Of a DNA stretch of 64,000 bases, positions 1 to 64,000 are shown one piece after another (position 1 is the first letter of the stretch; the number at the start of each line of letters is the position of its first letter). Source of the stretch: an uncultured Bacteroidales bacterium (lineage in GTDB: Bacteria; Bacteroidota; Bacteroidia; Bacteroidales; UBA932); NCBI GenBank assembly GCA_900320545.1, contig ONSU01000007.1, positions 54,543-118,542 on the forward strand, read 5' to 3'. The position numbers and the translations under genes were made by a program. The notes under the pieces were generated by a model. It saw nothing but the letters and a program-made list of their open reading frames with translations, was not told the origin of the DNA and made no database searches.

Positions 1-1
1 G

Positions 2-1075
2 AACGGGGAAACCCGCCCGTCCTACCGCCAGGGCTGCTGCAAACTGGAAGTATACAATACATATAAGGGCATCTCGCAGGAGCAGTACTCCGACTACTTC
101 GAGGTCCGCTTCAAGAATACCCGCAAGGGCATTTACAGCAACGGATCGGGGCAGAGCGTCAAGACCGGCGACCTCGTGATCGTCGAGGCGGCCAGCGGCC
201 ACGACCTCGGCATCGTCACGCTGGAGGGTCCCGCCGTCGTCCGGCAGATGAAGTGCAAGCGCATCGATCCCGAGACCACCCAGATCCGCCGCATCTACCG
301 CAAGGCCAAGCAGTTCGATATCGAGAAGTGGCAGGAGGCCATCGCCCGGGAGGAAGAGACGATGATCCGCGCCCGCGAGATCGCCGCCGACCTCGGGCTC
401 GAGATGAAGATCGGCGACGTGGAATTCCAGGGGGACGGCACCAAAGCCATCTTCTATTATATCGCCGACGGCCGTGTCGACTTCCGGCAGCTCATCAAGG
501 ATTTCGCCGAGGAATTCCGCATCCGCATCGAGATGAAGCAGATCGGCGCGCGCCAGGAGGCCGGGCTGATCGGCGGTCTCGGCGTCTGCGGCCGCGAACT
601 CTGCTGCGCCAACTACATTACCGAATTCAAGTCCATCACCACGGCGGCGGCCCGCTGCCAGGATCTTTCGCTCAATCCGCAGAAGCTGGCCGGCCAGTGC
701 GGCAAGCTCAAATGCTGCCTCAATTACGAGGTGGCGGCCTATCAGGACGCCCAGTCCCGCATCCCGCGTGTGACGGAGCCGCTCGAATTCGAGGACGGAC
801 AGGCCTGGCTCGTCAAGACGGACATCCTCCGGGAGATCATGTACTTCTCCTATGAGAAGGGCTCCCTGGCCAATGTCCATCCGCTGTCGGCCGGCGACGT
901 CCGCGAGATCATCATGATGAACCGCAATGGCCGGAAGCCGGCTTCCCTCCGGAAAGAGCCGGAGATCTCCTCGCCCGAATTCGTCTCGGCCGTCGGAGAC
1001 GACAGCATCTCCCGTTTCGACGAGAAGCGGAAGAAGCGCCGCAGCGGAAAGAACCGTCATAAGTCCGGGAAATGA
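2..1075 (+). CDS. ricT: PSP1 domain protein RicT/YaaT family (5' partial)
   Basis: The reading frame is already open at base 2, so the true start is outside the window. The protein has the PSP1 core and the family's cysteine cluster: GVCGRELCC near base 589 and GQCGKLKCCLNYE near base 697, plus an upstream GCCKLEVY. The C-terminus is a basic Lys/Arg-rich tail. In Bacillus, RicT (YaaT) works with RicA and RicF in an Fe-S containing complex affecting RNase Y and phosphorelay output; in Bacteroidota the partners are unknown, so the precise role here is inference. It overlaps gldH by ATGA (1072-1075), implying translational coupling. This ricT-gldH pairing is, from general knowledge, common in Bacteroidota. 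Confidence 0.9.
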   Translation, partial: NGETRPSYRQGCCKLEVYNTYKGISQEQYSDYFEVRFKNTRKGIYSNGSGQSVKTGDLVIVEAASGHDLGIVTLEGPAVVRQMKCKRIDPETTQIRRIYRKAKQFDIEKWQEAIAREEETMIRAREIAADLGLEMKIGDVEFQGDGTKAIFYYIADGRVDFRQLIKDFAEEFRIRIEMKQIGARQEAGLIGGLGVCGRELCCANYITEFKSITTAAARCQDLSLNPQKLAGQCGKLKCCLNYEVAAYQDAQSRIPRVTEPLEFEDGQAWLVKTDILREIMYFSYEKGSLANVHPLSAGDVREIIMMNRNGRKPASLRKEPEISSPEFVSAVGDDSISRFDEKRKKRRSGKNRHKSGK

Positions 1076-1512
1076 GTTGGCGTCCCCTCATCCTCGCCGT
1101 CGCGGCCTGCGCGGCCCTGCTTTCCTGCCGGGAACCTTCCGGGCGGGAGGATTTCATCGCGGGGAAGGGACCTTTTGTATTCAGCGCGGATATGACCGAT
1201 ACTACCCGTCTCTATGACTTTTCGTTCTATACGCGGCTCGACGGTCGTCCGCATCTCCTGTCGGGCGTCGTGGACGTGCCGCTCGACATCGCGTGGACAT
1301 CCCCTTCCGGGAATGTCTATGCGGAGACGGTCTTCCTGCCGCTGACGGATTCGTCCGCGACCTTCTATTCGCGACAGATCCGGCGGGACTACCGGACGGA
1401 CGTGCTTCCGGTGGAGGCCGGCGTATGGGAGATCGCCGTGTCGGTGCCGGATTCGGTGGATATTCCCGGCCTGAGGGGGCTCGGGCTGGTGCAGCATCAC
1501 AAAGACAGATAA
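1072..1512 (+). CDS. gldH: Gliding motility lipoprotein GldH family
   Basis: A 146-residue lipoprotein with a lipobox LLSC (Cys19) after a short hydrophobic signal. The body matches GldH: an F/Y-rich beta region (YDFSFYTRL), then PLDIAWTSPSGNVYAETVFLPL, of which the WTSPSGNVY core is typical, then a C-terminal GVWEIAVSVPDSVDIPGL. In gliding Flavobacteria, GldH is needed for motility and stabilises GldK/GldM-type components. Non-gliding Bacteroidales keep it, so motility cannot be inferred. The start overlaps the ricT stop (ATGA) and trmB follows without a gap. The length is normal for the family. Confidence 0.82.
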   Translation: MSWRPLILAVAACAALLSCREPSGREDFIAGKGPFVFSADMTDTTRLYDFSFYTRLDGRPHLLSGVVDVPLDIAWTSPSGNVYAETVFLPLTDSSATFYSRQIRRDYRTDVLPVEAGVWEIAVSVPDSVDIPGLRGLGLVQHHKDR

Positions 1513-2343
1513 ATGGGACACGGCAAACTTCGGAAATTCGCGGAGAACAGGACGTTTTCCTGCCTCCTGCAGCCCGCTGCGGAGGATGTGCTCGACCGTG
1601 GCGCGGCGGAGGACGGCCTGCACCTGAATCCGCATCCCGTCCGCGGGCACTGGAACGAAAAGATGTTCGATGCCCCCCGGCCGATCGTGCTGGAACTCGG
1701 CTGCGGCAAGGGTGACTACACGATCGCCCTGGCGGAACGGCATCCGGAGTGCAATTACATTGGCGTCGACATCAAGGGCGCCCGCCTCTGGAAGGGCGCG
1801 AAATACGCCACTGAGCACTCTCTCGGCAATGTCGCCTTCCTCCGCACGCGGATCGAATTCATCGGGGCCTTCTTCGCTCCGGGCGAGGTGTCGGAGATCT
1901 GGCTGACCTTCTCCGACCCGCAGATGAAAAGCGAGAACAGCCGCCTGACCTCCCCGCTCTTCCTGGAGCGCTACCGCGGCTTCCTCGCCCCCGAAGGCCG
2001 GGTGCACCTCAAGACAGACAGCCGCTTCCTCTACGAATATTCCCTCGCGACCGCCCGCGCCAACGGACTCACTGTCCTTTGCGCCGATACCGACATCTAT
2101 AGCCATTCCGGGACAGAATCTTTCCCCGCCGACCTCCTCACCGTCCAGACCTTCTACGAGTCGATGTTCCTCAAGATGGGCCTCCCCATCACCTATCTGA
2201 GTTTTCTCCTTGACCGTGAGGGTTCCTTCGTCTATCCGGAAGACTTCGACGCCGACTACTGGCGTCGCGCCGAAGGCCCTCGCCGCACCTTCTCCCACCA
2301 GCCTCCGCCGTCCGGAGGGTGTGCTCGAGATGAAAAACAATAA
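1513..2343 (+). CDS. trmB: tRNA (guanine-N7)-methyltransferase
   Basis: A class I SAM-dependent methyltransferase that makes m7G46 in the tRNA variable loop. The SAM-binding motif I ELGCGKGDYTIALAERHP is followed by GVDIKGARLWKGAKYA, and then LTFSDPQMKSENSRLTS, the Bacteroidota version of the usual FPDPWPK motif. The C-terminal FYESMFLKMGLPITYLSF is also typical. The ATG at 1513 directly follows the gldH stop. The protein is 276 residues, longer than the 210-240 residue norm because of about 55 N-terminal residues and a short Pro-rich tail. Identity is firm. Confidence 0.92.
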   Translation: MGHGKLRKFAENRTFSCLLQPAAEDVLDRGAAEDGLHLNPHPVRGHWNEKMFDAPRPIVLELGCGKGDYTIALAERHPECNYIGVDIKGARLWKGAKYATEHSLGNVAFLRTRIEFIGAFFAPGEVSEIWLTFSDPQMKSENSRLTSPLFLERYRGFLAPEGRVHLKTDSRFLYEYSLATARANGLTVLCADTDIYSHSGTESFPADLLTVQTFYESMFLKMGLPITYLSFLLDREGSFVYPEDFDADYWRRAEGPRRTFSHQPPPSGGCARDEKQ

Positions 2344-2371
2344 GTTGAAAATTGCTTAAAAGTACTGTATT

Positions 2372-2860
2372 ATGAAACGCATAACCCTTCTCCTTCTGGC
2401 CCTCGGTGCGGCCCTCCTTTGCACCGTTTCCTGCGAAAAGAACAAAAAAGGCTACGACGGCAATCCTGTCAGTCTCGGCCTCTCGGTCCGCTGGGCGGAA
2501 ATGAACGTCGGCGCCATCGAGGGTGACCTTGACGGTGTGAGCGTTACGCTCGCCGATGCGATCGACTATGCCGCTCAGAACAAAAAATGGTCTATCCCGA
2601 CCGTCATGCAGTGGGAGGAACTGCTGAATACGGACGGTGTCAAGGTTCAGCCGACGTTAAGTCCGGCCGGCTACCTCATTATCGGCAAGGGCGGCCAGTC
2701 CATTTTCTTCCCTTCCGGGTATTATCTTTGCGCCGGTTCCAAAGACGCGTTCGAAACGACCTATGTGGATTTGTCCGTGCTGTCTATGCTCAGCGAGCCG
2801 AGTTTCGCCACCACCACTTCCAAGAATATGGAGTTCAGTCTCCGTCTGGTCAGGAAATAA
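2372..2860 (+). CDS. Small lipoprotein with FISUMP-like N-terminal motif
   Basis: A 162-residue protein with a lipoprotein signal (TVSC, Cys21). After the anchor comes VSLGLSVRWAEMNVGA, which resembles the 'LGLSVKWATCNVGA' motif opening many Bacteroidota surface proteins (FISUMP-type, Fibrobacter major paralogous domain). The segment KKWSIPTVMQWEELLN also recalls the 'wRvPT..E...L' part of that family. It ends with MEFSLRLVRK, like the '..VRLVRK/VRCVK' tails of the family. It is much shorter than typical family members. It sits between trmB and miaA, 15 bp before miaA. Surface location is likely; no function is known. Confidence 0.75.
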   Translation: MKRITLLLLALGAALLCTVSCEKNKKGYDGNPVSLGLSVRWAEMNVGAIEGDLDGVSVTLADAIDYAAQNKKWSIPTVMQWEELLNTDGVKVQPTLSPAGYLIIGKGGQSIFFPSGYYLCAGSKDAFETTYVDLSVLSMLSEPSFATTTSKNMEFSLRLVRK

Positions 2861-2875
2861 TTCCCGTCCGTAAAG

Positions 2876-3865
2876 ATGAAGGAAAAGAACGAAGACCTGC
2901 GGCCGGGCGTGCCGCCGCCGGCCGAACTCCCCGCGCCGGAACCCGTTGACGCTGAGGCGGTCTTCAACGCCTGGAAGGCCGGAGAAACGGACCTGGTCTG
3001 CGTACTCGGCCCCACGGCGTCGGGCAAGACGCATTGCGCCGTCTCGCTCGCCAGGAGGTTCAACACCCTCGCGGGCGCTCCCGTTGCCGAAATCATCTCC
3101 GCCGACAGCCGTCAGGTGTACCGCGGAATGGATATCGGCACGGGCAAAGACCTTGCGGAGTACGGTGAGATTCCGTATCACCTGATCGACATCGTCGACG
3201 CGGGCGAACCCTACGACCTCTACAATTATCAGCAGGACTTCGAGCGGGTTTACGCCGACATCCGGGAGCGGGGCCGCCTTCCGATCCTCTGCGGCGGTAC
3301 AGGGCTTTATATCCAGGCCGTCACGAGCGCATACAACCTGCCTGTCGTCCCGCCGAATCCCGACCTCCGTGCCGAGCTGGAGGAGGCCGACATCGAGGAA
3401 CTCCGCGAAATCTACTGCGAACGGTGCGAGCCCGAACCGGCCGTGATGGAATCCAAGCGCCGTCTCATCCGCGCTCTCGAGATCGCATTCTACAAAGAAG
3501 AACATCCGCTCGAAAAGACCGGCTTCCAGCCCAAGAAAACCTTCTTCATCGGAATGGTCGTCTCCCGCGAGGAGCGCAACGCCCTCATCGACCGCCGCCT
3601 GGCCGCCCGCCTCGATGAAGGGCTCGTCGAAGAAGTGCAGGGCCTGCTGGACAAGGGCGTCCCGGCCGAAACCCTGCTACGCTACGGCCTGGAATACAAA
3701 TTCGTAACGGAGCACCTCCTTGGCCTCGTCGACCGGGAAGGGATGCAGGCCCTCCTCGCCACGGCGATCCACCAGTTCGCCAAGCGCCAGATGACCTTCT
3801 TCCGTGGAATGGAATCCAAAGGCGTCCTCATCCACTGGACCGACCCCGCCGCCCCGGGCTGGTAA
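2876..3865 (+). CDS. miaA: tRNA dimethylallyltransferase
   Basis: Transfers a dimethylallyl group to A37 of tRNAs reading UNN codons. The P-loop is GPTASGKT, followed by ISADSRQVYRGMDIGTGK (substrate and catalytic Asp region), PYHLIDIVD, ILCGGTGLYIQAV and, near the C-terminus, FAKRQMTFFRGM, the counterpart of the canonical KRQxTW element. The protein is 329 residues and carries roughly 37 Pro/Glu-rich residues before the P-loop, so a later start is possible, although no clear in-frame ATG lies close to the P-loop. It is followed by a 148-bp intergenic region with a palindromic repeat and the smpB promoter. Confidence 0.93.
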   Translation: MKEKNEDLRPGVPPPAELPAPEPVDAEAVFNAWKAGETDLVCVLGPTASGKTHCAVSLARRFNTLAGAPVAEIISADSRQVYRGMDIGTGKDLAEYGEIPYHLIDIVDAGEPYDLYNYQQDFERVYADIRERGRLPILCGGTGLYIQAVTSAYNLPVVPPNPDLRAELEEADIEELREIYCERCEPEPAVMESKRRLIRALEIAFYKEEHPLEKTGFQPKKTFFIGMVVSREERNALIDRRLAARLDEGLVEEVQGLLDKGVPAETLLRYGLEYKFVTEHLLGLVDREGMQALLATAIHQFAKRQMTFFRGMESKGVLIHWTDPAAPGW

Positions 3866-3943
3866 CATCCTCTCCTTTATCCCGTGAGCGTATCACCAGC
3901 AGCAACGCTCACGCACCGGCCCGGACACAGGCCCTCACATCCG

Positions 3944-3972
3944 CCATTCCCGGACTCGTTCCGGGAATCTTT
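3944..3972. repeat. Dispersed palindromic repeat, copy 1
   Basis: Perfect 9-bp arms ATTCCCGGA (3946-3954) and TCCGGGAAT (3960-3968) flank the loop CTCGT, followed by CT. It is one of at least eight related intergenic copies in this window. Confidence 0.8.
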
Positions 3973-3973
3973 A

Positions 3974-4005
3974 TTTGTCAGATTAGGCTTTTTTGGTTAT
4001 CTTTG
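3974..4005 (+). promoter_or_regulatory. smpB promoter (Bacteroidota type)
   Basis: A -33 element TTTG (3974-3977), 20-bp spacer, and -7 element TATCTTTG (3998-4005). The smpB ATG at 4014 lies only 8 bp past the -7 box, so the mRNA is leaderless or nearly so. Confidence 0.75.
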
Positions 4006-4013
4006 CGGTCCTT

Positions 4014-4469
4014 ATGCCGAAAAAGAAAAGCAATATCGTGATCAGCAACAAGCGGGCGACGTACGACTACCTGTTCCTGGAGACGTACACCGCCGGGATA
4101 CAGCTGGTCGGGACCGAGATCAAGTCGATCCGGGCGGGGAAGGTTTCCCTGCAGGATTCGTATTGCTATTTCGAAGGCAATCAGCTTTTTGTGCGGGGAA
4201 TGAATGTGGCGCTGTACAGCTGGGGGTCCTGGGGGCAGCACGAGCCCCGGCGGGACCGTCGGTTGCTTCTCAATCGCAAGGAACTCCGGCATCTTCAGGC
4301 GGAGGTCAAGAAGACTGGCATCACGATCGTTACCGTCAAACTCTTCATCGCGGACAATGGCTACGCCAAACTTGTCATCGCCCTTGCGCGCGGTAAAAAA
4401 GAATATGACAAGCGCCAGGCCATCAAGGAACGCGACGTGCGGCGGGAGATGGACCGGGACGGGTATTAG
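4014..4469 (+). CDS. smpB: SsrA-binding protein SmpB
   Basis: Binds tmRNA and delivers it to stalled ribosomes for trans-translation. It shows the full SmpB fold: [38 protein letters not shown], then [12 protein letters not shown], and the basic tail [17 protein letters not shown] that enters the ribosome decoding site. I chose ATG 4014 (MPKKK) rather than the in-frame ATG at 3993, because 3993 lies upstream of the TATCTTTG -7 box and could not be transcribed from it. This gives 151 residues, the usual length. The Bacteroidota promoter lies immediately upstream. Confidence 0.95.
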
Positions 4470-4590
4470 ATTCCGGACAGGGAACCATCCGGAGCATGAC
4501 GGACTGGGAACGGGCCGGAGAGCGGGGCTGATTTGACGGGGCAAGAAGAGGAAAGTTGGAATTTTGGTTGGAGGGAATCACTATTTTGTC

Positions 4591-4598
4591 TATCTTTG
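4591..4598 (+). promoter_or_regulatory. metK promoter -7 element
   Basis: TATCTTTG matches TAnnTTTG. A TTGG at 4568-4571, 19 bp upstream, is a weak -33 partner. The implied leader before metK is about 60 nt, and I see no riboswitch fold in it. Confidence 0.6.
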
Positions 4599-4665
4599 CG
4601 GACAATTAGGAACGGTGGACAGATTTGCCTGCTTGCAACCACCTTCAAAAAAATGCTAAAATGAT

Positions 4666-5931
<1,266 letters not shown>

Positions 5932-5934
5932 CGG

Positions 5935-5964
5935 AAGGCCGGGTGCAATGCATCCGGCCTTTTG
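5935..5964 (+). terminator. Rho-independent terminator after metK
   Basis: Stem AAGGCCGG (5935-5942) with CCGGCCTT (5954-5961), extended inward by GTGC/GCAT pairs around a 3-nt loop AAT. The T stretch is short: TT closing the stem plus TTG. Confidence 0.8.
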
Positions 5965-6011
5965 TTGATAAAAATGTTAATAAAAAATTTTCAGAAGTCT
6001 GAAATATTGAG

Positions 6012-6019
6012 TAACTTCG
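6012..6019 (+). promoter_or_regulatory. Possible promoter -7 element of the TonB-receptor locus
   Basis: TAACTTCG differs from TAnnTTTG at one position. A TTTC at 5989-5992 sits 19 bp upstream. This would give a roughly 45-nt leader for the receptor gene. It is a weak match. Confidence 0.4.
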
Positions 6020-6068
6020 TACCGGCATTTTAGAAAATCTGATTTTTCTTTAACCCAAATCAATATTT

Positions 6069-9000
6069 ATGAGACTAGCTCTAAAATCTCTCTCTCTCGC
6101 ATTCATTTCGATGTTTGCGGGCGTCGTCGCCTATGCTCAGGTGACGACAGCGTCTCTCTCCGGAAAGCTGGTGGACGCCAGCGGCGAGCCGGTTCCCGGC
6201 GCCGCCGCCGTCGCGGTCCACGAGCCCTCCGGTACTACTTACGGAGCCGTCACCAATGCGGATGGTCTCTACACCATCCAGGGTATGCGCTCGGGCGGTC
6301 CTTACAAAGTGACCTTCTCGATGCTCGGCTATCGCGACGCCCAGTACACGGGCGTTACGCTCTCCCTCGGCGAGACCTACAACCTCAGCGGGACCCTGGA
6401 AGAATCCACCGAGTTCCTCAATGAGGTCGTCATCACCGCAGCGCCTTCCTCCAAGTTCGTCGGAGAAAAGACCGGCGCGGCGACCAACATCAGCAACGAC
6501 CAGATCGTCGCCCTTCCGACGGTCAGCCGCAGCATCACCGACGTGACCCGTCTCTCGCCCTACGGCGGCAACGGGATGAGCTTCGCCGGTTCCGACGGCC
6601 GTACCGCCAACTTTACCGTCGACGGTGCCAACTTCAACAACAACTTCGGTCTTTCCAGCAACCTTCCCGGCGGCGGCAACCCGATCTCCCTCGATGCCAT
6701 TGAGGAGCTGCAGGTGGTGATCTCGCCGTTCGATGTGCGCCAGACCAACTTCATCGGCGGCGGTATCAACGCCATCACCAAGTCCGGTACCAACACGTTC
6801 CGCGGCTCGGTCTACGCCTACCACCGCAACGAGAATATGCGGGGCAACCGCGTCTACGACACCGAAATCCCCGGTGCCCGCGACAGAGACCGCAATACCA
6901 CGATCGGTATGACCTTCGGCGGCCCCATCGTCAAGAACAAACTCTTCTTCTTCGTCAACTTCGAATATTCCAAGATCCCGACCGTCGCCACTCCCTGGCG
7001 CGCCAGCACTGACGGCATCGGCAACGAGGAAAAGAGCATTTCCTACTGTTCGGTCGACGACATGCAGCGTGTCAAGGATTATGTGAAGGATAAATATGAA
7101 TACGACACCGGTTCCTTTACGGAGTTCCCGGCCAACGAGAACAACATCAAGGCCCTCGCCCGCCTGGACTGGAACATCACCGACAAGCACCACCTCGCCC
7201 TCCGGTACAACTACACCGCCAACAACTACTGGAGCATGCCGAACGCCTCCTCGATGGACGGCGGCACCCGTTCCCCTTATTCCCGCGTGTCGCTGTACTC
7301 GATGTCCTTCGCCAATTCGATGTATTCGATGAAGAACCTGGTGAATTCCGCCTCCCTCGACCTCAACAGCCGCATCACGGACAACCTCTCGAACCAGCTC
7401 CTGGTGACCTTCTCCAAACTGGATGACATTCGCGGTTCCAACTCTGCGGATTTCCCGTTCATCGACATCCAGGACGGCACGGGCACCAACACCCAGTACA
7501 TGGCCCTCGGCTACGAGCTCTTCACCTGGAACAACGCCGTGCACAACACCATCGCCACCATCAAGGACGACCTGACCTGGTACTATGGCAAGCACAAACT
7601 GATGGGCGGCATCAACTACGAGTATCAGATGGCCGACAACGCCTATATGCGTAACGGTACCGGCTACTACCGCTATTCCAGCGTCGACGATTTCCTCAGC
7701 GGCGCCGCTCCCGAGGTCGTGGCCCTCACTTACGGCTATGACGGCGAGGCCAATCCGGCGGCCCGCGTCCAGTACCACAAACTGGGCCTCTATGTCCAGG
7801 ACGAGTGGAATGTGACCGACCGCTTCAAACTCACCGGCGGCTTCCGTCTCGACGGCCTCTTCTTCGACAACAAGGACCTGATGACCAACCAGGCCATCTA
7901 CGATCTCGTCTACTATCCCAAGACCTACGACTATACCGAGCAGCACATCGACACCGGCAAATGGCCTACGGCCAGCGTGACGGTATCGCCCCGTCTCGGC
8001 TTCGTCTATGACGTCTTCGGCAACAAGTCCCTCAAGATCCGCGGCGGTACCGGCCTGTTCTCGGGCCGCATCCCGCTCGTGTTCTTCACCAACATGCCGA
8101 CCAACAGCGGTATGGTCCAGTCCAAGGTCGCCTTCAGCGGCAAGACCCAGATCTGGGACGGCAAGAAAGGCCAGCCCAAGAGCGGTTACGCCGGCTACAC
8201 CGGCCTCTATACGACCGACTCCAACGGCAACCGTTACATCGATATGAGCCAGTTCGCCGGTGACATCCTGTCCCGCAAGGATCTGGAGCAGAAACTCATC
8301 TCCATGGGCTTCCCCGCCAAGGTCAGCCCCGCCGACGGCACCGTTCCTTCGAGCATCGCCGCCGTCGATCCCAAGTTCAAGATGCCTCAGGTCTGGAAGA
8401 CCTCCCTCGCCATCGACTACAGCTTCCCGACTTCCTTCCCCTTCAGCATCACGGTTGAGGGAATCTACAACAAGATGGTCAACGACGTGATGATCTCCGA
8501 CTGGAGCATCCGTCCCGTCGAGGGCTTCGCGACCTTCAACGGCGCCGACAACCGGCCCATCTACCCGGCCAACTTCCGCAACGAGACCAAGGCCTTCGTC
8601 CTGTGCAACACCAACCGCGGTTACGGCTACACCGTTTCCGCCGAGGTCCGGATGCAGCCGATCCCGGAGATCAGCCTCTTCGCCGCCTATACGCATACGG
8701 GCAGGAAGGAAATCACCGGTATGCCCGGCTCCGACGCCGAGTCCGCCTTTACCTATGTGCCTACGAGCAAGGGCCCGAACAACATCCCCCTGCACAACTC
8801 CCAGTACGTGACCCCCGACCGCGTCGTGGCTTCCGCTACGGCCCACGACCACTGCGGCAACCACTTCAGCCTCATCTACGAGGCCTGGAGGGGCGGTTAC
8901 AACTACTCCTACATGCTGGCCAACGATATGAACGGCGACGGCTACCAGTATGACGCCCTCTACATCCCGACCGACAAGGAGATCGCCGACGGCGACTTCC

Positions 9001-9422
9001 GCTTCGTCTCGGATGCCGACCGCGACCGGTTCCTCTCCTTCGTCCGCAGCGACAAATACCTCTCCAAGCACAGAGGCCAGTATGCCGAGGCCTACAGCGT
9101 GTATTCCCCGTGGGTGCACCGGCTCGACTTCTCCTACAAGCACGATTTCAAGTTCCGGATCAAGAACAGTGTCAACAAGATCCAGGTCAGCTTCGACCTG
9201 AAGAACCTCACCAACCTCTTCCGGGCTCATTCGGGCGTCTCCAAGGCGATGAACTCCAAGCTCAACTCGGGCCGTATCCTCAAGTATGAGGGCGCGGATG
9301 CCGACGGCTACGCCACCTTCTCCACGCCGGAGGCGGTCGGCTCCGTCGAAACCTGGGTGCCTGTCTACACCATCGGACAGTGCTGGTATGCTTCCGTCGG
9401 TCTCAAGTATATGTTTAACTAA
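6069..9422 (+). CDS. Oar-like TonB-dependent outer-membrane receptor
   Basis: A 1117-residue outer-membrane receptor. A cleavable signal (ending AYAQ) is followed by a carboxypeptidase-regulatory-like beta domain (SLSGKLVDASGEPVPGAAAV, about residues 28-115), a plug domain with SRSITDVTRLSPYGG and NFTVDGANFNNNFG, and a long beta-barrel ending GLKYMFN with an aromatic near the C-terminus. The plug text IEELQVVISPFDVRQTNF and INAITKSGTN is typical of the Oar subgroup (named for the Myxococcus protein) rather than SusC. Its substrate is unknown. The downstream nuclease and OB-fold lipoprotein genes suggest nucleic-acid fragments, which is inference. It is the first gene of the locus and lies 18 bp before its lipoprotein neighbour. 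Confidence 0.9.
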   Translation: MRLALKSLSLAFISMFAGVVAYAQVTTASLSGKLVDASGEPVPGAAAVAVHEPSGTTYGAVTNADGLYTIQGMRSGGPYKVTFSMLGYRDAQYTGVTLSLGETYNLSGTLEESTEFLNEVVITAAPSSKFVGEKTGAATNISNDQIVALPTVSRSITDVTRLSPYGGNGMSFAGSDGRTANFTVDGANFNNNFGLSSNLPGGGNPISLDAIEELQVVISPFDVRQTNFIGGGINAITKSGTNTFRGSVYAYHRNENMRGNRVYDTEIPGARDRDRNTTIGMTFGGPIVKNKLFFFVNFEYSKIPTVATPWRASTDGIGNEEKSISYCSVDDMQRVKDYVKDKYEYDTGSFTEFPANENNIKALARLDWNITDKHHLALRYNYTANNYWSMPNASSMDGGTRSPYSRVSLYSMSFANSMYSMKNLVNSASLDLNSRITDNLSNQLLVTFSKLDDIRGSNSADFPFIDIQDGTGTNTQYMALGYELFTWNNAVHNTIATIKDDLTWYYGKHKLMGGINYEYQMADNAYMRNGTGYYRYSSVDDFLSGAAPEVVALTYGYDGEANPAARVQYHKLGLYVQDEWNVTDRFKLTGGFRLDGLFFDNKDLMTNQAIYDLVYYPKTYDYTEQHIDTGKWPTASVTVSPRLGFVYDVFGNKSLKIRGGTGLFSGRIPLVFFTNMPTNSGMVQSKVAFSGKTQIWDGKKGQPKSGYAGYTGLYTTDSNGNRYIDMSQFAGDILSRKDLEQKLISMGFPAKVSPADGTVPSSIAAVDPKFKMPQVWKTSLAIDYSFPTSFPFSITVEGIYNKMVNDVMISDWSIRPVEGFATFNGADNRPIYPANFRNETKAFVLCNTNRGYGYTVSAEVRMQPIPEISLFAAYTHTGRKEITGMPGSDAESAFTYVPTSKGPNNIPLHNSQYVTPDRVVASATAHDHCGNHFSLIYEAWRGGYNYSYMLANDMNGDGYQYDALYIPTDKEIADGDFRFVSDADRDRFLSFVRSDKYLSKHRGQYAEAYSVYSPWVHRLDFSYKHDFKFRIKNSVNKIQVSFDLKNLTNLFRAHSGVSKAMNSKLNSGRILKYEGADADGYATFSTPEAVGSVETWVPVYTIGQCWYASVGLKYMFN

Positions 9423-9440
9423 TAGAAGGAGGAAGACACT

Positions 9441-11585
9441 ATGAAACTCAGATATATTTTCACTGCGATCGTTTCTTCCCTTTGTCTGCTGGTCGCCTGC
9501 CAGCAGGAAGATCCCTCTTCCCTCGGCACCATTCAGCTTGAGAAGACATTCCTCACCATTCCGCTCGAAGGCGGTTCGGTCGACCTGAATCTTGTCGCCT
9601 CGGCGCCCTGGGCCTTCGCCAAGAGCGTGCTGATCAACAAGGATCCCGAGACCTATGCCGAACTTCCGGCCTGGCTCACCGCTTCCGCCCTTTCGGGCGA
9701 GACGGGCGCCGCGAAGATCACCTTCACCGCCGCCGCCAACGGCTTCGGCCGCGAGCAGGAACTCCAGATCAATACCGGATCCCAGATCCAGTACATCATC
9801 GTCCGTCAGGGTTCGATGGAGGCTGAGAAAGCGTCCTGCGCCGAGGTGATCGCCGGCGCCGACGGCAAGACCTACACCGTGACGGGTACCTGCACCTCCA
9901 TCGCCAACACGACGTATGGCAACTGGTATCTGAACGACGGCAAGGATGAGATCTACATTTACGGCACCCTCGACAAGGACGGCGGTACCAAGAACTTCCT
10001 CAGCCTCGGCATCGAGGTCGGCGACGTCATCACGGTACAGGGTCCCAAGACCACGTACGGCACTACGGTCGAGCTTGTCGACGTCACCGTCCTCAAGATT
10101 GTCAAGTCCCTGCTGAAGGTCGACAAGACCGAATTCAAGGATCTCGACAAGGACGGCGCCGAATTCAGCATCAAGGCCGCCTTCAAGGGCAACGGCGCTT
10201 ATGTGAAGGAGTGCCCCGACTGGATTTCCCTCGCTTCGACGGAATACATCACGGGCGTTCCCTCCAAGCTGGAACTCCACCCGGCCGACACCTCCAAGAT
10301 GACCTTCCGTGTCGCCCCCAACGAGGGCGTGACCCCGCGCGAGGGCATCATCAAGGTCGCCTCCACCGCCGGCAAGAACAATTCCGATATCGACATCATC
10401 GTCAGCCAGAAGCCGAACGCTCCCGCCCTGATGACGATCGCCGAGGCGCTCCAGAGCAGCTACGCCCACGTCAAGGGTACCGTGATGGCTATCTGCAAGC
10501 GCGGTTATGTGCTTACAGACGAGACCGGCGCCATCCTCTGCTACTACGGCTCCAAGTTCGATGCGACCAAGTATAAACTCGGTGATGTGATCGAAGTGAT
10601 CAACGCCACCAGCGCCTACAACTACGGCGCGCAGCTCAGCTGTGACGGCAAGGACGGATTCGATCTCGAAGAGAAGATTTCCGAAGGTAGCGGCAGCGTC
10701 ACCTATCCGACGCCCAAGGTGCTCGATCAGGACGGACTCGCCGCTCTGGTGGCCTCCATCAGCGGCAAGACCGGCACGAATCTCCAGGACGCCATCAAGA
10801 TGGAGTACGTACAGATCTCCGTGACGCCGAAGAAGAGCGGTAACTACACCAACCTCTTCCTGGATAATTATGATGCGGCCGACTTCTCCGCCTACCAGCT
10901 CCCCGCCGACTTCAATCTCGATTCGATGATCGACAAGAAAGTGACGGTCCGCGGCTATACGCAGTCCATTTCCAGCAGCAAGCACGTCAATATCGTCTTC
11001 ACCGAGATGATCGAGGGCGAGGCCGATGTGCCGACCATCGAGTACACCGACCTCAGCACGATCAGTTCTCTGGCTTCCGGTGCCGACTTCGAACTGACGG
11101 CCGTCGTCGCCTTCGTCACAACCAAGAATGATGCGGCCATCGTAACCGACGGTACCAACTTCTTCTACCTGTACAAGCCGGCCACAATGCCCTCTGTCGG
11201 CGACATCGTGACGGCCAGCGGCAAGATCAGCGTCTACAACCACCTCCATGAGTCGGCCCAGGCCCCGACCGTGACGGTCGTCGAATCCGGCGCCGAGCTT
11301 CCGGCTCTCACGCCGAAGGACATTACCGCCACGTACGGTACGTTCATCTCATCCAACGATCCGCATCCGGCCGATTACATCACGGCTGTCGGCACGTATG
11401 TCGTGGACGGTAACTACACCAACCTGGTCGTGGAAGGCTCCGATACCGTCAAAGGCAGCCTCAGCGGCAAGATCGACGCTTCCTGGAACGGCAAGAAGGT
11501 CCGCGTGACCGGCTGGTTCACCGGCTCCAACAAGGGCGGTACCTTCATCTATACGGATGTTACCAATATCGAAGCGGTAAACTAA
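9441..11585 (+). CDS. BACON/OB-fold lipoprotein, partner of Oar-like receptor
   Basis: A 714-residue lipoprotein (LVAC, Cys20). After the anchor come BACON-type beta domains (TFLTIPLEGGSVDLNLVAS...PAWLTASALSGE, and a second one around residues 225-325 with CPDWISLAS). Interleaved with them are at least three OB-fold-like modules: YTVTGTCTSIANTTYGNWYL, AHVKGTVMAICKRGYVLTD with 'GDVIEVINATSAYN', and FELTAVVAFVTTKNDAAIVTD with 'GDIVTASGKI'. Such OB modules occur in Bacteroidota surface lipoproteins, often next to nucleases. A Shine-Dalgarno-like AAGGAGGA lies 10 bp upstream of the ATG. The gene is co-transcribed with the receptor and closed by a strong terminator. Surface-exposed substrate binding is inferred. 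Confidence 0.82.
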   Translation: MKLRYIFTAIVSSLCLLVACQQEDPSSLGTIQLEKTFLTIPLEGGSVDLNLVASAPWAFAKSVLINKDPETYAELPAWLTASALSGETGAAKITFTAAANGFGREQELQINTGSQIQYIIVRQGSMEAEKASCAEVIAGADGKTYTVTGTCTSIANTTYGNWYLNDGKDEIYIYGTLDKDGGTKNFLSLGIEVGDVITVQGPKTTYGTTVELVDVTVLKIVKSLLKVDKTEFKDLDKDGAEFSIKAAFKGNGAYVKECPDWISLASTEYITGVPSKLELHPADTSKMTFRVAPNEGVTPREGIIKVASTAGKNNSDIDIIVSQKPNAPALMTIAEALQSSYAHVKGTVMAICKRGYVLTDETGAILCYYGSKFDATKYKLGDVIEVINATSAYNYGAQLSCDGKDGFDLEEKISEGSGSVTYPTPKVLDQDGLAALVASISGKTGTNLQDAIKMEYVQISVTPKKSGNYTNLFLDNYDAADFSAYQLPADFNLDSMIDKKVTVRGYTQSISSSKHVNIVFTEMIEGEADVPTIEYTDLSTISSLASGADFELTAVVAFVTTKNDAAIVTDGTNFFYLYKPATMPSVGDIVTASGKISVYNHLHESAQAPTVTVVESGAELPALTPKDITATYGTFISSNDPHPADYITAVGTYVVDGNYTNLVVEGSDTVKGSLSGKIDASWNGKKVRVTGWFTGSNKGGTFIYTDVTNIEAVN

Positions 11586-11591
11586 TGTTCA

Positions 11592-11616
11592 TCATTCCGG
11601 ACTCGATCCGGAATCT
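11592..11616. repeat. Dispersed palindromic repeat, copy 2
   Basis: 8-bp arms ATTCCGGA (11594-11601) and TCCGGAAT (11607-11614) flank loop CTCGA, followed by CT. It lies between the stop codon and the terminator. Confidence 0.8.
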
Positions 11617-11624
11617 TCCACTCA

Positions 11625-11657
11625 AGCGGCCCGTCCCTCCCGGACGGGCCGCTTTTT
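11625..11657 (+). terminator. Rho-independent terminator
   Basis: A perfect 12-bp stem, AGCGGCCCGTCC (11625-11636) with GGACGGGCCGCT (11642-11653), loop CTCCC, then a T run to 11657. It separates the receptor/lipoprotein pair from the next unit. Confidence 0.93.
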
Positions 11658-11731
11658 CAATATAACCTGGCACCAGGTTGAAAAAAGTGATGAGTTTGGA
11701 TAATGATAGATAGAATGACAAAAATTTTGGT

Positions 11732-11739
11732 TATATTTG
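11732..11739 (+). promoter_or_regulatory. Promoter -7 element for the nuclease unit
   Basis: TATATTTG matches TAnnTTTG exactly in an AT-rich stretch, 48 bp before the ATG of the 883-residue lipoprotein. The -33 partner is not clear. Confidence 0.65.
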
Positions 11740-11787
11740 TAAGACTATCCAGAAAGTTAAAATTAACTATAATTAAAACCATTCAAG

Positions 11788-14439
11788 ATGAAACTCAAAC
11801 ATCTGTTCTTTGCGCTTGCGGCGGCGCTTCCGCTGTTTTTCTCCTGCGAGAACAAGGAGAAGCCGCTGCTCCCGACCGTCACGGTCGAGCCTGCCATCGT
11901 CAACCTGGAGACCGGCGCCTCCGTCCAGACCGTCTCGATCCAGGCGGGCCGCGACTGGGTGGTTTATGCCAAGCCGGACTGGGTCGACGCCATCAATCCC
12001 GAGTCGGGTGCGGCGTCCGAGGACGGCGAGACCGTAACCTTCTCCGTCAAGTCCAACGCCGGCAACGACCGTGAAGGATACATCGTCTTCTCCACGGGTC
12101 TCGCCCGGGCCGCCTTCAAGATCGTGCAGAAGGGCGAAGCGGGTGCGCTTACGCCCGGTACCGGCACCAAGGAGGATCCGTACAGCGTCGCGGGTGTCCT
12201 GGAATATCTGAAGACGCTCGGAAACAATGTCCAGAGCCCTGTCGTCTATGTCAAGGGTGTCGTTTCCAACATCACGGAGGGCTACGCGGCGAGCGGCACC
12301 AACGGCAACGCGACCTTCTACATCAAGGATTCCCAGTCGCAGACCGAAGACTTCTACTGCTACAGGATCAAGTATCTGGGCAACAAGAAGTACACTGCGG
12401 GCAAAGACGATATCAAGGTCGACGATCAGGTCATTATCTGCGGCAAGGTCACGAATTATTCCGGCTCCGCCGGCAAGGTGACCCCGGAGACGGTCGCCAA
12501 CGAGGCATACCTCTACTCCCTCAACGGCACCTCTGAAGAGGGCCAGGAACAGACTGAGATCACCGACGCCACCGTGGCGCAGTTCATCCAGAGCGACGGC
12601 AACACCTATTACCGCCTGACCGGCAAGGTTTCCGCCTTCCAGACCGGTCACAACACCAACGGCAACTACGACTACATGCAGTTCAACCTGACCGATGCGA
12701 CCGGCACCGTCATCGTCTACGGCTTCAAGGACAGGGACGGTTCCTTCGCGGAGTGGTCCACCAAGATCAAGAATGGCGGCACCGTCGTCCTGACCGGCAC
12801 GTATGAGAAGTACACCGACAAGAACGGCAATGTCAAGGACGAGGTGATGAACACCACCATCGAGAGTTTCACCGAAGGCCAGGCCGAAGAAATCACCAGC
12901 GCCACCGTGGCTCAGTTCATCCAGAGCGCCGACGGTAAAATCTATCGTCTTTCCGGAAAGGTTTCCGGTTTCAAGGTTACGAATGCAGAGAAAGAATACA
13001 TGCAGTTTGACCTGACGGACGATACGGGAAGTATTCTTGCTTATAAGTTCAATAACGGAGAATTCAAAAAGTGGAATGCAACCCTCAAGGACAATGGTAC
13101 TGTTACGCTTACGGGTTCGTACTTGAAATACACGAATTCGAGCACGGGTGAGGTGAAGCATGAGATTGAGAATATTACCATTGAGAATTTCACGCCGGGT
13201 GCGGATATCCCGGCCGTGACCGGAACGGTATCTGACGCAGTCGCCGCAGCCGATGGTACTCCCGTAACCATCAACGACGCCATTGTCTCGGCCGTCAGCA
13301 CCAAGGGCTATTTCGTGACGGACGGCAGCAAGAATGTCCTCGTTTACAAGAACGCCGAGCCGACCGTCAAGATCGGTGATAAGGTCAAGATTGTGGCGAA
13401 GAAAACGACCTACAACAGTCTCCCCGAAATCGCGGATATTACCGGAGAAACCGTTATCTCCAGCAACAACAATGTCCCTTACACCGCCATCAAGGATCTG
13501 ACGACCACCATCGATAGTTATACGGCGACGGAGTCCGACTATATCAGCGCTACCGGTGAGGTCGCCGCTGACGGCAGTTATTGGAAAGTTACCGTTGACG
13601 GGAAGACGAAGTGGGTTTCGCCGCGCTATCTCCCCGCTACGTACGACCTGGCGTCACTCAGCGGCCAGAAGGTTATTATCACCGGCTATGTCGTGCAGAT
13701 TACCAATACCTATGTCGGTATCTATGTGAATTCCGTCAGTCTGGCAGATCCGAATGCCAAGTACTGCCGTGTCAGTTCGAAGGAGATTAACGTAAAGGCC
13801 GATGCGACGAGCGCCACGTTCACGATTACGGCCAATGCCGCCTGGACGCTGACCACGAGGCCCGGCGACGCCATTCGGGTATCCCCGGACAGCGGTTCCG
13901 GCAATGCCGAGGTTACGGCCACTTTCTCCGCCAATGCGGATGAGGCGGCAGGCAGGTCCTTTGAGATCGTACTTGCCTGCCCGGACGCCTCCGTCAATGA
14001 GACCATTACCATCAACCAGGCCAAGGCCGGCGCGGCAGGGCAGACGGAAGTCGAGTTCGACATTGCAGCGCTCGCTACGGCCAATAGTTGGGCCAATGGC
14101 ACCCAGTACGCGACGATCACTATCGACAATGTGACCCTTAAGGCATCGGGAGGCGGCAATACGGGTAAGTATTACACCAGCGGCACCCAGTGGCGCTTCT
14201 ACCAGAACGAAAGCGCCAAGCTGACGGTCTCCGTATCAAGCGGCGAACTGGCTTCCGCGACATTTACCTATGCCAGCCAGAACACCGGTATCCTGCTGGA
14301 TGCGGCCGGCGCGACGGTGGCTTCCGACAGCGAGGTTTCCCTCTCCGGTACTTCCGCCGTATTCAGTGTCGGCAATTCTACAGCCGGCACAACGAACGGA
14401 CAGGTCCGCTTTACCAAGATTGTCGTCGTAGTCAAGTAG
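11788..14439 (+). CDS. Multi-domain BACON/OB-fold lipoprotein
   Basis: An 883-residue lipoprotein (FFSC, Cys20). Order: an N-terminal BACON domain (VTVEPAIVNLETGAS...), an OB-fold module of DUF6359 type (TPGTGTKEDPYSVAGVLEYL, VVYVKGVVSNITEGYA), two tandem copies of an OB module (about residues 257-366 and 367-469, both opening TVAQFIQS and ending TIE.F), further OB modules (AIVSAVSTKGYFVTDG; ISATGEVAADGSYWKV), a second BACON (KEINVKADATSATFTITAN) and a C-terminal jelly-roll-like domain with SWANGTQYATITIDNVTL. The second tandem OB copy is visibly more AT-rich than its surroundings. Six bases separate it from the nuclease gene. It probably binds the nuclease substrate at the cell surface; this is inference. 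Confidence 0.82.
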   Translation: MKLKHLFFALAAALPLFFSCENKEKPLLPTVTVEPAIVNLETGASVQTVSIQAGRDWVVYAKPDWVDAINPESGAASEDGETVTFSVKSNAGNDREGYIVFSTGLARAAFKIVQKGEAGALTPGTGTKEDPYSVAGVLEYLKTLGNNVQSPVVYVKGVVSNITEGYAASGTNGNATFYIKDSQSQTEDFYCYRIKYLGNKKYTAGKDDIKVDDQVIICGKVTNYSGSAGKVTPETVANEAYLYSLNGTSEEGQEQTEITDATVAQFIQSDGNTYYRLTGKVSAFQTGHNTNGNYDYMQFNLTDATGTVIVYGFKDRDGSFAEWSTKIKNGGTVVLTGTYEKYTDKNGNVKDEVMNTTIESFTEGQAEEITSATVAQFIQSADGKIYRLSGKVSGFKVTNAEKEYMQFDLTDDTGSILAYKFNNGEFKKWNATLKDNGTVTLTGSYLKYTNSSTGEVKHEIENITIENFTPGADIPAVTGTVSDAVAAADGTPVTINDAIVSAVSTKGYFVTDGSKNVLVYKNAEPTVKIGDKVKIVAKKTTYNSLPEIADITGETVISSNNNVPYTAIKDLTTTIDSYTATESDYISATGEVAADGSYWKVTVDGKTKWVSPRYLPATYDLASLSGQKVIITGYVVQITNTYVGIYVNSVSLADPNAKYCRVSSKEINVKADATSATFTITANAAWTLTTRPGDAIRVSPDSGSGNAEVTATFSANADEAAGRSFEIVLACPDASVNETITINQAKAGAAGQTEVEFDIAALATANSWANGTQYATITIDNVTLKASGGGNTGKYYTSGTQWRFYQNESAKLTVSVSSGELASATFTYASQNTGILLDAAGATVASDSEVSLSGTSAVFSVGNSTAGTTNGQVRFTKIVVVVK

Positions 14440-14445
14440 CAGCCG

Positions 14446-15657
14446 ATGCGACGCGTTTCCCTAAGACAGATCTGGGCTCCGGTGGCAGTGCTTCTGGCAC
14501 TGTCACTGGGACTCGTTTCCTGCGAGAAGACCCCGCCTGCGGACAAGGCTCCGGAGATCTCCGTGAGCCAGACGATGCTCGGACCCGGCAAAACCCAGTT
14601 CACCGTCGTCATCAAGAAGGCGGAAGGGACCTGGACATCGTCCGTGGAATATCTTTCCGGGGAGGATGCGTGGATTACGGCGAAATCGCCGGAATCGGGT
14701 TCCGTGCACGGAATGGTGATGTACGAGGCGGCCGTCAATCCCGTCGAGGAGCAGCGCTCCGCCCGCATCGTGGTCTCGTCTTCGGCCGGGAGCACGTCGG
14801 TGACGGTCACGCAGATGGCGGCGGGCAGCGAAGTCCCCTCCGGCAAGGCCGGCAAGTGGCTGGAAATGCCGGAGACGCCTGCGGACGCGGGTTTCCTATT
14901 CGGTGCCCACGACATGAACGGCGATCCGTATGTATCGCGTACCGTGAGCGGCATCCGCAACTGGTCGTGCTGGTGGAGTCCCTCCGAGCATCTGTCGATG
15001 TGGGTGGCGTATCCGCTCAATTCCGGACTCAAGGGAAGCGGAAACCGTACGGAGGCCTGGGGACTTTTCGACCCCTGCTTCCCGAAGGAAGATCAGCCCG
15101 ACTGCGCCTATACTTACGGCGGCGGCTGGACCCGCGGACACCAGATTCCGTCCGCGGACCGGCTCAGGTACAACGGTTCCCAGAAATGCAACGAATCTAC
15201 GTTCTACCCGACCAACATGACCCCCCAGGAGTATGATTTCAACTCCAATATATGGGCGAATCTGGAGGGGGCCGTCCGTACCTATTCCAGCAAATGCGAC
15301 ACCCTTTATGTGGTTACGGGCTGCGACCTCAAGGCCGGCGCCTATGGCTGGAGCGGCGGGAACACCGGTTTCCGCGTCAAGGCCCCCGGTGCCTACTGGA
15401 AGGCCGTCGTCGCGTACAAGAAGTCTTCACAACTGGGCTTCTTCGGCTCTTCCTCGGACGGATATTTCTGCGGTTGCGCCTTCTATCTGCCTCACGATAA
15501 GTCGATTGCATATGGCAATTATCTCGACTATATGATGTCCATCGACAATCTGGAGAAGAAACTGGGCGTCGACCTGTTCGTGAATCTGCCCGACAGGATC
15601 GGAGCCGACAAAGCCGCCAGTGTGGAGTCTGCGGATCCCGTCAGTTTTTGGAAATAA
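14446..15657 (+). CDS. BACON-linked DNA/RNA non-specific endonuclease, lipoprotein
   Basis: A 403-residue lipoprotein (LVSC, Cys26) with a BACON-like domain (about residues 35-125) and a C-terminal NucA/EndoG-type beta-beta-alpha-metal nuclease. The catalytic signature is RGHQIPSADR with His232 (general base), followed by NESTFYPTNMTPQ, whose Asn and Asn/Gln belong to the Mg site. The usual leading Asp of DRGH is Thr229 here (TRGH), a variation worth noting. Members of this family cut single- and double-stranded DNA and RNA without strong specificity. As a lipoprotein it should act outside the cytoplasm, on the cell surface or in the periplasm. It is in an operon with the OB-fold lipoprotein before it and the EEP protein after it. 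Confidence 0.88.
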   Translation: MRRVSLRQIWAPVAVLLALSLGLVSCEKTPPADKAPEISVSQTMLGPGKTQFTVVIKKAEGTWTSSVEYLSGEDAWITAKSPESGSVHGMVMYEAAVNPVEEQRSARIVVSSSAGSTSVTVTQMAAGSEVPSGKAGKWLEMPETPADAGFLFGAHDMNGDPYVSRTVSGIRNWSCWWSPSEHLSMWVAYPLNSGLKGSGNRTEAWGLFDPCFPKEDQPDCAYTYGGGWTRGHQIPSADRLRYNGSQKCNESTFYPTNMTPQEYDFNSNIWANLEGAVRTYSSKCDTLYVVTGCDLKAGAYGWSGGNTGFRVKAPGAYWKAVVAYKKSSQLGFFGSSSDGYFCGCAFYLPHDKSIAYGNYLDYMMSIDNLEKKLGVDLFVNLPDRIGADKAASVESADPVSFWK

Positions 15658-15690
15658 ACGAGAGTCATCGAGAAACAAAATTACAATAGA

Positions 15691-16770
15691 ATGAAAAGAT
15701 ACTTCTTAGCACTGATTCTTCTTCTCGCCGTCCTCCCTGCGGCAAGGGCCCAGAAGAACACGTCGTATGTGATCGGGTTCTACAACCTCGAGAACCTTTT
15801 CGATACCTATCACGACGAAGGGAAGAACGACTATCAGTACCTCCCCGACGGTGATAACAACTGGACCGAGGTCAAGTACGCCAAGAAGCTGTACAATATG
15901 GCGCACGTCATCGCGGAGATGGCCCGGGAAAACGGCCGCTACCACACCGTGCTCGGCGTAAGCGAGGTTGAGAACCGTCACGCCCTGGAGGACCTGGTCT
16001 CCCAGCCGGAGATCGCCGACGCCAACTATCAGATCATCCACTACGACGGCCCCGACCGCCGTGGCGTGGACTGCGCCCTCCTGTATCGCCCCGAGCAGAT
16101 GCAGGTCGTCTCGAGCGAATCCATCCCCTTCGACTTCAACAGCGAGAAGATCCGCTTCGAAATGGACAAGGAGGGGCAGGATAACTTCCGCACCCGCGAC
16201 ATCCTGATGGTGCACGGCATCATCGGCGGCGAACATTTCGCCTTTTATGTCTGCCACCTTCCCTCCCGTATCGGCGGCAAGGGGCAGGACCTGCGCGCCC
16301 GCGGCGGCGAGATCGCCTACGAGCACGCCCGCAAGATGATGGCGGAGTTCCCCGGTATCAAGGTCGTCGTGATGGGCGATATGAACGACAACCCGACCGA
16401 TGACTCGATGGCTGTCTATCTCCGGGGCAAGGAAGACATCGATGACGTAGGGGAGGAGGATTTCTTCTCGCCGTTCCTCTCGATGTTCAAGGCCGGCTAC
16501 GGCACGCTTGCCTACAGGGGAGAATGGAATATCTACGACTGCATCCTCGTCAACAGCGCCCTGGCCCACGCGCCGAAGGGAACGCTCCGGATCCAGCCGC
16601 TCATCAAGAAGAAAAAGGCCCAGTACTACGGCCGCATCTTCCAGAAGCCGTTCATGACCCAGCAGACGGGGCAGTATGCCGGAACGCCGTTCCGCACCTT
16701 CTCCGGCGGACAGTTCATCGGCGGCTATTCCGACCACTATCCCACCTATATCGTCGTCAGCAAGAAATAA
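15691..16770 (+). CDS. Exported endonuclease/exonuclease/phosphatase family protein
   Basis: A 359-residue protein with a cleavable signal (ARAQ). Catalytic landmarks of the EEP fold are present: NLENLF near residue 26, GVSEVENRHAL with Glu92/Glu94 (metal), RRGVDCALLYRP, GDMNDNP with Asp230 and Asn232, and the terminal SDHYP with Asp348/His349. The superfamily includes DNase I-like nucleases, exonuclease III and phosphatases; in Bacteroidota this exported version is annotated only at superfamily level. Following a NucA-like nuclease, it could trim released oligonucleotides. The DNA-specific or phosphatase alternative cannot be settled from sequence. It lies 12 bp before the next receptor gene. 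Confidence 0.88.
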   Translation: MKRYFLALILLLAVLPAARAQKNTSYVIGFYNLENLFDTYHDEGKNDYQYLPDGDNNWTEVKYAKKLYNMAHVIAEMARENGRYHTVLGVSEVENRHALEDLVSQPEIADANYQIIHYDGPDRRGVDCALLYRPEQMQVVSSESIPFDFNSEKIRFEMDKEGQDNFRTRDILMVHGIIGGEHFAFYVCHLPSRIGGKGQDLRARGGEIAYEHARKMMAEFPGIKVVVMGDMNDNPTDDSMAVYLRGKEDIDDVGEEDFFSPFLSMFKAGYGTLAYRGEWNIYDCILVNSALAHAPKGTLRIQPLIKKKKAQYYGRIFQKPFMTQQTGQYAGTPFRTFSGGQFIGGYSDHYPTYIVVSKK

Positions 16771-16782
16771 TACTTTATCAAT

Positions 16783-19743
16783 ATGTCTAAGAAATTCTCT
16801 CTTACCTTCTTCGCACTGCTCCTCGGGACGCTGCTGTTCGCGCAGGCGCCCACGGGCGGCGTGAAGGGAACGATCGTCAGCCGTACGGACCGGCAGCCGA
16901 TCGAGAAGGCCAAACTCATCCTCTACCAGGGGGCGAACGAGGTCGCGACCGTGATGTCCGGCGAGGACGGTACCTTCCTCATCCCGGAACTGCAGAACGG
17001 GATGTATTCCCTGGTCGTCCAGGCTCCCGATTACCTGGAGACGCGGGTCGAGGTTACCGTCAATGACGGCTATGTCAAGAATATGTTCAACATTTCCGTC
17101 ACCGGCGTGCAGAAGGTGGCCGAACTGGAGGACGCCGCCACGGACGAGCAGGATATGGACGACAGCGGTTACAACGACAACCCGACCGTCCTGTTCAACG
17201 CCAACGATGTCTTCACGAACATCGCGGGCTACGGCTTCTCCAGCGTGCGGTTCAAGCAGAGGGGCTACAACAGCGAGACCCAGGAGGTCTATCTGGCCGG
17301 CGTCAAGCTCAACGACGCCCTCACCGGATACGGCCCCTTCTCCCTGTGGAGCGGCCTCAACGAGGCGATGCGTACCAAGGACAGTTCCGTGGGCCTGGAG
17401 GCGGCCGATTACAATGTCGGCGGCTTCAACGGCACCACCAACATCAATGGTACCGCCTCCGCGGTCCGCACGGGCCTGCGCGGAAGCGTGATGACCAATT
17501 CCGCCCTCTACCGCCTCCGTCTGATGGCTTCCTACGCGACGGGAATGATGGACAACGGCTGGGCCGTCGCGCTCAACGTGAGCGCCCGTCTCGGCGGCAA
17601 CGACTGGGTGGACGGCGTCTACTACCGCAACTTCGCCTACTATCTAGGTGTCGACAAGAAGTTCAACGACGCGCACAAGCTGAGTTTCGTCTTCTTCGCG
17701 ACGCCCGGACAGCGCGGCGCCCAGAACGCGGCCACGCAGGAGGTCTACAACCTGGTCGGAAGCAATATGTACAACTCCAACTGGGGCTACCAGAACGGCA
17801 AGGTCCGCAACGCCCGCGTCCGCAAGACGCACGAGCCCGTGACCTTCCTCAAGTACGACTTCACCCCTTCGGACAAGTTCAATCTCTCCGCGACCTTCCT
17901 CTACCGCTTCGGCAAGAACGGCTACACCGCCCTTGACTGGTACGACGCGCAGGATCCGAGGCCGGACTACTACCGCAACCTTCCGAGCTATTACTTCAAC
18001 GAAGAGGAAGACCTCAAGCGCAACAACGCCCTCAAATACGCCTGGGCCAACGAGATCTGGACCCATCCGGGCCTGTATCCCGAATACACCCAGATCAACT
18101 GGGACCGCCTCTACAACACCAACTACAACCAGGCGGACGGCCGTTCCAAGTATGTGCAGGAGGAGCGCCACATCGACCAGCACGACGTCAACTTCGCGAT
18201 GAGCGGCAAATGGAGAGTCAAGGACTGGCTGACCCTCACCGGCGGCGGCCAGGTCAAGATGAACCGTACCGAATACTATAAGAAGATCGCGGACCTGCTG
18301 GGCGGCGAATACTTCCTCAATATCGACAACTTCGCCGAGCGCGACTTCGCCTCCACGCCTTATATGGTGCAGAACGACCTCGACTACTGGCTCGCCAACG
18401 GCGCCGCCGAGGTGGTCGGGAAGGGCGACAAGTACGGCTATGATTACTACGCCCACGTCCGCAGCCTGAGCGTCTGGGGCAATATGAATTTCCATTGGGG
18501 CAACCTGAGCGCCAACCTCAGCGGCCGCATCGGCTACACCCGCTTCTGGCGTGAGGGACTGATGCGCAAGGGCCTCTTCCCGGGAACGGCGAATGAGGTC
18601 TGGGCCATCAACGCGAAGTACGGCACCGACATCCGTCCGGTCGTCGACAGCTTCGGCGAGGTGGTTACGTCCGCCGGCAAGTCCGATGTGGTCATCAAGC
18701 CCACCGGCGCCATCAAGGCCAATGTCAACTACGTGATCGGCAGCAAGATGCGCGTTTACGGCAACGTCGGCTATTTCCGCGATGCGCCTTCCTTCCAGAC
18801 GGCCTTCGTCTCGCCGAGGACCCGCAACACCATCACCCCGAACCTCCGCAGCGTGAAGACCTTCGCGGCCGACGTCAACTGGCAGTTCTCCTCCGGCGGC
18901 TACAATGTCCGCCTCACGGCCTACTACGCCAAGATCAAGGACCAGAGCAAGGTGATGAGCGCGTATGACGACATCCAGAACGCTTTCTCCAACTTCGTCC
19001 TTACGGGCATCGACGAGCGCCACTACGGCCTCGAACTCGGTTTCCGGATTCCGCTGGTGGTGGACGGTCTCGCCCTGCGCGGCGCCCTCGCCCTCGGCCG
19101 GGCCGAATACACCTCCATCCCCCGGATGATGCAGACCATCGACAACAGCGCGGAACTCATCTCCTACAACGGCAAGACCCTCGTGGACGTGCCCTACTGG
19201 GCGATGAGCCCCGTCTTCAAGAAAGACGCGGACGGCAACTATCCGACCGACGCGACCGGCAACTACACCTGGGAGGTCGACAAGTGGCAGCGTCACTATG
19301 TGCCTTCCTCGCCGCAGCTCGCCTCGAGTCTCGGCCTGAACTACTTCTATAAATACTGGTTCTTCGAACTGGACGCCCAGTATTTCGCCGGCACCTACCT
19401 CGACATGAATCCGCTCTACCGCACCGACTTCGCGACCGCAGGTCCGGACAATACCGTGACCCCGCTGGAGATCGAGTATATGACGGCCCAGGAGAAGTTC
19501 AAGGGCGCCTTCCTGCTGAACGCCAGCGTCGGCAAGTCCTGGTACATCAAGTACAAGTACCAGCTCGGCTTCTCGCTCAATGCGAAGAACCTCATCAACA
19601 ACCGCAACATCCGCACGGGCGGTTACGAGCAGACGCGTATCGTCGACAACACCATGGGCAACACCCGCTACTACCGCTTCGACCCGAAATACTTCTATAC
19701 GAGCGGAATCAATTACATGTTGAACGTTTATTTCAGATTCTAA
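16783..19743 (+). CDS. TonB-dependent receptor with N-terminal regulatory-like domain
   Basis: A 986-residue outer-membrane receptor. A signal peptide (LLFAQ) precedes a carboxypeptidase-regulatory-like domain (GGVKGTIVSRTDRQPIEKAKL, about residues 24-110), a spacer rich in Asp (ATDEQDMDDSGYND), a plug (NIAGYGFSSVRFKQRGYNSETQEVYLAGVKLND, split here only for reading) and a barrel ending MLNVYFRF with the terminal Phe expected of outer-membrane proteins. It lacks SusC-specific features and has no SusD partner. The partner appears to be the DUF5689 lipoprotein that starts 4 bp later. Genomic context suggests uptake of nuclease products. Confidence 0.88.
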   Translation: MSKKFSLTFFALLLGTLLFAQAPTGGVKGTIVSRTDRQPIEKAKLILYQGANEVATVMSGEDGTFLIPELQNGMYSLVVQAPDYLETRVEVTVNDGYVKNMFNISVTGVQKVAELEDAATDEQDMDDSGYNDNPTVLFNANDVFTNIAGYGFSSVRFKQRGYNSETQEVYLAGVKLNDALTGYGPFSLWSGLNEAMRTKDSSVGLEAADYNVGGFNGTTNINGTASAVRTGLRGSVMTNSALYRLRLMASYATGMMDNGWAVALNVSARLGGNDWVDGVYYRNFAYYLGVDKKFNDAHKLSFVFFATPGQRGAQNAATQEVYNLVGSNMYNSNWGYQNGKVRNARVRKTHEPVTFLKYDFTPSDKFNLSATFLYRFGKNGYTALDWYDAQDPRPDYYRNLPSYYFNEEEDLKRNNALKYAWANEIWTHPGLYPEYTQINWDRLYNTNYNQADGRSKYVQEERHIDQHDVNFAMSGKWRVKDWLTLTGGGQVKMNRTEYYKKIADLLGGEYFLNIDNFAERDFASTPYMVQNDLDYWLANGAAEVVGKGDKYGYDYYAHVRSLSVWGNMNFHWGNLSANLSGRIGYTRFWREGLMRKGLFPGTANEVWAINAKYGTDIRPVVDSFGEVVTSAGKSDVVIKPTGAIKANVNYVIGSKMRVYGNVGYFRDAPSFQTAFVSPRTRNTITPNLRSVKTFAADVNWQFSSGGYNVRLTAYYAKIKDQSKVMSAYDDIQNAFSNFVLTGIDERHYGLELGFRIPLVVDGLALRGALALGRAEYTSIPRMMQTIDNSAELISYNGKTLVDVPYWAMSPVFKKDADGNYPTDATGNYTWEVDKWQRHYVPSSPQLASSLGLNYFYKYWFFELDAQYFAGTYLDMNPLYRTDFATAGPDNTVTPLEIEYMTAQEKFKGAFLLNASVGKSWYIKYKYQLGFSLNAKNLINNRNIRTGGYEQTRIVDNTMGNTRYYRFDPKYFYTSGINYMLNVYFRF

Positions 19744-19747
19744 GGTT

Positions 19748-20941
19748 ATGAAAAAGTATATTGCAATTTTTGCGGCGCTTGTCGCCCTCGTTTCCTGCCG
19801 GAGTCTGAAGGAGGAATGGCAGCCGGTCGGCGGAACCCCCAAGGCCCCCGCGGAGTGGGATACGTATGATGTCTCGGGCATCACTTTCACGACCATCCAC
19901 GACCTCAAGAAGATGTACACCAACCAGGAATGGATCAACCTGACCCGCGCCATCGAGAATGCGGACGGCAAGGACCATTACATCGGCGGGGTGATCGTCT
20001 TCGACGATATCTGGATCAAGGGACAGGTCGTTTCTTCCGACCGTTCCGGCAACCTCTACAAAGAGGTGTACATCCAGGACGAGACCGGCGGCATCGATCT
20101 CAAGCTCGGCCGCGGCTCCATCTACAGCGAGTTCCCGCTCGGCATGTGGGTGTATGTCAACTGCAAGGACCTCAAACTGGGCGCCTACAACGGAATGCCG
20201 CAGCTGGGAGCCGAGCCCGACAACACCGATGTCAACGAATACGAGACTTCCTACATCGATCCGCAGGCGATCATCGACATGCACGTCAAGCGCGGTCCGA
20301 AGGGCGCTCCCGTCGCCCCGGCCGTCATCACCGAGCAGGATATCAAGGACGCAGTCTCTGCGGGTTTCACCGGTGAACTGTGGGGCAAATATGTGACCAT
20401 CAAGGGGCTCAAGTACAGCAAGGAGGTTTTCGCCCTGCTGTATCCGAATCCCAGTCTTCCCCACAAGAGCGCCAATCCCGAGAACCGTATCTTCCTCTCC
20501 GAAGCGCAGTGGGGGATCGACACCTGGGGAATGTCGGCCGCGAAGACGGTCGAATACGCCAGGAGCGGTGTCTGGGATACGGCTGAGGTCGGCAGCGGCC
20601 GCACCCGTTACGGCGCGGGATCCATTCTGAAGACTCCCGCCGAGGTCCTGCCCGCCGGCGGAGCCGTACTCGAGAGTTTCGGACCCGACAAGGATGTGAC
20701 ATATAAGGACATCCTCATCAAGTATGCGACGGCCAACTATGTGTCGCACTACTTCAAGGCCGGATCCACCGACATCCAGATCCGCACGAGCGGCTACGCC
20801 AAGTTCTCCGACGAGAAACTGGATCCGGACGTGTATGCCGGCACTTCGACCATCGACGTTACCGGCATCCTGTCGATCTACAGCGGTGCCGCCCAGTTCA
20901 CCCTGGTCGACGAGCCCGCCATCTCGGTGAAAGTCAATTAA
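19748..20941 (+). CDS. DUF5689 domain lipoprotein
   Basis: A 397-residue lipoprotein (LVSC, Cys17). The middle part matches DUF5689: TTIHDLKKMY, then ...DDIWIKGQVVSSDRSGNLYKEVYIQDETGGIDLKLG, an OB-like fold, with GMWVYVNCKDLKLGAYNGMPQLG. DUF5689 proteins usually sit beside a TonB receptor and an EEP or NucA nuclease in Bacteroidota, as here. Their ligand is unknown. The C-terminal part (YVSHYFKAGSTDIQIRTSGYAKF) also looks OB-like. The gene ends the locus and is followed by a palindromic repeat rather than a typical terminator. Confidence 0.85.
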   Translation: MKKYIAIFAALVALVSCRSLKEEWQPVGGTPKAPAEWDTYDVSGITFTTIHDLKKMYTNQEWINLTRAIENADGKDHYIGGVIVFDDIWIKGQVVSSDRSGNLYKEVYIQDETGGIDLKLGRGSIYSEFPLGMWVYVNCKDLKLGAYNGMPQLGAEPDNTDVNEYETSYIDPQAIIDMHVKRGPKGAPVAPAVITEQDIKDAVSAGFTGELWGKYVTIKGLKYSKEVFALLYPNPSLPHKSANPENRIFLSEAQWGIDTWGMSAAKTVEYARSGVWDTAEVGSGRTRYGAGSILKTPAEVLPAGGAVLESFGPDKDVTYKDILIKYATANYVSHYFKAGSTDIQIRTSGYAKFSDEKLDPDVYAGTSTIDVTGILSIYSGAAQFTLVDEPAISVKVN

Positions 20942-20968
20942 TCATTCCCGGGCTTGTCCCGGGAATCT
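20942..20968. repeat. Dispersed palindromic repeat, copy 3
   Basis: 9-bp arms ATTCCCGGG (20944-20952) and CCCGGGAAT (20958-20966) flank loop CTTGT, followed by CTTT. It could act as a weak terminator because of the trailing Ts. Confidence 0.8.
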
Positions 20969-20992
20969 TTATAAATAACGCCATCAGAATAT

Positions 20993-23020
20993 ATGAAGAA
21001 ATTCCTTATGACAATCCTTTCCGCTGCTGCAGTAATCGCCTGCCAGAATGCCAATCCCTTCCTGCAGGAGTGGGATACCCCTTACGGGACCGCCCCTTTC
21101 TCCAAGATCAAAACTTCCGATTACCTTCCCGCCATCAAGGAGGGAATCCGGCAGCAGCGGGCCGAGATCGACGCCATCATCGCCAATCCCGACGCCCCGA
21201 CCTTCGAGAATACCATCGCGGCCTATGAGCTCTCCGGGCAGCTGCTCGCCAAAGTGACGGGCGTGTTCTACAATCTGTCCGAGACCGACGGTACGCCGGA
21301 AATCCTCGCCCTGCTGGACGAGGTGACCCCGATGCTGAGCGAGGCCGAGGATGAGATTTTCCTCAACCCCGACCTGTTCGACCGCGTGAGAGCCGTTTAT
21401 GAGGCCTCCGAGGGACTGGACCGGGAGCAGCAGATGGTTACGAAGAAACTCTTTGACCGTTTCGTCCGCAACGGCATTGCCCTCGACGAGGCCGGCCGCG
21501 CCCGCTTCAAGGAGATCAACAGCCGCCTGGCCGTCCTGTCGCAGGAATTCGGCAAGCACCTTCTCGCCGAGAACGGCGCCTTCAAGGAGGCGACGGGCAT
21601 CACCGTTCCGGCCTATCCGGACTTCATGTCCTCCTGCGAGGACCGCGCCCTGCGCGAGAAGACCTTCAAGGCCTATTCTTCCCGCGGCAACCACGGGGAC
21701 GCCAACGACAACAACGCCATCGCCCTGGAGATCCTGAAACTCAAGACCGAGCAGGCCAACCTGCTGGGCTTCGCCACCCCCGCCGACTACATTCTCGACA
21801 ACAAGATGGCCGGAAACGCCGGCACGGTGGAGGAGTTCCTCTCCAAGATCATGGCCGCCTCGATGAAGAAGGCCAAAGAGGAGATCGCCGATATGCAGAA
21901 AGTGATGGACGAGGATGTCGCTGCGGGCAAACTTCCTGCCGGGACGAAGATCGCTCCGTGGGACTGGTGGTATTACGCCGAGAAAGTCCGCGCACGCAAA
22001 TACGACCTGGACGAGAGTCTCACCAAGCCGTATTTCCAGGTCGACAGCGTCCGCAAGGGCGTCTTCACGGCCGCGCATATGCTCTACGGGATCAATTTCG
22101 AGGAAGCGACCGACGTGGAGGTCTACAATCCCGTCGTCAAGGCCTATAAACTGACCGACGCCGACGGCTCGCTCATCGGCATTTTCTACTGTGACTATTT
22201 CTCCCGCGACATCAAGCGGGGAGGCGCGTGGATGAATAATTTCCGCGAGCAGTACGTCAACGCCGCCGGAGAGGACGTCCGTCCGATCATCGTCAACAGC
22301 TGCAACTTCCCGCCGGCAACGGAGGACGCCCCGTCGCTCCTGACGGTGGACGAGGTGCAGACGGCTTTCCACGAATTCGGCCACGCCCTTCACGGCTTCC
22401 TTTCCAAGTGCCGTTACGGCGACGTGAGCGGCACCAATGTCACCCGCGACTTCGTCGAGATGTTCTCGCAGATCAACGAGCACTGGGCCTTCGAGCCGGA
22501 GATCCTGAAGCAGTATGCCCACCATTACCAGACCGGAGAGACCATTCCGATGGAACTGGTGGAGAAGATCAACAACGCGCTCAAGTTCAACCAGGGATTC
22601 GTGACGGGCGAGCTCTGCGCCGCCTCGATCCTCGACATGGCCTGGCACGAACTCGACTCGGAAGACCTTGCTCCCATCAAGACGGCCGACGACGTGCGCG
22701 CCTTCGAGGAGAAGGTCTGCAAGGAGATGGGCCTCATCGACGAGATCATTCCGCGTTACCGCACCACCTACTTCAACCACATCTTCAACAGCGGCTACAG
22801 CGCCGGTTACTACGGCTATCTGTGGTCGGAAGTGCTTGACCGTGACGCCTTTGCGGAATTTGAGAAGGTAGAGCCGCGAGTCAATCCGGCCCTGGCGAAG
22901 AAGTTCCGCGAGACCTTCCTCGAGAAGGGCGGCAGCGAGGAGCCGATGACGCTTTTCCGTCAGTTCAAGGGTGCCGATCCCGATCCGTCCGCCCTCCTTC
23001 GCGGACGCGGGCTGGAATAG
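20993..23020 (+). CDS. M3 family oligopeptidase / peptidyl-dipeptidase Dcp-like
   Basis: A 675-residue zinc metallopeptidase with the M3 motif HEFGHALH: His460, Glu461 and His464, with the third ligand in the following helix region. The N-terminal half is the helical lid domain typical of Dcp and oligopeptidase A (for example TPYGTAPFSKIKTSDYLPAI). A signal ending VIAC (Cys17) suggests a lipoprotein, so it probably acts in the periplasm, cutting dipeptides from short peptides. It stands alone between the nucleic-acid locus and convergent manA, whose stop is 4 bp away. Confidence 0.92.
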   Translation: MKKFLMTILSAAAVIACQNANPFLQEWDTPYGTAPFSKIKTSDYLPAIKEGIRQQRAEIDAIIANPDAPTFENTIAAYELSGQLLAKVTGVFYNLSETDGTPEILALLDEVTPMLSEAEDEIFLNPDLFDRVRAVYEASEGLDREQQMVTKKLFDRFVRNGIALDEAGRARFKEINSRLAVLSQEFGKHLLAENGAFKEATGITVPAYPDFMSSCEDRALREKTFKAYSSRGNHGDANDNNAIALEILKLKTEQANLLGFATPADYILDNKMAGNAGTVEEFLSKIMAASMKKAKEEIADMQKVMDEDVAAGKLPAGTKIAPWDWWYYAEKVRARKYDLDESLTKPYFQVDSVRKGVFTAAHMLYGINFEEATDVEVYNPVVKAYKLTDADGSLIGIFYCDYFSRDIKRGGAWMNNFREQYVNAAGEDVRPIIVNSCNFPPATEDAPSLLTVDEVQTAFHEFGHALHGFLSKCRYGDVSGTNVTRDFVEMFSQINEHWAFEPEILKQYAHHYQTGETIPMELVEKINNALKFNQGFVTGELCAASILDMAWHELDSEDLAPIKTADDVRAFEEKVCKEMGLIDEIIPRYRTTYFNHIFNSGYSAGYYGYLWSEVLDRDAFAEFEKVEPRVNPALAKKFRETFLEKGGSEEPMTLFRQFKGADPDPSALLRGRGLE

Positions 23021-23024
23021 GAAT

Positions 23025-23942
23025 CTATTGCAGGACGGTAATCAGTTCCGCCTTCCCCTCCAGCGGGGTGACGGTAACGCTCGTTGCCGTAGCAGGAATC
23101 AGGACCAGTTCTCCCTCGGAGATCTCGGTCCTGTGTCCTTTTGTGGGCCCGTCATGGGGGATGGACGTCTCCAGAACCGCCTTGCCTTTAAGCCCGATCA
23201 GCAGGAAGAATGAATCCTTCTCCCGGAGGTCGATAACCTTCTTTCCGTCGGCTTCCAGCAGGGAAGTTGTGAAGTACGGGCAGGAGATGGGCAGCGTTCC
23301 CTTGTAGTCGTCATAGACCTTGTAATCGATGGCATCCAGCGCCTCCTCCGTATGGAGCTGGCGCGGCTTGCCGTCGAGGCCGGGACGGCCGTAGTCGTAG
23401 ATCCGGTATGTCGTGTTGGAGGTCTGCTGGATCTCATATAGCGAGATGCCCGCGCCGATGGCGTGGATGCGGCCCGCCGGAATGAAAAACGCGTCTCCCG
23501 GTGCGACGGGATGGGCGGCCAGCACGTCCGTAATCCTGTGCTGCTCCACGAGCGCCTTGTACTCCCCGGGAGTCACCTGCTCCGCGAATCCGGAGATCAG
23601 CGAGGCGCCCGGCTCGGCCTCGCGGATGTACCACATTTCGGTCTTGCCGCAGGGGTAGCCCCGTTTCTGTGCGAGCGCATCATCCGGGTGAACCTGGATG
23701 GAAAGCCGGTCGTGGGTGACAATGTCCTTGATCAGCAGCGGAAAACGCGACCCGGTACGTTCGTAAACGCTTTTGCCGAGCAGGGCGTCTTTGTACTCTT
23801 CCGCCAGGGCGGTGATGGTCTTGCCGGCCTCGGCTCCGTTCACGACGACGGATTCATTGCCCTCGACGGCCGACAGCATCCAGATTTCGCTGCCCCAGAC
23901 GAGGGTTTTGACGATGGGAATGAATTTGATGGGATATAACAT
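23025..23942 (-). CDS. manA: Class I mannose-6-phosphate isomerase
   Basis: Interconverts mannose-6-phosphate and fructose-6-phosphate. The cupin shows LSIQVHPDD, GKTEMWYI, GDAFFIPAGRIHAIGAG and LYEIQQTSNTTYRIYDYGR, covering the zinc-binding Gln/His/Glu/His set. At 305 residues it is the short bacterial class I type common in Bacteroidota and Firmicutes. The start at 23942 follows a TAATTTTG -7 element by 4 bp. It is convergent with the M3 peptidase and divergent from rnr. Confidence 0.92.
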   Translation of the reverse strand: MLYPIKFIPIVKTLVWGSEIWMLSAVEGNESVVVNGAEAGKTITALAEEYKDALLGKSVYERTGSRFPLLIKDIVTHDRLSIQVHPDDALAQKRGYPCGKTEMWYIREAEPGASLISGFAEQVTPGEYKALVEQHRITDVLAAHPVAPGDAFFIPAGRIHAIGAGISLYEIQQTSNTTYRIYDYGRPGLDGKPRQLHTEEALDAIDYKVYDDYKGTLPISCPYFTTSLLEADGKKVIDLREKDSFFLLIGLKGKAVLETSIPHDGPTKGHRTEISEGELVLIPATATSVTVTPLEGKAELITVLQ

Positions 23943-23946
23943 GTCA

Positions 23947-23954
23947 CAAAATTA
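23947..23954 (-). promoter_or_regulatory. manA promoter -7 element
   Basis: On the minus strand this reads TAATTTTG (TAnnTTTG), 4 bp before the manA ATG. A TTTG partner sits 22 bp further upstream (23977-23980). It faces away from the rnr promoter and overlaps its control region. Confidence 0.6.
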
Positions 23955-23966
23955 CAAAAAATGTCG

Positions 23967-23974
23967 TAAATTTG
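23967..23974 (+). promoter_or_regulatory. rnr promoter -7 element
   Basis: TAAATTTG matches TAnnTTTG, 15 bp before the rnr ATG. There is no clear -33 element because the region is shared with the manA promoter. Confidence 0.6.
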
Positions 23975-23989
23975 TACAAACTAACGATT

Positions 23990-25999
23990 ATGTCACGAAG
24001 CAGAAGGGGCGGAAGGGCCGTTCGGCAGAGCAAGTCCCGCAATCAGAAGAAAGAAAAGTACATCGGTCTGGAACTCACGGGCGTCGCGAGGATGACCCGC
24101 GACGGCTTTCTGTTCGTCAGCGTCGAAGGGCTCGATGAAGATATCTATGTCGGCGTCGGCAAGACGCTCGGCGCCCTCAACGGCGATACGGTCCGTGTGG
24201 CCCTCGTGAAGCCGCGCGGCAAGGCCGCCCGCAAGGAAGGCCGCGTCGTCAAGATCCTCGAGCGCTCCGCCAAGCCCTTCGTGGGCATTCTCCACATTGT
24301 CGGCCATCAGGCCTGGGTGCTGATGAGCTCGAAGTTCATGCCCTACGACATCACCGTCCCCGTTCCGGACGACAAGAACGCCGTCTCTGGAATGAAAGTC
24401 GCCGCCGTCATCGACGGCTGGGACCGCCACGAACCCAATCCCCACGGCCACATCGTCGACATTCTCGGCAAACCCGGCGAGAACGACACCGAGATGCACG
24501 CCATCCTCAGCGAATACGGCCTTCCGTACCGCTTCACCAAAGAGGTGGAAGATGCGGCGGATCAGATTCCCGATGCGATTACCGACCGCGACCGGTCCGG
24601 CCGCAGGGATTTCCGCAAGGTCCTCACCTTCACCATCGACCCGGGCGACGCCAAGGATTTCGACGACGCCCTCTCATTCCGCACGCTGGAAGACGGCAAT
24701 CTCGAGGTCGGCGTCCATATCGCCGACGTCACCTATTATGTCAAGCCCGGTACGCCCGTCGACAAAGAGGCGCAGGCGAGGGGTACTTCGGTCTATCTCG
24801 TCGACCGCACCGTACCGATGCTTCCCGAAAAGTTATCCAACAAACTCTGCTCCCTCCGTCCCGGCGAGGAGAAGCTCACCTTCTCGGCCGTCTTCAAACT
24901 CAGTCCCAACGGCAAGGTCATCGACCGCTGGTTCGGCCGGACGATGATGGTCTCGGACTACCGCTTCGACTACGACCTCGCCCAGGAGATCATCGATGCC
25001 GGCGAGGAAGCGATGAGCCGTTCTTTCGGCGAAGGCAGCATCAGCGGCATCGTGCCGGACGATGTGAAGCGGGCCGTTCTCACGCTCAATACCCTGGCCC
25101 TCAAATTGCGCAAAAAGCGCTTCCAGGAAGGAGCCATCAACTTCGAGCGTCCCGAGATGAAGGTCATCGTGGACGAGAACGGCAAGCCGATAGACGTCCG
25201 GCAGAAGATTTCCCGGGAGGCCAACTGGCTCATCGAGGAGTTTATGCTGCTGGCCAACCGCGAGGTCGCCCGCTTCGCCGGGAGCAAGACCTTCGTCTTC
25301 CGTATCCACGACGAGCCCAACGGCGAGAAGATCAGCGCCCTGCGCGGGTTCGCTTCCAATTTCGGTTACAAGATGGGGCCGACCGGTAACGGCGGGGAAA
25401 TCGCCAAATCCCTTCGCGAACTGTTCGCAAAGGCCAAGGACAAGCCCGAATTCGCCGCCCTGGAACTCGTCGCCCTCCGCGCGATGGCCAAGGCCTGCTA
25501 CAGCACCGACAACATCGGCCATTACGGCCTTGCCTTCAAATACTACACGCATTTCACCTCGCCGATCCGGCGCTATCCGGATATGATGGTACACCGTCTC
25601 CTTTCGGAATACCTCGACGGAGGCAAGAGCGCCGACAAGGGCTACTTCGAGGAACAGTGCAAGCACGCCTCCGAGCGGGAGGTCATCGCCGCCGACGCCG
25701 AACGCGACAGCATCAAGTACAAGCTCGTGGAGTATATGCAGGACAAGATCGGCAACGAGTATGACGGCCATATCTCCGGTCTTACCGAATGGGGAATGTA
25801 TGTAGAAATCGAGCCCACCAAGGTGGAGGGGATGATCGCTCTCCGGGATATCCATACCGACTTCTTCGACTTTGACGAGGAGCACTATCGCATCGTGGGC
25901 CGCCGTTCGCGCAAGGTCTACAGACTGGGCGATCCCGTCCGCATCCGCGTCAAGGACACCAGTCTCGACCAGAAACTCATCGACTACGAACTCCTGTGA
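23990..25999 (+). CDS. rnr: Ribonuclease R
   Basis: A 3'-5' exoribonuclease that degrades structured RNA. Order: basic N-terminus (MSRSRRGGRAVRQSKSRN), OB/cold-shock domains (about residues 20-190), RNB catalytic domain with DPGDAKDFDDALS (Mg-binding Asp residues) and TSPIRRYPDMMVHRLL, and a C-terminal S1 domain (EYDGHISGLTEWGMYVEIE). I chose ATG 23990 over an upstream TTG at 23972, because that TTG lies inside the -7 box. The length is 669 residues, near the usual 700-800. It overlaps recO by GTGA. Confidence 0.94.
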   Translation: MSRSRRGGRAVRQSKSRNQKKEKYIGLELTGVARMTRDGFLFVSVEGLDEDIYVGVGKTLGALNGDTVRVALVKPRGKAARKEGRVVKILERSAKPFVGILHIVGHQAWVLMSSKFMPYDITVPVPDDKNAVSGMKVAAVIDGWDRHEPNPHGHIVDILGKPGENDTEMHAILSEYGLPYRFTKEVEDAADQIPDAITDRDRSGRRDFRKVLTFTIDPGDAKDFDDALSFRTLEDGNLEVGVHIADVTYYVKPGTPVDKEAQARGTSVYLVDRTVPMLPEKLSNKLCSLRPGEEKLTFSAVFKLSPNGKVIDRWFGRTMMVSDYRFDYDLAQEIIDAGEEAMSRSFGEGSISGIVPDDVKRAVLTLNTLALKLRKKRFQEGAINFERPEMKVIVDENGKPIDVRQKISREANWLIEEFMLLANREVARFAGSKTFVFRIHDEPNGEKISALRGFASNFGYKMGPTGNGGEIAKSLRELFAKAKDKPEFAALELVALRAMAKACYSTDNIGHYGLAFKYYTHFTSPIRRYPDMMVHRLLSEYLDGGKSADKGYFEEQCKHASEREVIAADAERDSIKYKLVEYMQDKIGNEYDGHISGLTEWGMYVEIEPTKVEGMIALRDIHTDFFDFDEEHYRIVGRRSRKVYRLGDPVRIRVKDTSLDQKLIDYELL

Positions 26000-26652
26000 C
26001 CGGCACCGTCGAACTCGTCGTCCTCGGCTATACGCGGTTCGGTGAGAACCGCCTCGTCGTGCATACCCTGAGCCGGGAGTACGGCCGCCGCTCGTTTCTG
26101 ACCCGGGTGGGGAAGGGCGGAGGGATGTCGCTCTACCTGCCGCTGAATATCCTTGAAGCCACCGTGACGGAGAATCCGAAATCCTCTCTCTGGAACATCG
26201 GAAAGGTCTCGGCCCGCTTCCCCCTGTTCGGCATCCGGGACAATCTGTACAAGAACACCATCACCCTTTTTATGAGCGAAGTGCTGCTCCGGACGGTGAA
26301 GGAGGGGGTTCAGGAGGAAGGTCTTTATGACTGGTGCGTCCGGAGCGTGCTCACGCTGGATTCGCTGATGTCGAATTTCGCCAACTTCCCGGTCCGTTTC
26401 CTGCTGGAACTGTGCGAGGCGCTCGGCTTCCGTCCGGCACTGGAGGATGTCGCCCCCTTCGCCGGGGAGCGGCTCGGGACAATGCAGGCCTTCCTGGAAT
26501 CCGACTTCGCGGCGTCGATGCTCCTTCCCCTCAGCGGCGAGAATCGTAACATCCTCTCGGACAGTCTTCTCCGCTATCTGGAATTCCATACGGAGTCGGT
26601 CATCAACGTCCGCTCGCTGAAGGTGCTGCGGGAGTTGTTCGAAGGGCTGTAA
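25996..26652 (+). CDS. recO: DNA repair protein RecO
   Basis: Recombination mediator that loads RecA on SSB-coated DNA with RecR. The N-terminal OB fold reads VELVVLGYTRFGENRLVVHTLSREYG, followed by a helical domain with LLRTVKEGVQEEGLYDW and FPVRFLLELCEALGFRP. No zinc-finger cysteines are apparent, as often in Bacteroidota. The start is a GTG at 25996 overlapping the rnr stop, which gives 218 residues, close to the family length. A long perfect hairpin follows. Confidence 0.85.
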   Translation: MTGTVELVVLGYTRFGENRLVVHTLSREYGRRSFLTRVGKGGGMSLYLPLNILEATVTENPKSSLWNIGKVSARFPLFGIRDNLYKNTITLFMSEVLLRTVKEGVQEEGLYDWCVRSVLTLDSLMSNFANFPVRFLLELCEALGFRPALEDVAPFAGERLGTMQAFLESDFAASMLLPLSGENRNILSDSLLRYLEFHTESVINVRSLKVLRELFEGL

Positions 26653-26751
26653 AGTGCAAGTTGTTGAATTCGAGCATTTTACGAGAAAGGCCTTACTCGT
26701 TTTCGAGTAAGGCCTTTCTCGTAAGGTGCTGTAGATCAGTATGTTGCACTT
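26652..26751. terminator. Bidirectional hairpin between convergent recO and DUF2207 genes
   Basis: A perfect 19-bp inverted repeat, with ACGAGAAAGGCCTTACTCG at 26681-26699 and its complement at 26704-26722, around loop TTTT. Outer arms AAGTGCAA (26652-26659) and TTGCACTT (26744-26751) enclose it. There is no T tract of note, so termination would rely on the stem. The core is shared with a hairpin at 50787-50820. Confidence 0.7.
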
Positions 26752-26761
26752 AACACGCCCA

Positions 26762-28468
26762 CTACCTTGTGCCTCCGCCGTGCGAACCGCCTCCGCCGAA
26801 GGACCCGCCTCCGCCGAAGGATCCGTGTCCTCCTCCGCCGCTGGAGCGGGCGCGTTCGGCCGCAACGGCGTCCGCCTTGGACTTGGCCGCCGCGAACATC
26901 GAACTCGGGAACGAAGAGGATGCGTAAAGCAGGGTGTAGAAGGAGATACCGTCGTCCATCCCGAGATCGTTCGTGTACTCCCGGAATTCCTTCGGGTACA
27001 GCTTCTCGAAATTCTTCGCCACCTTGTCTGCAATCCCGAACAGCTGGGCGTAGATGAGGTAGTACTTCCAGAGGTGGACCTGCTCGGCGTCGCGCTCTTC
27101 CATCATCGTGAAGTCCTGCAGGTAGTTCTTGAGTTGCACCACGTGCTGACGTTCGGCCATAGAAGCGCCCATCCAGCCCGTCTGCCCCTGGATTAGCGCC
27201 TGCTTCGGAAAGTCGACGACTTTCTCGTAATTGGCACGGGACCAGGCGGTGAATTCGCCGGGCTCGAGCACGCAGTTGTCTCCGGCCGCCATCGCAGCCA
27301 TATTGTAGAGCGAGATTTCCGCCGGATCGGTAAAGACCGGGCCGGTTTCGGACTTGAAGACAAGGTTGACGCCTTTTTTCTTCAGGGGATCCTTCTGCAC
27401 GCCCAGGAGACCGTCCTGGATCCATTTCAGAAAGTAGGCTCCCATCAGCCCCTTGTCGTAATCTTCCTTCAGCCGGTCGCCTTTCCTGAGCAGACTGTAC
27501 GCCCCGGAGAGGCTTCCGCCGAGGGGTGCGTCCCGCCACCATCCTTCGATCTTGGCCGTACCGAAGATGGCGGGCTTGTAGCGATTGCCGGTAATCTGGA
27601 TGTATTTTTTGCGGATCCAGCTGTAGATGAGGATGCATATGACGATGAGGGTCGCGAGTACGATGCCGCCGAGGCCGTCTATATCGTTGAACATCCAGGC
27701 GAAGAATCCGCCGATGCCGTCAAGATTCTTGTAGTCGCTTCCCTTGAATGCCTTTTTCTTGAATTTCTCCCAGGACATGTCATTCTCGACGACGGGGGTG
27801 AACATCCCCTTGTCGAAACGCATCATCAGGGCGACGCGGCTCTTGCCGTTGAACGCTTCGGTGGATTCGATGACGGCGGAATTCCCGTCAAAATCCACAT
27901 TGCTATAGAAACCGAATGACCAGACGCCGACATTTTCCCCTCCGACCCATGGGACGGTCTCGAAATCGGGCAGAATGGTGACCTTGACGTGCTCCGGCGG
28001 CTCCGGGAGATCATCGCCGAGGAACTGGAATCCCCAGCCGTCGCAGGAATCGAATTTCTGTACCAGCCCTTCCAGCGTGTAGGAAACGGTCCAGCGGTGC
28101 TCTCCGTCCGAACCGACGCCCCAGCAGAGTTCCATCGATCCGTCGGCCTTGTCGACGATCCCGCAGCGGAATGCTTTCGCCTCCCGGCTGCGGTCAATGT
28201 CCCAATCCCGGCCGTCACTTTCGAAGTCTCTGCCGTCCTCGCTGACGGCGAGGTCCTTCAGCGTCATTCCGAAACCGCGCGTGGAGCCGATCGGGACATA
28301 CCATTCCGAACCCTTATAGACGTTCGTGTGCCAAGCCTGGGTCACGAGCGCATCTCCGTTCTGCCGGAGCAGGATGGTCATATCGATGTCGTAAATGGTC
28401 TGGGCGTGCGCCAGGGAACACGCCAAAAACGCGAGGATAAGCCCCGCGATTGGTTTACGGTGTGTCAT
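26762..28468 (-). CDS. DUF2207 domain membrane protein
   Basis: A 568-residue protein with a signal peptide (AHAQ), an extracytoplasmic DUF2207 beta domain (YDIDMTILLRQNGDALVTQAW...EWYVPIG), a transmembrane helix (GGIVLATLIVICILIYSWI, about residue 270), a large cytoplasmic part (WWRDAPLGGSLSGAYSLL...), and a Gly/Ser/His-rich C-terminal tail (GGGGHGSFGGGGSFGGGG) typical of the family. Its function is unknown. It is paired with lemA just upstream (6 bp), a common arrangement; roles in envelope homeostasis have been suggested only by association. Confidence 0.9.
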   Translation of the reverse strand: MTHRKPIAGLILAFLACSLAHAQTIYDIDMTILLRQNGDALVTQAWHTNVYKGSEWYVPIGSTRGFGMTLKDLAVSEDGRDFESDGRDWDIDRSREAKAFRCGIVDKADGSMELCWGVGSDGEHRWTVSYTLEGLVQKFDSCDGWGFQFLGDDLPEPPEHVKVTILPDFETVPWVGGENVGVWSFGFYSNVDFDGNSAVIESTEAFNGKSRVALMMRFDKGMFTPVVENDMSWEKFKKKAFKGSDYKNLDGIGGFFAWMFNDIDGLGGIVLATLIVICILIYSWIRKKYIQITGNRYKPAIFGTAKIEGWWRDAPLGGSLSGAYSLLRKGDRLKEDYDKGLMGAYFLKWIQDGLLGVQKDPLKKKGVNLVFKSETGPVFTDPAEISLYNMAAMAAGDNCVLEPGEFTAWSRANYEKVVDFPKQALIQGQTGWMGASMAERQHVVQLKNYLQDFTMMEERDAEQVHLWKYYLIYAQLFGIADKVAKNFEKLYPKEFREYTNDLGMDDGISFYTLLYASSSFPSSMFAAAKSKADAVAAERARSSGGGGHGSFGGGGSFGGGGSHGGGTR

Positions 28469-28474
28469 AGAATG

Positions 28475-29032
28475 TTAAAAATCAGGATATTCAGCCTTGG
28501 AAACGTCGTCGGCGAGGTACTCTTTCGGAGCGAAGCCGAGCATCGATGCGACGAGGCTTCCGGGGAACATCCGGACCTGATTGTTGAACCGGGTGACGGT
28601 GTCGTTGAAGGTCATCCTCGACAGACGGACATTCTCTTCGTAGGCCTTGATGTCCTTCATCGTGTTGAGGTAGCCCTCGTTGGCCTTGAGCTGAGGATAC
28701 TGCTCGGCGACGGCCGTGACCTGGGCGGTGAGGCCGGAGAGCGCACGCTCGTTGGCGTTGATGTCGGCGACGGTCGGATTGGGACTGGAGGTAATCTTGC
28801 GCTCCGCGATGACTTTCTGGAGTGTTTCCCCTTCGTAGCCGGCGTATTCGCGGGTCAGTTTTACCAGCGCCTTGATGGCGTCGTAACGCGACATCTGCTG
28901 GACATTGATCTGCTTGAGGGCATTCTTGGAAATCTCGTCCGCCTTGACGAGTTTGTTCTGCACGGAAATGACCCACATCACGAGGAACACGACCAGCACG
29001 ATAACGGCGATAATGACAATTGTAGTTACCAT
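28475..29032 (-). CDS. lemA: LemA family protein
   Basis: A 185-residue protein with one N-terminal transmembrane helix (TIVIIAVIVLVVFLVMWVI) and the LemA helical domain: NKLVKADEISKNALKQINVQ, LVKLTREYAGYEGETLQKVI, VTAVAEQYPQLKANEGYL, RFNNQVRMFPGSLVASMLGF. The exact function is unknown; the N-out topology is inferred. It is first in a two-gene operon with the DUF2207 gene. Confidence 0.93.
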   Translation of the reverse strand: MVTTIVIIAVIVLVVFLVMWVISVQNKLVKADEISKNALKQINVQQMSRYDAIKALVKLTREYAGYEGETLQKVIAERKITSSPNPTVADINANERALSGLTAQVTAVAEQYPQLKANEGYLNTMKDIKAYEENVRLSRMTFNDTVTRFNNQVRMFPGSLVASMLGFAPKEYLADDVSKAEYPDF

Positions 29033-29058
29033 CGGTAAAATGTTTTGGTTTGTATTTA

Positions 29059-29090
29059 CAAAATTATAAAAACTCTCCAGAAATTACAAA
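29059..29090 (-). promoter_or_regulatory. lemA operon promoter
   Basis: Minus-strand TTTG (29087-29090), 20-bp spacer, TAATTTTG (29059-29066), 26 bp before the lemA ATG. The -33 box is formed from the T tract of the terminator of the gene upstream. Confidence 0.65.
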
Positions 29091-29124
29091 AAAATCGGGC
29101 CGTCCTGTAATCAGGGCAGCCCGA
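29088..29124 (-). terminator. Terminator of the histone H1-like gene
   Basis: Minus-strand stem TCGGGCTGCCCTG / CAGGACGGCCCGA (29095-29124), with one mismatch and one G-U pair, loop ATTA, followed by seven Ts. Confidence 0.9.
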
Positions 29125-29144
29125 AAGGTTATCCGATCAAAAAC

Positions 29145-29300
29145 CTATTTGACGCTGGCTTTGCGGTATTCCTTTCCGAGTTTCTCGAGGGCGAGGGTGG
29201 CCTTGCGGACACGAGCCTTGGCGGCTTTGTTTTCGACCTTGTCGATGTCGGCGCAGATAGCAGCGATCTGATCTTTGATCTGAGCAATGAGCTTCTCCAT
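29145..29300 (-). CDS. Small histone H1-like protein
   Basis: A 51-residue ORF on the minus strand, starting MEKLIAQIKDQIAAIC and continuing through VENKAAKARVRKATLAL and EKLGKEYRKASVK. The AARARKASLxLEKxxKEFRKxS pattern is that of the short histone H1/Hc1-like proteins of Bacteroidota, which are proposed to bind DNA or RNA. It has a clear promoter upstream (29362-29392) and an intrinsic terminator downstream, so it is a real, independently transcribed gene. Family assignment rests on the Lys/Arg/Ala pattern and size. It is shorter than the usual 55-65 residues. Confidence 0.78.
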   Translation of the reverse strand: MEKLIAQIKDQIAAICADIDKVENKAAKARVRKATLALEKLGKEYRKASVK

Positions 29301-29361
29301 AATAGTGGTTTTTAAAAAGTTATTAAAATAATAAAGTTGTTGGTGTTCATACCAGTAATTG

Positions 29362-29392
29362 CGAATTTACTCATTTTCTTGATAACAACAAA
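29362..29392 (-). promoter_or_regulatory. Promoter of the histone H1-like gene
   Basis: Minus-strand TTTG (29389-29392), 19-bp spacer, TAAATTCG (29362-29369; one mismatch to TAnnTTTG). It gives a leader of about 55 nt. Confidence 0.65.
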
Positions 29393-29464
29393 TTTTTTTG
29401 ATGAAAATTCGCATAAAGTGCCGTTTTTTCGGCCTATTAGGAGTAAGAAAGTCTCACTGCAAAG

Positions 29465-29492
29465 AAAAAACAGCCGCCTTTTGGGGCAGCTG
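29465..29492 (-). terminator. Terminator of tRNA-Ser
   Basis: Minus-strand stem CAGCTGCC / GGCGGCTG (29471-29492, one G-U), loop CCAAAA, followed by six Ts, starting 5 nt past the tRNA 3' end. Confidence 0.88.
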
Positions 29493-29497
29493 CTTTG

Positions 29498-29585
29498 CGG
29501 AGAGACCGAGATTCGAACTCGGGATACGCTTTTGGCGTATACACGCTTTCCAGGCGTGCCTCTTAAGCCACTCGAGCATCTCTCC
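29498..29585 (-). tRNA. tRNA-Ser (anticodon GGA)
   Basis: An 88-nt class II tRNA on the minus strand. Acceptor arms GGAGAGA (5') and TCTCTCC (3') pair fully, with discriminator G. The anticodon stem-loop CGCCTGGAAAGCG carries GGA, which reads UCC/UCU codons. A long variable arm and the T-loop GTTCGAATC are clear. CCA is not encoded. It has its own promoter and terminator. Confidence 0.96.
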
Positions 29586-29611
29586 TGTGCCGCTTGGCTT
29601 GAAGCGGGCTA

Positions 29612-29642
29612 CAAAGGTAGAAAAATTTTGTAAAACTGCAAA
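29612..29642 (-). promoter_or_regulatory. tRNA-Ser promoter
   Basis: Minus-strand TTTG (29639-29642), exactly 19-bp spacer, TACCTTTG (29612-29619). It is a full consensus match, about 26 bp before the mature 5' end. Confidence 0.82.
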
Positions 29643-29648
29643 ATTTTT

Positions 29649-30560
29649 TTAGAATCGATAGCCGGCTCCGATCATCACCGTGCCGGTAATGTCGCCGATG
29701 AGGGCCGCGACGTCGAGGTGGAAGCCCTTGAAGTGGAAGCCGGCGCCCAGCGAAGCGTAGGAGGGGAGGACCGTCTTGCCGCCGTAGGAGTAACCGGCGC
29801 GGACATAGACCATCTCGTTGTAGTTGTACTGCGCGCCGACACCGCAGCGGAAACCGCCCTTGAAGAAGTAATCTCCCTGGAAGGAAGCGCCGATGCCGTG
29901 CTTGCTGAAAGCGTGGTCATAGCCCACCGCAACCGTGCCGGCTGCCGGGATGGCGTATTTCGTTCCGTCCGCGGCCTTGACTTTGCCGCCGATGTTGGTC
30001 ACGCCGGCCGCATAGCGGAAGCCCTTGACGCCGCCTGACAGCAGGATGTCCGCTCCGACGGTGCCGAAGTGGTGCTGGGGCGTGGTCTTGCTGTAGAGAT
30101 AGCGGACTGAGGCGCCGATTCCGACCGCCGGGATGATGCCGTAGGCGACACTTGCCCCGACCGCCATATCCATCGGCTGGAAACTGTTCTTCCCCGCGAT
30201 GCCGGGATTGTACTTCTCGCCGAGGCCCATTCCGAAGTTGACGCCTGCGCCGAAATGTTTTCCGGCCTTGAAGAAGATGTCCGCCCCGAGGTCGAACTCT
30301 TTTGATGTCTTTGAGCTCCAGGGCGTCGCGATGACGCTCGCGTCCATCTTCATTTCCTCCTGCACGCGTGCCGCGGCGCTGTGGAACGCCGACGTGCCGC
30401 CGAGGGCGAAGGTGACGGGATCCGTGGGACGCGCGGCGAACTCCATCGCGACCGGATTGGTCAGGACGACGTCCGCACCGCTTTCTGCAGGGACTTCCTG
30501 GGCGTATGCCGCGACCGGAATAATCATTCCGGCCGAGAGAATTGCAAGGATCTTTCTCAT
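29649..30560 (-). CDS. PorV/PorQ-like outer-membrane barrel protein
   Basis: A 303-residue protein with a signal peptide (AYAQE) and a repetitive Gly/aromatic beta-strand pattern ending MIGAGYRF. The start of the mature part (VTFALGGTSAFHSAAARVQ) and the strands VGASVAYGIIPAVGIGASVRYLYSK and YAAGVTNIGGK resemble PorV/PorQ-family proteins, FadL-like barrels that in P. gingivalis carry T9SS cargo to the surface. Its start overlaps the stop of the S8 protease gene, itself a T9SS substrate by its tail, so a role with that protease is attractive. The family match is by pattern only. Confidence 0.7.
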   Translation of the reverse strand: MRKILAILSAGMIIPVAAYAQEVPAESGADVVLTNPVAMEFAARPTDPVTFALGGTSAFHSAAARVQEEMKMDASVIATPWSSKTSKEFDLGADIFFKAGKHFGAGVNFGMGLGEKYNPGIAGKNSFQPMDMAVGASVAYGIIPAVGIGASVRYLYSKTTPQHHFGTVGADILLSGGVKGFRYAAGVTNIGGKVKAADGTKYAIPAAGTVAVGYDHAFSKHGIGASFQGDYFFKGGFRCGVGAQYNYNEMVYVRAGYSYGGKTVLPSYASLGAGFHFKGFHLDVAALIGDITGTVMIGAGYRF

Positions 30561-33142
30561 AACTTCACAACCGTTCGTTTGATGGTTTTGCCATCGGATT
30601 CAACTTTCACTCCGTACCGGCCCGGCGCGCAGCCCCGCATATCGATATCCAGCGGATCGAACGCGGAAGCCTCGGCCGTCTTGACCAGCAGGACTTTTCC
30701 GCCCGGATTGGTCAGCGTAACGGTGATGGTTTTCAGAATGCCGTCGCTGATATGGAGCACATCCTGGACAAGCGTAGGATAGACATCCGGCTCGGCATCG
30801 GGCTCGCGGACCAGCACCTTGAAGGGAAGTTCCACGGAAAGTCCCCGGGAGTCGACGCCCTTGATGGTGACTTCCGCCATGCCGAAGTCCATCGTCGTCA
30901 GATTCATCACGTTGTTCACCTGATTGAGGTGGATGATGCCGATGGGGGTGATGTTCACGTTGTAGGTGAGCTGCTCGCCGTCCGGATCGTGCAGATAGTC
31001 ATCCATATTGATCGAGAGCCGCTGTCCGATCACCTCATAGACCATATCGTCAATGTCTTTGATGACGACGGGCGCCTGGTTCGGCAGGATGGTATAGGGA
31101 ATCTCCCGGGTCGTTGCGGCGCCGAATTCATCGGTAGCGATGATTTTAGCCGTGTAGGAGCCCGGATCGGCCGCGTTGCCGACGATACTGAGCCGGTAGG
31201 CGTTGCCCGGAATCTGATCCAGCGTGGCTGCCGGACTTCCCGGTTCGAACCGGGTGGAGAAAGCGTGCCCGTCCGGATCCGAGATGGAATAGTCGACATT
31301 CAGGGTAATGTGCGACCGGACCTCGAAACCGCCGGTGTAGGAAGTCTCGATGACAGGGTCGTGGTTTACGCCGGTCGTCACCTCATTGACGGGGGACAGA
31401 CCGGAGTAGTTGCCGCTGTAGTCGTATCCGAGGATGGCGGTGTAGTACTTCGTCGAGAATTCCAGGCCGCTTACCGTCCCGCTGATCTCTTTGCCGACGG
31501 CCGCGGAACCGACTTCCACGACGGCCGTCCTGACGTCGGCAGGAATGTTTTTCGGGTCCAGCGAAGTCAGCGCGGACCTGTCTTTGGCGGCGGCCAGAAG
31601 ATACCCGTAGGCCTTCTTGTCATCCTGGTCTCTGGTGACCTTCCAGGTGAAATCCACGAAATTGGAACGGACGGAAGTCGTGTAGGATGTGACCGGGTCC
31701 GGCGGCGTGGTGCTGCCGTAGGTGAATGCGCCGTATGCGTCCAGGAACGGGCCGATCTGGGCATTTGACGAGATGGCGTTCCGGTTGGCGCCGCCGAGGA
31801 GCCTGGCCTTGAGCTGCTCGTTCGTAAAGCCGGGTCCGCCGAAATAGGAAACCAGCAGGGCGGCCACGCCGCTCACGTGCGGGCAGGCCATCGACGTTCC
31901 CTGCATCCAGCCGTATTTGTTGTCGGGGATGGTGCTGTAAATGGCCCCCGAGGCATAGTTGACATCTCCGCCGGGGGCGCAGATATCCACCCAGGGGCCA
32001 TAGTTGGAGTAATAGGCCCTGTAGAATGCGGGCCCCGTGGCACCCACGGCGATGACCGCGTCGTATTCGGCGGGCCAGCCGTCGGCCCAGCCTTCGTTGC
32101 CGGCCGCAAAGATGACGACACCGCCTTTCATCGGTCCGGTCTGGTTGCCGTTCTTGTCGGTGCCGGCATATTGGATGAAGTAGTCGATGGCGCCTTTGAT
32201 GGAACCGACACCGCCGTTTGCGGCCTCTTCGGCCGTATTATACACATGTCCCCAGCTGTTCTGGGAAATCACGGCTCCGTGGTCGGCACCCCACACCATC
32301 GCACTGTAGAAGTCGCCGCTGATGTCCTTCGAGGGATCCTCGGGATTGACGGCGAACACCTGGCAGGACATCAGCTTGACGCCGCCGTTCCCGTCGGAGC
32401 CGCCGGCGATGCCGCATCCGCCCTTGCCATTGTTGTTGATGGCTCCGATGGTGCCGCCGACGTGCGTTCCGTGGCTGTGCGGCGTGATCACATAGCTGTT
32501 GGTAATGAAGTTCTTACTGCCATTGGCTCCCCCGGGGAGGGTGACGGCGGCGAGATCATAGTGCGCGAGGTCGATACCGCCGTCTACAACGGAGACGATG
32601 ACATTGTTCTTGCCTGCCGTGAAGTTCTCCCAGACGGGCACGACATTGATGTCGCAGCCGGCTTTGTGGCTGGATCCGAGCGATCCGTTGTTGTAATAAT
32701 GCCATTGATTGGAGAATTCCGGGTCATTGAAGAGGGCCGTGGACTTGATCTTGCGGACCGGTTCCGTGTAGATGACGCCCGGAATGCCGGCAACGCCGGC
32801 TTCCGCCTTCGTGAAGGATTCCTTCGAGGGGTCATAGGTCAGTCTGTACCAGCGGTGCAGACCGGCTTTCCTGTGACGGAACTCCCATTCCCCGCCGTCC
32901 TCATAGAGCCGGCGGGCGGAGATGACGCCGAGCATTTCTCCTGCTTCTTCCGGAGACAGTTTTTCGATAGCGGCGGTCATTTCCTCCGTCAGCTCCACAA
33001 TCATTTCACCCGGGATGATGGCGGGAGAATCTTCCGTTTCCGCGGGGACGGGCTCGATCCCGGGAGCCGCTTCTTCCCGCTGGCAGGCGGCCAGGGAAAG
33101 CATTACGGCCGGGACGACCGCATATAACCATAATTTACGCAT
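30557..33142 (-). CDS. S8 (subtilisin-like) serine protease with lipobox and T9SS C-terminal domain
   Basis: An 861-residue secreted protease. The catalytic triad is Asp187 (VVDGGIDLAHYD), His224 (HGTHVGG) and Ser417 (GTSMACPHVSGVAALL). A propeptide-like region occupies about residues 35-140. After the catalytic domain come fibronectin/cadherin-like beta domains (TTGVNHDPVIETSYTGGFE; LPNQAPVVIKDIDDMVYEV) and a C-terminal type A T9SS sorting domain beginning VYPTLVQDVLHISDG and ending GRYGVKVESDGKTIKRTVVKL. The N-terminus carries a lipobox (LAAC, Cys20), an unusual combination with a T9SS tail. It follows the small exported gene by 9 bp and overlaps the PorV-like gene by 4 bp. Confidence 0.92.
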   Translation of the reverse strand: MRKLWLYAVVPAVMLSLAACQREEAAPGIEPVPAETEDSPAIIPGEMIVELTEEMTAAIEKLSPEEAGEMLGVISARRLYEDGGEWEFRHRKAGLHRWYRLTYDPSKESFTKAEAGVAGIPGVIYTEPVRKIKSTALFNDPEFSNQWHYYNNGSLGSSHKAGCDINVVPVWENFTAGKNNVIVSVVDGGIDLAHYDLAAVTLPGGANGSKNFITNSYVITPHSHGTHVGGTIGAINNNGKGGCGIAGGSDGNGGVKLMSCQVFAVNPEDPSKDISGDFYSAMVWGADHGAVISQNSWGHVYNTAEEAANGGVGSIKGAIDYFIQYAGTDKNGNQTGPMKGGVVIFAAGNEGWADGWPAEYDAVIAVGATGPAFYRAYYSNYGPWVDICAPGGDVNYASGAIYSTIPDNKYGWMQGTSMACPHVSGVAALLVSYFGGPGFTNEQLKARLLGGANRNAISSNAQIGPFLDAYGAFTYGSTTPPDPVTSYTTSVRSNFVDFTWKVTRDQDDKKAYGYLLAAAKDRSALTSLDPKNIPADVRTAVVEVGSAAVGKEISGTVSGLEFSTKYYTAILGYDYSGNYSGLSPVNEVTTGVNHDPVIETSYTGGFEVRSHITLNVDYSISDPDGHAFSTRFEPGSPAATLDQIPGNAYRLSIVGNAADPGSYTAKIIATDEFGAATTREIPYTILPNQAPVVIKDIDDMVYEVIGQRLSINMDDYLHDPDGEQLTYNVNITPIGIIHLNQVNNVMNLTTMDFGMAEVTIKGVDSRGLSVELPFKVLVREPDAEPDVYPTLVQDVLHISDGILKTITVTLTNPGGKVLLVKTAEASAFDPLDIDMRGCAPGRYGVKVESDGKTIKRTVVKL

Positions 33143-33151
33143 AGTCTTGGG

Positions 33152-33823
33152 CTATTTTTTGAACAGGGGGAGGAGCTGCAGGAGCGACTCCGGGCTGTTC
33201 CATTTCACTTTTACGGTCTTGAGGAAGGTCTTCACGGCATCCGCCCCCACTTCCTCCGAAATGTCCTTCCGGGTTGCGAAAATGCACTTCCCTCCGGCAA
33301 AGATGTATTTCTTTCGGACCAGCGGCAGGATCTGGCCGTTGTTCTTCGAGGCCTTCAGCTCCATATGGTTGAGCGAGGTGGACGAATTGGTGGCGCCGAT
33401 GCCTTCGAGCGAAGTGAGGGCCATCGTGCCGAGGGTGGTGGAGGAGGATCCGTAAGCCCCTCCGGTCGAATTGAGGGTGGCGTAGTCGACGTCGATCCCC
33501 TCGACGATGCAGCCGTCCTCTCCCTTGGCCAGCACCTTGCGGATGCGGCCGCCGGCATTGACCCAGAGGTCGTCTCCGATCTTGACCGATACGAGGTCAT
33601 AGGTTTCGCGGATCATTTCCCCGTCGATGAAATGCAGGGTTTCCCGTACGAGGTTCACGTTGACGAGCATCGTCTTGACACTGCCGTCCGTGAGGGTCAC
33701 GTATCCCGCGGAAAAATCCTGATAGACATACGGCCAGGTGGTCGTGGGCAGATATTCGTCTTCGTCGGCAAAGGCGAAGACGCCGCACAGCATCATCGCC
33801 GTGAGAAGGAGCAATTTTTTCAT
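33152..33823 (-). CDS. Exported protein of unknown function
   Basis: A 223-residue protein with a signal peptide (MKKLLLLTAMMLCGVFAFAD). The motif YVYQDFSAGYVTLTDGSVKTMLVNVNLVRETLHFID resembles a conserved Bacteroidota pattern ('fk.G.v.fkdG....LNYn....m.Fi') seen in uncharacterised exported proteins. A Ser/Thr/Gly-rich middle is followed by a basic C-terminal segment with KKYIFAGGKCIFATRKDI. It is in an operon with the FISUMP lipoprotein (4 bp before) and the S8 protease (9 bp after). I do not recognise an activity. Confidence 0.7.
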   Translation of the reverse strand: MKKLLLLTAMMLCGVFAFADEDEYLPTTTWPYVYQDFSAGYVTLTDGSVKTMLVNVNLVRETLHFIDGEMIRETYDLVSVKIGDDLWVNAGGRIRKVLAKGEDGCIVEGIDVDYATLNSTGGAYGSSSTTLGTMALTSLEGIGATNSSTSLNHMELKASKNNGQILPLVRKKYIFAGGKCIFATRKDISEEVGADAVKTFLKTVKVKWNSPESLLQLLPLFKK

Positions 33824-33827
33824 AGTT

Positions 33828-35618
33828 TTATTCTTTTATGCATCTGACTGCGTAGGCGTCCGCCCGGGAACCGGTCGAAAGCGCAGACATTGTAACCAAA
33901 TCCGTGCCGTTGTAGTCCTTGATACTGAAGGATACGGCCCTCGCGCCATAAGGGACGAGCGTGTCGGTGTTTTCCCCGGGCGTATTGTACCAGTAATTGC
34001 CCCAGAGACCCACCATGCTGCCCATCAGCATTGCGTACTGTCCGTCATAGCGCGTGGTGGCGGGGAAGTATGAGCTGACATTGTTCTTCTTGTCGAGATA
34101 GATCTGCCAGCCGTCGGACCAGTCGTCCAGGGTGATGTCCCCGTCGCCGTTGACGTCGACCACGTTGAATTCACTCAGCGTCCAGCAGTAGCCTCCCGTA
34201 GGCGTGAATCCCTGGAAGGTGCGCAGCGCGGGGACGCGCCATCCGGCCGGGCAGGGATCGTAGTAGGTCTTGGAGCCGGTCTGCGTATAGGTTCCGCTGC
34301 TATTGCGCGTATTGCCGCCGGGATTGCCCCAGAGGGCGTCGTTGCTCTCGGAGGGGGTGAGCCAGTCGCGGCAGGAAGTGTACTGGTAGTTGTTGCTCAG
34401 GCAGGTCTCAGGATGGGCGATGCTGTAGGCCAGTGTGTTGGCAGTGGTGGAGTACATGTTGGACGCCTCGATCTTGACCGTGGCGCCGTTCATGTCATAT
34501 ACGGGCGCATTCGGGGTGTAAACGCTGCCGCCGTGCATGACGGGAGATCCCGGGAAAGGATCCTTGCGGCCCCATTGATAGAGCAGGCCGTAGGAGCCCA
34601 GCGTGCCGGTTTCGCCGGTCATCGCGCCGAGGTTCATCGACATCACCTTGTCTCCCGTGGCTGCAGAGAGTTCAGAAGGCTCGTCGGCGGGATACCAGAT
34701 GTGCCAGCTCCAGATGATGTTGCCGGAAGCGTCCGTCGCGGCGATCAGCGCGTTGCCGTTGATGCGCTCGGCGGTAAAATGGATGACACCGTCAGCGTAG
34801 GATACGGCGCTGATCATGCCCTTGGCGCTCTGCCAGACCAGTTTGGCTCCGGCAGGGGAGAGGGCCGTGGGAGCGCTGAGTCCGGTAACGGTCTTGCCGT
34901 TTCCCCGCACTTTCGCATTGAAGGAGTAAGGGCCTTTGTGCGAGATGAGGTAGCAGTTGGAGGTCGCGGTTTCGCTGAGGTCGGTCTCCTGGTAGGTAAT
35001 ATCCAACGGCTTCTGGCTGATGGCGATGTCCTGAAAGGCCAGGCCTGCGGCTTTGGAAGGGGCCCAGACGCGGATCCGGCCGCTGCGGGGTTTGTCTTCC
35101 GTGTTGGGGAGAACGGTGATCTTGAGCGTATGCTCTTCCTTTGCAATCGTGAGAATCTCGCTGCCGGAGGTGATCTCGGGCTCCCATTCCTCCGGCCATG
35201 ACGAAACCGTGGCAGTGAGGGTGGCTCCCGCTGCATCGACATCGCCGTTGCCCGTGACGGAGACCTCCACGAAGGGGGTGCGGGCCTTGCCGGCCTGGGT
35301 GACGGCGACCAGGGCGGAAGCCTGTCCGGCGCGGAAAGAGACAGTGGCTTCACGGGCGTCGAAACCGGGGTTCTCGGCGACCAGAAGGGTAGCCTGGGCG
35401 GCTTCCCGGGAGAGGAGCGATATCCAGTCCGCTCCGGTGTCACAGGTCCAGTCGGCGCTGTTCGCAATCAGTTTGATGTTGAGCCGTACGCTGCCGCTCT
35501 CGAGGGTATAGGCGGTCTTTCCGTCGATGGAGAGGGACGGGGTCTTTTCCTTTGTGCATGCTGCTACAATCAGCAGGAGGAGCAGCGGAATCCTGAAGAT
35601 ATGTAAGTTCGTTTTCAT
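33828..35618 (-). CDS. BACON/FISUMP-like surface lipoprotein
   Basis: A 596-residue lipoprotein (VAAC, Cys21). It has two BACON-like domains at the N-terminus (CDTGADWISLLSREAAQATL; SSWPEEWEPEITSGSEIL), then the phrase TATSNCYLISHKGPYSFNA and a long FISUMP-type region: MSMNLGA, LGSYGLLYQWGRKDPFPGS, TYYDPCPAGWRVPALRTF, ending ADAYAVRCIKE. A segment VDVNGDGDITLDDW looks like a dockerin or EF-hand type calcium loop. These are adhesive or display modules, not enzymes. It opens the four-gene unit with the S8 protease and has its own promoter with an almost leaderless start. Confidence 0.82.
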   Translation of the reverse strand: MKTNLHIFRIPLLLLLIVAACTKEKTPSLSIDGKTAYTLESGSVRLNIKLIANSADWTCDTGADWISLLSREAAQATLLVAENPGFDAREATVSFRAGQASALVAVTQAGKARTPFVEVSVTGNGDVDAAGATLTATVSSWPEEWEPEITSGSEILTIAKEEHTLKITVLPNTEDKPRSGRIRVWAPSKAAGLAFQDIAISQKPLDITYQETDLSETATSNCYLISHKGPYSFNAKVRGNGKTVTGLSAPTALSPAGAKLVWQSAKGMISAVSYADGVIHFTAERINGNALIAATDASGNIIWSWHIWYPADEPSELSAATGDKVMSMNLGAMTGETGTLGSYGLLYQWGRKDPFPGSPVMHGGSVYTPNAPVYDMNGATVKIEASNMYSTTANTLAYSIAHPETCLSNNYQYTSCRDWLTPSESNDALWGNPGGNTRNSSGTYTQTGSKTYYDPCPAGWRVPALRTFQGFTPTGGYCWTLSEFNVVDVNGDGDITLDDWSDGWQIYLDKKNNVSSYFPATTRYDGQYAMLMGSMVGLWGNYWYNTPGENTDTLVPYGARAVSFSIKDYNGTDLVTMSALSTGSRADAYAVRCIKE

Positions 35619-35624
35619 AGACTA

Positions 35625-35632
35625 CAAATATA
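35625..35632 (-). promoter_or_regulatory. Promoter -7 element of the protease unit
   Basis: Minus-strand TATATTTG (TAnnTTTG), ending 6 bp before the ATG at 35618. TTTC, 18 bp upstream, is a weak -33 and lies inside palindromic repeat copy 4. Confidence 0.65.
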
Positions 35633-35642
35633 GTTATTTTTT

Positions 35643-35670
35643 TGATTCCCGAAACAAGTCCGGGAATGAC
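35643..35670. repeat. Dispersed palindromic repeat, copy 4
   Basis: Arms ATTCCCGAA (35645-35653) and TCCGGGAAT (35659-35667), with one mismatch, around ACAAG, followed by GAC. The orientation is opposite to copies 1-3. Confidence 0.78.
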
Positions 35671-35674
35671 GGGG

Positions 35675-35710
35675 ATAAACAAAGCCCCGCCTCGGGGAGA
35701 GGCAGGGCTT
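35675..35710 (-). terminator. Terminator of the SusC/SusD operon
   Basis: Minus-strand stem AAGCCCTGCCTC / GAGGCGGGGCTT (35682-35710; one G-U), loop TCCCC, then TGTTTAT. It ends the operon that began at 42754. Confidence 0.82.
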
Positions 35711-35728
35711 CGTAAAGAGAGGGCTATC

Positions 35729-37375
35729 TTATTTGCGGATAGACGGAGTCAGCGTCAAACTTTCTGCCTGGAGAGAGGAACCTCCCTCGCCGGATGTTTC
35801 ACTACGCGTTGCAACGAAGTTGGTGTGCGATGCAAAGGATCCGGCGTACGAAAGGGAACTAGGGTCGTAAGCATCAAGCGAGATGACCTGGTTTGTCGTA
35901 ATGAGTCCGGGGGCCGGAACATTAAAGGTCAGGTCATAAGGTGCCGTCATGGCGCCGAGTGCTGCGTAGTAACCCGAAATGACGGTGAAAATCTGACCAT
36001 CCGGGATAAACAGCGTTCCGGCGTCGAAATCGAATACACCCTTGACGGGAAGCTGGCATCTGAATGTGCGGAATTGGGTGAGCTGGACATTGAATCCCTT
36101 CTCCACGTCTTCCTCATAATCTTCGCTACCTTCCGTCGGTTCGTATTTGGCGATGCCCAAAGCGTAAGGACCGCCTTCATCACAGGTGAAGGTGTAGTTG
36201 CCGACGATATCCTCCAGCGTGTAGCCATAAGAATAAATCATATCGGTGAGATCGCAGGCAGCATTCGCATTGCCATAGATGTCATAAACGGCACCCTTGT
36301 CAATGTTAAAGCTGATGATGTCACCGCGGACGGGCTCTGTCGGAAGTTTGACACCAAAGGTATAGAGCGTAGTGACACCATATTCGCGACCGCCGGTCAG
36401 GGCGTATGTATCGGTGGTGGTCTTCGCTCCTTCCGTGTGTACGACGGAAGCCGTTACCTTTTTGCCGATTGTCTTGGCAAGCATCTGCTCGCTCTTTAAC
36501 TGGATGAATGCGTTGTAATCCTTGATAGCCGGTTCGATATCCTTGGTGTCGAACTTGAAGTCTTCGTTCTCGAGGTAAGCCCAGAGCGTTCCCGGGGCTG
36601 CCTTGGCCGCGTCGTTCTCGTCCGTCTCCTTAAGGTTGGCGGTGAAGGATCCGGCTTCCAGAGCCGGGCAGGGATTGCCGACGAGGTCCGTGAAGGTTCC
36701 TTCTTCGTAGCTGACGATATAGAAGGTTCCGGGAACTTTTATCTCTTCGAACTGGACGATGACGACACCATCCTTGTTCTGGAGAATCTTTCCTTCGGTG
36801 GAGGCAATGACCGGAGCGCCGGTCAGATAGAGCTTCGCATAGGCGGTAGCGGTGATCTTCTTGCCTTCCACGGCCTCCACCTCTTCATTGAAGACGAGGG
36901 CGATCATGTTCTCCTGGAATTCATACTCTTCGAGCTCGGGAATGCCGTTGTCGCTGGTCAGGATGGTCTTGTGAGCGATCTCGCTCAGGTTGCCTTCCGG
37001 ACTTCCGGCGATGGCGTACACCGTGTAGTTGGTGTTCGGATCGGTCTCGACAGTGAAGGAGACGCTCTCGTTGTCGGCGCCGTATTTGACGCTGCCCTGC
37101 ATTACGCTCTCATACTTGACAGCATACAGGGAGGCGGCGTCAATCCCGTCATAGTACTCGTCGTTGTCGACGAGGTAGGAATAGTAAGCGGCATTGCCTT
37201 TCGGGGCGATGGTTACATCGAACGAGTTGTCCGTTACGTTCGAGATGATGATCTCGACGGCACCGGCGGTCTGAGGCTGCGTGGAGCTCTCGGCCGGAGC
37301 GAACACGTCGCTGCAGGCGCTGACCGTGAGGGTAAGCGCAGCGGCGGCTGCGATATAGTTGAATAACTTTTTCAT
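35729..37375 (-). CDS. SusE/F-position lipoprotein, function unknown
   Basis: A 548-residue lipoprotein (VSAC, Cys21). I use ATG 37375 (MKKLF); an in-frame ATG two codons earlier (37381) is also possible. The N-terminal part is a fibronectin-like or Ig-like domain (VEIIISNVTDNSFDVTIAPKG...YTVYAIAGSPEGNLS). It is followed by a domain resembling bacterial Ig-like 'NEEVEAVEGKKI...FTDLVGNPCPAL' repeats, and a C-terminal region with YGYTLEDIVGNYTFTCDE that resembles the tail of the neighbouring Calx-beta protein. It occupies the position of SusE/SusF in glycan loci, so a surface ligand-binding role is plausible. No catalytic motif is seen. Confidence 0.78.
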   Translation of the reverse strand: MKKLFNYIAAAAALTLTVSACSDVFAPAESSTQPQTAGAVEIIISNVTDNSFDVTIAPKGNAAYYSYLVDNDEYYDGIDAASLYAVKYESVMQGSVKYGADNESVSFTVETDPNTNYTVYAIAGSPEGNLSEIAHKTILTSDNGIPELEEYEFQENMIALVFNEEVEAVEGKKITATAYAKLYLTGAPVIASTEGKILQNKDGVVIVQFEEIKVPGTFYIVSYEEGTFTDLVGNPCPALEAGSFTANLKETDENDAAKAAPGTLWAYLENEDFKFDTKDIEPAIKDYNAFIQLKSEQMLAKTIGKKVTASVVHTEGAKTTTDTYALTGGREYGVTTLYTFGVKLPTEPVRGDIISFNIDKGAVYDIYGNANAACDLTDMIYSYGYTLEDIVGNYTFTCDEGGPYALGIAKYEPTEGSEDYEEDVEKGFNVQLTQFRTFRCQLPVKGVFDFDAGTLFIPDGQIFTVISGYYAALGAMTAPYDLTFNVPAPGLITTNQVISLDAYDPSSLSYAGSFASHTNFVATRSETSGEGGSSLQAESLTLTPSIRK

Positions 37376-37387
37376 ACTCATTCAGGA

Positions 37388-38272
37388 TTAATCATTTTTG
37401 GTCCAAGTGGTCTTGCCCTGGAAGAGACCTCCCTGCCAGAAATAGGAGTCGGTCTTCGCGCAGATGCCCTGCTCGGTCTCGAAAGTGACCTTGGATGCGG
37501 AAGTGTTCTGCTTGAAGACAATCGGGCTCGACTTGTCGAGGCTGGCCTGGTTTCCGCTGATCTCGGCGATCATCAGGACGAGATCTTCACCGTCGTCAAA
37601 AGAGGCGGCCAGAACCTGCCCGCCCGGGAAGGAGAGCGTGTAAGCGCCGGTTTCCTCGTCCTTCGTGACATTCGCGTAAGCTTTGGTCTTGGAAAGGAGG
37701 ACGATCTGCTCGCACCAGACGACCGTGATATCCTTCGGGTCCTTGACGAGATTCATCGTATAGGTCTGCTCTTTCTTCCAGTAATCGTTACAACTTACCG
37801 TATAACTGCCGAGGATGGCGGCCAGCGGGTGGTCGAGGTCGACGATAGTGACTTTGCAGGTCTTTTCCATACTGAGTTTCAGGCCGGTCGCGGCGATGAG
37901 TTCGATGGAGAAATCGAGGTCTCCGGTAAACTCGCCGGCGTTGTCGATGATCTGAAGCTCGATGTTCTGGCTGCGGGTCTTTCCGTCGAATACAAGGACG
38001 GCGGATTCATTCAGGTCTTTGAAGTTCTCGCCGGCCTTGGCCTTTCCGTCCGTAATCTTATAGGATACGGTCGTTTTGACAGGGTCGATCGAGGCGATCT
38101 CGACGGGAATGGACAGCGTGCCTTTATTCTCGTCGACGGAAATTACGTCCTGGGTGAAAGCCGCAAAACTCTCGGATGCCTCGAATACGGGATTTTCGTT
38201 GAGTTTCTTGCAGGAAGGAACAAGCAGGAGGGCGACAAAAGCGATTGTCAGGATTTTATTGTAATTTTTCAT
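37388..38272 (-). CDS. Calx-beta domain lipoprotein
   Basis: A 294-residue lipoprotein (VPSC, Cys21). I chose ATG 38272 (MKNYNK) because the signal peptide begins there and GGAGG lies 10 bp upstream; an ATG at 38287 would add five residues and overlap the susD stop. The middle has a Calx-beta signature: VDENKGTLSIPVEIAS, KAGENFKDLNESAVLVFDG and FSIELIAATGLKLS. The C-terminal part (AAILGSYTVSCNDYWKKEQTYTMNL) is a beta domain shared with the next gene. It is probably a surface binding protein of the SusCD system. Confidence 0.82.
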   Translation of the reverse strand: MKNYNKILTIAFVALLLVPSCKKLNENPVFEASESFAAFTQDVISVDENKGTLSIPVEIASIDPVKTTVSYKITDGKAKAGENFKDLNESAVLVFDGKTRSQNIELQIIDNAGEFTGDLDFSIELIAATGLKLSMEKTCKVTIVDLDHPLAAILGSYTVSCNDYWKKEQTYTMNLVKDPKDITVVWCEQIVLLSKTKAYANVTKDEETGAYTLSFPGGQVLAASFDDGEDLVLMIAEISGNQASLDKSSPIVFKQNTSASKVTFETEQGICAKTDSYFWQGGLFQGKTTWTKND

Positions 38273-38286
38273 ATTGCATTCCTCCA

Positions 38287-39741
38287 TTAGTTTTCGTTGT
38301 AGCCTTCGTTCTGCTTAAGATTCGGGTTGACCGTGAACTCGCGGTCAGGAATCGGAAGCGCCCAGCGGTAGTTGCCGGCATCGATCGAGGTGGGGACGTT
38401 GCCGCTGATGTCCGTGCGCGTCATCGGCTTGCCGAGGCGGGCCAGGTCAAACCAGTAATGTCCTTCCCAGGCCAGCTCTTTGCGGCGTTCGACGAGGATG
38501 TAGTCGACCGATGCGGTGGCAGGGGTCGCTCCGCGGCTGGTCGCCAGCGTCTTCAGGTCTTCGACCGCCTGGTTGGGGTTCAGCGTCACGTTGGCTTCTG
38601 CACGGATGAGATACATCTCGGCGAGGCGGAGGACGATGACGTTGTTGGCGTCAACGCTTCCGAGGCCCTTGCCGGCGTACTTCAGCGTGAAGAGGGCGTT
38701 GCCGTCCGGATCCGGGGTGATGAGCTGTTTGCGGGCGTCGCCGTCCTCGTACAGGTCGTAGAGGTCTTTGGAAACACCGCAGTCGCCGTACTGCTTGTAG
38801 GAGGTCATGCCCCAGCAGTTCTCGAGTCCGGTACCGTAGCTGGAAGAAGTGTTGTTGTAAATTTCGAAGATGATTTCTCCGCCCGTGGGAGCGTCGGCGG
38901 TGTAGTTCTTGGCGTCCTTGAAATCGGCGGCCTGCCACAGGGAGTAGACCGGCTTGCCGGATTCGTCTTTGGCGTCAATGACTTTGCCTGCGTAAAGGGC
39001 GGCGTTCTGGTAGTCCTTGCTATAGAGGTAAACCCTTGCGAGGAGCGCCTGGATCGCGTAGATGTTGGCGTATCCCTTGGCGTCCTTCATGCCGGAGCCG
39101 CCGCGCTGATAGTCGGGGCTCATCGCTTTCTCGGCTTCGAGAAGGTCATCGATGATGTTCTTGTAAACCGTAGCGACGGTCTCGCGGGCGGGTTTCGCTT
39201 CGGAATCGACCTTGGTGACATACGGGACACCGAGATGCGAAGCGTCGGCGGTGTAGCCGTAGCCCTGGGCATAAACCCGGACGAGGTCGAAGTGAGCCAG
39301 CGCGCGGAGGAAGAGGCACTCGGCCTTGAGGTTGTTCTTTTCCGCATCGGTGGCCTCGATGCCGGCATCGTTCAGATGCTCGAGAACCGAGTTGGCGGAC
39401 AGGATCACAAAGTAGGCCTGGCCCCAGAGCGGACTGGTGCTGTTCGGCGTGTAGTGAACGGCGTACTGATCGGTGTAACGGCCGGAGTTGTACTTGGAGA
39501 ATTCCGTCCATCTTTTGCCGTTGCCGCACTGCATCTCGCTGTCGAGAATGAAGTGGGCGCCGTACCAGTTGGTAGAAGCCATCGGAGCATAAGCGCCGGC
39601 GGTAGCCTTGTCAAGACCTTCGAAAGTGGAGAGGGTCAGTTCGGTACTCTGTGCAAGATTCGGTTCCTCGACGAGGAAATCCTTGCAGGAGGAGAACACG
39701 GCCGCGACAGCCAAAATCGTGAAGAATATATACTTTTTCAT
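38287..39741 (-). CDS. SusD/RagB family surface lipoprotein
   Basis: A 484-residue lipoprotein (FSSC, Cys19) of the SusD/RagB family. The TPR-like helical N-terminus (LSTFEGLDKATAGAYAPMAS; ALAHFDLVRVYAQGYGY) and the C-terminal RagB region (VIVLRLAEMYLIRAEA, ILVERRKELAWEGHYWFDL, PIPDREFTVNPNLKQNEGY) are canonical. It acts as the lid of the SusC channel and captures ligand at the surface. It starts 13 bp after the SusC stop. The ligand class (glycan or peptide) cannot be read from it. Confidence 0.95.
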   Translation of the reverse strand: MKKYIFFTILAVAAVFSSCKDFLVEEPNLAQSTELTLSTFEGLDKATAGAYAPMASTNWYGAHFILDSEMQCGNGKRWTEFSKYNSGRYTDQYAVHYTPNSTSPLWGQAYFVILSANSVLEHLNDAGIEATDAEKNNLKAECLFLRALAHFDLVRVYAQGYGYTADASHLGVPYVTKVDSEAKPARETVATVYKNIIDDLLEAEKAMSPDYQRGGSGMKDAKGYANIYAIQALLARVYLYSKDYQNAALYAGKVIDAKDESGKPVYSLWQAADFKDAKNYTADAPTGGEIIFEIYNNTSSSYGTGLENCWGMTSYKQYGDCGVSKDLYDLYEDGDARKQLITPDPDGNALFTLKYAGKGLGSVDANNVIVLRLAEMYLIRAEANVTLNPNQAVEDLKTLATSRGATPATASVDYILVERRKELAWEGHYWFDLARLGKPMTRTDISGNVPTSIDAGNYRWALPIPDREFTVNPNLKQNEGYNEN

Positions 39742-39754
39742 AATTCCGTCTCCT

Positions 39755-42754
39755 TTAGAAAGTGATTTCGATGCCGCCTACGAAGGCCTTCGTCATCGGG
39801 TAGGCACCGGCGCTCATACCGGTCACGCCCTGCTCGGGATCCCAGAAGTTGACATCGTTGAAGCAATAGAGGTTGAGGCCGCTGACGTAGAGTCTCAGAT
39901 TCTGGATCTTGATCTTCTGCGTGAGCGCCTGAGGGAAGGTGTAGGAGAGGGTTACGTCCTTGATACGGAGGTAATCAGCCTTCTCGAGCCAGCGGTCGAT
40001 CGTCCAGTCGTTGGAGTTGGACGTGTTGCCTGCGACGGGTTTCGGGAGGACACCGGTGTCGCCGGGCTGCTTCCAGTAGTTGAGCGCGGAGGCGAACTGG
40101 TTCATATCCATCGAGAAGCCGTCGGACTCGAGGTAGTGGTGCTCGTTCCAGATGAGGACCTGATGGCCGGCCTTGAACTCGAAGAAGGCGCTCAGGGACA
40201 GGCCTTTCCAGGCGAACTGGGTGTTGAAGCCGCCGACCCACTTGGGCTCCGGAGAACCGGCATAGTAGCGACGGGCCTTGGCGTAGTCGTTGGTGAGGGT
40301 CTTCTCGCCGGTTTTCTCATCGATGGAGGCGACCCAGAGGGCCTCGCCGTTGGTCGGGTTTACACCGTAGTAGTCGTACAGATAGTAGCTGTACATGCTG
40401 CGGCCGACAACCTGACGGACGTCGGTTCCGAGGAACTCGTCACCGCCGAGGTCGAGGATCTTGGTGCGGTTGTATGCGAAGTTGCCGCCGATCGACCAGA
40501 GCATGTTGGCATTCTGGATGATGTTGTATTCGAGCTGAACCTCGACACCGCGGTTGCGCATCGAACCGACATTGGAGAAGATCGAGCTGAAACCGGTGGT
40601 CAGAGGAATCTGCTTGGTAAGGAGAAGATCCACAGTCTTGCGGTTGTAGAAGTCGATGCTACCGGTGAGGCGGTTCTGGAAGAAACCGAAGTCGATACCG
40701 ACGTTGACGGTCTTGTTGCGCTCCCAGCTCAGCACCCTGTTCTCCAGCTGCGAAGGCAGGTAACCGGTAATGCCGTTGTAAGAGGCCGTGCCATAAAGAC
40801 CGTAGGCTCGGTAGGCGGCGATACCGTTGTTACCGTTGACACCGTAGCTGAGACGGAGCTTGAGGAGGTCGACGCCCTTGACGTTCTTCAGGAACTTCTC
40901 GTTGGCGGCGTTCCAGGAAGCGGAGACAGACCAGAAGGAACCCCACTTCTTGTCGGCGCCGAACAGGGAGGAACCGTCCTCACGGAAGTTGGCCTGGAAG
41001 AAGTAGCGGTTGTCATAGTTGTAATCGGCGATGGCGAAGAAGGAGAGCATCGTCTCGGCGCTTTCGCCGTAACCGATTTCGGTCGTGGTCTGGTCAGCCG
41101 TCGTATGGTAAGGCATGTTAGGATCGACCTCGGGGGAATAAGTCTCGTGGTAGAAACTCTTATAACGCATGGCCTCCTGGCCGATGAGGGCGCGGAAGGA
41201 ATGGGCTCCTGCAAAGATGTTGCTGTAGGAGATCGTGTTGGAGGTCGTCAGCTGATGGATCTGGCGGTCGACGTTGTCGAGCTGGTTGGCCGTCGAGTTG
41301 GCGTGACCCTTGCGGCTATAGTAGTGCCGGGAGTTCTGGAAGAAGCTCTCCATCGAGTTTCTGGTCTCGATGTCGAGGCCCTTGACCGGGGTCCACTTGA
41401 GGTTGACGGTACCGTTGAGGTGGAAGATCTTCTCCCATTTGTCATCGTTTTCGGCGGCAGCACGCGGGTTCTCACCGCTGTTGACGCCCTCGATGCTGAC
41501 GTGGTTGCCTTCCTCGTCCTTGAGCTGCTCCCAAGGCATCAGGGTCTCACCGGCCCAGACCGGGTTGACATAGTAGAGATTCTGCATCGAAACGTCGGCC
41601 TGCTTGGTGTAAGCGAGGTTGAAACGGATGCCGGTCTCGAGGTTCTTCAGAAGCTTGTAGGAGGCGTTGATACGTCCCTGGAGTCTCTGGAAGTCCACGC
41701 CGTAGAATACACCCTGCGTCTTCTGGTAGGAGAAGGAGGAGAAGTATTTGGCACGGGCGTTACCGCCGCTGGCGCCGATTTCGTATTCCTGGGTGGTACC
41801 GATGCGGGTGAACTCGCGCAGCGGGTTGTAGAGCTGGCCGTTCAGCAGCGAAAGCGGACGGTAGTAGCCGCCGGCTGCCGGGTCGTCAGGATCGGTGCCG
41901 GCGTTGCGGATAGCAGCCCTCTGCCACCTGAGGAGCTCGGAAGCGGTCATCATACGGAAGCCGCTGTCGGGCTGGAGCCAGTTCATACCGAACTTGGCGC
42001 GGAGGGTGAAGGAGGCTTTGCCTTCCTTACCGCTCTTGGTGGTGACGAGGATAACACCGTTGGCGGCACGGGAACCGTAAGCCGCTGCGGCGGCCGCATC
42101 CTTCAGAACCGTGATGGACTCAATGTCGTTGGGATTGAGGGCCGTGAGGGTGCTGTTCTGGTTGGCGGCCGTAGAGACGTCACCGGAGAGGACGGGAATA
42201 CCATCGATAACCCAAAGCGGAGCATTGGAAGCATTGATGGAACCGTTACCGCGGATACGGATCTGGGAGACGGCACCAGGCTGTCCCGAGACACCGGAAA
42301 CCGCGACACCCGCGAGCTTGCCGGAGAGCGCCTTGTCCACGGAGGTGACGGGAGCGGAAGCGAGCGTCTCACCCTTGACGGAGGACACGGATCCGGTCAC
42401 CGCCTCCTTCTTCTGCGTACCGTAGGCCACGACGACGGTCTCTTCGAGAACGGTGGAATCCGTCTCGAGCGCCACGTTGAGGAAACTCTTTCCTGCAACG
42501 GGAACCTCGACTGTCTTGTAACCAAAGAAGCTGAAGATCAGGACAGCGTCTTGCGGATTGGCGACCTTGACGGAATAGGAACCGTCTGCACCAGCCGATG
42601 CACCGGTCATAGTACCTTTCACCTGCACGGCGGCGCCTGCGAGCGCTTCTCCCGTACCGGCATCAGTCACGACACCCGTCACCTGGTTTTGGGCCATGGC
42701 GAGGGTCGAAACCAATACTAAGACCGCTGTTACAAAAAGCTTGATTCTTTTCAT
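39755..42754 (-). CDS. SusC/RagA family TonB-linked outer-membrane protein
   Basis: A 999-residue receptor. I chose ATG 42754 (MKRIKLFVTAVLVLVSTLAMAQ, a signal peptide), not the earlier in-frame ATG at 42790. Order: carboxypeptidase-regulatory-like domain (QVTGVVTDAGTGEALAGA), SusC linker (LEETVVVAYGTQKKEAVTGS), plug with IRIRGNGSINASNAPLWVIDG, and a beta-barrel ending FVGGIEITF. It forms the transport channel with the SusD protein encoded next. No sigma/anti-sigma pair or hybrid two-component regulator is adjacent. Confidence 0.96.
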   Translation of the reverse strand: MKRIKLFVTAVLVLVSTLAMAQNQVTGVVTDAGTGEALAGAAVQVKGTMTGASAGADGSYSVKVANPQDAVLIFSFFGYKTVEVPVAGKSFLNVALETDSTVLEETVVVAYGTQKKEAVTGSVSSVKGETLASAPVTSVDKALSGKLAGVAVSGVSGQPGAVSQIRIRGNGSINASNAPLWVIDGIPVLSGDVSTAANQNSTLTALNPNDIESITVLKDAAAAAAYGSRAANGVILVTTKSGKEGKASFTLRAKFGMNWLQPDSGFRMMTASELLRWQRAAIRNAGTDPDDPAAGGYYRPLSLLNGQLYNPLREFTRIGTTQEYEIGASGGNARAKYFSSFSYQKTQGVFYGVDFQRLQGRINASYKLLKNLETGIRFNLAYTKQADVSMQNLYYVNPVWAGETLMPWEQLKDEEGNHVSIEGVNSGENPRAAAENDDKWEKIFHLNGTVNLKWTPVKGLDIETRNSMESFFQNSRHYYSRKGHANSTANQLDNVDRQIHQLTTSNTISYSNIFAGAHSFRALIGQEAMRYKSFYHETYSPEVDPNMPYHTTADQTTTEIGYGESAETMLSFFAIADYNYDNRYFFQANFREDGSSLFGADKKWGSFWSVSASWNAANEKFLKNVKGVDLLKLRLSYGVNGNNGIAAYRAYGLYGTASYNGITGYLPSQLENRVLSWERNKTVNVGIDFGFFQNRLTGSIDFYNRKTVDLLLTKQIPLTTGFSSIFSNVGSMRNRGVEVQLEYNIIQNANMLWSIGGNFAYNRTKILDLGGDEFLGTDVRQVVGRSMYSYYLYDYYGVNPTNGEALWVASIDEKTGEKTLTNDYAKARRYYAGSPEPKWVGGFNTQFAWKGLSLSAFFEFKAGHQVLIWNEHHYLESDGFSMDMNQFASALNYWKQPGDTGVLPKPVAGNTSNSNDWTIDRWLEKADYLRIKDVTLSYTFPQALTQKIKIQNLRLYVSGLNLYCFNDVNFWDPEQGVTGMSAGAYPMTKAFVGGIEITF

Positions 42755-43030
42755 AAGCGTTACATTAGTTAAACATAAATATTGATACACGTTTTATTTC
42801 ACGCGAATTTTGGCTACAAAGATTGTAAATAAAATTGAAAATTGCAAGTACCCCTCAAAAGCCCTGCAAAGCGTTATTTTGGGGTTTGGGCGTGTTATTA
42901 AAAAATTTTATATTTATTTATGTTCAAAAATCTTTCAATTTGAATATATATCGTCTTGATTTGTAACAATCCGAAAGGAAAAAAATTTTTCAAAATTTTC
43001 AAAAATTATAATGCAATCATTCTCAATCCG
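42755..43030. promoter_or_regulatory. AT-rich intergenic region with SusC promoter candidate
   Basis: A 276-bp AT-rich region. On the minus strand AATCTTTG (42817-42824) is a one-mismatch -7 element, about 62 bp before the SusC ATG, with TTGC 19 bp upstream. An imperfect hairpin with ACCCC/GGGGT arms lies near 42850-42886 and could be a leader or regulatory structure. The far end is a run of A/T tracts after the thiamine pyrophosphokinase stop. No gene is visible. Confidence 0.45.
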
Positions 43031-43687
43031 CTACCGGAGCATCACCAGCGCGACGGACGGATGCGAAAATGCAAGCGTCACGGCATCGGCCGAGGCGCGG
43101 TTGAGCGTGGCTTTCCACCAGTTGTCCCAGACCACTTCGTCCAGCGGCCACTGCAGGCCGGAAGACTTGATAGTCAGCGTGTTGTCGGGCGAGAAAACGG
43201 ATATCCCACGTCCTTCTCCCACATACAGGGTGGCCGTGTCCCGGATGGCGAAGCTCTCCGTGTAGTCCGAAACGATCCGGATCGACGGGGTGGACAGGCC
43301 GTCCAGCCCTCGCGTACGCGCGTATTCCATTAATAAAGAAAGGTTGCCGACGGTGTGGTCTTCGCGTTTGCCGGTGGCGCCGAGGATGGTGACGGATTCG
43401 AGGGAAGGGTAATGTTCCAGCAGCCATCCGAGGGCCTTGGTCTGGTCGTTCGTCTCCTGCTCGGAAACGGGAACAAGGCGTTCGGCGTACACTGTGCGGA
43501 GGCGGGAGGGGATGGAATCCATGTCCCCGACGACGGCGTCGGGCCTGCGCCGGTCGCGGAAGTACCGGTAGAAGGCGGCTGCGGCCCCGTCGCAGCAGAC
43601 GATGACGTCCGCCTGCTCCAGGAGGAGCCGCGGATACGGCTTCGCGGGGAAGTCGCCGGCTCCCAGTATGACTGCGTTAAGACTCAC
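43031..43687 (-). CDS. Thiamine pyrophosphokinase
   Basis: Converts thiamine and ATP to thiamine diphosphate. Motifs: VILGAGDFP, VIVCCDGAAAAFYRY, PDAVVGDMDSIPSRL (metal/ATP site), VSEQETNDQTKALGWL, ILGATGKREDHTVGNLSLL (thiamine site) and a C-terminal beta domain with SGLQWPL. I chose GTG 43687, overlapping the fmt stop by 11 bp, giving 218 residues; an upstream ATG at 43771 would overlap fmt by 95 bp and add low-complexity residues. It is the last gene of the alaS operon. Confidence 0.88.
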   Translation of the reverse strand: MSLNAVILGAGDFPAKPYPRLLLEQADVIVCCDGAAAAFYRYFRDRRRPDAVVGDMDSIPSRLRTVYAERLVPVSEQETNDQTKALGWLLEHYPSLESVTILGATGKREDHTVGNLSLLMEYARTRGLDGLSTPSIRIVSDYTESFAIRDTATLYVGEGRGISVFSPDNTLTIKSSGLQWPLDEVVWDNWWKATLNRASADAVTLAFSHPSVALVMLR

Positions 43688-46115
43688 TTTCGAGGGCTTT
43701 GACTTTGTCGATTTCGGCCTTGGAGGTACCTTCCGTGGCCTTGTAGGTGTCGGGATCGCGGAATCCGGCAAGGAAGGCCTTCACGTCGAGACGCTTCTTC
43801 CCGGAGAGCTGGACGTCCAGCAGACCGACGGCGCTGTCGGCGGTGGCGATGGCGAAGTATTTCTTCCCGTCGGTAAGGACCTGGCCGGGCGTGCCGTGGA
43901 GGTCTTCCCGGATTTCGGCGCGGAAGATCTTGAGCTGGGTGGCGGTGCCGTCTTTCTCGAGTTCGGTGTAGGCCGTGGGGACGGGGCTCAGACCGCGGAT
44001 CAGGTTGAAGATGTGCTGCGAGGAGTCGTTCCAGTCGATGTGGCAGAGTTCCCGGGTCAGTTTCGGCGCTTTTTTCAGCAGTTCGGAACCCTGGATGAAA
44101 CTCCGTTGCACGCGGGTCTCGGCATTGCCTTCAATGAGGCCCTGGACGGTCTGGATGACGAGGTCCGCGGCGACGCCTTTCAGGGCCTCGTGGACCTCTC
44201 CGGCGGTCTCGTCTTTCTCGATGCGGATTTCCTGGCGGAGAATGATGCCGCCGGTGTCGATGCTGTGGTCGATCATGAAGGTCGTGGCGCCGGTGATATT
44301 CTCCCCGTTGATGACGGCCCAGTTGACCGGCGCGGCGCCGCGGTACTGCGGCAGCAGGGCGGTGTGGAGGTTGAAGGTGCCGAGACGCGGCATCTTCCAC
44401 ACTTCCTCGGGCAGCATCCGGAAACCGACCACGACGAAGATGTCGGCCTTGAGTGCGGCGAGGGCGGCGAGGAATTCCGAATCTTTGAGTTTCTCGGGCT
44501 GGAGGACGGGAATTCCGTGCTCTACGGCGAATTGCTTGACGGGGCTCTCGATCAGTTTGAGACCCCTTCCGGCGGGCTTGTCGGCGACGGTCACGACGCC
44601 CGCGACATGGTATTTCTTTTCGACCAGGGCGCGGAGGGGAGCCACCGCGAATTCGGGCGTGCCCATATAGACGATGCGCGTCTTCTTGAAGAGGGACATA
44701 ATCTTGCTCTTGAATCTATTCCATTCCGATTTGAAACTGTCGCTGCCCAGCAGGGACGAGTCGTGGATGGCTTTCCACGACAGGAAGAGCCCCGTCGGGA
44801 AGAGGACCATCGCGGAGATGAAGTTGCCGAAGACCGGCGAGACGGCGCCGTCCTTGGCCAGTTTGGTGCCGGTGATGTCGACGACCCAGTAGAGGACGAA
44901 GAACAGGACCGAGACGATGGCCGAGGTGCCGAGCCCGCCCTTGCGGATCAGGGCGCCGAGCGGGGCGCCGATGAAGAAGAGGATGAGACAGGCGAGCGCC
45001 TGGGCGAATTTCTTGTAGATCTCGATGTTGGTGAGCCGGAGAATGTAGGAGTATTCGTAGGACTCGATCGTGTAGTTGCTGAGGGTGGATTCCATCTGAC
45101 GGGCCTGCGCGGCGGCCGATTCCAGGGCCTGGCGTTTTTTCTCGGCGGTGTCCCACTGGAGGAAGTCCGGGTCGGAGAGGTTCTGCATCCGCCGCCAGGA
45201 AGTGTCGAGCTGCGTATTTCTGGCAAGGGCGCCGTGCTCGGCGAATCCGGCCAGATGCCGGACGTAGGCGGAGTCGTACAGGGCCGACAGGGAGTCCTGC
45301 CCGTGTGTGAGAAGCCCCATCGGCATCGATTTGACCTGGTCGGAGAAGCGCGCCTTGTCGGATTTGTGGAAGGCGTAGTTCTCGAGGCGGATGATGAGTT
45401 CCTGTCTGGTGAAGTCGATGCGCTGGAGGGTGAGGGTGGTGTCGCGGTATTTGCGGACGTTGGTCTCCTGGTAGTTGGTGCCGTCGTAGAGGATGAAGGT
45501 CAGGTAATCCTTGGCCTTGGAGAGTTTCATGATCCCGGAATCGGCGACGGTGAGCGTGGTGTTGCCGCGGCCGTTGGAATGGTCGTACACCATCACGTCC
45601 ATCATCATCCCGGTGTCCTCATTCCGGTCGCCGATGCGGAGGACATAGCCGTCGATGCCGTCGTAGAAGGTGCCGATGGGGATTTTGATCTCGTTCTTCG
45701 TCTTGCTGAAGTCGTCCCGCATCGTGTAGATCTGGTTCATCGCGTAGGGGACGAGGTTGTTGCAGACGAAGAAGGTGCCGATGCTGATGACGGTGCTGGT
45801 GATCATCATCGGGAGCATGACCCGCGTGAGGGAGATGCCCGAGGCCTTGATGGCGATGAGTTCGAAGTTCTCGCCCATCTGCCCGAGGGTCATCATCGAG
45901 GCCAGCAGGGTCGAGAGCGGCAGCGCGAGCGGGAGCACGGTGCAGCTCGCCCACAGCATGAATTCCAGCACGACCCTGAGCCCCAGCCCCTTCCCGACGA
46001 TCTCGTCGATGTACACCCACAGGAACTGCAGCAGCAGAATGAAGATGACGACAACCAGGATCGCTGCGAACGGTCCTATGAATGCCTTCAGGATAAATTT
46101 ATCTATTTTCTTCAT
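43677..46115 (-). CDS. LptF/LptG family permease fused in frame to methionyl-tRNA formyltransferase
   Basis: One uninterrupted 812-codon frame with two different proteins. Residues 1 to about 465 are an LptF/LptG (YjgP/YjgQ) permease: KKIDKFILKAFIGPFAAILVV, three N-terminal transmembrane helices, a periplasmic domain, and C-terminal helices (LACLILFFIGAPLGALIRKGG). Residues about 473-812 are a complete Fmt: MSLFKKTRIVYMGTPEFAVA, DKPAGRGLKLIESPVK, FNLHTALLPQYRGAAPVNW, ATTFMIDHSIDTGGI. An in-frame ATG at 44699 lies exactly where Fmt normally starts. So Fmt could be made alone by internal initiation, or as a membrane-tethered fusion. The permease belongs to LPS transport and Fmt to translation initiation. 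Which of LptF or LptG it is cannot be told. Confidence 0.88.
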   Translation of the reverse strand: MKKIDKFILKAFIGPFAAILVVVIFILLLQFLWVYIDEIVGKGLGLRVVLEFMLWASCTVLPLALPLSTLLASMMTLGQMGENFELIAIKASGISLTRVMLPMMITSTVISIGTFFVCNNLVPYAMNQIYTMRDDFSKTKNEIKIPIGTFYDGIDGYVLRIGDRNEDTGMMMDVMVYDHSNGRGNTTLTVADSGIMKLSKAKDYLTFILYDGTNYQETNVRKYRDTTLTLQRIDFTRQELIIRLENYAFHKSDKARFSDQVKSMPMGLLTHGQDSLSALYDSAYVRHLAGFAEHGALARNTQLDTSWRRMQNLSDPDFLQWDTAEKKRQALESAAAQARQMESTLSNYTIESYEYSYILRLTNIEIYKKFAQALACLILFFIGAPLGALIRKGGLGTSAIVSVLFFVLYWVVDITGTKLAKDGAVSPVFGNFISAMVLFPTGLFLSWKAIHDSSLLGSDSFKSEWNRFKSKIMSLFKKTRIVYMGTPEFAVAPLRALVEKKYHVAGVVTVADKPAGRGLKLIESPVKQFAVEHGIPVLQPEKLKDSEFLAALAALKADIFVVVGFRMLPEEVWKMPRLGTFNLHTALLPQYRGAAPVNWAVINGENITGATTFMIDHSIDTGGIILRQEIRIEKDETAGEVHEALKGVAADLVIQTVQGLIEGNAETRVQRSFIQGSELLKKAPKLTRELCHIDWNDSSQHIFNLIRGLSPVPTAYTELEKDGTATQLKIFRAEIREDLHGTPGQVLTDGKKYFAIATADSAVGLLDVQLSGKKRLDVKAFLAGFRDPDTYKATEGTSKAEIDKVKALESES

Positions 46116-46130
46116 TCCTTCGTCTTTCCG

Positions 46131-46156
46131 TCATTCCCGGACTGTTCCGGGAATCT
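46131..46156. repeat. Dispersed palindromic repeat, copy 5
   Basis: 9-bp arms ATTCCCGGA (46133-46141) and TCCGGGAAT (46146-46154) flank loop CTGT. It abuts the alaS stop codon (46155-46157) and fills the gap to the permease-fmt gene. Confidence 0.8.
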
Positions 46157-48776
46157 ACGCCGTGGCGAGTTCTACGAGCTTCTCCAGCGCGGCTGCGAGT
46201 CCGTCGAGGTTCTTGCCGCCCGCCGTGGCGAGGCCCGGCTGTCCGCCGCCGCCTCCCTGGATGAGTTTCGCGGCGACGCCGATGTCCTTTCCGGCGTGCT
46301 TTCCACCGGCGACCAGGTCGGCGGAGTACATCAGGACGAGGTTCGGTTTCTCATTGAAGGGATAGGCTCCCGCCAGCACGAGGTTCTCCGACTGCTTCTG
46401 CAGCAGCAGGGCCACGTTGCGGACAATGGCCGGATCGACGCTGCGGTCGAATTTCGCCACCCGGATCCCGCCGATCACTTCGGCGTCCGCCTCCAGCTTG
46501 CGGGCCAGGGCTGCGGCTTTCTCGGCGGCGACGGCCTCCAGCTGCTTGTGGGCGTCGGCGTTGTCTTCGATCATCTTCCTGATGGCGCCGGTAAGGTCGG
46601 GCACGTTGTTGAAGAGGGCCTTGACCGTCCGGAGCATCTCCTCGAGCCCGCCGACAAACCGCTCGGCGGCTTCTCCCGTAATGGCTTCGATGCGCCTGAC
46701 GCCCGCGGCGATGGCACCTTCGGAGACGATCTTGAAGAATCCGATCTCTCCGGATGCGCCGGCGTGCGTGCCGCCGCAGAGTTCCGTCGAAGGACCGAAA
46801 TTCACCACGCGGACCTTCTCGCCGTACTTCTCTCCGAAGAGGGCGATGGCACCCATCTTCTGCGCTTCTTCCATCGAGGTCTCGCAAACCTTGCGCGTAT
46901 AGTTGGCGCGGATGGCGGCATTGACCTTGTGCTCGACGGCGGCGATCTCTTCGTCGGAGAGTTTGGCGAAGTGGCTGAAGTCGAAGCGCAGGTAGTCGGG
47001 TCCGACGAAGGATCCTTTCTGCTCGACATGGGTGCCGAGGACCTCCCTCAGGGCCTGGTCCATCAGGTGGGTCGCGGTATGGTTGGCCGCGATCCGGGCG
47101 CGTCTTCCGGCGTCGACGTGCAGGCTGAACAGACCTTCGCAGTCCTCCGGAATACGCTCCGCGAGGTGGATGGTAAGGTTGTTTTCCTTGACGGTGTTGA
47201 GGATGTTGATCTTCTCGCCGGCGGCGTTCCCGATATAGCCGGTGTCGCCCACTTGACCGCCCATTTCCGCGTAGAACGGGGTGCGGTCGAAGACGAGCTG
47301 GTAGAGGACTTTGTTTTTCTGCTTGACGGTGCGGTGCTTCAGCAGCCGGGCCGCGGGCTCTTCGAGGGTGTCGTAGCCGGTGAAGGAAACTTCCTCTCCC
47401 GCGGCGAATTCGACCCAGTCGCCGAATTCGTTGGCGGTGGCGCTCCGGGCGCGGTCTTTCTGCTTCTGGAGTTCGGCGTTGAAGCCGTCCAGGTCGACGG
47501 AGAAGCCCTTCTCGGTCGCGATGAGTTCGGTGAGATCGATCGGGAAGCCGTAGGTGTCGTAGAGGACGAAGGCGTCGGTGCCGGGGAGGATCTTGCTTGC
47601 GGCGTTTTCGGCGAGTTTGTCGTCGAGCATCCTGATGCCGCGGTCGAGGGTCTTAAGGAAGGCGTTCTCCTCTTCGCGGATGACGTTCTCGATGAGCGTC
47701 TGCTGCGCCTTGAGTTCGGGATAGGCCTCGCCCATGTCGCTGACGAGCTGCGGAATAAGCCGGCAGAGGAACGGCTCCTCGAAGCCGAGGAAGGTGTATC
47801 CGTAGCGGACGGCGCGGCGCAGGATGCGGCGGATGACGTAGCCGGCTTTGACGTTGGAGGGAAGCTGGCCGTCGGCGATGGAGAAGGCGATGGCCCGGAC
47901 GTGGTCGGCGATGACGCGCATCGCGACCTCGACATTGCCGCCCTCGGCGTATTTGTGGCCGGAGAATTCTTCGACCTTGCCGATGATGCCGCTGAAGACA
48001 TCGGTCTCGTAGTTGGATTTCTTGTTCTGGAGAATCATGCAGAGGCGTTCGAAGCCCATTCCCGTATCGATGTTCTTGGCGGGAAGCGGCTCGAGGTGGC
48101 CGTCGGCCTTGCGGTTGTACTGCATGAAGACGAGGTTCCAGATCTCGATGACGTCGTCGTTGTCGGTGTTGACGAGCTCACGGCCGGGAATCTTCGCGAT
48201 CTCCTCGTCGGAGCGCAGGTCGATGTGGATCTCGCTGCAGGGACCGCAGGGACCCGTGTCGCCCATTTCCCAGAAGTTGTCGTGCTTGTTGCCGGTGAGG
48301 ATGTGGTCCTCGGGGAGGTGCTTGCGCCAGGCGGCGAGGGCTTCTTCGTCAAGGGCGGTGCCGTCCTCGGCGCTGCCCTCGAAGACGGTGCCGTAGAGTT
48401 TGGCCGGGTCGATCTTGTAGACCTCCGTGAGGAGTTCCCAGGCCCAGTCGATGGCCTCGGTCTTGAAATAGTCGCCGAAGCTCCAGTTGCCAAGCATCTC
48501 GAACATCGTATGATGCCGCCCGTCGTGTCCGACGGCCTCGAGGTCGTTGTGCTTGCCGCTCACGCGGAGGCATTTCTGGCTGTCGGCCGCACGGGGGAAT
48601 TTCGGCGCGGTGTTGCCGAGGAAAATATCCTTGAACTGATTCATTCCCGCATTGGTGAACATCAGTGTGGGGTCGTTCTTGATAACCATCGGCGCCGACG
48701 GCACCACGGTGTGTCCTTTCGCTGCAAAGAAGTCCAAATACTTCTGCCTGATTTCTTTTGCTGTCATATTATTCAA
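46155..48776 (-). CDS. alaS: Alanyl-tRNA synthetase
   Basis: Charges tRNA-Ala. The class II core has [28 protein letters not shown] and [18 protein letters not shown]. The editing domain shows [16 protein letters not shown] (HxxxH), and [15 protein letters not shown] supplies the other zinc ligands. The C-terminal oligomerisation/DHHA1 region ends [17 protein letters not shown]. It is 873 residues, normal. The start is either 48776 (MNNMTAKE) or 48767 ([14 protein letters not shown]). It heads the operon with the permease-fmt fusion and thiamine pyrophosphokinase. Confidence 0.96.
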
Positions 48777-48799
48777 TGTTCGTCAATTTTCCATGTCCG

Positions 48800-48825
48800 T
48801 CATTCCGGACTTGATCCGGAATCTA
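48800..48825. repeat. Dispersed palindromic repeat, copy 6
   Basis: 8-bp arms ATTCCGGA (48802-48809) and TCCGGAAT (48815-48822) flank loop CTTGA. It lies inside the predicted 5' leader of alaS. Confidence 0.8.
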
Positions 48826-48833
48826 ATATCCTA

Positions 48834-48862
48834 CAAAAATACAACAATTTTCCGACAACAAA
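48834..48862 (-). promoter_or_regulatory. alaS operon promoter
   Basis: Minus-strand TTTG (48859-48862), 17-bp spacer, TATTTTTG (48834-48841), about 58 bp before the ATG. The -33 box is part of the T tract of the upstream OmpA terminator. Confidence 0.68.
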
Positions 48863-48888
48863 AAAAGAGAGTGGTTGAAGCCACTCTC
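48860..48888 (-). terminator. Terminator of the OmpA-family gene
   Basis: Minus-strand stem GAGAGTGG / CCACTCTC (48867-48888), loop CTTCAA, followed by seven Ts. Confidence 0.92.
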
Positions 48889-48902
48889 CATAGGAAGGAA
48901 TC

Positions 48903-48928
48903 GGATTCCGGAACTGTCCGGAATGACG
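48903..48928. repeat. Dispersed palindromic repeat, copy 7
   Basis: 8-bp arms ATTCCGGA (48905-48912) and TCCGGAAT (48917-48924) flank loop ACTG, followed by GACG. It lies between the OmpA-gene stop and its terminator, in opposite orientation to copy 6, 80 bp away. Confidence 0.8.
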
Positions 48929-48930
48929 TG

Positions 48931-50643
48931 CTACTGAATGATGTTCAGCTCGACGCGGCGGTTCTGCTGACGGCCTTCTTCGGTGTCGTTGGTCGCGATC
49001 GGGCGGGTCTTGCCGTAGCCCTTGTAGCTGAGCCGCTTGGAGGAGACGCCGCCTTCGTGGATGAAGTACTCGTATACGCTCTTGGCGCGATCCTCGGAAA
49101 GCTTCTGGTTGTAGGAATCCGAGCCGACCGAGTCGGTGTGGCCGGAGATCTCGCACTGGACGTCGGGATTGTCGTTGAGCCACTTGGCGACCTTGTCGAG
49201 ACCGGCTTTCGCCTTGTCGGTAAGGTTGAACTTGTTGAATGCGAACAGGGTGTTGGAGAGTTCGACCATCACGTCCTTGATTTCCTGCGGGACTTCCTTG
49301 ATGACGACGACGGTGTCGCGCACCACGACGGTGTTGACCTTCTCGACGGTGTCGCGAACGACGACGGTGTTGTTCTGCACCACGGTGTCACGAACGACGA
49401 CGGTCTGGACGACGGTCTTCACGACGGTGTCGGGCTTCGGAGGAAGCACGACCGCCGGGACGGCCACGTGTTTCTTGGCCTTGCCGAATGCAATCTTCAT
49501 CTTGAGGCCGGCGTGCATAGAATAGACGCCTTTGGCGGCCTTGGGAAGCGCTTCGTTCATATATTGGGCTTTGGGAACGCCCGCCTCATCCCGGAAATAG
49601 TAAGTCGGGAGTCCGCCGGAAACGGTGATGGACTGATAGGGACCTTCCTCGCCCTGAATGGCTTCGCCGGTCTTGTTGGATGTCATCGGGAGGAAGCCCA
49701 GATCGGCGTAGAGGCCGGTGTAGAGACCGCAGCCGCGGCCGAATTTCCAGCGGAAACCGATCTCGGCGCTGGCCATCGCGTTGATGAGGTTGGTCTTGTA
49801 GGGGCCGCTGATCTCGACGCCCCCGTTCTCGGAGAATTTACCGTCAACGTTAAAGGCGTTAATGGATTCGCCATATCCTTTCGGGCCGCTGGGGCGCGTG
49901 GATGTGGCCGTTCCGGTCATAGGGATGGCTCCGAAGAGATTGCCGGCACTGGCGGTCTCATCCCACGTTTCGGAATAGGGGAGATTGGAGGCATAGGCCG
50001 CTTCGCCTTTGCCCTGGAAGTTGCCGTACACGTTGAAGCCGACCTTGGCACCGAACGCGGCATAGAAGAAGTTGTTTCCCTTGCCCATCGGAGCCATCAG
50101 GTGCAGCATCAAGGGAACCTGGACGGCGAGATACTGCTGCATTTCGTAATAGTTCTCCAAGGCGATCGCACGGAGGACTTTCCTGCGCCCGTCATCGACG
50201 ACGCCGGCCGTCCATACGGCGCGGGCTGCGTCTTCGTTGACGAGGTTGATCCCGCCGTGATACATGGCCGCCTCGACGCCGGTCATGATACCGACGGTCG
50301 GGGTAATGTGGGCGATGTAGCCGAAGCCGCCGCCATAGCCGATGCCGACCGGGAATTTCATGAACTCTTCTTTCTCCAGCCATTTGGCGGATTCCCAGGG
50401 CCAGAGGGTGGACTTGGCCTCGGCTCCGACGGTCTCCGGCTCGGCCGTACCGGCGAAGTTGAGGTTGTAGGTCGTCACGTCATAGAACAGGGGGGCGAAA
50501 CCGCCGAATCCCTCGAAGAAGAACTCGTGTTTGGGCACGACTTCGTAGAAGTTCACTTTGCCCGCCTTGTTCTGGGCGAGCGCCGTGCCGAGCGACAGGA
50601 AAGTCGCCGCGACAAGGGTCAGGATGCTTAATTTACGAATCAT
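48931..50643 (-). CDS. OmpA-family outer-membrane protein with RDTV repeat linker
   Basis: A 570-residue protein. I chose ATG 50643 (MIRKLSILTLVAATFLSLGTALAQ, a signal peptide) over 50703, which lies beyond the TATCTTTG -7 box at 50682-50689. The N-terminal two-thirds looks like an outer-membrane barrel with aromatic/Gly strands. A linker with four near-identical 'VVVRDTV' units (about residues 405-445) follows. The C-terminal OmpA domain (about 455-570: FAFNKFNLTDKAKAGL, ISGHTDSVGSDSYNQKLSEDRA, RLSYKGYGKTRPIATN, QQNRRVELNI) binds peptidoglycan. It tethers the outer membrane to the wall. It has its own promoter and terminator. Confidence 0.92.
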   Translation of the reverse strand: MIRKLSILTLVAATFLSLGTALAQNKAGKVNFYEVVPKHEFFFEGFGGFAPLFYDVTTYNLNFAGTAEPETVGAEAKSTLWPWESAKWLEKEEFMKFPVGIGYGGGFGYIAHITPTVGIMTGVEAAMYHGGINLVNEDAARAVWTAGVVDDGRRKVLRAIALENYYEMQQYLAVQVPLMLHLMAPMGKGNNFFYAAFGAKVGFNVYGNFQGKGEAAYASNLPYSETWDETASAGNLFGAIPMTGTATSTRPSGPKGYGESINAFNVDGKFSENGGVEISGPYKTNLINAMASAEIGFRWKFGRGCGLYTGLYADLGFLPMTSNKTGEAIQGEEGPYQSITVSGGLPTYYFRDEAGVPKAQYMNEALPKAAKGVYSMHAGLKMKIAFGKAKKHVAVPAVVLPPKPDTVVKTVVQTVVVRDTVVQNNTVVVRDTVEKVNTVVVRDTVVVIKEVPQEIKDVMVELSNTLFAFNKFNLTDKAKAGLDKVAKWLNDNPDVQCEISGHTDSVGSDSYNQKLSEDRAKSVYEYFIHEGGVSSKRLSYKGYGKTRPIATNDTEEGRQQNRRVELNIIQ

Positions 50644-50681
50644 AATTCTATAAGAATTTTTAAAAATTTCTTTTCGACTCA

Positions 50682-50689
50682 CAAAGATA
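50682..50689 (-). promoter_or_regulatory. Promoter -7 element of the OmpA-family gene
   Basis: Minus-strand TATCTTTG (TAnnTTTG), 38 bp before the ATG. No clear -33 element 17-20 bp upstream. Confidence 0.6.
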
Positions 50690-50786
50690 TCAAAATTTTT
50701 CATTTATCGCAATATTTCCCGTGTCCCTGTGTGATGCCAACGAAGCCGCCGTAAGGTGTAAGTTTCTGATTGATAGTGCTTTATGC

Positions 50787-50820
50787 AAAAGGCCTTACTT
50801 GAAACCGAGTAAGGCCTTTT
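50787..50820. terminator. Hairpin related to the one at 26681-26722
   Basis: A perfect 13-bp stem, AAAAGGCCTTACT (50787-50799) with AGTAAGGCCTTTT (50808-50820). Short T tracts occur on both strands, so it may stop transcription in either direction. Core and flanks resemble the hairpin downstream of recO. Confidence 0.65.
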
Positions 50821-50866
50821 ACGAAACTAATTGATATACAGCGATTTATAACAAACGCCCCCCCTA

Positions 50867-51148
50867 GTATGTGTGCAGCACAACTTGCAAATATAACTGG
50901 GCAAAGGGTGCGAAAAGCATTTCCGAAGGCCATTGGCCGCCAGAGGGGGTCTGGGGGAAGCGTCCACGGTATGTGTGTAGCACACCTTGCAAATATAACT
51001 GAGCAAAGGGTACGAAAAGCATTTGTTAAGGTCATTGGCCGCCAGAGGGGGTCTGGGGGAAACGTCCACGGTATGTGTGCAACAGAACTTACAAATATAA
51101 CTGGAGAACTTGCAAATATGACCGGGGAAAGTGTGCGAAAAGTGATGA
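50867..51148. repeat. 102-bp tandem repeat array between OmpA and M23 genes
   Basis: Two full 102-bp units (50867-50968 and 50969-51070) are followed by a partial third (51071 to about 51148). The third contains an extra internal duplication of about 21 bp. Each unit holds TATATTTG on the minus strand (50888-50895, 50990-50997, 51092-51099), with a degenerate fourth (CATATTTG, 51113-51120). It also holds a G-rich segment, AGAGGGGGTCTGGGGGAA. This array and the hairpin at 50787 fill the only gene-free stretch over 300 bp (50644-51200). Small open frames through it are repeat artefacts. Confidence 0.9.
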
Positions 51149-51163
51149 GTTAACTGAAGCGAT

Positions 51164-51194
51164 TTTGAAAAGACAAAGCAATTTGTTATATTTG
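51164..51194 (+). promoter_or_regulatory. M23 peptidase gene promoter
   Basis: TTTG (51164-51167), exactly 19-bp spacer, TATATTTG (51187-51194), with the ATG only 6 bp later. It is a full consensus match, leaderless or nearly so. Confidence 0.8.
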
Positions 51195-51200
51195 TAAGTT

Positions 51201-52169
51201 ATGCGAAAATCCGTTGGGATATCGATCCTGGTTGTGGGCGCGCTGTTGCTGGCTTTGGCTGTGGCGGGGCGGGTGTGGGTGCACACCTCGCAGAGGCGGA
51301 TGGCCGTGCGGCGGGATACGCTTGCGGTGCGGCTGGACAGTTGTCTGGACGCCGCTACGCTCCTGTGCGGCATGGACTCGCTATACAGGGTGAAGATGCA
51401 TCGGGATACGGCGGAACGCTTCCGGATGGTCCGGAAGGACCGCCAACCGGACAGACTTGAAGCGGCAGTGGTTCCGCAGGCCTCCCGGCCAGACAGTGCC
51501 GAAGCGGCCTCAAGGCCGGGCAGTCGTGAGGAGACGATGGCTTCGCAGGCAGCCCGGCCGGACAGTGCCGAGGTGGCCGCCCGGCAGGACAGTGCCGAAG
51601 TGGCCGCTCAGGGAAGTCTGGAGGCGACAGTGGCTCCGCAGGCCTCCGCGGACAGTCTGGGGACGGCGGTGCGGGAGCTGCTTGAGACCGTAAAGGCATT
51701 TGGCGGATGGATGCGGGAAACGAATGCGCTGTCGGTGCTCGCGAAGGAGCGGGCGCGGTTTACGCCGTCGATATGTCCGCTCAAGGAGGGGACGTTCCGT
51801 TTTACGGCGCCTTTCGGGGTCCGGACAGATCCGATGGAGGGCGACGGGCGGATGCACGACGGCATCGACCTGGCCTGTCCGCAGGGCAATCCGGTCCACG
51901 TGACGGCGGACGGCGTCGTCGAATTCATCGACAGCGACATCTTCGGCTACGGCAACTGCATTATCGTCGATCACGGCTACGGGTACAAGACCCGTTATGC
52001 GCACCTGAGCATTATCCGCACCAGTGAAAATATCCGCCTCAAGCGGGGCGACATCATCGGAGAGACGGGCGTCTCGGGCCGCGCTACCGGTCCTCATCTC
52101 CATTACGAGGTGATCCTGGACGGCGTGACCGTCGATCCGGAGGAGTATATAGACATAAAGTTGCAGTGA
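51201..52169 (+). CDS. M23 family (LytM-like) metallopeptidase
   Basis: A 322-residue protein with an N-terminal membrane anchor (ISILVVGALLLALAVAG). A long low-complexity linker follows (about residues 85-150) made of degenerate repeats such as RPDSAEAASRPGS, RPDSAEVAARQDSAEV. The C-terminal M23 domain has HDGIDLACPQGNPVHVTADG and the zinc motif GPHLHYEV; the HxxxD and HxH elements are both present, so it should be active on peptidoglycan cross-links. The regular linker should let the catalytic domain reach the wall from the inner membrane. It has its own consensus promoter; the 102-bp array is just upstream. Confidence 0.9.
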   Translation: MRKSVGISILVVGALLLALAVAGRVWVHTSQRRMAVRRDTLAVRLDSCLDAATLLCGMDSLYRVKMHRDTAERFRMVRKDRQPDRLEAAVVPQASRPDSAEAASRPGSREETMASQAARPDSAEVAARQDSAEVAAQGSLEATVAPQASADSLGTAVRELLETVKAFGGWMRETNALSVLAKERARFTPSICPLKEGTFRFTAPFGVRTDPMEGDGRMHDGIDLACPQGNPVHVTADGVVEFIDSDIFGYGNCIIVDHGYGYKTRYAHLSIIRTSENIRLKRGDIIGETGVSGRATGPHLHYEVILDGVTVDPEEYIDIKLQ

Positions 52170-52263
52170 TTTGCAACGGATTATAAATCAGCTGATTGCT
52201 GGTTTTCGTCCCCCTCTGAAACAGGGGTAGGAAAATAAGGAATATATTGACTGTCAGAAGGTT

Positions 52264-52539
52264 ATGACCAAGGGGAATAAAATTGGATGGATTTGCACGG
52301 CCGTGGGGGCGGTGCTCGTCGGGGCGGCGGCCGCTTTCGGCCGGCCGCTGCTGAAGGGGCCGGGATCGGTCCGTGCGGTTCTCGATGAAAAGGCGCGGAC
52401 GGATTCCGCCGGGGCCACCCTTGCCGAGATCGCGGATTCCCTGGCCGGATATACACGGATTGACTCGCTGACCTTCGTCAATCTGTATGGAGATGAAATC
52501 GCAAAAAAGGACCTGAAAGATCCTGAAAAACAGCAGTAA
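52264..52539 (+). CDS. Small membrane-anchored protein, unknown
   Basis: A 91-residue protein with one hydrophobic segment (WICTAVGAVLVGAAAAFG) and a polar tail rich in Asp/Lys (DEIAKKDLKDPEKQQ). It ends 4 bp before the MerR-type gene and probably leads that operon. No domain is recognised; it could be a real small gene given its clean spacing and coding-like base use. Confidence 0.6.
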   Translation: MTKGNKIGWICTAVGAVLVGAAAAFGRPLLKGPGSVRAVLDEKARTDSAGATLAEIADSLAGYTRIDSLTFVNLYGDEIAKKDLKDPEKQQ

Positions 52540-52543
52540 GAGT

Positions 52544-52861
52544 ATGGCTAAAATGTTCTACACCATCGGAGAAGTGTCGGAGATGCTGGGGGAGAACGCC
52601 TCGGCGATCCGGTACTGGTCCAACCACTTCGAGAAATTCATCAAGCCCGAGCGCAACGCCAAGGGCAACCGCCGTTTTACGGAGGACGACATCGCGTATC
52701 TCCGCCAGATCCAGTTCCTGATCAACAAGGAGGGGCTGACCCTGGACGGTGTCGAGAAGAGACTCGTCGCCGACCGCAGGGGCGTCGACCGCAAGCTCAA
52801 AGCCGTGGAATGTCTCCGGAAGATCCGTTCCGAACTCGTAGAGGTCAAGAAGTCGCTATGA
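52544..52861 (+). CDS. MerR-family transcriptional regulator
   Basis: A 105-residue protein with an N-terminal MerR winged helix (MFYTIGEVSEMLGENASAIRYW...RFTEDDIAYLRQIQFLI) and a coiled-coil dimerisation helix. There is no obvious C-terminal effector-binding domain or metal-binding Cys set, so the signal it senses is unknown. Short MerR proteins of this kind next to Nif3 and dnaB are common in Bacteroidota. The stop overlaps the next start (ATGA at 52858-52861). Confidence 0.88.
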   Translation: MAKMFYTIGEVSEMLGENASAIRYWSNHFEKFIKPERNAKGNRRFTEDDIAYLRQIQFLINKEGLTLDGVEKRLVADRRGVDRKLKAVECLRKIRSELVEVKKSL

Positions 52862-53637
52862 GGGTTTCCGATATCACACGGGCCATCGAGGCGTTCGCCC
52901 CGCTCGCCATCCAGGAGAACTGGGACAACAGCGGCCTGCTGATCGGTTCGCCCCTCGATGAAGTCAAAGGGGTGATGATCGGCTTCGACTGCACGTCCGG
53001 CCTTGTGGACCGGGCCCTGGAGGCGGGCTGCAATATGGTCATTACCCATCATCCCCTGATATTCGGCGGCCTGAAGAGCATCCGTCCGGAGGACCCGGTG
53101 GGGAAGGCCGTCATCAAGGCGGTACGGGGCGGCGTCGCCGTCTATGCCGCCCACACGACGGCGGACAAGGTGATCGCCGGAGTCAGCGGCGAGATGGCTC
53201 GAAAAATAGGTCTCGAAAATGTATCCATCCTGGATGAGGAGCCCGGCGGCACCGGCCTCGGCGTCGTCGGCGACCTGCCCGCCCCGATGGAGCCGCAGGC
53301 CCTGTTCGCCCTGCTGAAGGAAAGATTCTCGCTGAAGATGCTTCGCGTCTCCAAACCCGTCGAGGGCAAGGTTTCCCGCATCGCGCTGTGCGGGGGGAGC
53401 GGATCCTCGCTGATCGGCGCGGCCCGTGCCGCCGGCGCGCAGGTCTATGTCTCCGCCGACATCTCCTATCATCATTTCTTCACGCCGGAGGGGTTTATGA
53501 TCGCGGATATCGGCCATTTTGAGAGCGAAGTCGCGATTGTGGATATTTTCTTTTCCGAGTTAAAGAAAAATTTTCCTAACTTTGCAGTCTGCATTGATCC
53601 GGAGATCAAACGCAGCAATCCGATACAATATATTTAA
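52858..53637 (+). CDS. Nif3-like dinuclear metal-centre hexameric protein
   Basis: A 259-residue protein of the Nif3/YbgI (DUF34) family. I chose ATG 52858, coupled to the MerR stop by ATGA. Conserved parts: PLAIQENWDNSGLLIG, MVITHHPLIFGGLKSI, GVAVYAAHTTADKV and GHFESEVAIVDIF; the His/Asp/Glu residues form a binuclear metal site. The family is implicated in GTP cyclohydrolase-like or metal-chaperone activity, but no activity is established. It is followed by a zinc-ribbon coiled-coil gene 6 bp later, a conserved neighbour in Bacteroidota. Confidence 0.92.
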   Translation: MRVSDITRAIEAFAPLAIQENWDNSGLLIGSPLDEVKGVMIGFDCTSGLVDRALEAGCNMVITHHPLIFGGLKSIRPEDPVGKAVIKAVRGGVAVYAAHTTADKVIAGVSGEMARKIGLENVSILDEEPGGTGLGVVGDLPAPMEPQALFALLKERFSLKMLRVSKPVEGKVSRIALCGGSGSSLIGAARAAGAQVYVSADISYHHFFTPEGFMIADIGHFESEVAIVDIFFSELKKNFPNFAVCIDPEIKRSNPIQYI

Positions 53638-53643
53638 CGAAAT

Positions 53644-54438
53644 ATGGCAAAAAAAGTTACTAAAGTCGAAACTCCCATCGATCAGAGGGAGACTTTCGTT
53701 TCCCTGCAGAAGAGTTTTGCGGAGAGCGGTCTTTCGGTAGAAGAGAAACTCCAGATCCTGATTGAACTTCAGGAGGCGGATTCCGAGATCGACAAGATCG
53801 TCCAGCTCCGGGGCGAGCTTCCCGCCGAAGTGGCGGCCCTCGAGGACGAGATCGTCGCCCTCAAGGAGAAAGCGGCCCAGCAGTCGGCCTTCATCGAGGC
53901 CTGCAACCGCGGCATCGCCGAATACAAGCAGGGCATCGTCGAGGACCAGGACGCCATCGTCCGCTATCAGAAGCAGCTGGAAGGCATCCAGAACAGCCGC
54001 GAATACGATTCCCTGAGCAAGGAGATCGAGAACCAGGAACTCGAGAAGCAGATCAAGGACAAGAAGATCGGCGAACTCCGCGAAAAGATCGAAGAGACCG
54101 CCCATTCCCTCGACATGCTCAAGGACCGGATCACCATCCGCACCGAGGACCTCGAGGCCAAGAAGCAGGAGCTCAGCCAGATCGTCGAGTCGACGGCCAA
54201 GGAGGAGAAAGTGCTGCAGGACAAGCGTGAGGCCTGCGCCGCCAAGATCGACGCCCGTACGATGAGCGCCTACGAGCGCATCCGCGCCAGCGTCTGCAAC
54301 CACCTCGCCGTCGTCCGCGTATTCAACGAGAATGCGTGCGGCGGCTGTTTCAATACCATTACCCCGCAGCGCCTCGTCGAGATCGCTTCCCGCAAGAAGC
54401 TGGTCATCTGCGAGCATTGCGGCCGGATTCTGGTCTAA
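53644..54438 (+). CDS. C4-type zinc ribbon coiled-coil protein
   Basis: A 264-residue protein. A long coiled coil (about residues 30-200, regular E/K/L heptads such as KEIENQELEKQIKDKKIGEL) is followed by a C-terminal zinc ribbon, CGGCFNTITPQRL ... ICEHCGRILV, with four cysteines. Proteins of this family (CdsZ/DUF164-like) are found beside Nif3 in many bacteria and are thought to bind RNA or ribosome-associated partners, which is not proven. Confidence 0.9.
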   Translation: MAKKVTKVETPIDQRETFVSLQKSFAESGLSVEEKLQILIELQEADSEIDKIVQLRGELPAEVAALEDEIVALKEKAAQQSAFIEACNRGIAEYKQGIVEDQDAIVRYQKQLEGIQNSREYDSLSKEIENQELEKQIKDKKIGELREKIEETAHSLDMLKDRITIRTEDLEAKKQELSQIVESTAKEEKVLQDKREACAAKIDARTMSAYERIRASVCNHLAVVRVFNENACGGCFNTITPQRLVEIASRKKLVICEHCGRILV

Positions 54439-54450
54439 AAACTTTCCGTT

Positions 54451-55950
54451 ATGCCGCCTGAAAGGAAAAATTCCCGACGAAATCAGGCAGCCGACCTGGA
54501 AACCATAGGGCTTGAGATGGGAAACAAACCGCCTCAAGCTCTTGAAGTTGAAGAGGCTGTACTGGGTGCCATCCTCGTGGAGCCCTCGACGATCGATGCG
54601 TCGATGGACGAGTTGACGCCTTCGTGCTTCTATTCCCCGAAGCACAGGACGATCTTCGAGGCGATATCCTCCCTCGTCAACGACCACGAAGCCGTGGATA
54701 TGGTCACGGTCACCGCCAAACTTCGCGAGAAAGGAAAACTCGACGAGGTGGGCGGCCCCGTGGCGATCGCCGACCTCACGAGCCGGATCGGCGCCGCGGC
54801 CAATATCGAATTCTACATCAAGGTCCTCAAGCAGAAGGCCATCCAGCGCGACCTCATCACCGCGTCGACGGAAATCCTCAAGATGTCCTTCGACGATTCG
54901 GTCCGCGTGGACGATCTTACCGACAAGGCGCAGACCAAGATCTACGACGCCATCAAGAGCAACGTCAAGCGCGACGTGCAGGATATCGGCAGCATCATCA
55001 ACGAAGCCATCGCCGAAATCCAGTCGATGCAGGGCAGAGTGGGTTTGAGCGGGGTTCCTTCCGGATTCCCTTCCATCGACAAAGTCACGATGGGCTGGCA
55101 GAAATCCGACCTCATCATCCTGGCCGCCCGTCCTTCCGTGGGTAAGACGGCCTTCTCGCTGAACCTCGCCCGCAACGCCGCCGTAGACCATCACCGGCCG
55201 GTCGCCGTGTTCTCGCTCGAAATGTCCGCGATCCAGCTCGTCAAGCGTCTGATGACCTCCGAGACGGGCCTTTCCGCCGACAAGATCAAGGGCGGCTCGG
55301 CCCTGGCCGACTACGAATGGGTCCAGCTCGAAGAGCGCATCAAGCGGCTCAGCAAGGCGCCGCTCTACATTGACGACACGCCGGGCATCCCGCTGATGGA
55401 GTTCCGCACCAAGGCCAAGCGTCTCGTCAAGCAGAGTCACGTCGAACTGATCATCGTCGACTACCTCCAGCTGATGCAGGGCCCCGTGGAGCTCCGCGGC
55501 ATGCGCGAGCAGGAAGTCGCGGCCATTTCCCGCACGCTCAAGGCGACGGCGAAGGAACTGAACATCCCGATTATCGCGCTCTCGCAGCTGTCTCGTCAGG
55601 CGGTGCAGCGGCAGGGCGGCGGCGGCAAGCCGGTTCTGAGCGACCTCCGCGAGTCGGGAAGTATCGAGCAGGATGCGGATATGGTCATCTTCATCCACCG
55701 TCCCGATTTTCTCGGCCTCAGCGAAGGACCGGAAGACAAGGAGAAGACCGAGATCATCATCGCCAAGCACCGCAACGGCGAAGTCTGCGACATCCCGCTC
55801 CTGTTCAAGGCCGGACAGGTCAAGTTCGTGGAGCCCGACCAGGCCCTCGACATTCAGGCCGGGGAGATGCGTACGGTGGGCAGCAAGATGAATGAGGATA
55901 CCCCTTCTCCGTTTGAAAACAACGAATTCGGCAACAACAGTGAGTTCTAA
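54451..55950 (+). CDS. dnaB: Replicative DNA helicase
   Basis: Unwinds DNA at the replication fork. The N-terminal domain (PPQALEVEEAVLGAILVEP; KHRTIFEAISSL) is followed by a RecA-fold ATPase with Walker A ARPSVGKTAF (about residue 231), SLEMSAIQLVKRLM, Walker B IIVDYLQLM (about residue 335) and SDLRESGSIEQDADMV. It is 499 residues and shows no intein. Its stop overlaps the RseC-like gene by 11 bp, linking it with the rnf cluster. Confidence 0.96.
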   Translation: MPPERKNSRRNQAADLETIGLEMGNKPPQALEVEEAVLGAILVEPSTIDASMDELTPSCFYSPKHRTIFEAISSLVNDHEAVDMVTVTAKLREKGKLDEVGGPVAIADLTSRIGAAANIEFYIKVLKQKAIQRDLITASTEILKMSFDDSVRVDDLTDKAQTKIYDAIKSNVKRDVQDIGSIINEAIAEIQSMQGRVGLSGVPSGFPSIDKVTMGWQKSDLIILAARPSVGKTAFSLNLARNAAVDHHRPVAVFSLEMSAIQLVKRLMTSETGLSADKIKGGSALADYEWVQLEERIKRLSKAPLYIDDTPGIPLMEFRTKAKRLVKQSHVELIIVDYLQLMQGPVELRGMREQEVAAISRTLKATAKELNIPIIALSQLSRQAVQRQGGGGKPVLSDLRESGSIEQDADMVIFIHRPDFLGLSEGPEDKEKTEIIIAKHRNGEVCDIPLLFKAGQVKFVEPDQALDIQAGEMRTVGSKMNEDTPSPFENNEFGNNSEF

Positions 55951-56374
55951 GGGTGACATCACGCACGAAGGGAAGGTGGTTGCGGTGAATCCGCAGTTCA
56001 CCACGGTGGAGATTACCTCCTCTTCCGCCTGTGCGTCCTGTCACGCCGCAGGCCTTTGCGGAATGGGCGAGGTGCAGGAGAAGGCCATCCAGGTCCCGAC
56101 CGGTCTTTCGGCGGATTATGCCGTCGGGGAGCAGGTAGAGGTCGTCCTTAAGGCGACGATGGGGCTCAAGGCCGTCTGGCTTGCCTATGCCGTGCCCCTT
56201 TTCATCCTGCTCGCGGTGGTGCTCGTGCTGCTGCGGCTGGGTCTGGGAGAACTTCTTTCCGCCGGTGCGGGCCTCGGTGCCGTGGCGCTGTATTATTTTA
56301 TAATATGGTTACTGCGCGCCCGCCTGCGCAATACCTATGTCTTTACCCTCAGGAAATTGAACAAACAACAATAA
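55940..56374 (+). CDS. SoxR-reducing/RseC family membrane protein
   Basis: A 144-residue protein (GTG start at 55940 chosen for a sensible N-terminus; it overlaps the dnaB stop by 11 bp). The cytoplasmic cysteine motif CASCHAAGLCGMG (CxxCxxxxxC-type) precedes two transmembrane helices (AYAVPLFILLAVVLVLLRLGLG; ALYYFIIWLL). RseC is the usual neighbour of rnf genes, and in E. coli the Rsx complex reduces SoxR. Whether it inserts or reduces Fe-S clusters in Rnf here is inference. Confidence 0.88.
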   Translation: MSSKGDITHEGKVVAVNPQFTTVEITSSSACASCHAAGLCGMGEVQEKAIQVPTGLSADYAVGEQVEVVLKATMGLKAVWLAYAVPLFILLAVVLVLLRLGLGELLSAGAGLGAVALYYFIIWLLRARLRNTYVFTLRKLNKQQ

Positions 56375-56380
56375 CCAAGT

Positions 56381-57262
56381 ATGAAAGCATTAATCTTGAC
56401 GGTCGCCATCATCACCTGCCTGGGGCTTGTCCTCGCGGTCGTCCTCTATCTGGTCGCGAAGAAGTTCCGGGTGGAGGAAGATCCCAGGATCGATGAGGTC
56501 GAGAAGGTGATGCCGGGAGCGAACTGCGGCGGCTGCGGCTATGCCGGATGCCGGGCGTTCGCGGAATCCGCCGTGAAAGCGGACAACCTGGACAGCCATT
56601 TCTGCCCTGTCGGCGGCAATGACGTAATGGCCAAAGTGGCCGGCATCCTCGGCTTCGAGGTCAAGGCGAAAGCGCCCGCGGTCGCCGTGGTGCGCTGCAA
56701 CGGCACCTGCGCCAACCGGCCCAGGGTCAATGAGTATGACGGCATCGCCTCCTGTAAGGTAAAGGCGTCGCTTTACAGCGGAGATACGGCCTGCGCGTTC
56801 GGCTGCCTCGGCTGCGGAGACTGCGTGGCCGCCTGTCAGTTCGGCGCCCTTTCGATGGATCCCGAGACGGGTCTCCCCGTCGTGGACGAGGAAAAATGTA
56901 CGGCCTGCGGCGCGTGTGCCAAGGCCTGCCCGAAAGCGATCATCGAACTGCGTCCGAAAGGCCCCCGCGGAATGCGCGTGTATGTGTCCTGTGTCAATAA
57001 GGACAAGGGCCCTGCCGCTAAGAAGGCCTGCGCCGCCGCCTGCATCGGCTGCGGCATCTGCGCCAGGACCTGCACCCACGAAGCGATCGTACTGGAGAAC
57101 AATGTCGCCTATATCGATCCGGCGAAGTGCAAGCTCTGCCGCGAATGTGAGGCGATGTGCCCGACGGGCGCCATCCACGGGATCAATTTCCTGAAGCCGC
57201 TCGACAAGGAGGCCGTGAAGGCCCGGATCCAGGCCAGAAAGGAAAAGAAGGAGGAAAAGTAA
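56381..57262 (+). CDS. rnfB: Rnf complex subunit RnfB
   Basis: A 293-residue Fe-S subunit of the ion-translocating ferredoxin:NAD oxidoreductase. One N-terminal transmembrane helix is followed by the Fe-S domain NCGGCGYAGC (Cys49, 52, 57 and 75). Further ferredoxin-like clusters follow: CFGCLGCGDC-type residues near 146, CTACGACAKACPKAI, CIGCGICARTCTHEAI and CKLCRECEAMCPTGAI, each CxxCxxCxxxCP or close. It takes electrons from ferredoxin. It follows rseC by 6 bp. Confidence 0.96.
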   Translation: MKALILTVAIITCLGLVLAVVLYLVAKKFRVEEDPRIDEVEKVMPGANCGGCGYAGCRAFAESAVKADNLDSHFCPVGGNDVMAKVAGILGFEVKAKAPAVAVVRCNGTCANRPRVNEYDGIASCKVKASLYSGDTACAFGCLGCGDCVAACQFGALSMDPETGLPVVDEEKCTACGACAKACPKAIIELRPKGPRGMRVYVSCVNKDKGPAAKKACAAACIGCGICARTCTHEAIVLENNVAYIDPAKCKLCRECEAMCPTGAIHGINFLKPLDKEAVKARIQARKEKKEEK

Positions 57263-57263
57263 T

Positions 57264-58625
57264 ATGGCAAGAAGAACATTCTCCATCGGCGGGGTGCATC
57301 CCCACGACAGCAAGATTTCCCGGGAGTGTCCGATCGAACCGCTCCCGATCCCCCCGGTCGTATACATCTCCGTCTCCCAGCACATCGGCGCTCCGGCCGT
57401 TCCGGTCGTCGCGCCCGGCGACAAGGTCAAGGTCGGCCAGGTGGTGGCGGAGCCGGGCGGATTCGTCTCGGCGTTCATCCATTCCTCCGTCTCGGGCACG
57501 GTCAAGTCCGTCGGCCCCAGGAAGGATCTCGCCGGCAACAACCAGACCCACATCGAGATCGCGGTCGAAGGCGACGAGTGGCTCGAGACGATCGACCGCT
57601 CCGAAACCCTGGTGACCGACATCCCGGACGACAACAAGGCCATCCTCGACAAGATCCGCCTCGGCGGTATCGTCGGCCTCGGCGGCGCGACTTTCCCCAC
57701 CCACGTCAAGCTTTCGCCGCCTCCCGGTTCCAAATGCGAACGTCTGATCATCAACGGCTGCGAGTGCGAGCCCTACCTGACTTCCGACTTCCGCACCCTT
57801 CTCGAGAAAGGGGAGCAGGTCGTCGTCGGAGCCGCCATCCTCAAGCAGGTGCTGGGCGACGTTCCCTGCACCATCGCCATCGAGGAGAACAAGCCCGAAG
57901 CCATCGCCCATATCAAGGAGGTGATCGCCATCCTCTCGGCCGCATCTCCGAAATTCGCCGGAATGGAAGTGCTTCCGCTCAGGAAACGCTATCCGCAGGG
58001 CGGTGAGAAGCAGCTCATCGATGCGGTAATGCACCGTCAGGTGGGTTCCGGAGCCCTCCCGATCAGCGTCGGCGCCGTCGTGCAGAACGTAGCGACCTCC
58101 CTGGCCGTGTATGACGCCGTCCTCAAAGGCAAGCCGATCATCGACAACAGCGTCACCGTGACGGGCGAATGCTTCCTGCACCAGGCCAATCTCCTCGTGC
58201 GTGTGGGCACCCCGCTGCAGTTTATTCTGGATTACCTCGGCGGCATTCCCGAAGATGCGGCGAAGGTCATCAGCGGCGGCCCGATGATGGGACGCGCCGT
58301 GGCGAACCTCGATGCCGCCACGCTCAAGGGTACCGGCGCCCTGCTGCTCCTGACTGAGAAGCAGACCCGCCGCCGCCCCGAGACCAACTGTATCCGCTGC
58401 GGAAAATGCGCGGACGCCTGCCCGATGGGGCTCGAGCCGTTCCTCCTCCAGAAACTCTCCCGCCTCGGCGACGTGGAGGCCCTCGAGGAGAACGCCGCCC
58501 AGGACTGCATCGAGTGCGGATGCTGCCTGTACAGCTGTCCGGCCGGTATCCCGCTTCTCGATATCATCCGCACCGGCAAGGGTGCCGCCCTCGCCGCGAT
58601 CAGAGCAAGGAATGTAAAAAAATGA
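57264..58625 (+). CDS. rnfC: Rnf complex subunit RnfC
   Basis: A 453-residue NADH-binding, peripheral subunit. It has the RnfC barrel N-terminus (SVSGTVKSVGPRKDL), the NADH/FMN site with GGIVGLGGATFPTHVKL, a SLBB-like middle and two 4Fe-4S motifs, CIRCGKCADACPMGLEP and CIECGCCLYSCPAGIPL. The sequence is complete and starts 2 bp after rnfB. Confidence 0.96.
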   Translation: MARRTFSIGGVHPHDSKISRECPIEPLPIPPVVYISVSQHIGAPAVPVVAPGDKVKVGQVVAEPGGFVSAFIHSSVSGTVKSVGPRKDLAGNNQTHIEIAVEGDEWLETIDRSETLVTDIPDDNKAILDKIRLGGIVGLGGATFPTHVKLSPPPGSKCERLIINGCECEPYLTSDFRTLLEKGEQVVVGAAILKQVLGDVPCTIAIEENKPEAIAHIKEVIAILSAASPKFAGMEVLPLRKRYPQGGEKQLIDAVMHRQVGSGALPISVGAVVQNVATSLAVYDAVLKGKPIIDNSVTVTGECFLHQANLLVRVGTPLQFILDYLGGIPEDAAKVISGGPMMGRAVANLDAATLKGTGALLLLTEKQTRRRPETNCIRCGKCADACPMGLEPFLLQKLSRLGDVEALEENAAQDCIECGCCLYSCPAGIPLLDIIRTGKGAALAAIRARNVKK

Positions 58626-58629
58626 AGCC

Positions 58630-59580
58630 ATGCGTAAATTAATCGTATCTCCTTCGCCCCATATCCACTCCAAGGACTCGACCCGGTCCCTGATGCTCGA
58701 CGTGGTGATCGCCCTGATCCCCGCCGTCATCTGCTCCGTGGTGTTCTACGGGTGGCGTGAACTGCTGCTGCTCGGTGTGAGCGTCGCGACCTGCGTCCTC
58801 CTCGAGTGGGCGGTCACGCGGTTCCTGATGAAGAAACCCTCCACGATCGGCGACCTTTCGGCCGTCATCACCGGTATCCTGCTGGCGCTGAACGTGCCCT
58901 ACACCCTTCCGTGGTGGATCCTCGTGATCGGAGCCGTCGTCGCCGTCGGCGTCGCCAAGCTCTCCTTCGGCGGCATCGGCCAGAATGTCTTCAATCCCGC
59001 CATCGTCGGCCGTGTCTTCCTCCTTGTGAGTTATCCTTCGCAGATGACCCACTGGGAGCAGCCGCAGGGCCTCTTCGGCGTAGACGCCATCACGGGCGCC
59101 ACGCCGCTCGGCGCCGCGAAAGAAGGCACGCTCGGCCAGATCGACTATGCCGACATGCTGTTCGCCAACATCGGCGGCAGCGCCGGCGAGGTCTGCGCCA
59201 TCGCCCTGCTGATCGGTTTTGTCTACCTGCTCTGCCGCAGGGTGATCAAGCCGTGGATCACGCTCAGCATCTTCGCGACCGTCGCCCTTACGGCCCTCAT
59301 CTTCTGGGGCGTCAATCCGGAGCGCTTCACCGATCCGCTCTTCAACCTCCTCACCGGCGGTCTCATCCTCGGCGCCTGCTTTATGGCGACCGACTATGTG
59401 ACCTCTCCGATGAGCGTCTGGGGCGGGGTGATCTTCGGTATCGGCATCGGCTTCCTCACGATGATGATCCGTTACTTCGGGTCCTATCCCGAGGGCGTGA
59501 GTTTCGCCATTCTCATCATGAATGCGTTCGTGCCGCTGCTGAACAGATGGTTCCACCAGAAAAAATTCGGGAGGAAATAG
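58630..59580 (+). CDS. rnfD: Rnf complex subunit RnfD
   Basis: A 316-residue polytopic membrane subunit. The N-terminus is typical (VSPSPHIHSKDSTRSLMLDVVIALIP). The FMN attachment motif is TGATPLG with Thr158. Around nine hydrophobic helices and GGIGQNVFNPAIVGRVFLL match RnfD/NqrB. It carries covalent FMN and forms part of the ion channel. Confidence 0.96.
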   Translation: MRKLIVSPSPHIHSKDSTRSLMLDVVIALIPAVICSVVFYGWRELLLLGVSVATCVLLEWAVTRFLMKKPSTIGDLSAVITGILLALNVPYTLPWWILVIGAVVAVGVAKLSFGGIGQNVFNPAIVGRVFLLVSYPSQMTHWEQPQGLFGVDAITGATPLGAAKEGTLGQIDYADMLFANIGGSAGEVCAIALLIGFVYLLCRRVIKPWITLSIFATVALTALIFWGVNPERFTDPLFNLLTGGLILGACFMATDYVTSPMSVWGGVIFGIGIGFLTMMIRYFGSYPEGVSFAILIMNAFVPLLNRWFHQKKFGRK

Positions 59581-59582
59581 CT

Positions 59583-60224
59583 ATGGCCGTGAAATCCAAC
59601 CTGCTGAACATGTCGCTCATGCTGACGCTCACCTGCCTGGTGTGCTCGGCCATTCTCGGCGGCGCGTATGTCATTACCAAGGATCCCATCGACGCGGCGA
59701 AGGCCGCCAAGACCAACAAGGCCGTCTCCGCGGTGCTTCCCCTTTTCGACGATGCGCAGAAAGGGGAGACGGCGCTCAGGGACGAGGCCTCCGGCGAAGA
59801 GAAGCCCTATGTCTATTATAAGGCCGTGAAGGACGATGAACTCGTCGGCTACGCCATCGAGAGCTCGGTTTCGGGCTTCGGCGGCGAGTTGAAGGTGCTC
59901 GTCGGCTTCACGCCCGACGGGAAGATCTTCGACACGGATGTCCTCGTCAACAACGAGACGCCCGGTCTCGGTGCCAAGTGCGCCGAGTCCGAATCCGTCT
60001 TCCGCCGTCAGTGGAAGGGCTTCGACCCCAAGGTCAAGATGCTCTCCGTCAAGAAGGAAGGCGGCGATATCGACGCGATCACCGCTTCGACCATTACATC
60101 CAAGGCCTACACCCAGGCCGTCTACAATGCCGTCCAGGTCTTCGACGCCCTGAACGGTGAAGCGGCCGACGCCGCCACCGGCGTTTCGGTTCACCCCAAA
60201 GAAGGAGGACAGAGCAATGAGTAA
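59583..60224 (+). CDS. rnfG: Rnf complex subunit RnfG
   Basis: A 213-residue subunit with one N-terminal helix (LNMSLMLTLTCLVCSAILGGAYVI) and a periplasmic FMN-binding domain (GFGGELKVLVGFTPDGKIF). The FMN site is TASTIT with probable attachment residue Thr170, instead of the common SGAT. The ATG at 59583 follows rnfD by 2 bp. Its stop overlaps the start of rnfE by 8 bp. Confidence 0.95.
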   Translation: MAVKSNLLNMSLMLTLTCLVCSAILGGAYVITKDPIDAAKAAKTNKAVSAVLPLFDDAQKGETALRDEASGEEKPYVYYKAVKDDELVGYAIESSVSGFGGELKVLVGFTPDGKIFDTDVLVNNETPGLGAKCAESESVFRRQWKGFDPKVKMLSVKKEGGDIDAITASTITSKAYTQAVYNAVQVFDALNGEAADAATGVSVHPKEGGQSNE

Positions 60225-60798
60225 ACTGAAACTTCTCACCGACGGATTCATCAAGAACAATCCGACCTTTGTGCTGCTGCTCGGCATGTGCCCGACGCTC
60301 GCCACGACGACTTCGGCCGTCAACGGCCTCAGCATGGGTCTCGCCACGCTTTTCGTGCTGGTGCTGTCGAACATCGTGATCTCGCTCATCGCTCCGGTGA
60401 CGCCCGACAAGGTCCACATTCCCGTGTACATCGTCGTCATCGCGTCCTTCGTGACCCTGCTGCAGTTCATCATGCAGGCCTATACGCCCTCGATGTACGA
60501 GACCCTCGGCCTGTTCATCCCGCTGATCGTCGTCAACTGCATCGTCCTCGGCCGGGCCGAGGCGTTCGCCAGCAAGAACGGCGTCTGGGCTTCCACCCTC
60601 GACGGCATCGGTGTCGGCCTCGGGTTCACCCTGTCGCTGACCGTCCTCGGCGCCGTGCGGGAGATGCTCGGCAGCGGCTCCATCTTCGGCTGGAAATTCA
60701 TCACCGGCGACGGTATGCTGGCCTTCGTGATGGCTCCGGGCGCTTTCCTCTGCCTCGGCTATCTGATGGTCCTGTTCAACAAAATCGCAAAAAAATAG
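60217..60798 (+). CDS. rnfE: Rnf complex subunit RnfE
   Basis: A 193-residue polytopic subunit. ATG 60217 is preceded by GAAGGAGGAC, a good Shine-Dalgarno match, so an upstream ATG at 60157 is not needed. Motifs: GFIKNNPTFVLLLGMCPTLA, FIPLIVVNCIVLGRAEAFA (conserved cysteine) and GVGLGFTLSLTVLGAVREMLG. RnfE and RnfA are related and carry the membrane Fe-S centre between them. Confidence 0.96.
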   Translation: MSKLKLLTDGFIKNNPTFVLLLGMCPTLATTTSAVNGLSMGLATLFVLVLSNIVISLIAPVTPDKVHIPVYIVVIASFVTLLQFIMQAYTPSMYETLGLFIPLIVVNCIVLGRAEAFASKNGVWASTLDGIGVGLGFTLSLTVLGAVREMLGSGSIFGWKFITGDGMLAFVMAPGAFLCLGYLMVLFNKIAKK

Positions 60799-60804
60799 GT
60801 CGCT

Positions 60805-61407
60805 ATGGAATACTTTCTGATTATCATCTCGGCGATTTTCGTCAACAACATCGTCCTGGCGCAGTTCCTCGGCATATGCCCCTTCCTCGGCGTGTCGTCG
60901 AAACTTTCGACCGCGACCGGCATGTCGGGCGCCGTCTGCTTCGTCATCACCCTCGCCACCCTGGTGACCTTCCTCCTGAACAAATACCTCCTGGTGCCGT
61001 TCGAACTGGAATTCCTCCAGACCATCGCCTTCATCCTCGTGATCGCGGCCCTCGTGCAGATGGTGGAGATCGTGCTGAAGAAGATCAGCCCGTCGCTCTA
61101 TGCGGCCCTCGGCATCTTCCTTCCGCTCATCACGACCAACTGCGCCGTGCTCGGCGTCGCCCTCAACGTAGTGACGAAGCAGTTCACCTTCGGCGAGGCG
61201 GCCCATTGGCTCAACCTCGGCGAATCGATGGTCTACGCCTTCGCCACCTCGCTCGGCTACGGGCTCGCGATGGTCATCTTCGCCGGCCTCCGGGAGCATC
61301 TCGCGATGAATGATGTGCCGAAGGCCTTCAAGGGTGTTCCGATCGCGCTGATCACCGTCGGCATCCTGGCGATGGCCTTTATGGGCTTCAGTGGAATGGT
61401 TAAATAA
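60805..61407 (+). CDS. rnfA: Rnf complex subunit RnfA
   Basis: A 200-residue polytopic subunit. [39 protein letters not shown] and [15 protein letters not shown] supply the conserved cysteines. It completes the gene order B-C-D-G-E-A, starting 6 bp after rnfE. Confidence 0.96.
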
Positions 61408-61415
61408 GTCTTGCT

Positions 61416-61946
61416 ATGAAACGGATGATTGTCGCCCTTGTCGGGCTTGTCGTACTCGGCGCCGCGGCTGCCGCCCAGCCCCGCGCCATCGGTGTCCGCG
61501 CCGGCTGGTCCGGCGAACTCAGTTTCCAGTATACCACCCACGAGTATCAGTTCCTGCAAGTGGATCTGGGTTGCCTGAACTGGGGCGATAATCACAATGG
61601 TTTCCGTACCACCATAACCTACAATTTCATCTTTTCCCAGCCGCAGTGGACCGCGCGCGGGGAATGGGCCTGGTATGCTGGCCCCGGTGCGATGCTTGGC
61701 GTGATGCATACGCAACCGTACAACCGGTGCAAAGATGGAGCACCGGTGGATGCGCACAATTATTTTCTCGCTGCCGTTGCACCGGTTTTCGGTCTGGAAT
61801 ATACGTTCTGGTTTCCGCTCCAGTTATCCCTGGATATCCGTCCGCCGATTGGGGCGCAGATCGGCCCCGGGCCGGACGCGGGTTTTTTTTGGGATGGCAT
61901 AATATTTGGTTTCATCCCGGTGCTTGCAATCAGATACCGATTCTAG
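61416..61946 (+). CDS. Exported protein, possible small outer-membrane barrel
   Basis: A 176-residue protein with a signal peptide (AAAAQ). The mature part alternates aromatic/Gly strands (AIGVRAGWSGELSFQYTT; TTITYNFIFSQPQWTARGEWAWY) and ends AIRYRF, the C-terminal pattern of outer-membrane beta-barrels. It follows rnfA by 8 bp but is probably unrelated to Rnf. I recognise no family. One base separates it from the next gene start. Confidence 0.65.
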   Translation: MKRMIVALVGLVVLGAAAAAQPRAIGVRAGWSGELSFQYTTHEYQFLQVDLGCLNWGDNHNGFRTTITYNFIFSQPQWTARGEWAWYAGPGAMLGVMHTQPYNRCKDGAPVDAHNYFLAAVAPVFGLEYTFWFPLQLSLDIRPPIGAQIGPGPDAGFFWDGIIFGFIPVLAIRYRF

Positions 61947-61947
61947 A

Positions 61948-62946
61948 ATGAAGAATTTTTTCGTTGCCCTTCTGGCACTCAGCTTTTTCCCGCTTCTCGC
62001 GTTTTCGCAGGAACTCCGTTACAATTACAAGACCGGCGGGATTACCCGCGTTTCCACTGAATATGAATTCGTCCAGACCGGGGAGGGGGACCAGCACCCC
62101 CTCTGGATGCGGCTCGAATACGTCAAGTTCAAGGACGGGAGCGTGTCGTATGTCCTTTACCTTAACTTCGAGGAGAAGAAGGCCGTCAACATCCCCAAGG
62201 GTGTCCGGATCGCCGTAACCCCTTCGGACGGCGGCAAAATCATCAACGCCGACCAGATGTATGTCCAGAAAGGCAACAAGCACGCCTTTACCTCCGGGAA
62301 GGGGCGGGTTTACTGGAACCGTGCCCAGTATATGTTCGACGCGCCCGATATGCAGCGGATGGTAAAGGGGGTCAAGGCCCTGGATGTGATCACCGGCTGG
62401 AATGCGGAGGATTATCTCCAGATCCAGTATTCTTCCAACCAGCTCGGCAAGGTGCTCGCCTCCCATTACAATGCTGTCAACGCAGCCGCGTCTTCCGCCG
62501 TCGCCATCGCCGCTTCCGGCATTCTGGACTACGACAGCAAACCTACGGCGCTCACCATCAAGGCCAAGCCCAATGTCGCGACGGGCGGGACGTTCAAGTA
62601 CAATGTCGCGGTGACCTATCTTTATTATAAGGGCACCAACACCGAGGATGTCGAACTGGAGTTCCAGATCGGCACCGAGAAGGAGTACCGCATCCATCTC
62701 TCGACGCCGGTCGTCTTCGAGCTCGGCGGCGGAGAGAAACTTGTCCTTGAGCAGGCCCGCGAGGATATAAGCCGTGTCGTCGTTTACCCGACCCTCGCCC
62801 AGGTCCGCAAGATGATGGCCAAGGGCGTCAGGGCCGTGACATACACGACCTCTGAAGGCGCTTTTACGGATACTTTTTCCGGCGCGTCCTATACGGAAGC
62901 CCTTTCGAAGGGCTACCAGACGGTGATGTCCGTGGCGGAGCGTTGA
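61948..62946 (+). CDS. Exported protein of unknown function
   Basis: A 332-residue protein (start at MKNFFVALLALSFFPLLAFSQ, signal peptide; ATG 61948). Content: RLEYVKFKDGSVSYVLYLNFEEKKAVNIPKGVRI and a beta-rich C-terminus with VVYPTLAQVRKMMAKGVRAV. No catalytic or lipobox motif. The pattern looks like a periplasmic or outer-membrane-associated beta protein. The previous gene ends 1 bp before it, so they likely form a pair. Confidence 0.65.
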   Translation: MKNFFVALLALSFFPLLAFSQELRYNYKTGGITRVSTEYEFVQTGEGDQHPLWMRLEYVKFKDGSVSYVLYLNFEEKKAVNIPKGVRIAVTPSDGGKIINADQMYVQKGNKHAFTSGKGRVYWNRAQYMFDAPDMQRMVKGVKALDVITGWNAEDYLQIQYSSNQLGKVLASHYNAVNAAASSAVAIAASGILDYDSKPTALTIKAKPNVATGGTFKYNVAVTYLYYKGTNTEDVELEFQIGTEKEYRIHLSTPVVFELGGGEKLVLEQAREDISRVVVYPTLAQVRKMMAKGVRAVTYTTSEGAFTDTFSGASYTEALSKGYQTVMSVAER

Positions 62947-62947
62947 C

Positions 62948-62973
62948 AGATTCCCGGGACGCCCGGGAATGAC
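62948..62973. repeat. Dispersed palindromic repeat, copy 8
   Basis: 9-bp arms ATTCCCGGG (62950-62958) and CCCGGGAAT (62962-62970) flank loop ACG, followed by GAC. It lies directly after the preceding stop codon. Confidence 0.8.
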
Positions 62974-62983
62974 ACGAAAAATG

Positions 62984-62991
62984 TAAATTTG
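62984..62991 (+). promoter_or_regulatory. Promoter -7 element of the last gene
   Basis: TAAATTTG matches TAnnTTTG. The start codon is about 80 bp downstream. The -33 partner is not clear. Confidence 0.5.
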
Positions 62992-63072
62992 TAACCAGTT
63001 TAACCGGTCGCCCTTGGCTGGAGTACCTCCGTTTGGGATCTCTCCACGGATATCCCGACCCTGAAATAATTC

Positions 63073-64000
63073 ATGGTGATGGAAGGGAAATTATTATTAC
63101 TCATGCTTTTACCTGCGCTGCTCCTCCTGCCCTCCTGCAACGGCGGAGGAGCGGGCGACGACAATGTGCCGGAGCCGTATATCGGGAGCGTTACGACTGA
63201 ATTTGAAGGCAACAAGGTCGTAGCCGGAAAACCCGTAACCTTGAACGGGGTCAATTTCAGCCCTGTCGCCAAGGATAACAAGGTTGTCTACGGCGTGGGG
63301 CTGGACGAAACCGCCCTTCCGGTCAGCGAGGCGTCCGAAGACCGTCTGGTCTTCACGGCTCCGACGGTCGGGCAGAACCAGCTCAGGATCCGCGTTTCGG
63401 TCAGGAAAAAGTATTCCAACGCCGTGACGCTGGTCTATACCGAGGTCCCGGGTCCGGAGGATCCGGAAGAGCCCTGGGACGACACGCCGACCATCAGCCT
63501 TCCGGAGGCGACGACGGTAACGCTTCGGGAAGGGGTTGAATGGACCCTGTTCCATGGACAATGGGAGGGCCAGTGGCGCAATATCAACATTGTCCGCACC
63601 CGGCTCAATGGGCACAACCACCTGGGGATGTACTTCAATTATTCGGATGCCAGTCTGCTGTATCTCGACCAGAAGTGTGAGTATATGGATGCCATTGCCG
63701 GAACGAACGGGCCGATGGCCTGCTGCCAGTATGCCAAGGTGGACGGAGTTGTCAAGCATGGTCCTACGGAGACGAGCGAATGGATCGCCAACTGCGCGCT
63801 GACCATCGACGGCGATGTCGTGGACATCGTGAAGGTGACCGACGATGACGGTGAATCCGCCAACGACACCGCCTACTTCAGGGTGCTGCAGGATCTTCCG
63901 TACATCTCGCTCAACATTACGAACCAGACGCTCACCATCAAGGACCAGGTACAGCTTGGCTTCGTGGCTATCGATACCCTCGGCGAGATCGTGGGCTACG
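63073..64000 (+). CDS. IPT/TIG lipoprotein, possible phosphodiester glycosidase-like domain (3' partial)
   Basis: A reading frame starting at ATG 63073 (or ATG 63079) and still open at the end of the window, about 309 residues visible. It has a lipobox (LLPSC, Cys22) and an IPT/TIG-like Ig domain (residues about 40-125, NGVNFSPVAKDNKVVYGVG). A second part follows with INIVRTRLNG, LYLDQKCEYMDAIAGTNGP and VKHGPTETSEWIAN. This second part loosely resembles NAGPA (phosphodiester glycosidase) openings, where 'A-x-x-NGG' lies near the active site, but the match is weak. The C-terminal end is missing. Confidence 0.6.
   Translation, partial: MVMEGKLLLLMLLPALLLLPSCNGGGAGDDNVPEPYIGSVTTEFEGNKVVAGKPVTLNGVNFSPVAKDNKVVYGVGLDETALPVSEASEDRLVFTAPTVGQNQLRIRVSVRKKYSNAVTLVYTEVPGPEDPEEPWDDTPTISLPEATTVTLREGVEWTLFHGQWEGQWRNINIVRTRLNGHNHLGMYFNYSDASLLYLDQKCEYMDAIAGTNGPMACCQYAKVDGVVKHGPTETSEWIANCALTIDGDVVDIVKVTDDDGESANDTAYFRVLQDLPYISLNITNQTLTIKDQVQLGFVAIDTLGEIVGY

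Follow-up and report, generated by a model that had tools for sequence, protein, structure and literature searches.

Gene content and probable transcription units

The window analyzed here is a 64,000-nucleotide stretch of the forward strand from an uncultured Bacteroidales bacterium (GenBank assembly GCA_900320545.1, contig ONSU01000007.1, positions 54,543 to 118,542). It carries seven consecutive open reading frames (ORFs), and their coordinates and lengths (1117, 714, 883, 403, 359, 986, and 397 aa, in order) agree in full with those reported in a first-pass annotation. The features of the locus are listed by window position, strand, and description.

5930..5966, +: terminator-like hairpin 3' of metK that bounds the locus upstream (fold -28.2 kcal/mol, z -5.9)
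6069..9422, +: T1, Oar-like outer-membrane protein of the TonB-dependent-receptor type, in the probable first transcription unit (PF25183, PF13620, PF00593)
9441..11585, +: 714-aa BACON lipoprotein, last gene of the probable first unit (PF13004; lipobox by eye)
11624..11654, +: strong terminator-like hairpin separating the probable units (fold -27.9 kcal/mol, z -7.2)
11732..11739, +: TATATTTG, putative Bacteroidota -7-type promoter element 5' of the second unit (TAnnTTTG match)
11788..14439, +: 883-aa OB/BACON lipoprotein, first gene of the probable second unit (PF13004, PF01336, PF13742)
14446..15657, +: nuclease lipoprotein of the NucA/EndA superfamily (Endonuclease_NS), candidate entry nuclease (PF01223)
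15691..16770, +: nuclease/phosphatase of the EEP fold (PF19580, E 3e-89); Sec-type signal, no lipobox seen by eye
16783..19743, +: T2, TonB-dependent-receptor-superfamily protein, homologue of RA0C_RS04915 (blastp, profile comparison, tree)
19748..20941, +: DUF5689 lipoprotein, homologue of RA0C_RS04920 (PF18942; blastp)
20993..23020, +: M3-family peptidase, 3' neighbor (PF01432)

The seven genes probably constitute two transcription units, one comprising T1 and the 714-aa lipoprotein gene, the other the genes for the 883-aa lipoprotein, the NucA-type nuclease, the EEP protein, T2, and the DUF5689 lipoprotein, because a strong hairpin ends the former and a promoter-like element comes next in 7/8 loci of the genus. 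More specifically, none of 200 shuffles was as stable as the hairpin at 11624..11654, and inter-unit hairpins of -19 to -29 kcal/mol were present in seven of the eight genus loci, including the window, with the shuffle control applying to the window hairpin alone. The consensus TAnnTTTG, which we take to be of the Bacteroidota -7 type and by which TATATTTG was identified, lies 23 to 48 bp 5' of the next gene in seven of the eight loci (window included), given here as a plain count. A single seven-gene operon was rejected in favor of two units on the basis of the hairpin and the promoter-like element. The full promoter pattern with both boxes had six matches in the window and none at this locus, a sigma-70-type promoter scan gave results not above those of shuffles, and a terminator scan gave 18 versus 14.0 (sd 4.2), with the hairpin at 11624..11654 not among its calls.

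By Pfam, T1 contains CarboxypepD_reg and an OMP_b-brl_4 barrel, and its homologues occur in 7/9 same-genus loci, one of the two misses being cut by a contig end. The first-pass annotation had combined two receptors and two kinds of lipoprotein into one system. This view is weakened, since a terminator-like hairpin splits the units and of the 71 loci examined in the window's order, just one has a T1-like gene near T2 (L194, of the same genus); another such gene was found in L090, one of a set of 20 loci. T1 and the 714-aa lipoprotein probably form a unit of their own that neighbors the candidate import module. As for the domain labels, the description "OB/BACON lipoprotein" stands for the 883-aa protein, in which two BACON stretches and OB folds score over the Pfam cut-offs, and stands for the 714-aa protein in its BACON part, its OB match (E 4e-4) remaining below cut-off at 20.7 versus 27 bits. 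In genome G270, the gene at the 883-aa position has a DUF5689 domain.

T2, the DUF5689 lipoprotein, and their Riemerella homologues

The 986-aa T2 has CarboxypepD_reg at its N terminus, and the Pfam search gave no Plug (PF07715 included) or barrel match for it. When its profile was compared by hhalign with that of Plug-bearing receptors (six rows, with a Pfam Plug match in the four rows tested), the two aligned over 830 columns, plug included, with an E value of 3e-108. Against its Riemerella anatipestifer homologue, T2 showed 28.6% identity over 1021 columns by blastp (E 2e-100), and a tree separated a clade of 21 T2 rows from six paralogues (100/100). These sequence comparisons place T2 in the TonB-dependent receptor superfamily and, with full-length homology, in the RA0C_RS04915-type family, apart from other TonB-type receptors. 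No clear TonB box was recognizable in T2, which has an acidic segment separating its N-terminal domain from the plug. Directly 3' on the same strand, after a 4-bp gap, follows the gene for the 397-aa protein, which matches DUF5689 (PF18942, E 8e-39) and, below threshold, OB, and which aligns with its R. anatipestifer counterpart over 146 columns by blastp (E 3e-9). T2 and the DUF5689 lipoprotein are, as judged by these alignments, homologues of the adjacent pair RA0C_RS04915/RA0C_RS04920, at a window-to-Riemerella identity of only 25 to 31%.

In R. anatipestifer, a duck bacterium, markerless deletion of RA0C_RS04915 or RA0C_RS04920 reduced transformation to below detection, whereas markerless deletion of the SusC-type receptor RS09840 left it unaffected (PMC8459023). 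The receptor and lipoprotein found in that screen are dissimilar to known transformation machinery, and the published model assigns strand degradation to an unidentified mechanism, with ComEC as one possibility (PMC8459023). Concerning range, the same paper is inconsistent, describing the homologues as widespread in Bacteroidetes and the RS04915 homologue as present in Flavobacteriaceae only (PMC8459023). The published locus tags run RecA(04870)..ComEC(04895)..04910-04915-04920 (PMC8459023), a spacing that fits the order we obtained by Pfam in G336 (RecA, four genes, ComEC, two genes, EEP, T2, DUF5689); likewise, G350, whose contig is the named R. anatipestifer CCUG25054 scaffold, has the published gene order as judged by ORF lengths. 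R. anatipestifer tonBA and tonBB mutants transform poorly, tonBA without iron impairment; the effect of TonB on transformation is partly via iron, and the authors suggested a possible nutritional origin for the effect of tonBA. Among the literature matches listed, the only reports recognized as dealing with this receptor/DUF5689 pair were the Riemerella papers.

Distribution, nucleases, and competence genes

T2 and a strong DUF5689 match occurred in the same 39 of 247 Bacteroidota genomes and adjoined each other in 38 of these, with a PF19580 nuclease adjoining the pair in at least 24/39, as it does in R. anatipestifer. T2 was present in 70/148 genomes of the window's order, where DUF5689 is next 3' in 64 to 66 of the 71 T2 copies; the two counts differ in that L189, L208, and L220 were missed in the later one, probably through a too-tight distance rule, and L241 was counted only there. 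The first ORF tables hid genes behind opposite-strand frames, and the later counts (nine genus loci and 71 order loci) were made without this masking. In the named loci, DUF5689 adjoins T2 in 63/63 (a 64th, with a partial T2, was excluded) and EEP does so in 61/63. Across the order, EEP adjoins T2 in 51/71 loci and was not found near it in the other 20, four of which lie at contig ends. Among 24 other genomes of the same genus, many of them incomplete, T2 was full-length in 15, partial in one, and absent from eight; nine same-genus loci, chosen by their T2 match, all have NucA and EEP homologues, and eight have full-length T2 and DUF5689. Conserved synteny, named in the first-pass annotation as the check on its reading, thus holds for DUF5689, EEP, and T2, and extends to the NucA-type gene only in some lineages (near T2 in 8/71 loci of the order, counted without ORF masking). 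G307 and G329, two Riemerella-family genomes in which ComEC gave no match, have a diverged T2 with neither DUF5689 nor EEP beside it.

Both nuclease families retain their conserved motifs. The 403-aa protein matches Endonuclease_NS (E 2e-25) and BACON in Pfam, and aligns with the Anabaena NucA structures 2o3b and 1zm8 across the RGH and N..W..LE motifs. RGH is kept in 8/8 genus rows, and the position given earlier for its histidine, His232, is correct, with TRGH starting at residue 229. The RGH and Asn metal-site motifs are thus present, with functions that we assume to be those usual for Endonuclease_NS. The 359-aa protein matches Exo_endo_phos_3 and is probably periplasmic, as predicted from its signal. 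It shows the EEP fold pattern of Glu, His, Asp-x-Asn, and a C-terminal Asp-His, and residues E94, H189, D230, N232, D348, and H349, whose catalytic roles are presumed, were invariant in 20/20 aligned homologues. PDB searches with the EEP and DUF5689 profiles found nothing. One same-genus EEP homologue, L036, has a lipobox-like Cys.

Elsewhere in its genome, the window's bacterium has DprA, a multi-HhH frame of 329 aa, and a ComF-like gene whose score of 74 bits falls short of the model cut-off, as does that of R. anatipestifer itself (93). ComEC is present in the channel-domain form only (366 aa); throughout the window's family it is 365 to 373 aa and lacks the OB and beta-lactamase domains, and the transforming ability of such channel-only forms has been left open (PMC12455585). 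Nearly every genome of the order has DprA and ComEC, so their presence here says little. Only five of the order's 148 genomes gave no ComEC match, and all five have T2. A strict T2-ComEC link was rejected on this count, and T2 can, provided that these genomes are complete, exist without the known inner-membrane channel; G473, whose only ComEC match is broken and below cut-off, falls outside the T2-bearing set. Nor is a shortened ComEC strictly tied to the NucA-type nuclease, as G270 and G278 carry the nuclease together with ComEC frames of >700 aa. T2 is not beside ComEC as a general rule either: the two are 4.4 kb apart in three of six Riemerella-genus genomes and ~12 kb apart in a fourth, they lie on different contigs in two of the six, and they are far apart in G135.

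A candidate module for DNA import

The extracellular or periplasmic handling of nucleic acids proposed in the first-pass annotation is supported, because deletion of the homologous R. anatipestifer pair abolishes transformation and both nucleases keep their motifs. Going further, we consider it reasonably likely, from sequence comparisons, that the second unit (11788-20941) is an outer-membrane DNA-import module. In such a module, surface capture of DNA would fall to the DUF5689 and 883-aa OB/BACON lipoproteins, and the NucA/EndA-type lipoprotein would nick or shorten the bound DNA. T2 would move it across the outer membrane on TonB energy, independently of a type IV pilus. Once in the periplasm, the DNA may be trimmed or rendered single-stranded by the EEP nuclease, and a multi-HhH protein would pass it, together with the ComEC channel, to DprA and RecA; alternatively, imported DNA may be broken down for nutrients. 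Counting against this reading are the low identity to the Riemerella proteins, the T2 genomes in which ComEC gave no match, the channel-only ComEC of the window's family, the failure to find a Pfam Plug match or a clear TonB box in T2, and the 20 of 71 loci with no EEP gene found near T2.

The window and Riemerella loci share the receptor family with its N-terminal CarboxypepD_reg, DUF5689 directly 3', and a PF19580 neighbor. They differ in that EEP is co-directional in the window but divergent in R. anatipestifer; in that the window adds a NucA-type nuclease and OB/BACON lipoproteins; in that its DUF5689 protein has no DUF5017 match (that of G336 is below cut-off, and two other homologues have none); and in that its ComEC is short and located elsewhere in the genome. 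A wider proposal, which we advance tentatively, is that the class containing Riemerella and the window has its own outer-membrane DNA translocator, made up of a pilus-independent, TonB-powered T2, the OB-type capture lipoprotein DUF5689, and the adjoining EEP protein as the strand-processing enzyme missing from the Riemerella model. The window's lineage would have gained an EndA-type nuclease and OB lipoproteins while the OB and nuclease domains of its ComEC were lost. The present analysis places the pair in about half of the sampled genomes of the window's order. It also ties the pair to a single nuclease family in genomes across the class and, within the window's lineage, to the superfamily of the entry nucleases. 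Should the import role hold, it would provide a route for gene transfer or DNA feeding in this order.

Instead, the same proteins might capture and cleave DNA or RNA and take up the fragments as a supply of phosphorus, nitrogen, or nucleosides, with little or no recombination. The gain of the NucA-type nuclease and extra OB/BACON lipoproteins in the window's lineage, the reduction of ComEC there to its channel domain, and the T2 genes of the five genomes without a ComEC match are consistent with this nutritional role, which we nevertheless regard as rather unlikely, given that the sole tested homologues act in transformation, that the window genome has DprA, multi-HhH, and ComF-like genes, and that Pfam gave no phosphate or nucleoside transporter match among the seven proteins. 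It is improbable that T2 serves as a conventional TonB-dependent receptor for some other ligand (a nucleotide, metal, or peptide) and that the Riemerella defect is indirect: the pair members are individually essential, whereas loss of RS09840 has no effect, and in many genomes of the class the pair has a nuclease of one family next to it. In favor of this reading, TonB acts on transformation partly through iron, and T2, for which nucleic acid is a putative ligand, weakly matches the copper receptor OprC in the PDB (E 6e-4). Finally, the unit could degrade extracellular DNA in defense, biofilm, or trap clearance, with the receptor merely assembling or anchoring the lipoproteins; NucM, of the NucA superfamily, is described as also affecting biofilm, but a NucA-type gene is nearby in just 8/71 loci of the order while receptor and DUF5689 remain paired, and we consider this role very improbable.

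Compared with other systems, the proposed DNA-import route would use a TonB-superfamily receptor in place of the pilus and secretin of the type IV pilus/PilQ route, which brings DNA to ComEC-type channels in other Gram-negatives. EndA of S. pneumoniae and NucM of M. catarrhalis are described as NucA-superfamily entry nucleases, and the window's NucA-type protein shares their superfamily and RGH motif; unlike them, this candidate entry nuclease is a lipoprotein with a BACON domain, encoded in one unit with an outer-membrane receptor. Sus-like polysaccharide utilization loci likewise combine a TonB-type receptor with surface lipoproteins and hydrolases, but the Pfam search of the window's seven proteins gave neither a SusD nor a glycosidase match, as the first-pass annotation had noted, and a Sus-like locus was rejected on the basis of these two negative results.

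At the 3' end of the locus, the M3-family peptidase gene starts 51 bp 3' of the DUF5689 gene and is possibly co-transcribed with the second unit. It adjoins the locus in 5/9 same-genus loci, as counted from the first ORF table with opposite-strand masking, and probably lies outside the core of the module.

Gene content and transcription units of the locus

The first-pass annotation had placed seven frames at 6069-20941 and named their families; both were borne out by the frames that we read and by Pfam, as was the RGH motif with His232 in the NucA-type protein. In order, the genes encode an Oar-like receptor (T1), a 714-aa and an 883-aa lipoprotein, the NucA-type (Endonuclease_NS, PF01223) lipoprotein (403 aa), an EEP nuclease/phosphatase (PF19580, 359 aa), a second receptor (T2, 16783-19743) and a DUF5689 lipoprotein (19748-20941). 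The OB folds that it had also assigned to the two large lipoproteins held for the 883-aa protein, the only one above the curated Pfam cut-off, whereas the 714-aa protein, like the DUF5689 protein, gave a sub-cut-off match. The strong hairpins are as follows:

5930-5966, strong hairpin 3' of metK
11624-11654, strong hairpin 3' of the 714-aa gene (z -7.2)

In seven of eight genus loci, the window's among them, the gap 3' of the 714-aa gene can fold into a hairpin (-19 to -29 kcal/mol) and has a putative promoter element, TAnnTTTG (Bacteroidota -7 type), 23-48 bp upstream of the next start; the eighth (L042) has neither. The gene after the gap is the 883-aa homologue, or in two loci (L040 and L047) the NucA-type gene instead, and the other intergenic gaps at the window locus span 4-51 bp. 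Because of the hairpins, the TAnnTTTG element in the gap and the short remaining gaps, T1 and the 714-aa protein probably form one transcription unit and the 883-aa, NucA, EEP, T2 and DUF5689 genes a second, which perhaps also includes the M3 peptidase gene that adjoins in 5/9 same-genus loci.

Among 24 other same-genus genomes, T2 was full-length in 15, partial in 1 and absent from 8, the last being 58-88% complete. In nine same-genus loci chosen by T2 match, NucA and EEP homologues were present in all nine, full-length T2 and DUF5689 in eight, and T1 in seven, one T1 miss being a locus cut by a contig end. In the stretches read around T2 across the order, a T1-like gene occurred at 1/71 loci (L194, same genus); another was seen in L090, among a separate set of 20 loci. 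T2 is truncated or stop-broken in L047 (genome G019) and on contigs G262:C19 and G293:C1.

Homology to the Riemerella transformation pair

In Riemerella anatipestifer, the adjacent genes RA0C_RS04915 and RA0C_RS04920 encode a CarboxypepD_reg outer-membrane protein and a DUF5689 plus DUF5017 protein, respectively, and markerless deletion of either reduces transformation below detection (PMC8459023). The window's T2 is 28.6% identical to its R. anatipestifer counterpart (E 2e-100), EEP 31% (E 4e-51) and DUF5689 24.7% over 146 columns (E 3e-9). A tree separated 21 T2 rows, including the window and Riemerella, from six other receptors on a branch supported at 100/100. We regard T2 and DUF5689 as firmly homologous to the transformation pair. 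Pfam gave no direct Plug match in T2, and we saw no clear TonB box in it. The T2 profile aligns with six receptors over 830 columns, plug included, and Pfam Plug is present in all four of the six that were tested; T2 is therefore, by alignment, a diverged member of the TonB-dependent receptor superfamily.

Of the 120 genomes in the family of G135, 115 contain T2 (E 1e-100 or better; the weakest copies are broken or diverged) and 116 contain ComEC. In 3/6 genomes of one genus the two genes are 4.4 kb apart. Genome G336 has the order RecA, four genes, ComEC, two genes, EEP, T2, DUF5689, all five named families being assigned by Pfam and DUF5017 falling below cut-off; R. anatipestifer CCUG25054 (G350) has the same ORF order. 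The published R. anatipestifer tags (RecA, RS04870; ComEC, RS04895; PMC8459023) have the spacing seen in G336, and we therefore infer that RS04910 is the EEP nuclease.

The reading that we favour for the module is import of DNA through the outer membrane, predicted with moderate confidence for the window's organism; such import may serve either feeding or transformation. In Riemerella, tonBA and tonBB mutants both transform poorly, with iron impairment in tonBB only, and the authors proposed a nutritional explanation for the tonBA effect (PMC8383284).

Conservation across Bacteroidota

T2 (569 bits or more; next value 278) and strong DUF5689 (E 6e-31 or better; next genome 3e-20) marked an identical set of 39/247 Bacteroidota genomes, at cuts set after the gaps in values were seen. 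All 39 belong to the window's class (36/58 same-class, 2/2 same-order and the window's own genome; 0/186 others). The published account of range is inconsistent, homologues being 'widely distributed' in Bacteroidetes at one point and the RS04915 homologue confined to Flavobacteriaceae at another (PMC8459023). T2 adjoins DUF5689 in 38/39 genomes, the two lying on different contigs in G057, and EEP adjoins T2 in at least 24/39.

T2 reached 640 bits or more in 70/148 genomes of the window's order. The number of families in this order, and the placing of Riemerella in the same class, point to Bacteroidales. Of 71 copies read there (>400 bits, one at 452, two from one genome), 66 have DUF5689 next downstream, two of the five misses being contig ends; EEP is near 51 (47 divergent, 4 co-directional) and a NucA-type gene near 8. 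Of 64 named loci fetched, 63 have T2 above 400 bits; DUF5689 adjoins T2 in all 63 of these, and EEP does so in 61. We found NucA-EEP-T2-DUF5689 in co-directional order within the window's family, as well as in the genomes closest to it in the tree, G270 and G278. Genome G461, in the order, carries two T2-DUF5689 copies (L227, L230), and locus L101 a second EEP a few genes away.

The remaining DUF5689-like lipoproteins encoded in the window genome (L247 and L248; contigs C19 and C26) are surrounded by genes for large exported proteins, in clusters that by eye resemble SusC/SusD loci. Within the window itself, 29649-42721 holds a further series of frames that begin with signal-like sequences, next to a ~1037-aa frame.

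Nucleases and other candidate competence genes

Anabaena NucA structures can be aligned to the NucA-type protein across its catalytic motifs, and RGH is conserved in 8/8 genus rows. EndA and NucM, of the same superfamily, are entry nucleases in transformation (PMC6384898). The conserved EEP residues are kept in 20/20 homologues. Because its N-terminus has, by eye, a Sec-type signal and no lipobox, EEP is probably periplasmic; the same-genus homologue in L036 has a lipobox-like Cys. The Riemerella model invokes a double- to single-strand step by an unknown mechanism, with ComEC one possibility, and 'endonuclease' in the main text of that paper denotes restriction enzymes only (PMC8459023). The EEP beside the pair is a candidate for this step. 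A second PF19580 EEP gene of the window genome (L246, contig C32) has no recognised receptor-sized frame beside it.

DprA and a multi-HhH protein are present in the window genome, as is a ComF-like protein whose score falls short of the model cut-off. Its ComEC channel domain is an intact 366-aa frame, with similar frames in G404 (373 aa) and G505 (365 aa), all three forms lacking, by length and position, the OB and beta-lactamase domains. By eye, this short ComEC adjoins acetate kinase in all three (L242, on window-genome contig C22; L243; L244). ComEC variants without these domains exist, their transformation still to be demonstrated, and pneumococcus uses EndA where the ComEC beta-lactamase domain is probably inactive (PMC12455585). 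The window's NucA-type gene and short ComEC offer a suggestive parallel, against which G270 and G278 have both the NucA-type nuclease and long ComEC frames.

ComEC (143/148) and DprA (147/148) are near-universal in the order, and their presence therefore does not discriminate. The 5/148 genomes without a ComEC match all have T2, a combination that may be real, since two of the five belong to one genus; a sixth (G473), whose sole ComEC match is broken and below cut-off, does not belong to the T2 set. In the Riemerella-family genomes G307 and G329 (L110 and L111), with no ComEC match, T2 is diverged and neither DUF5689 nor EEP adjoins it, as though losing the inner-membrane channel leads to decay of the module.
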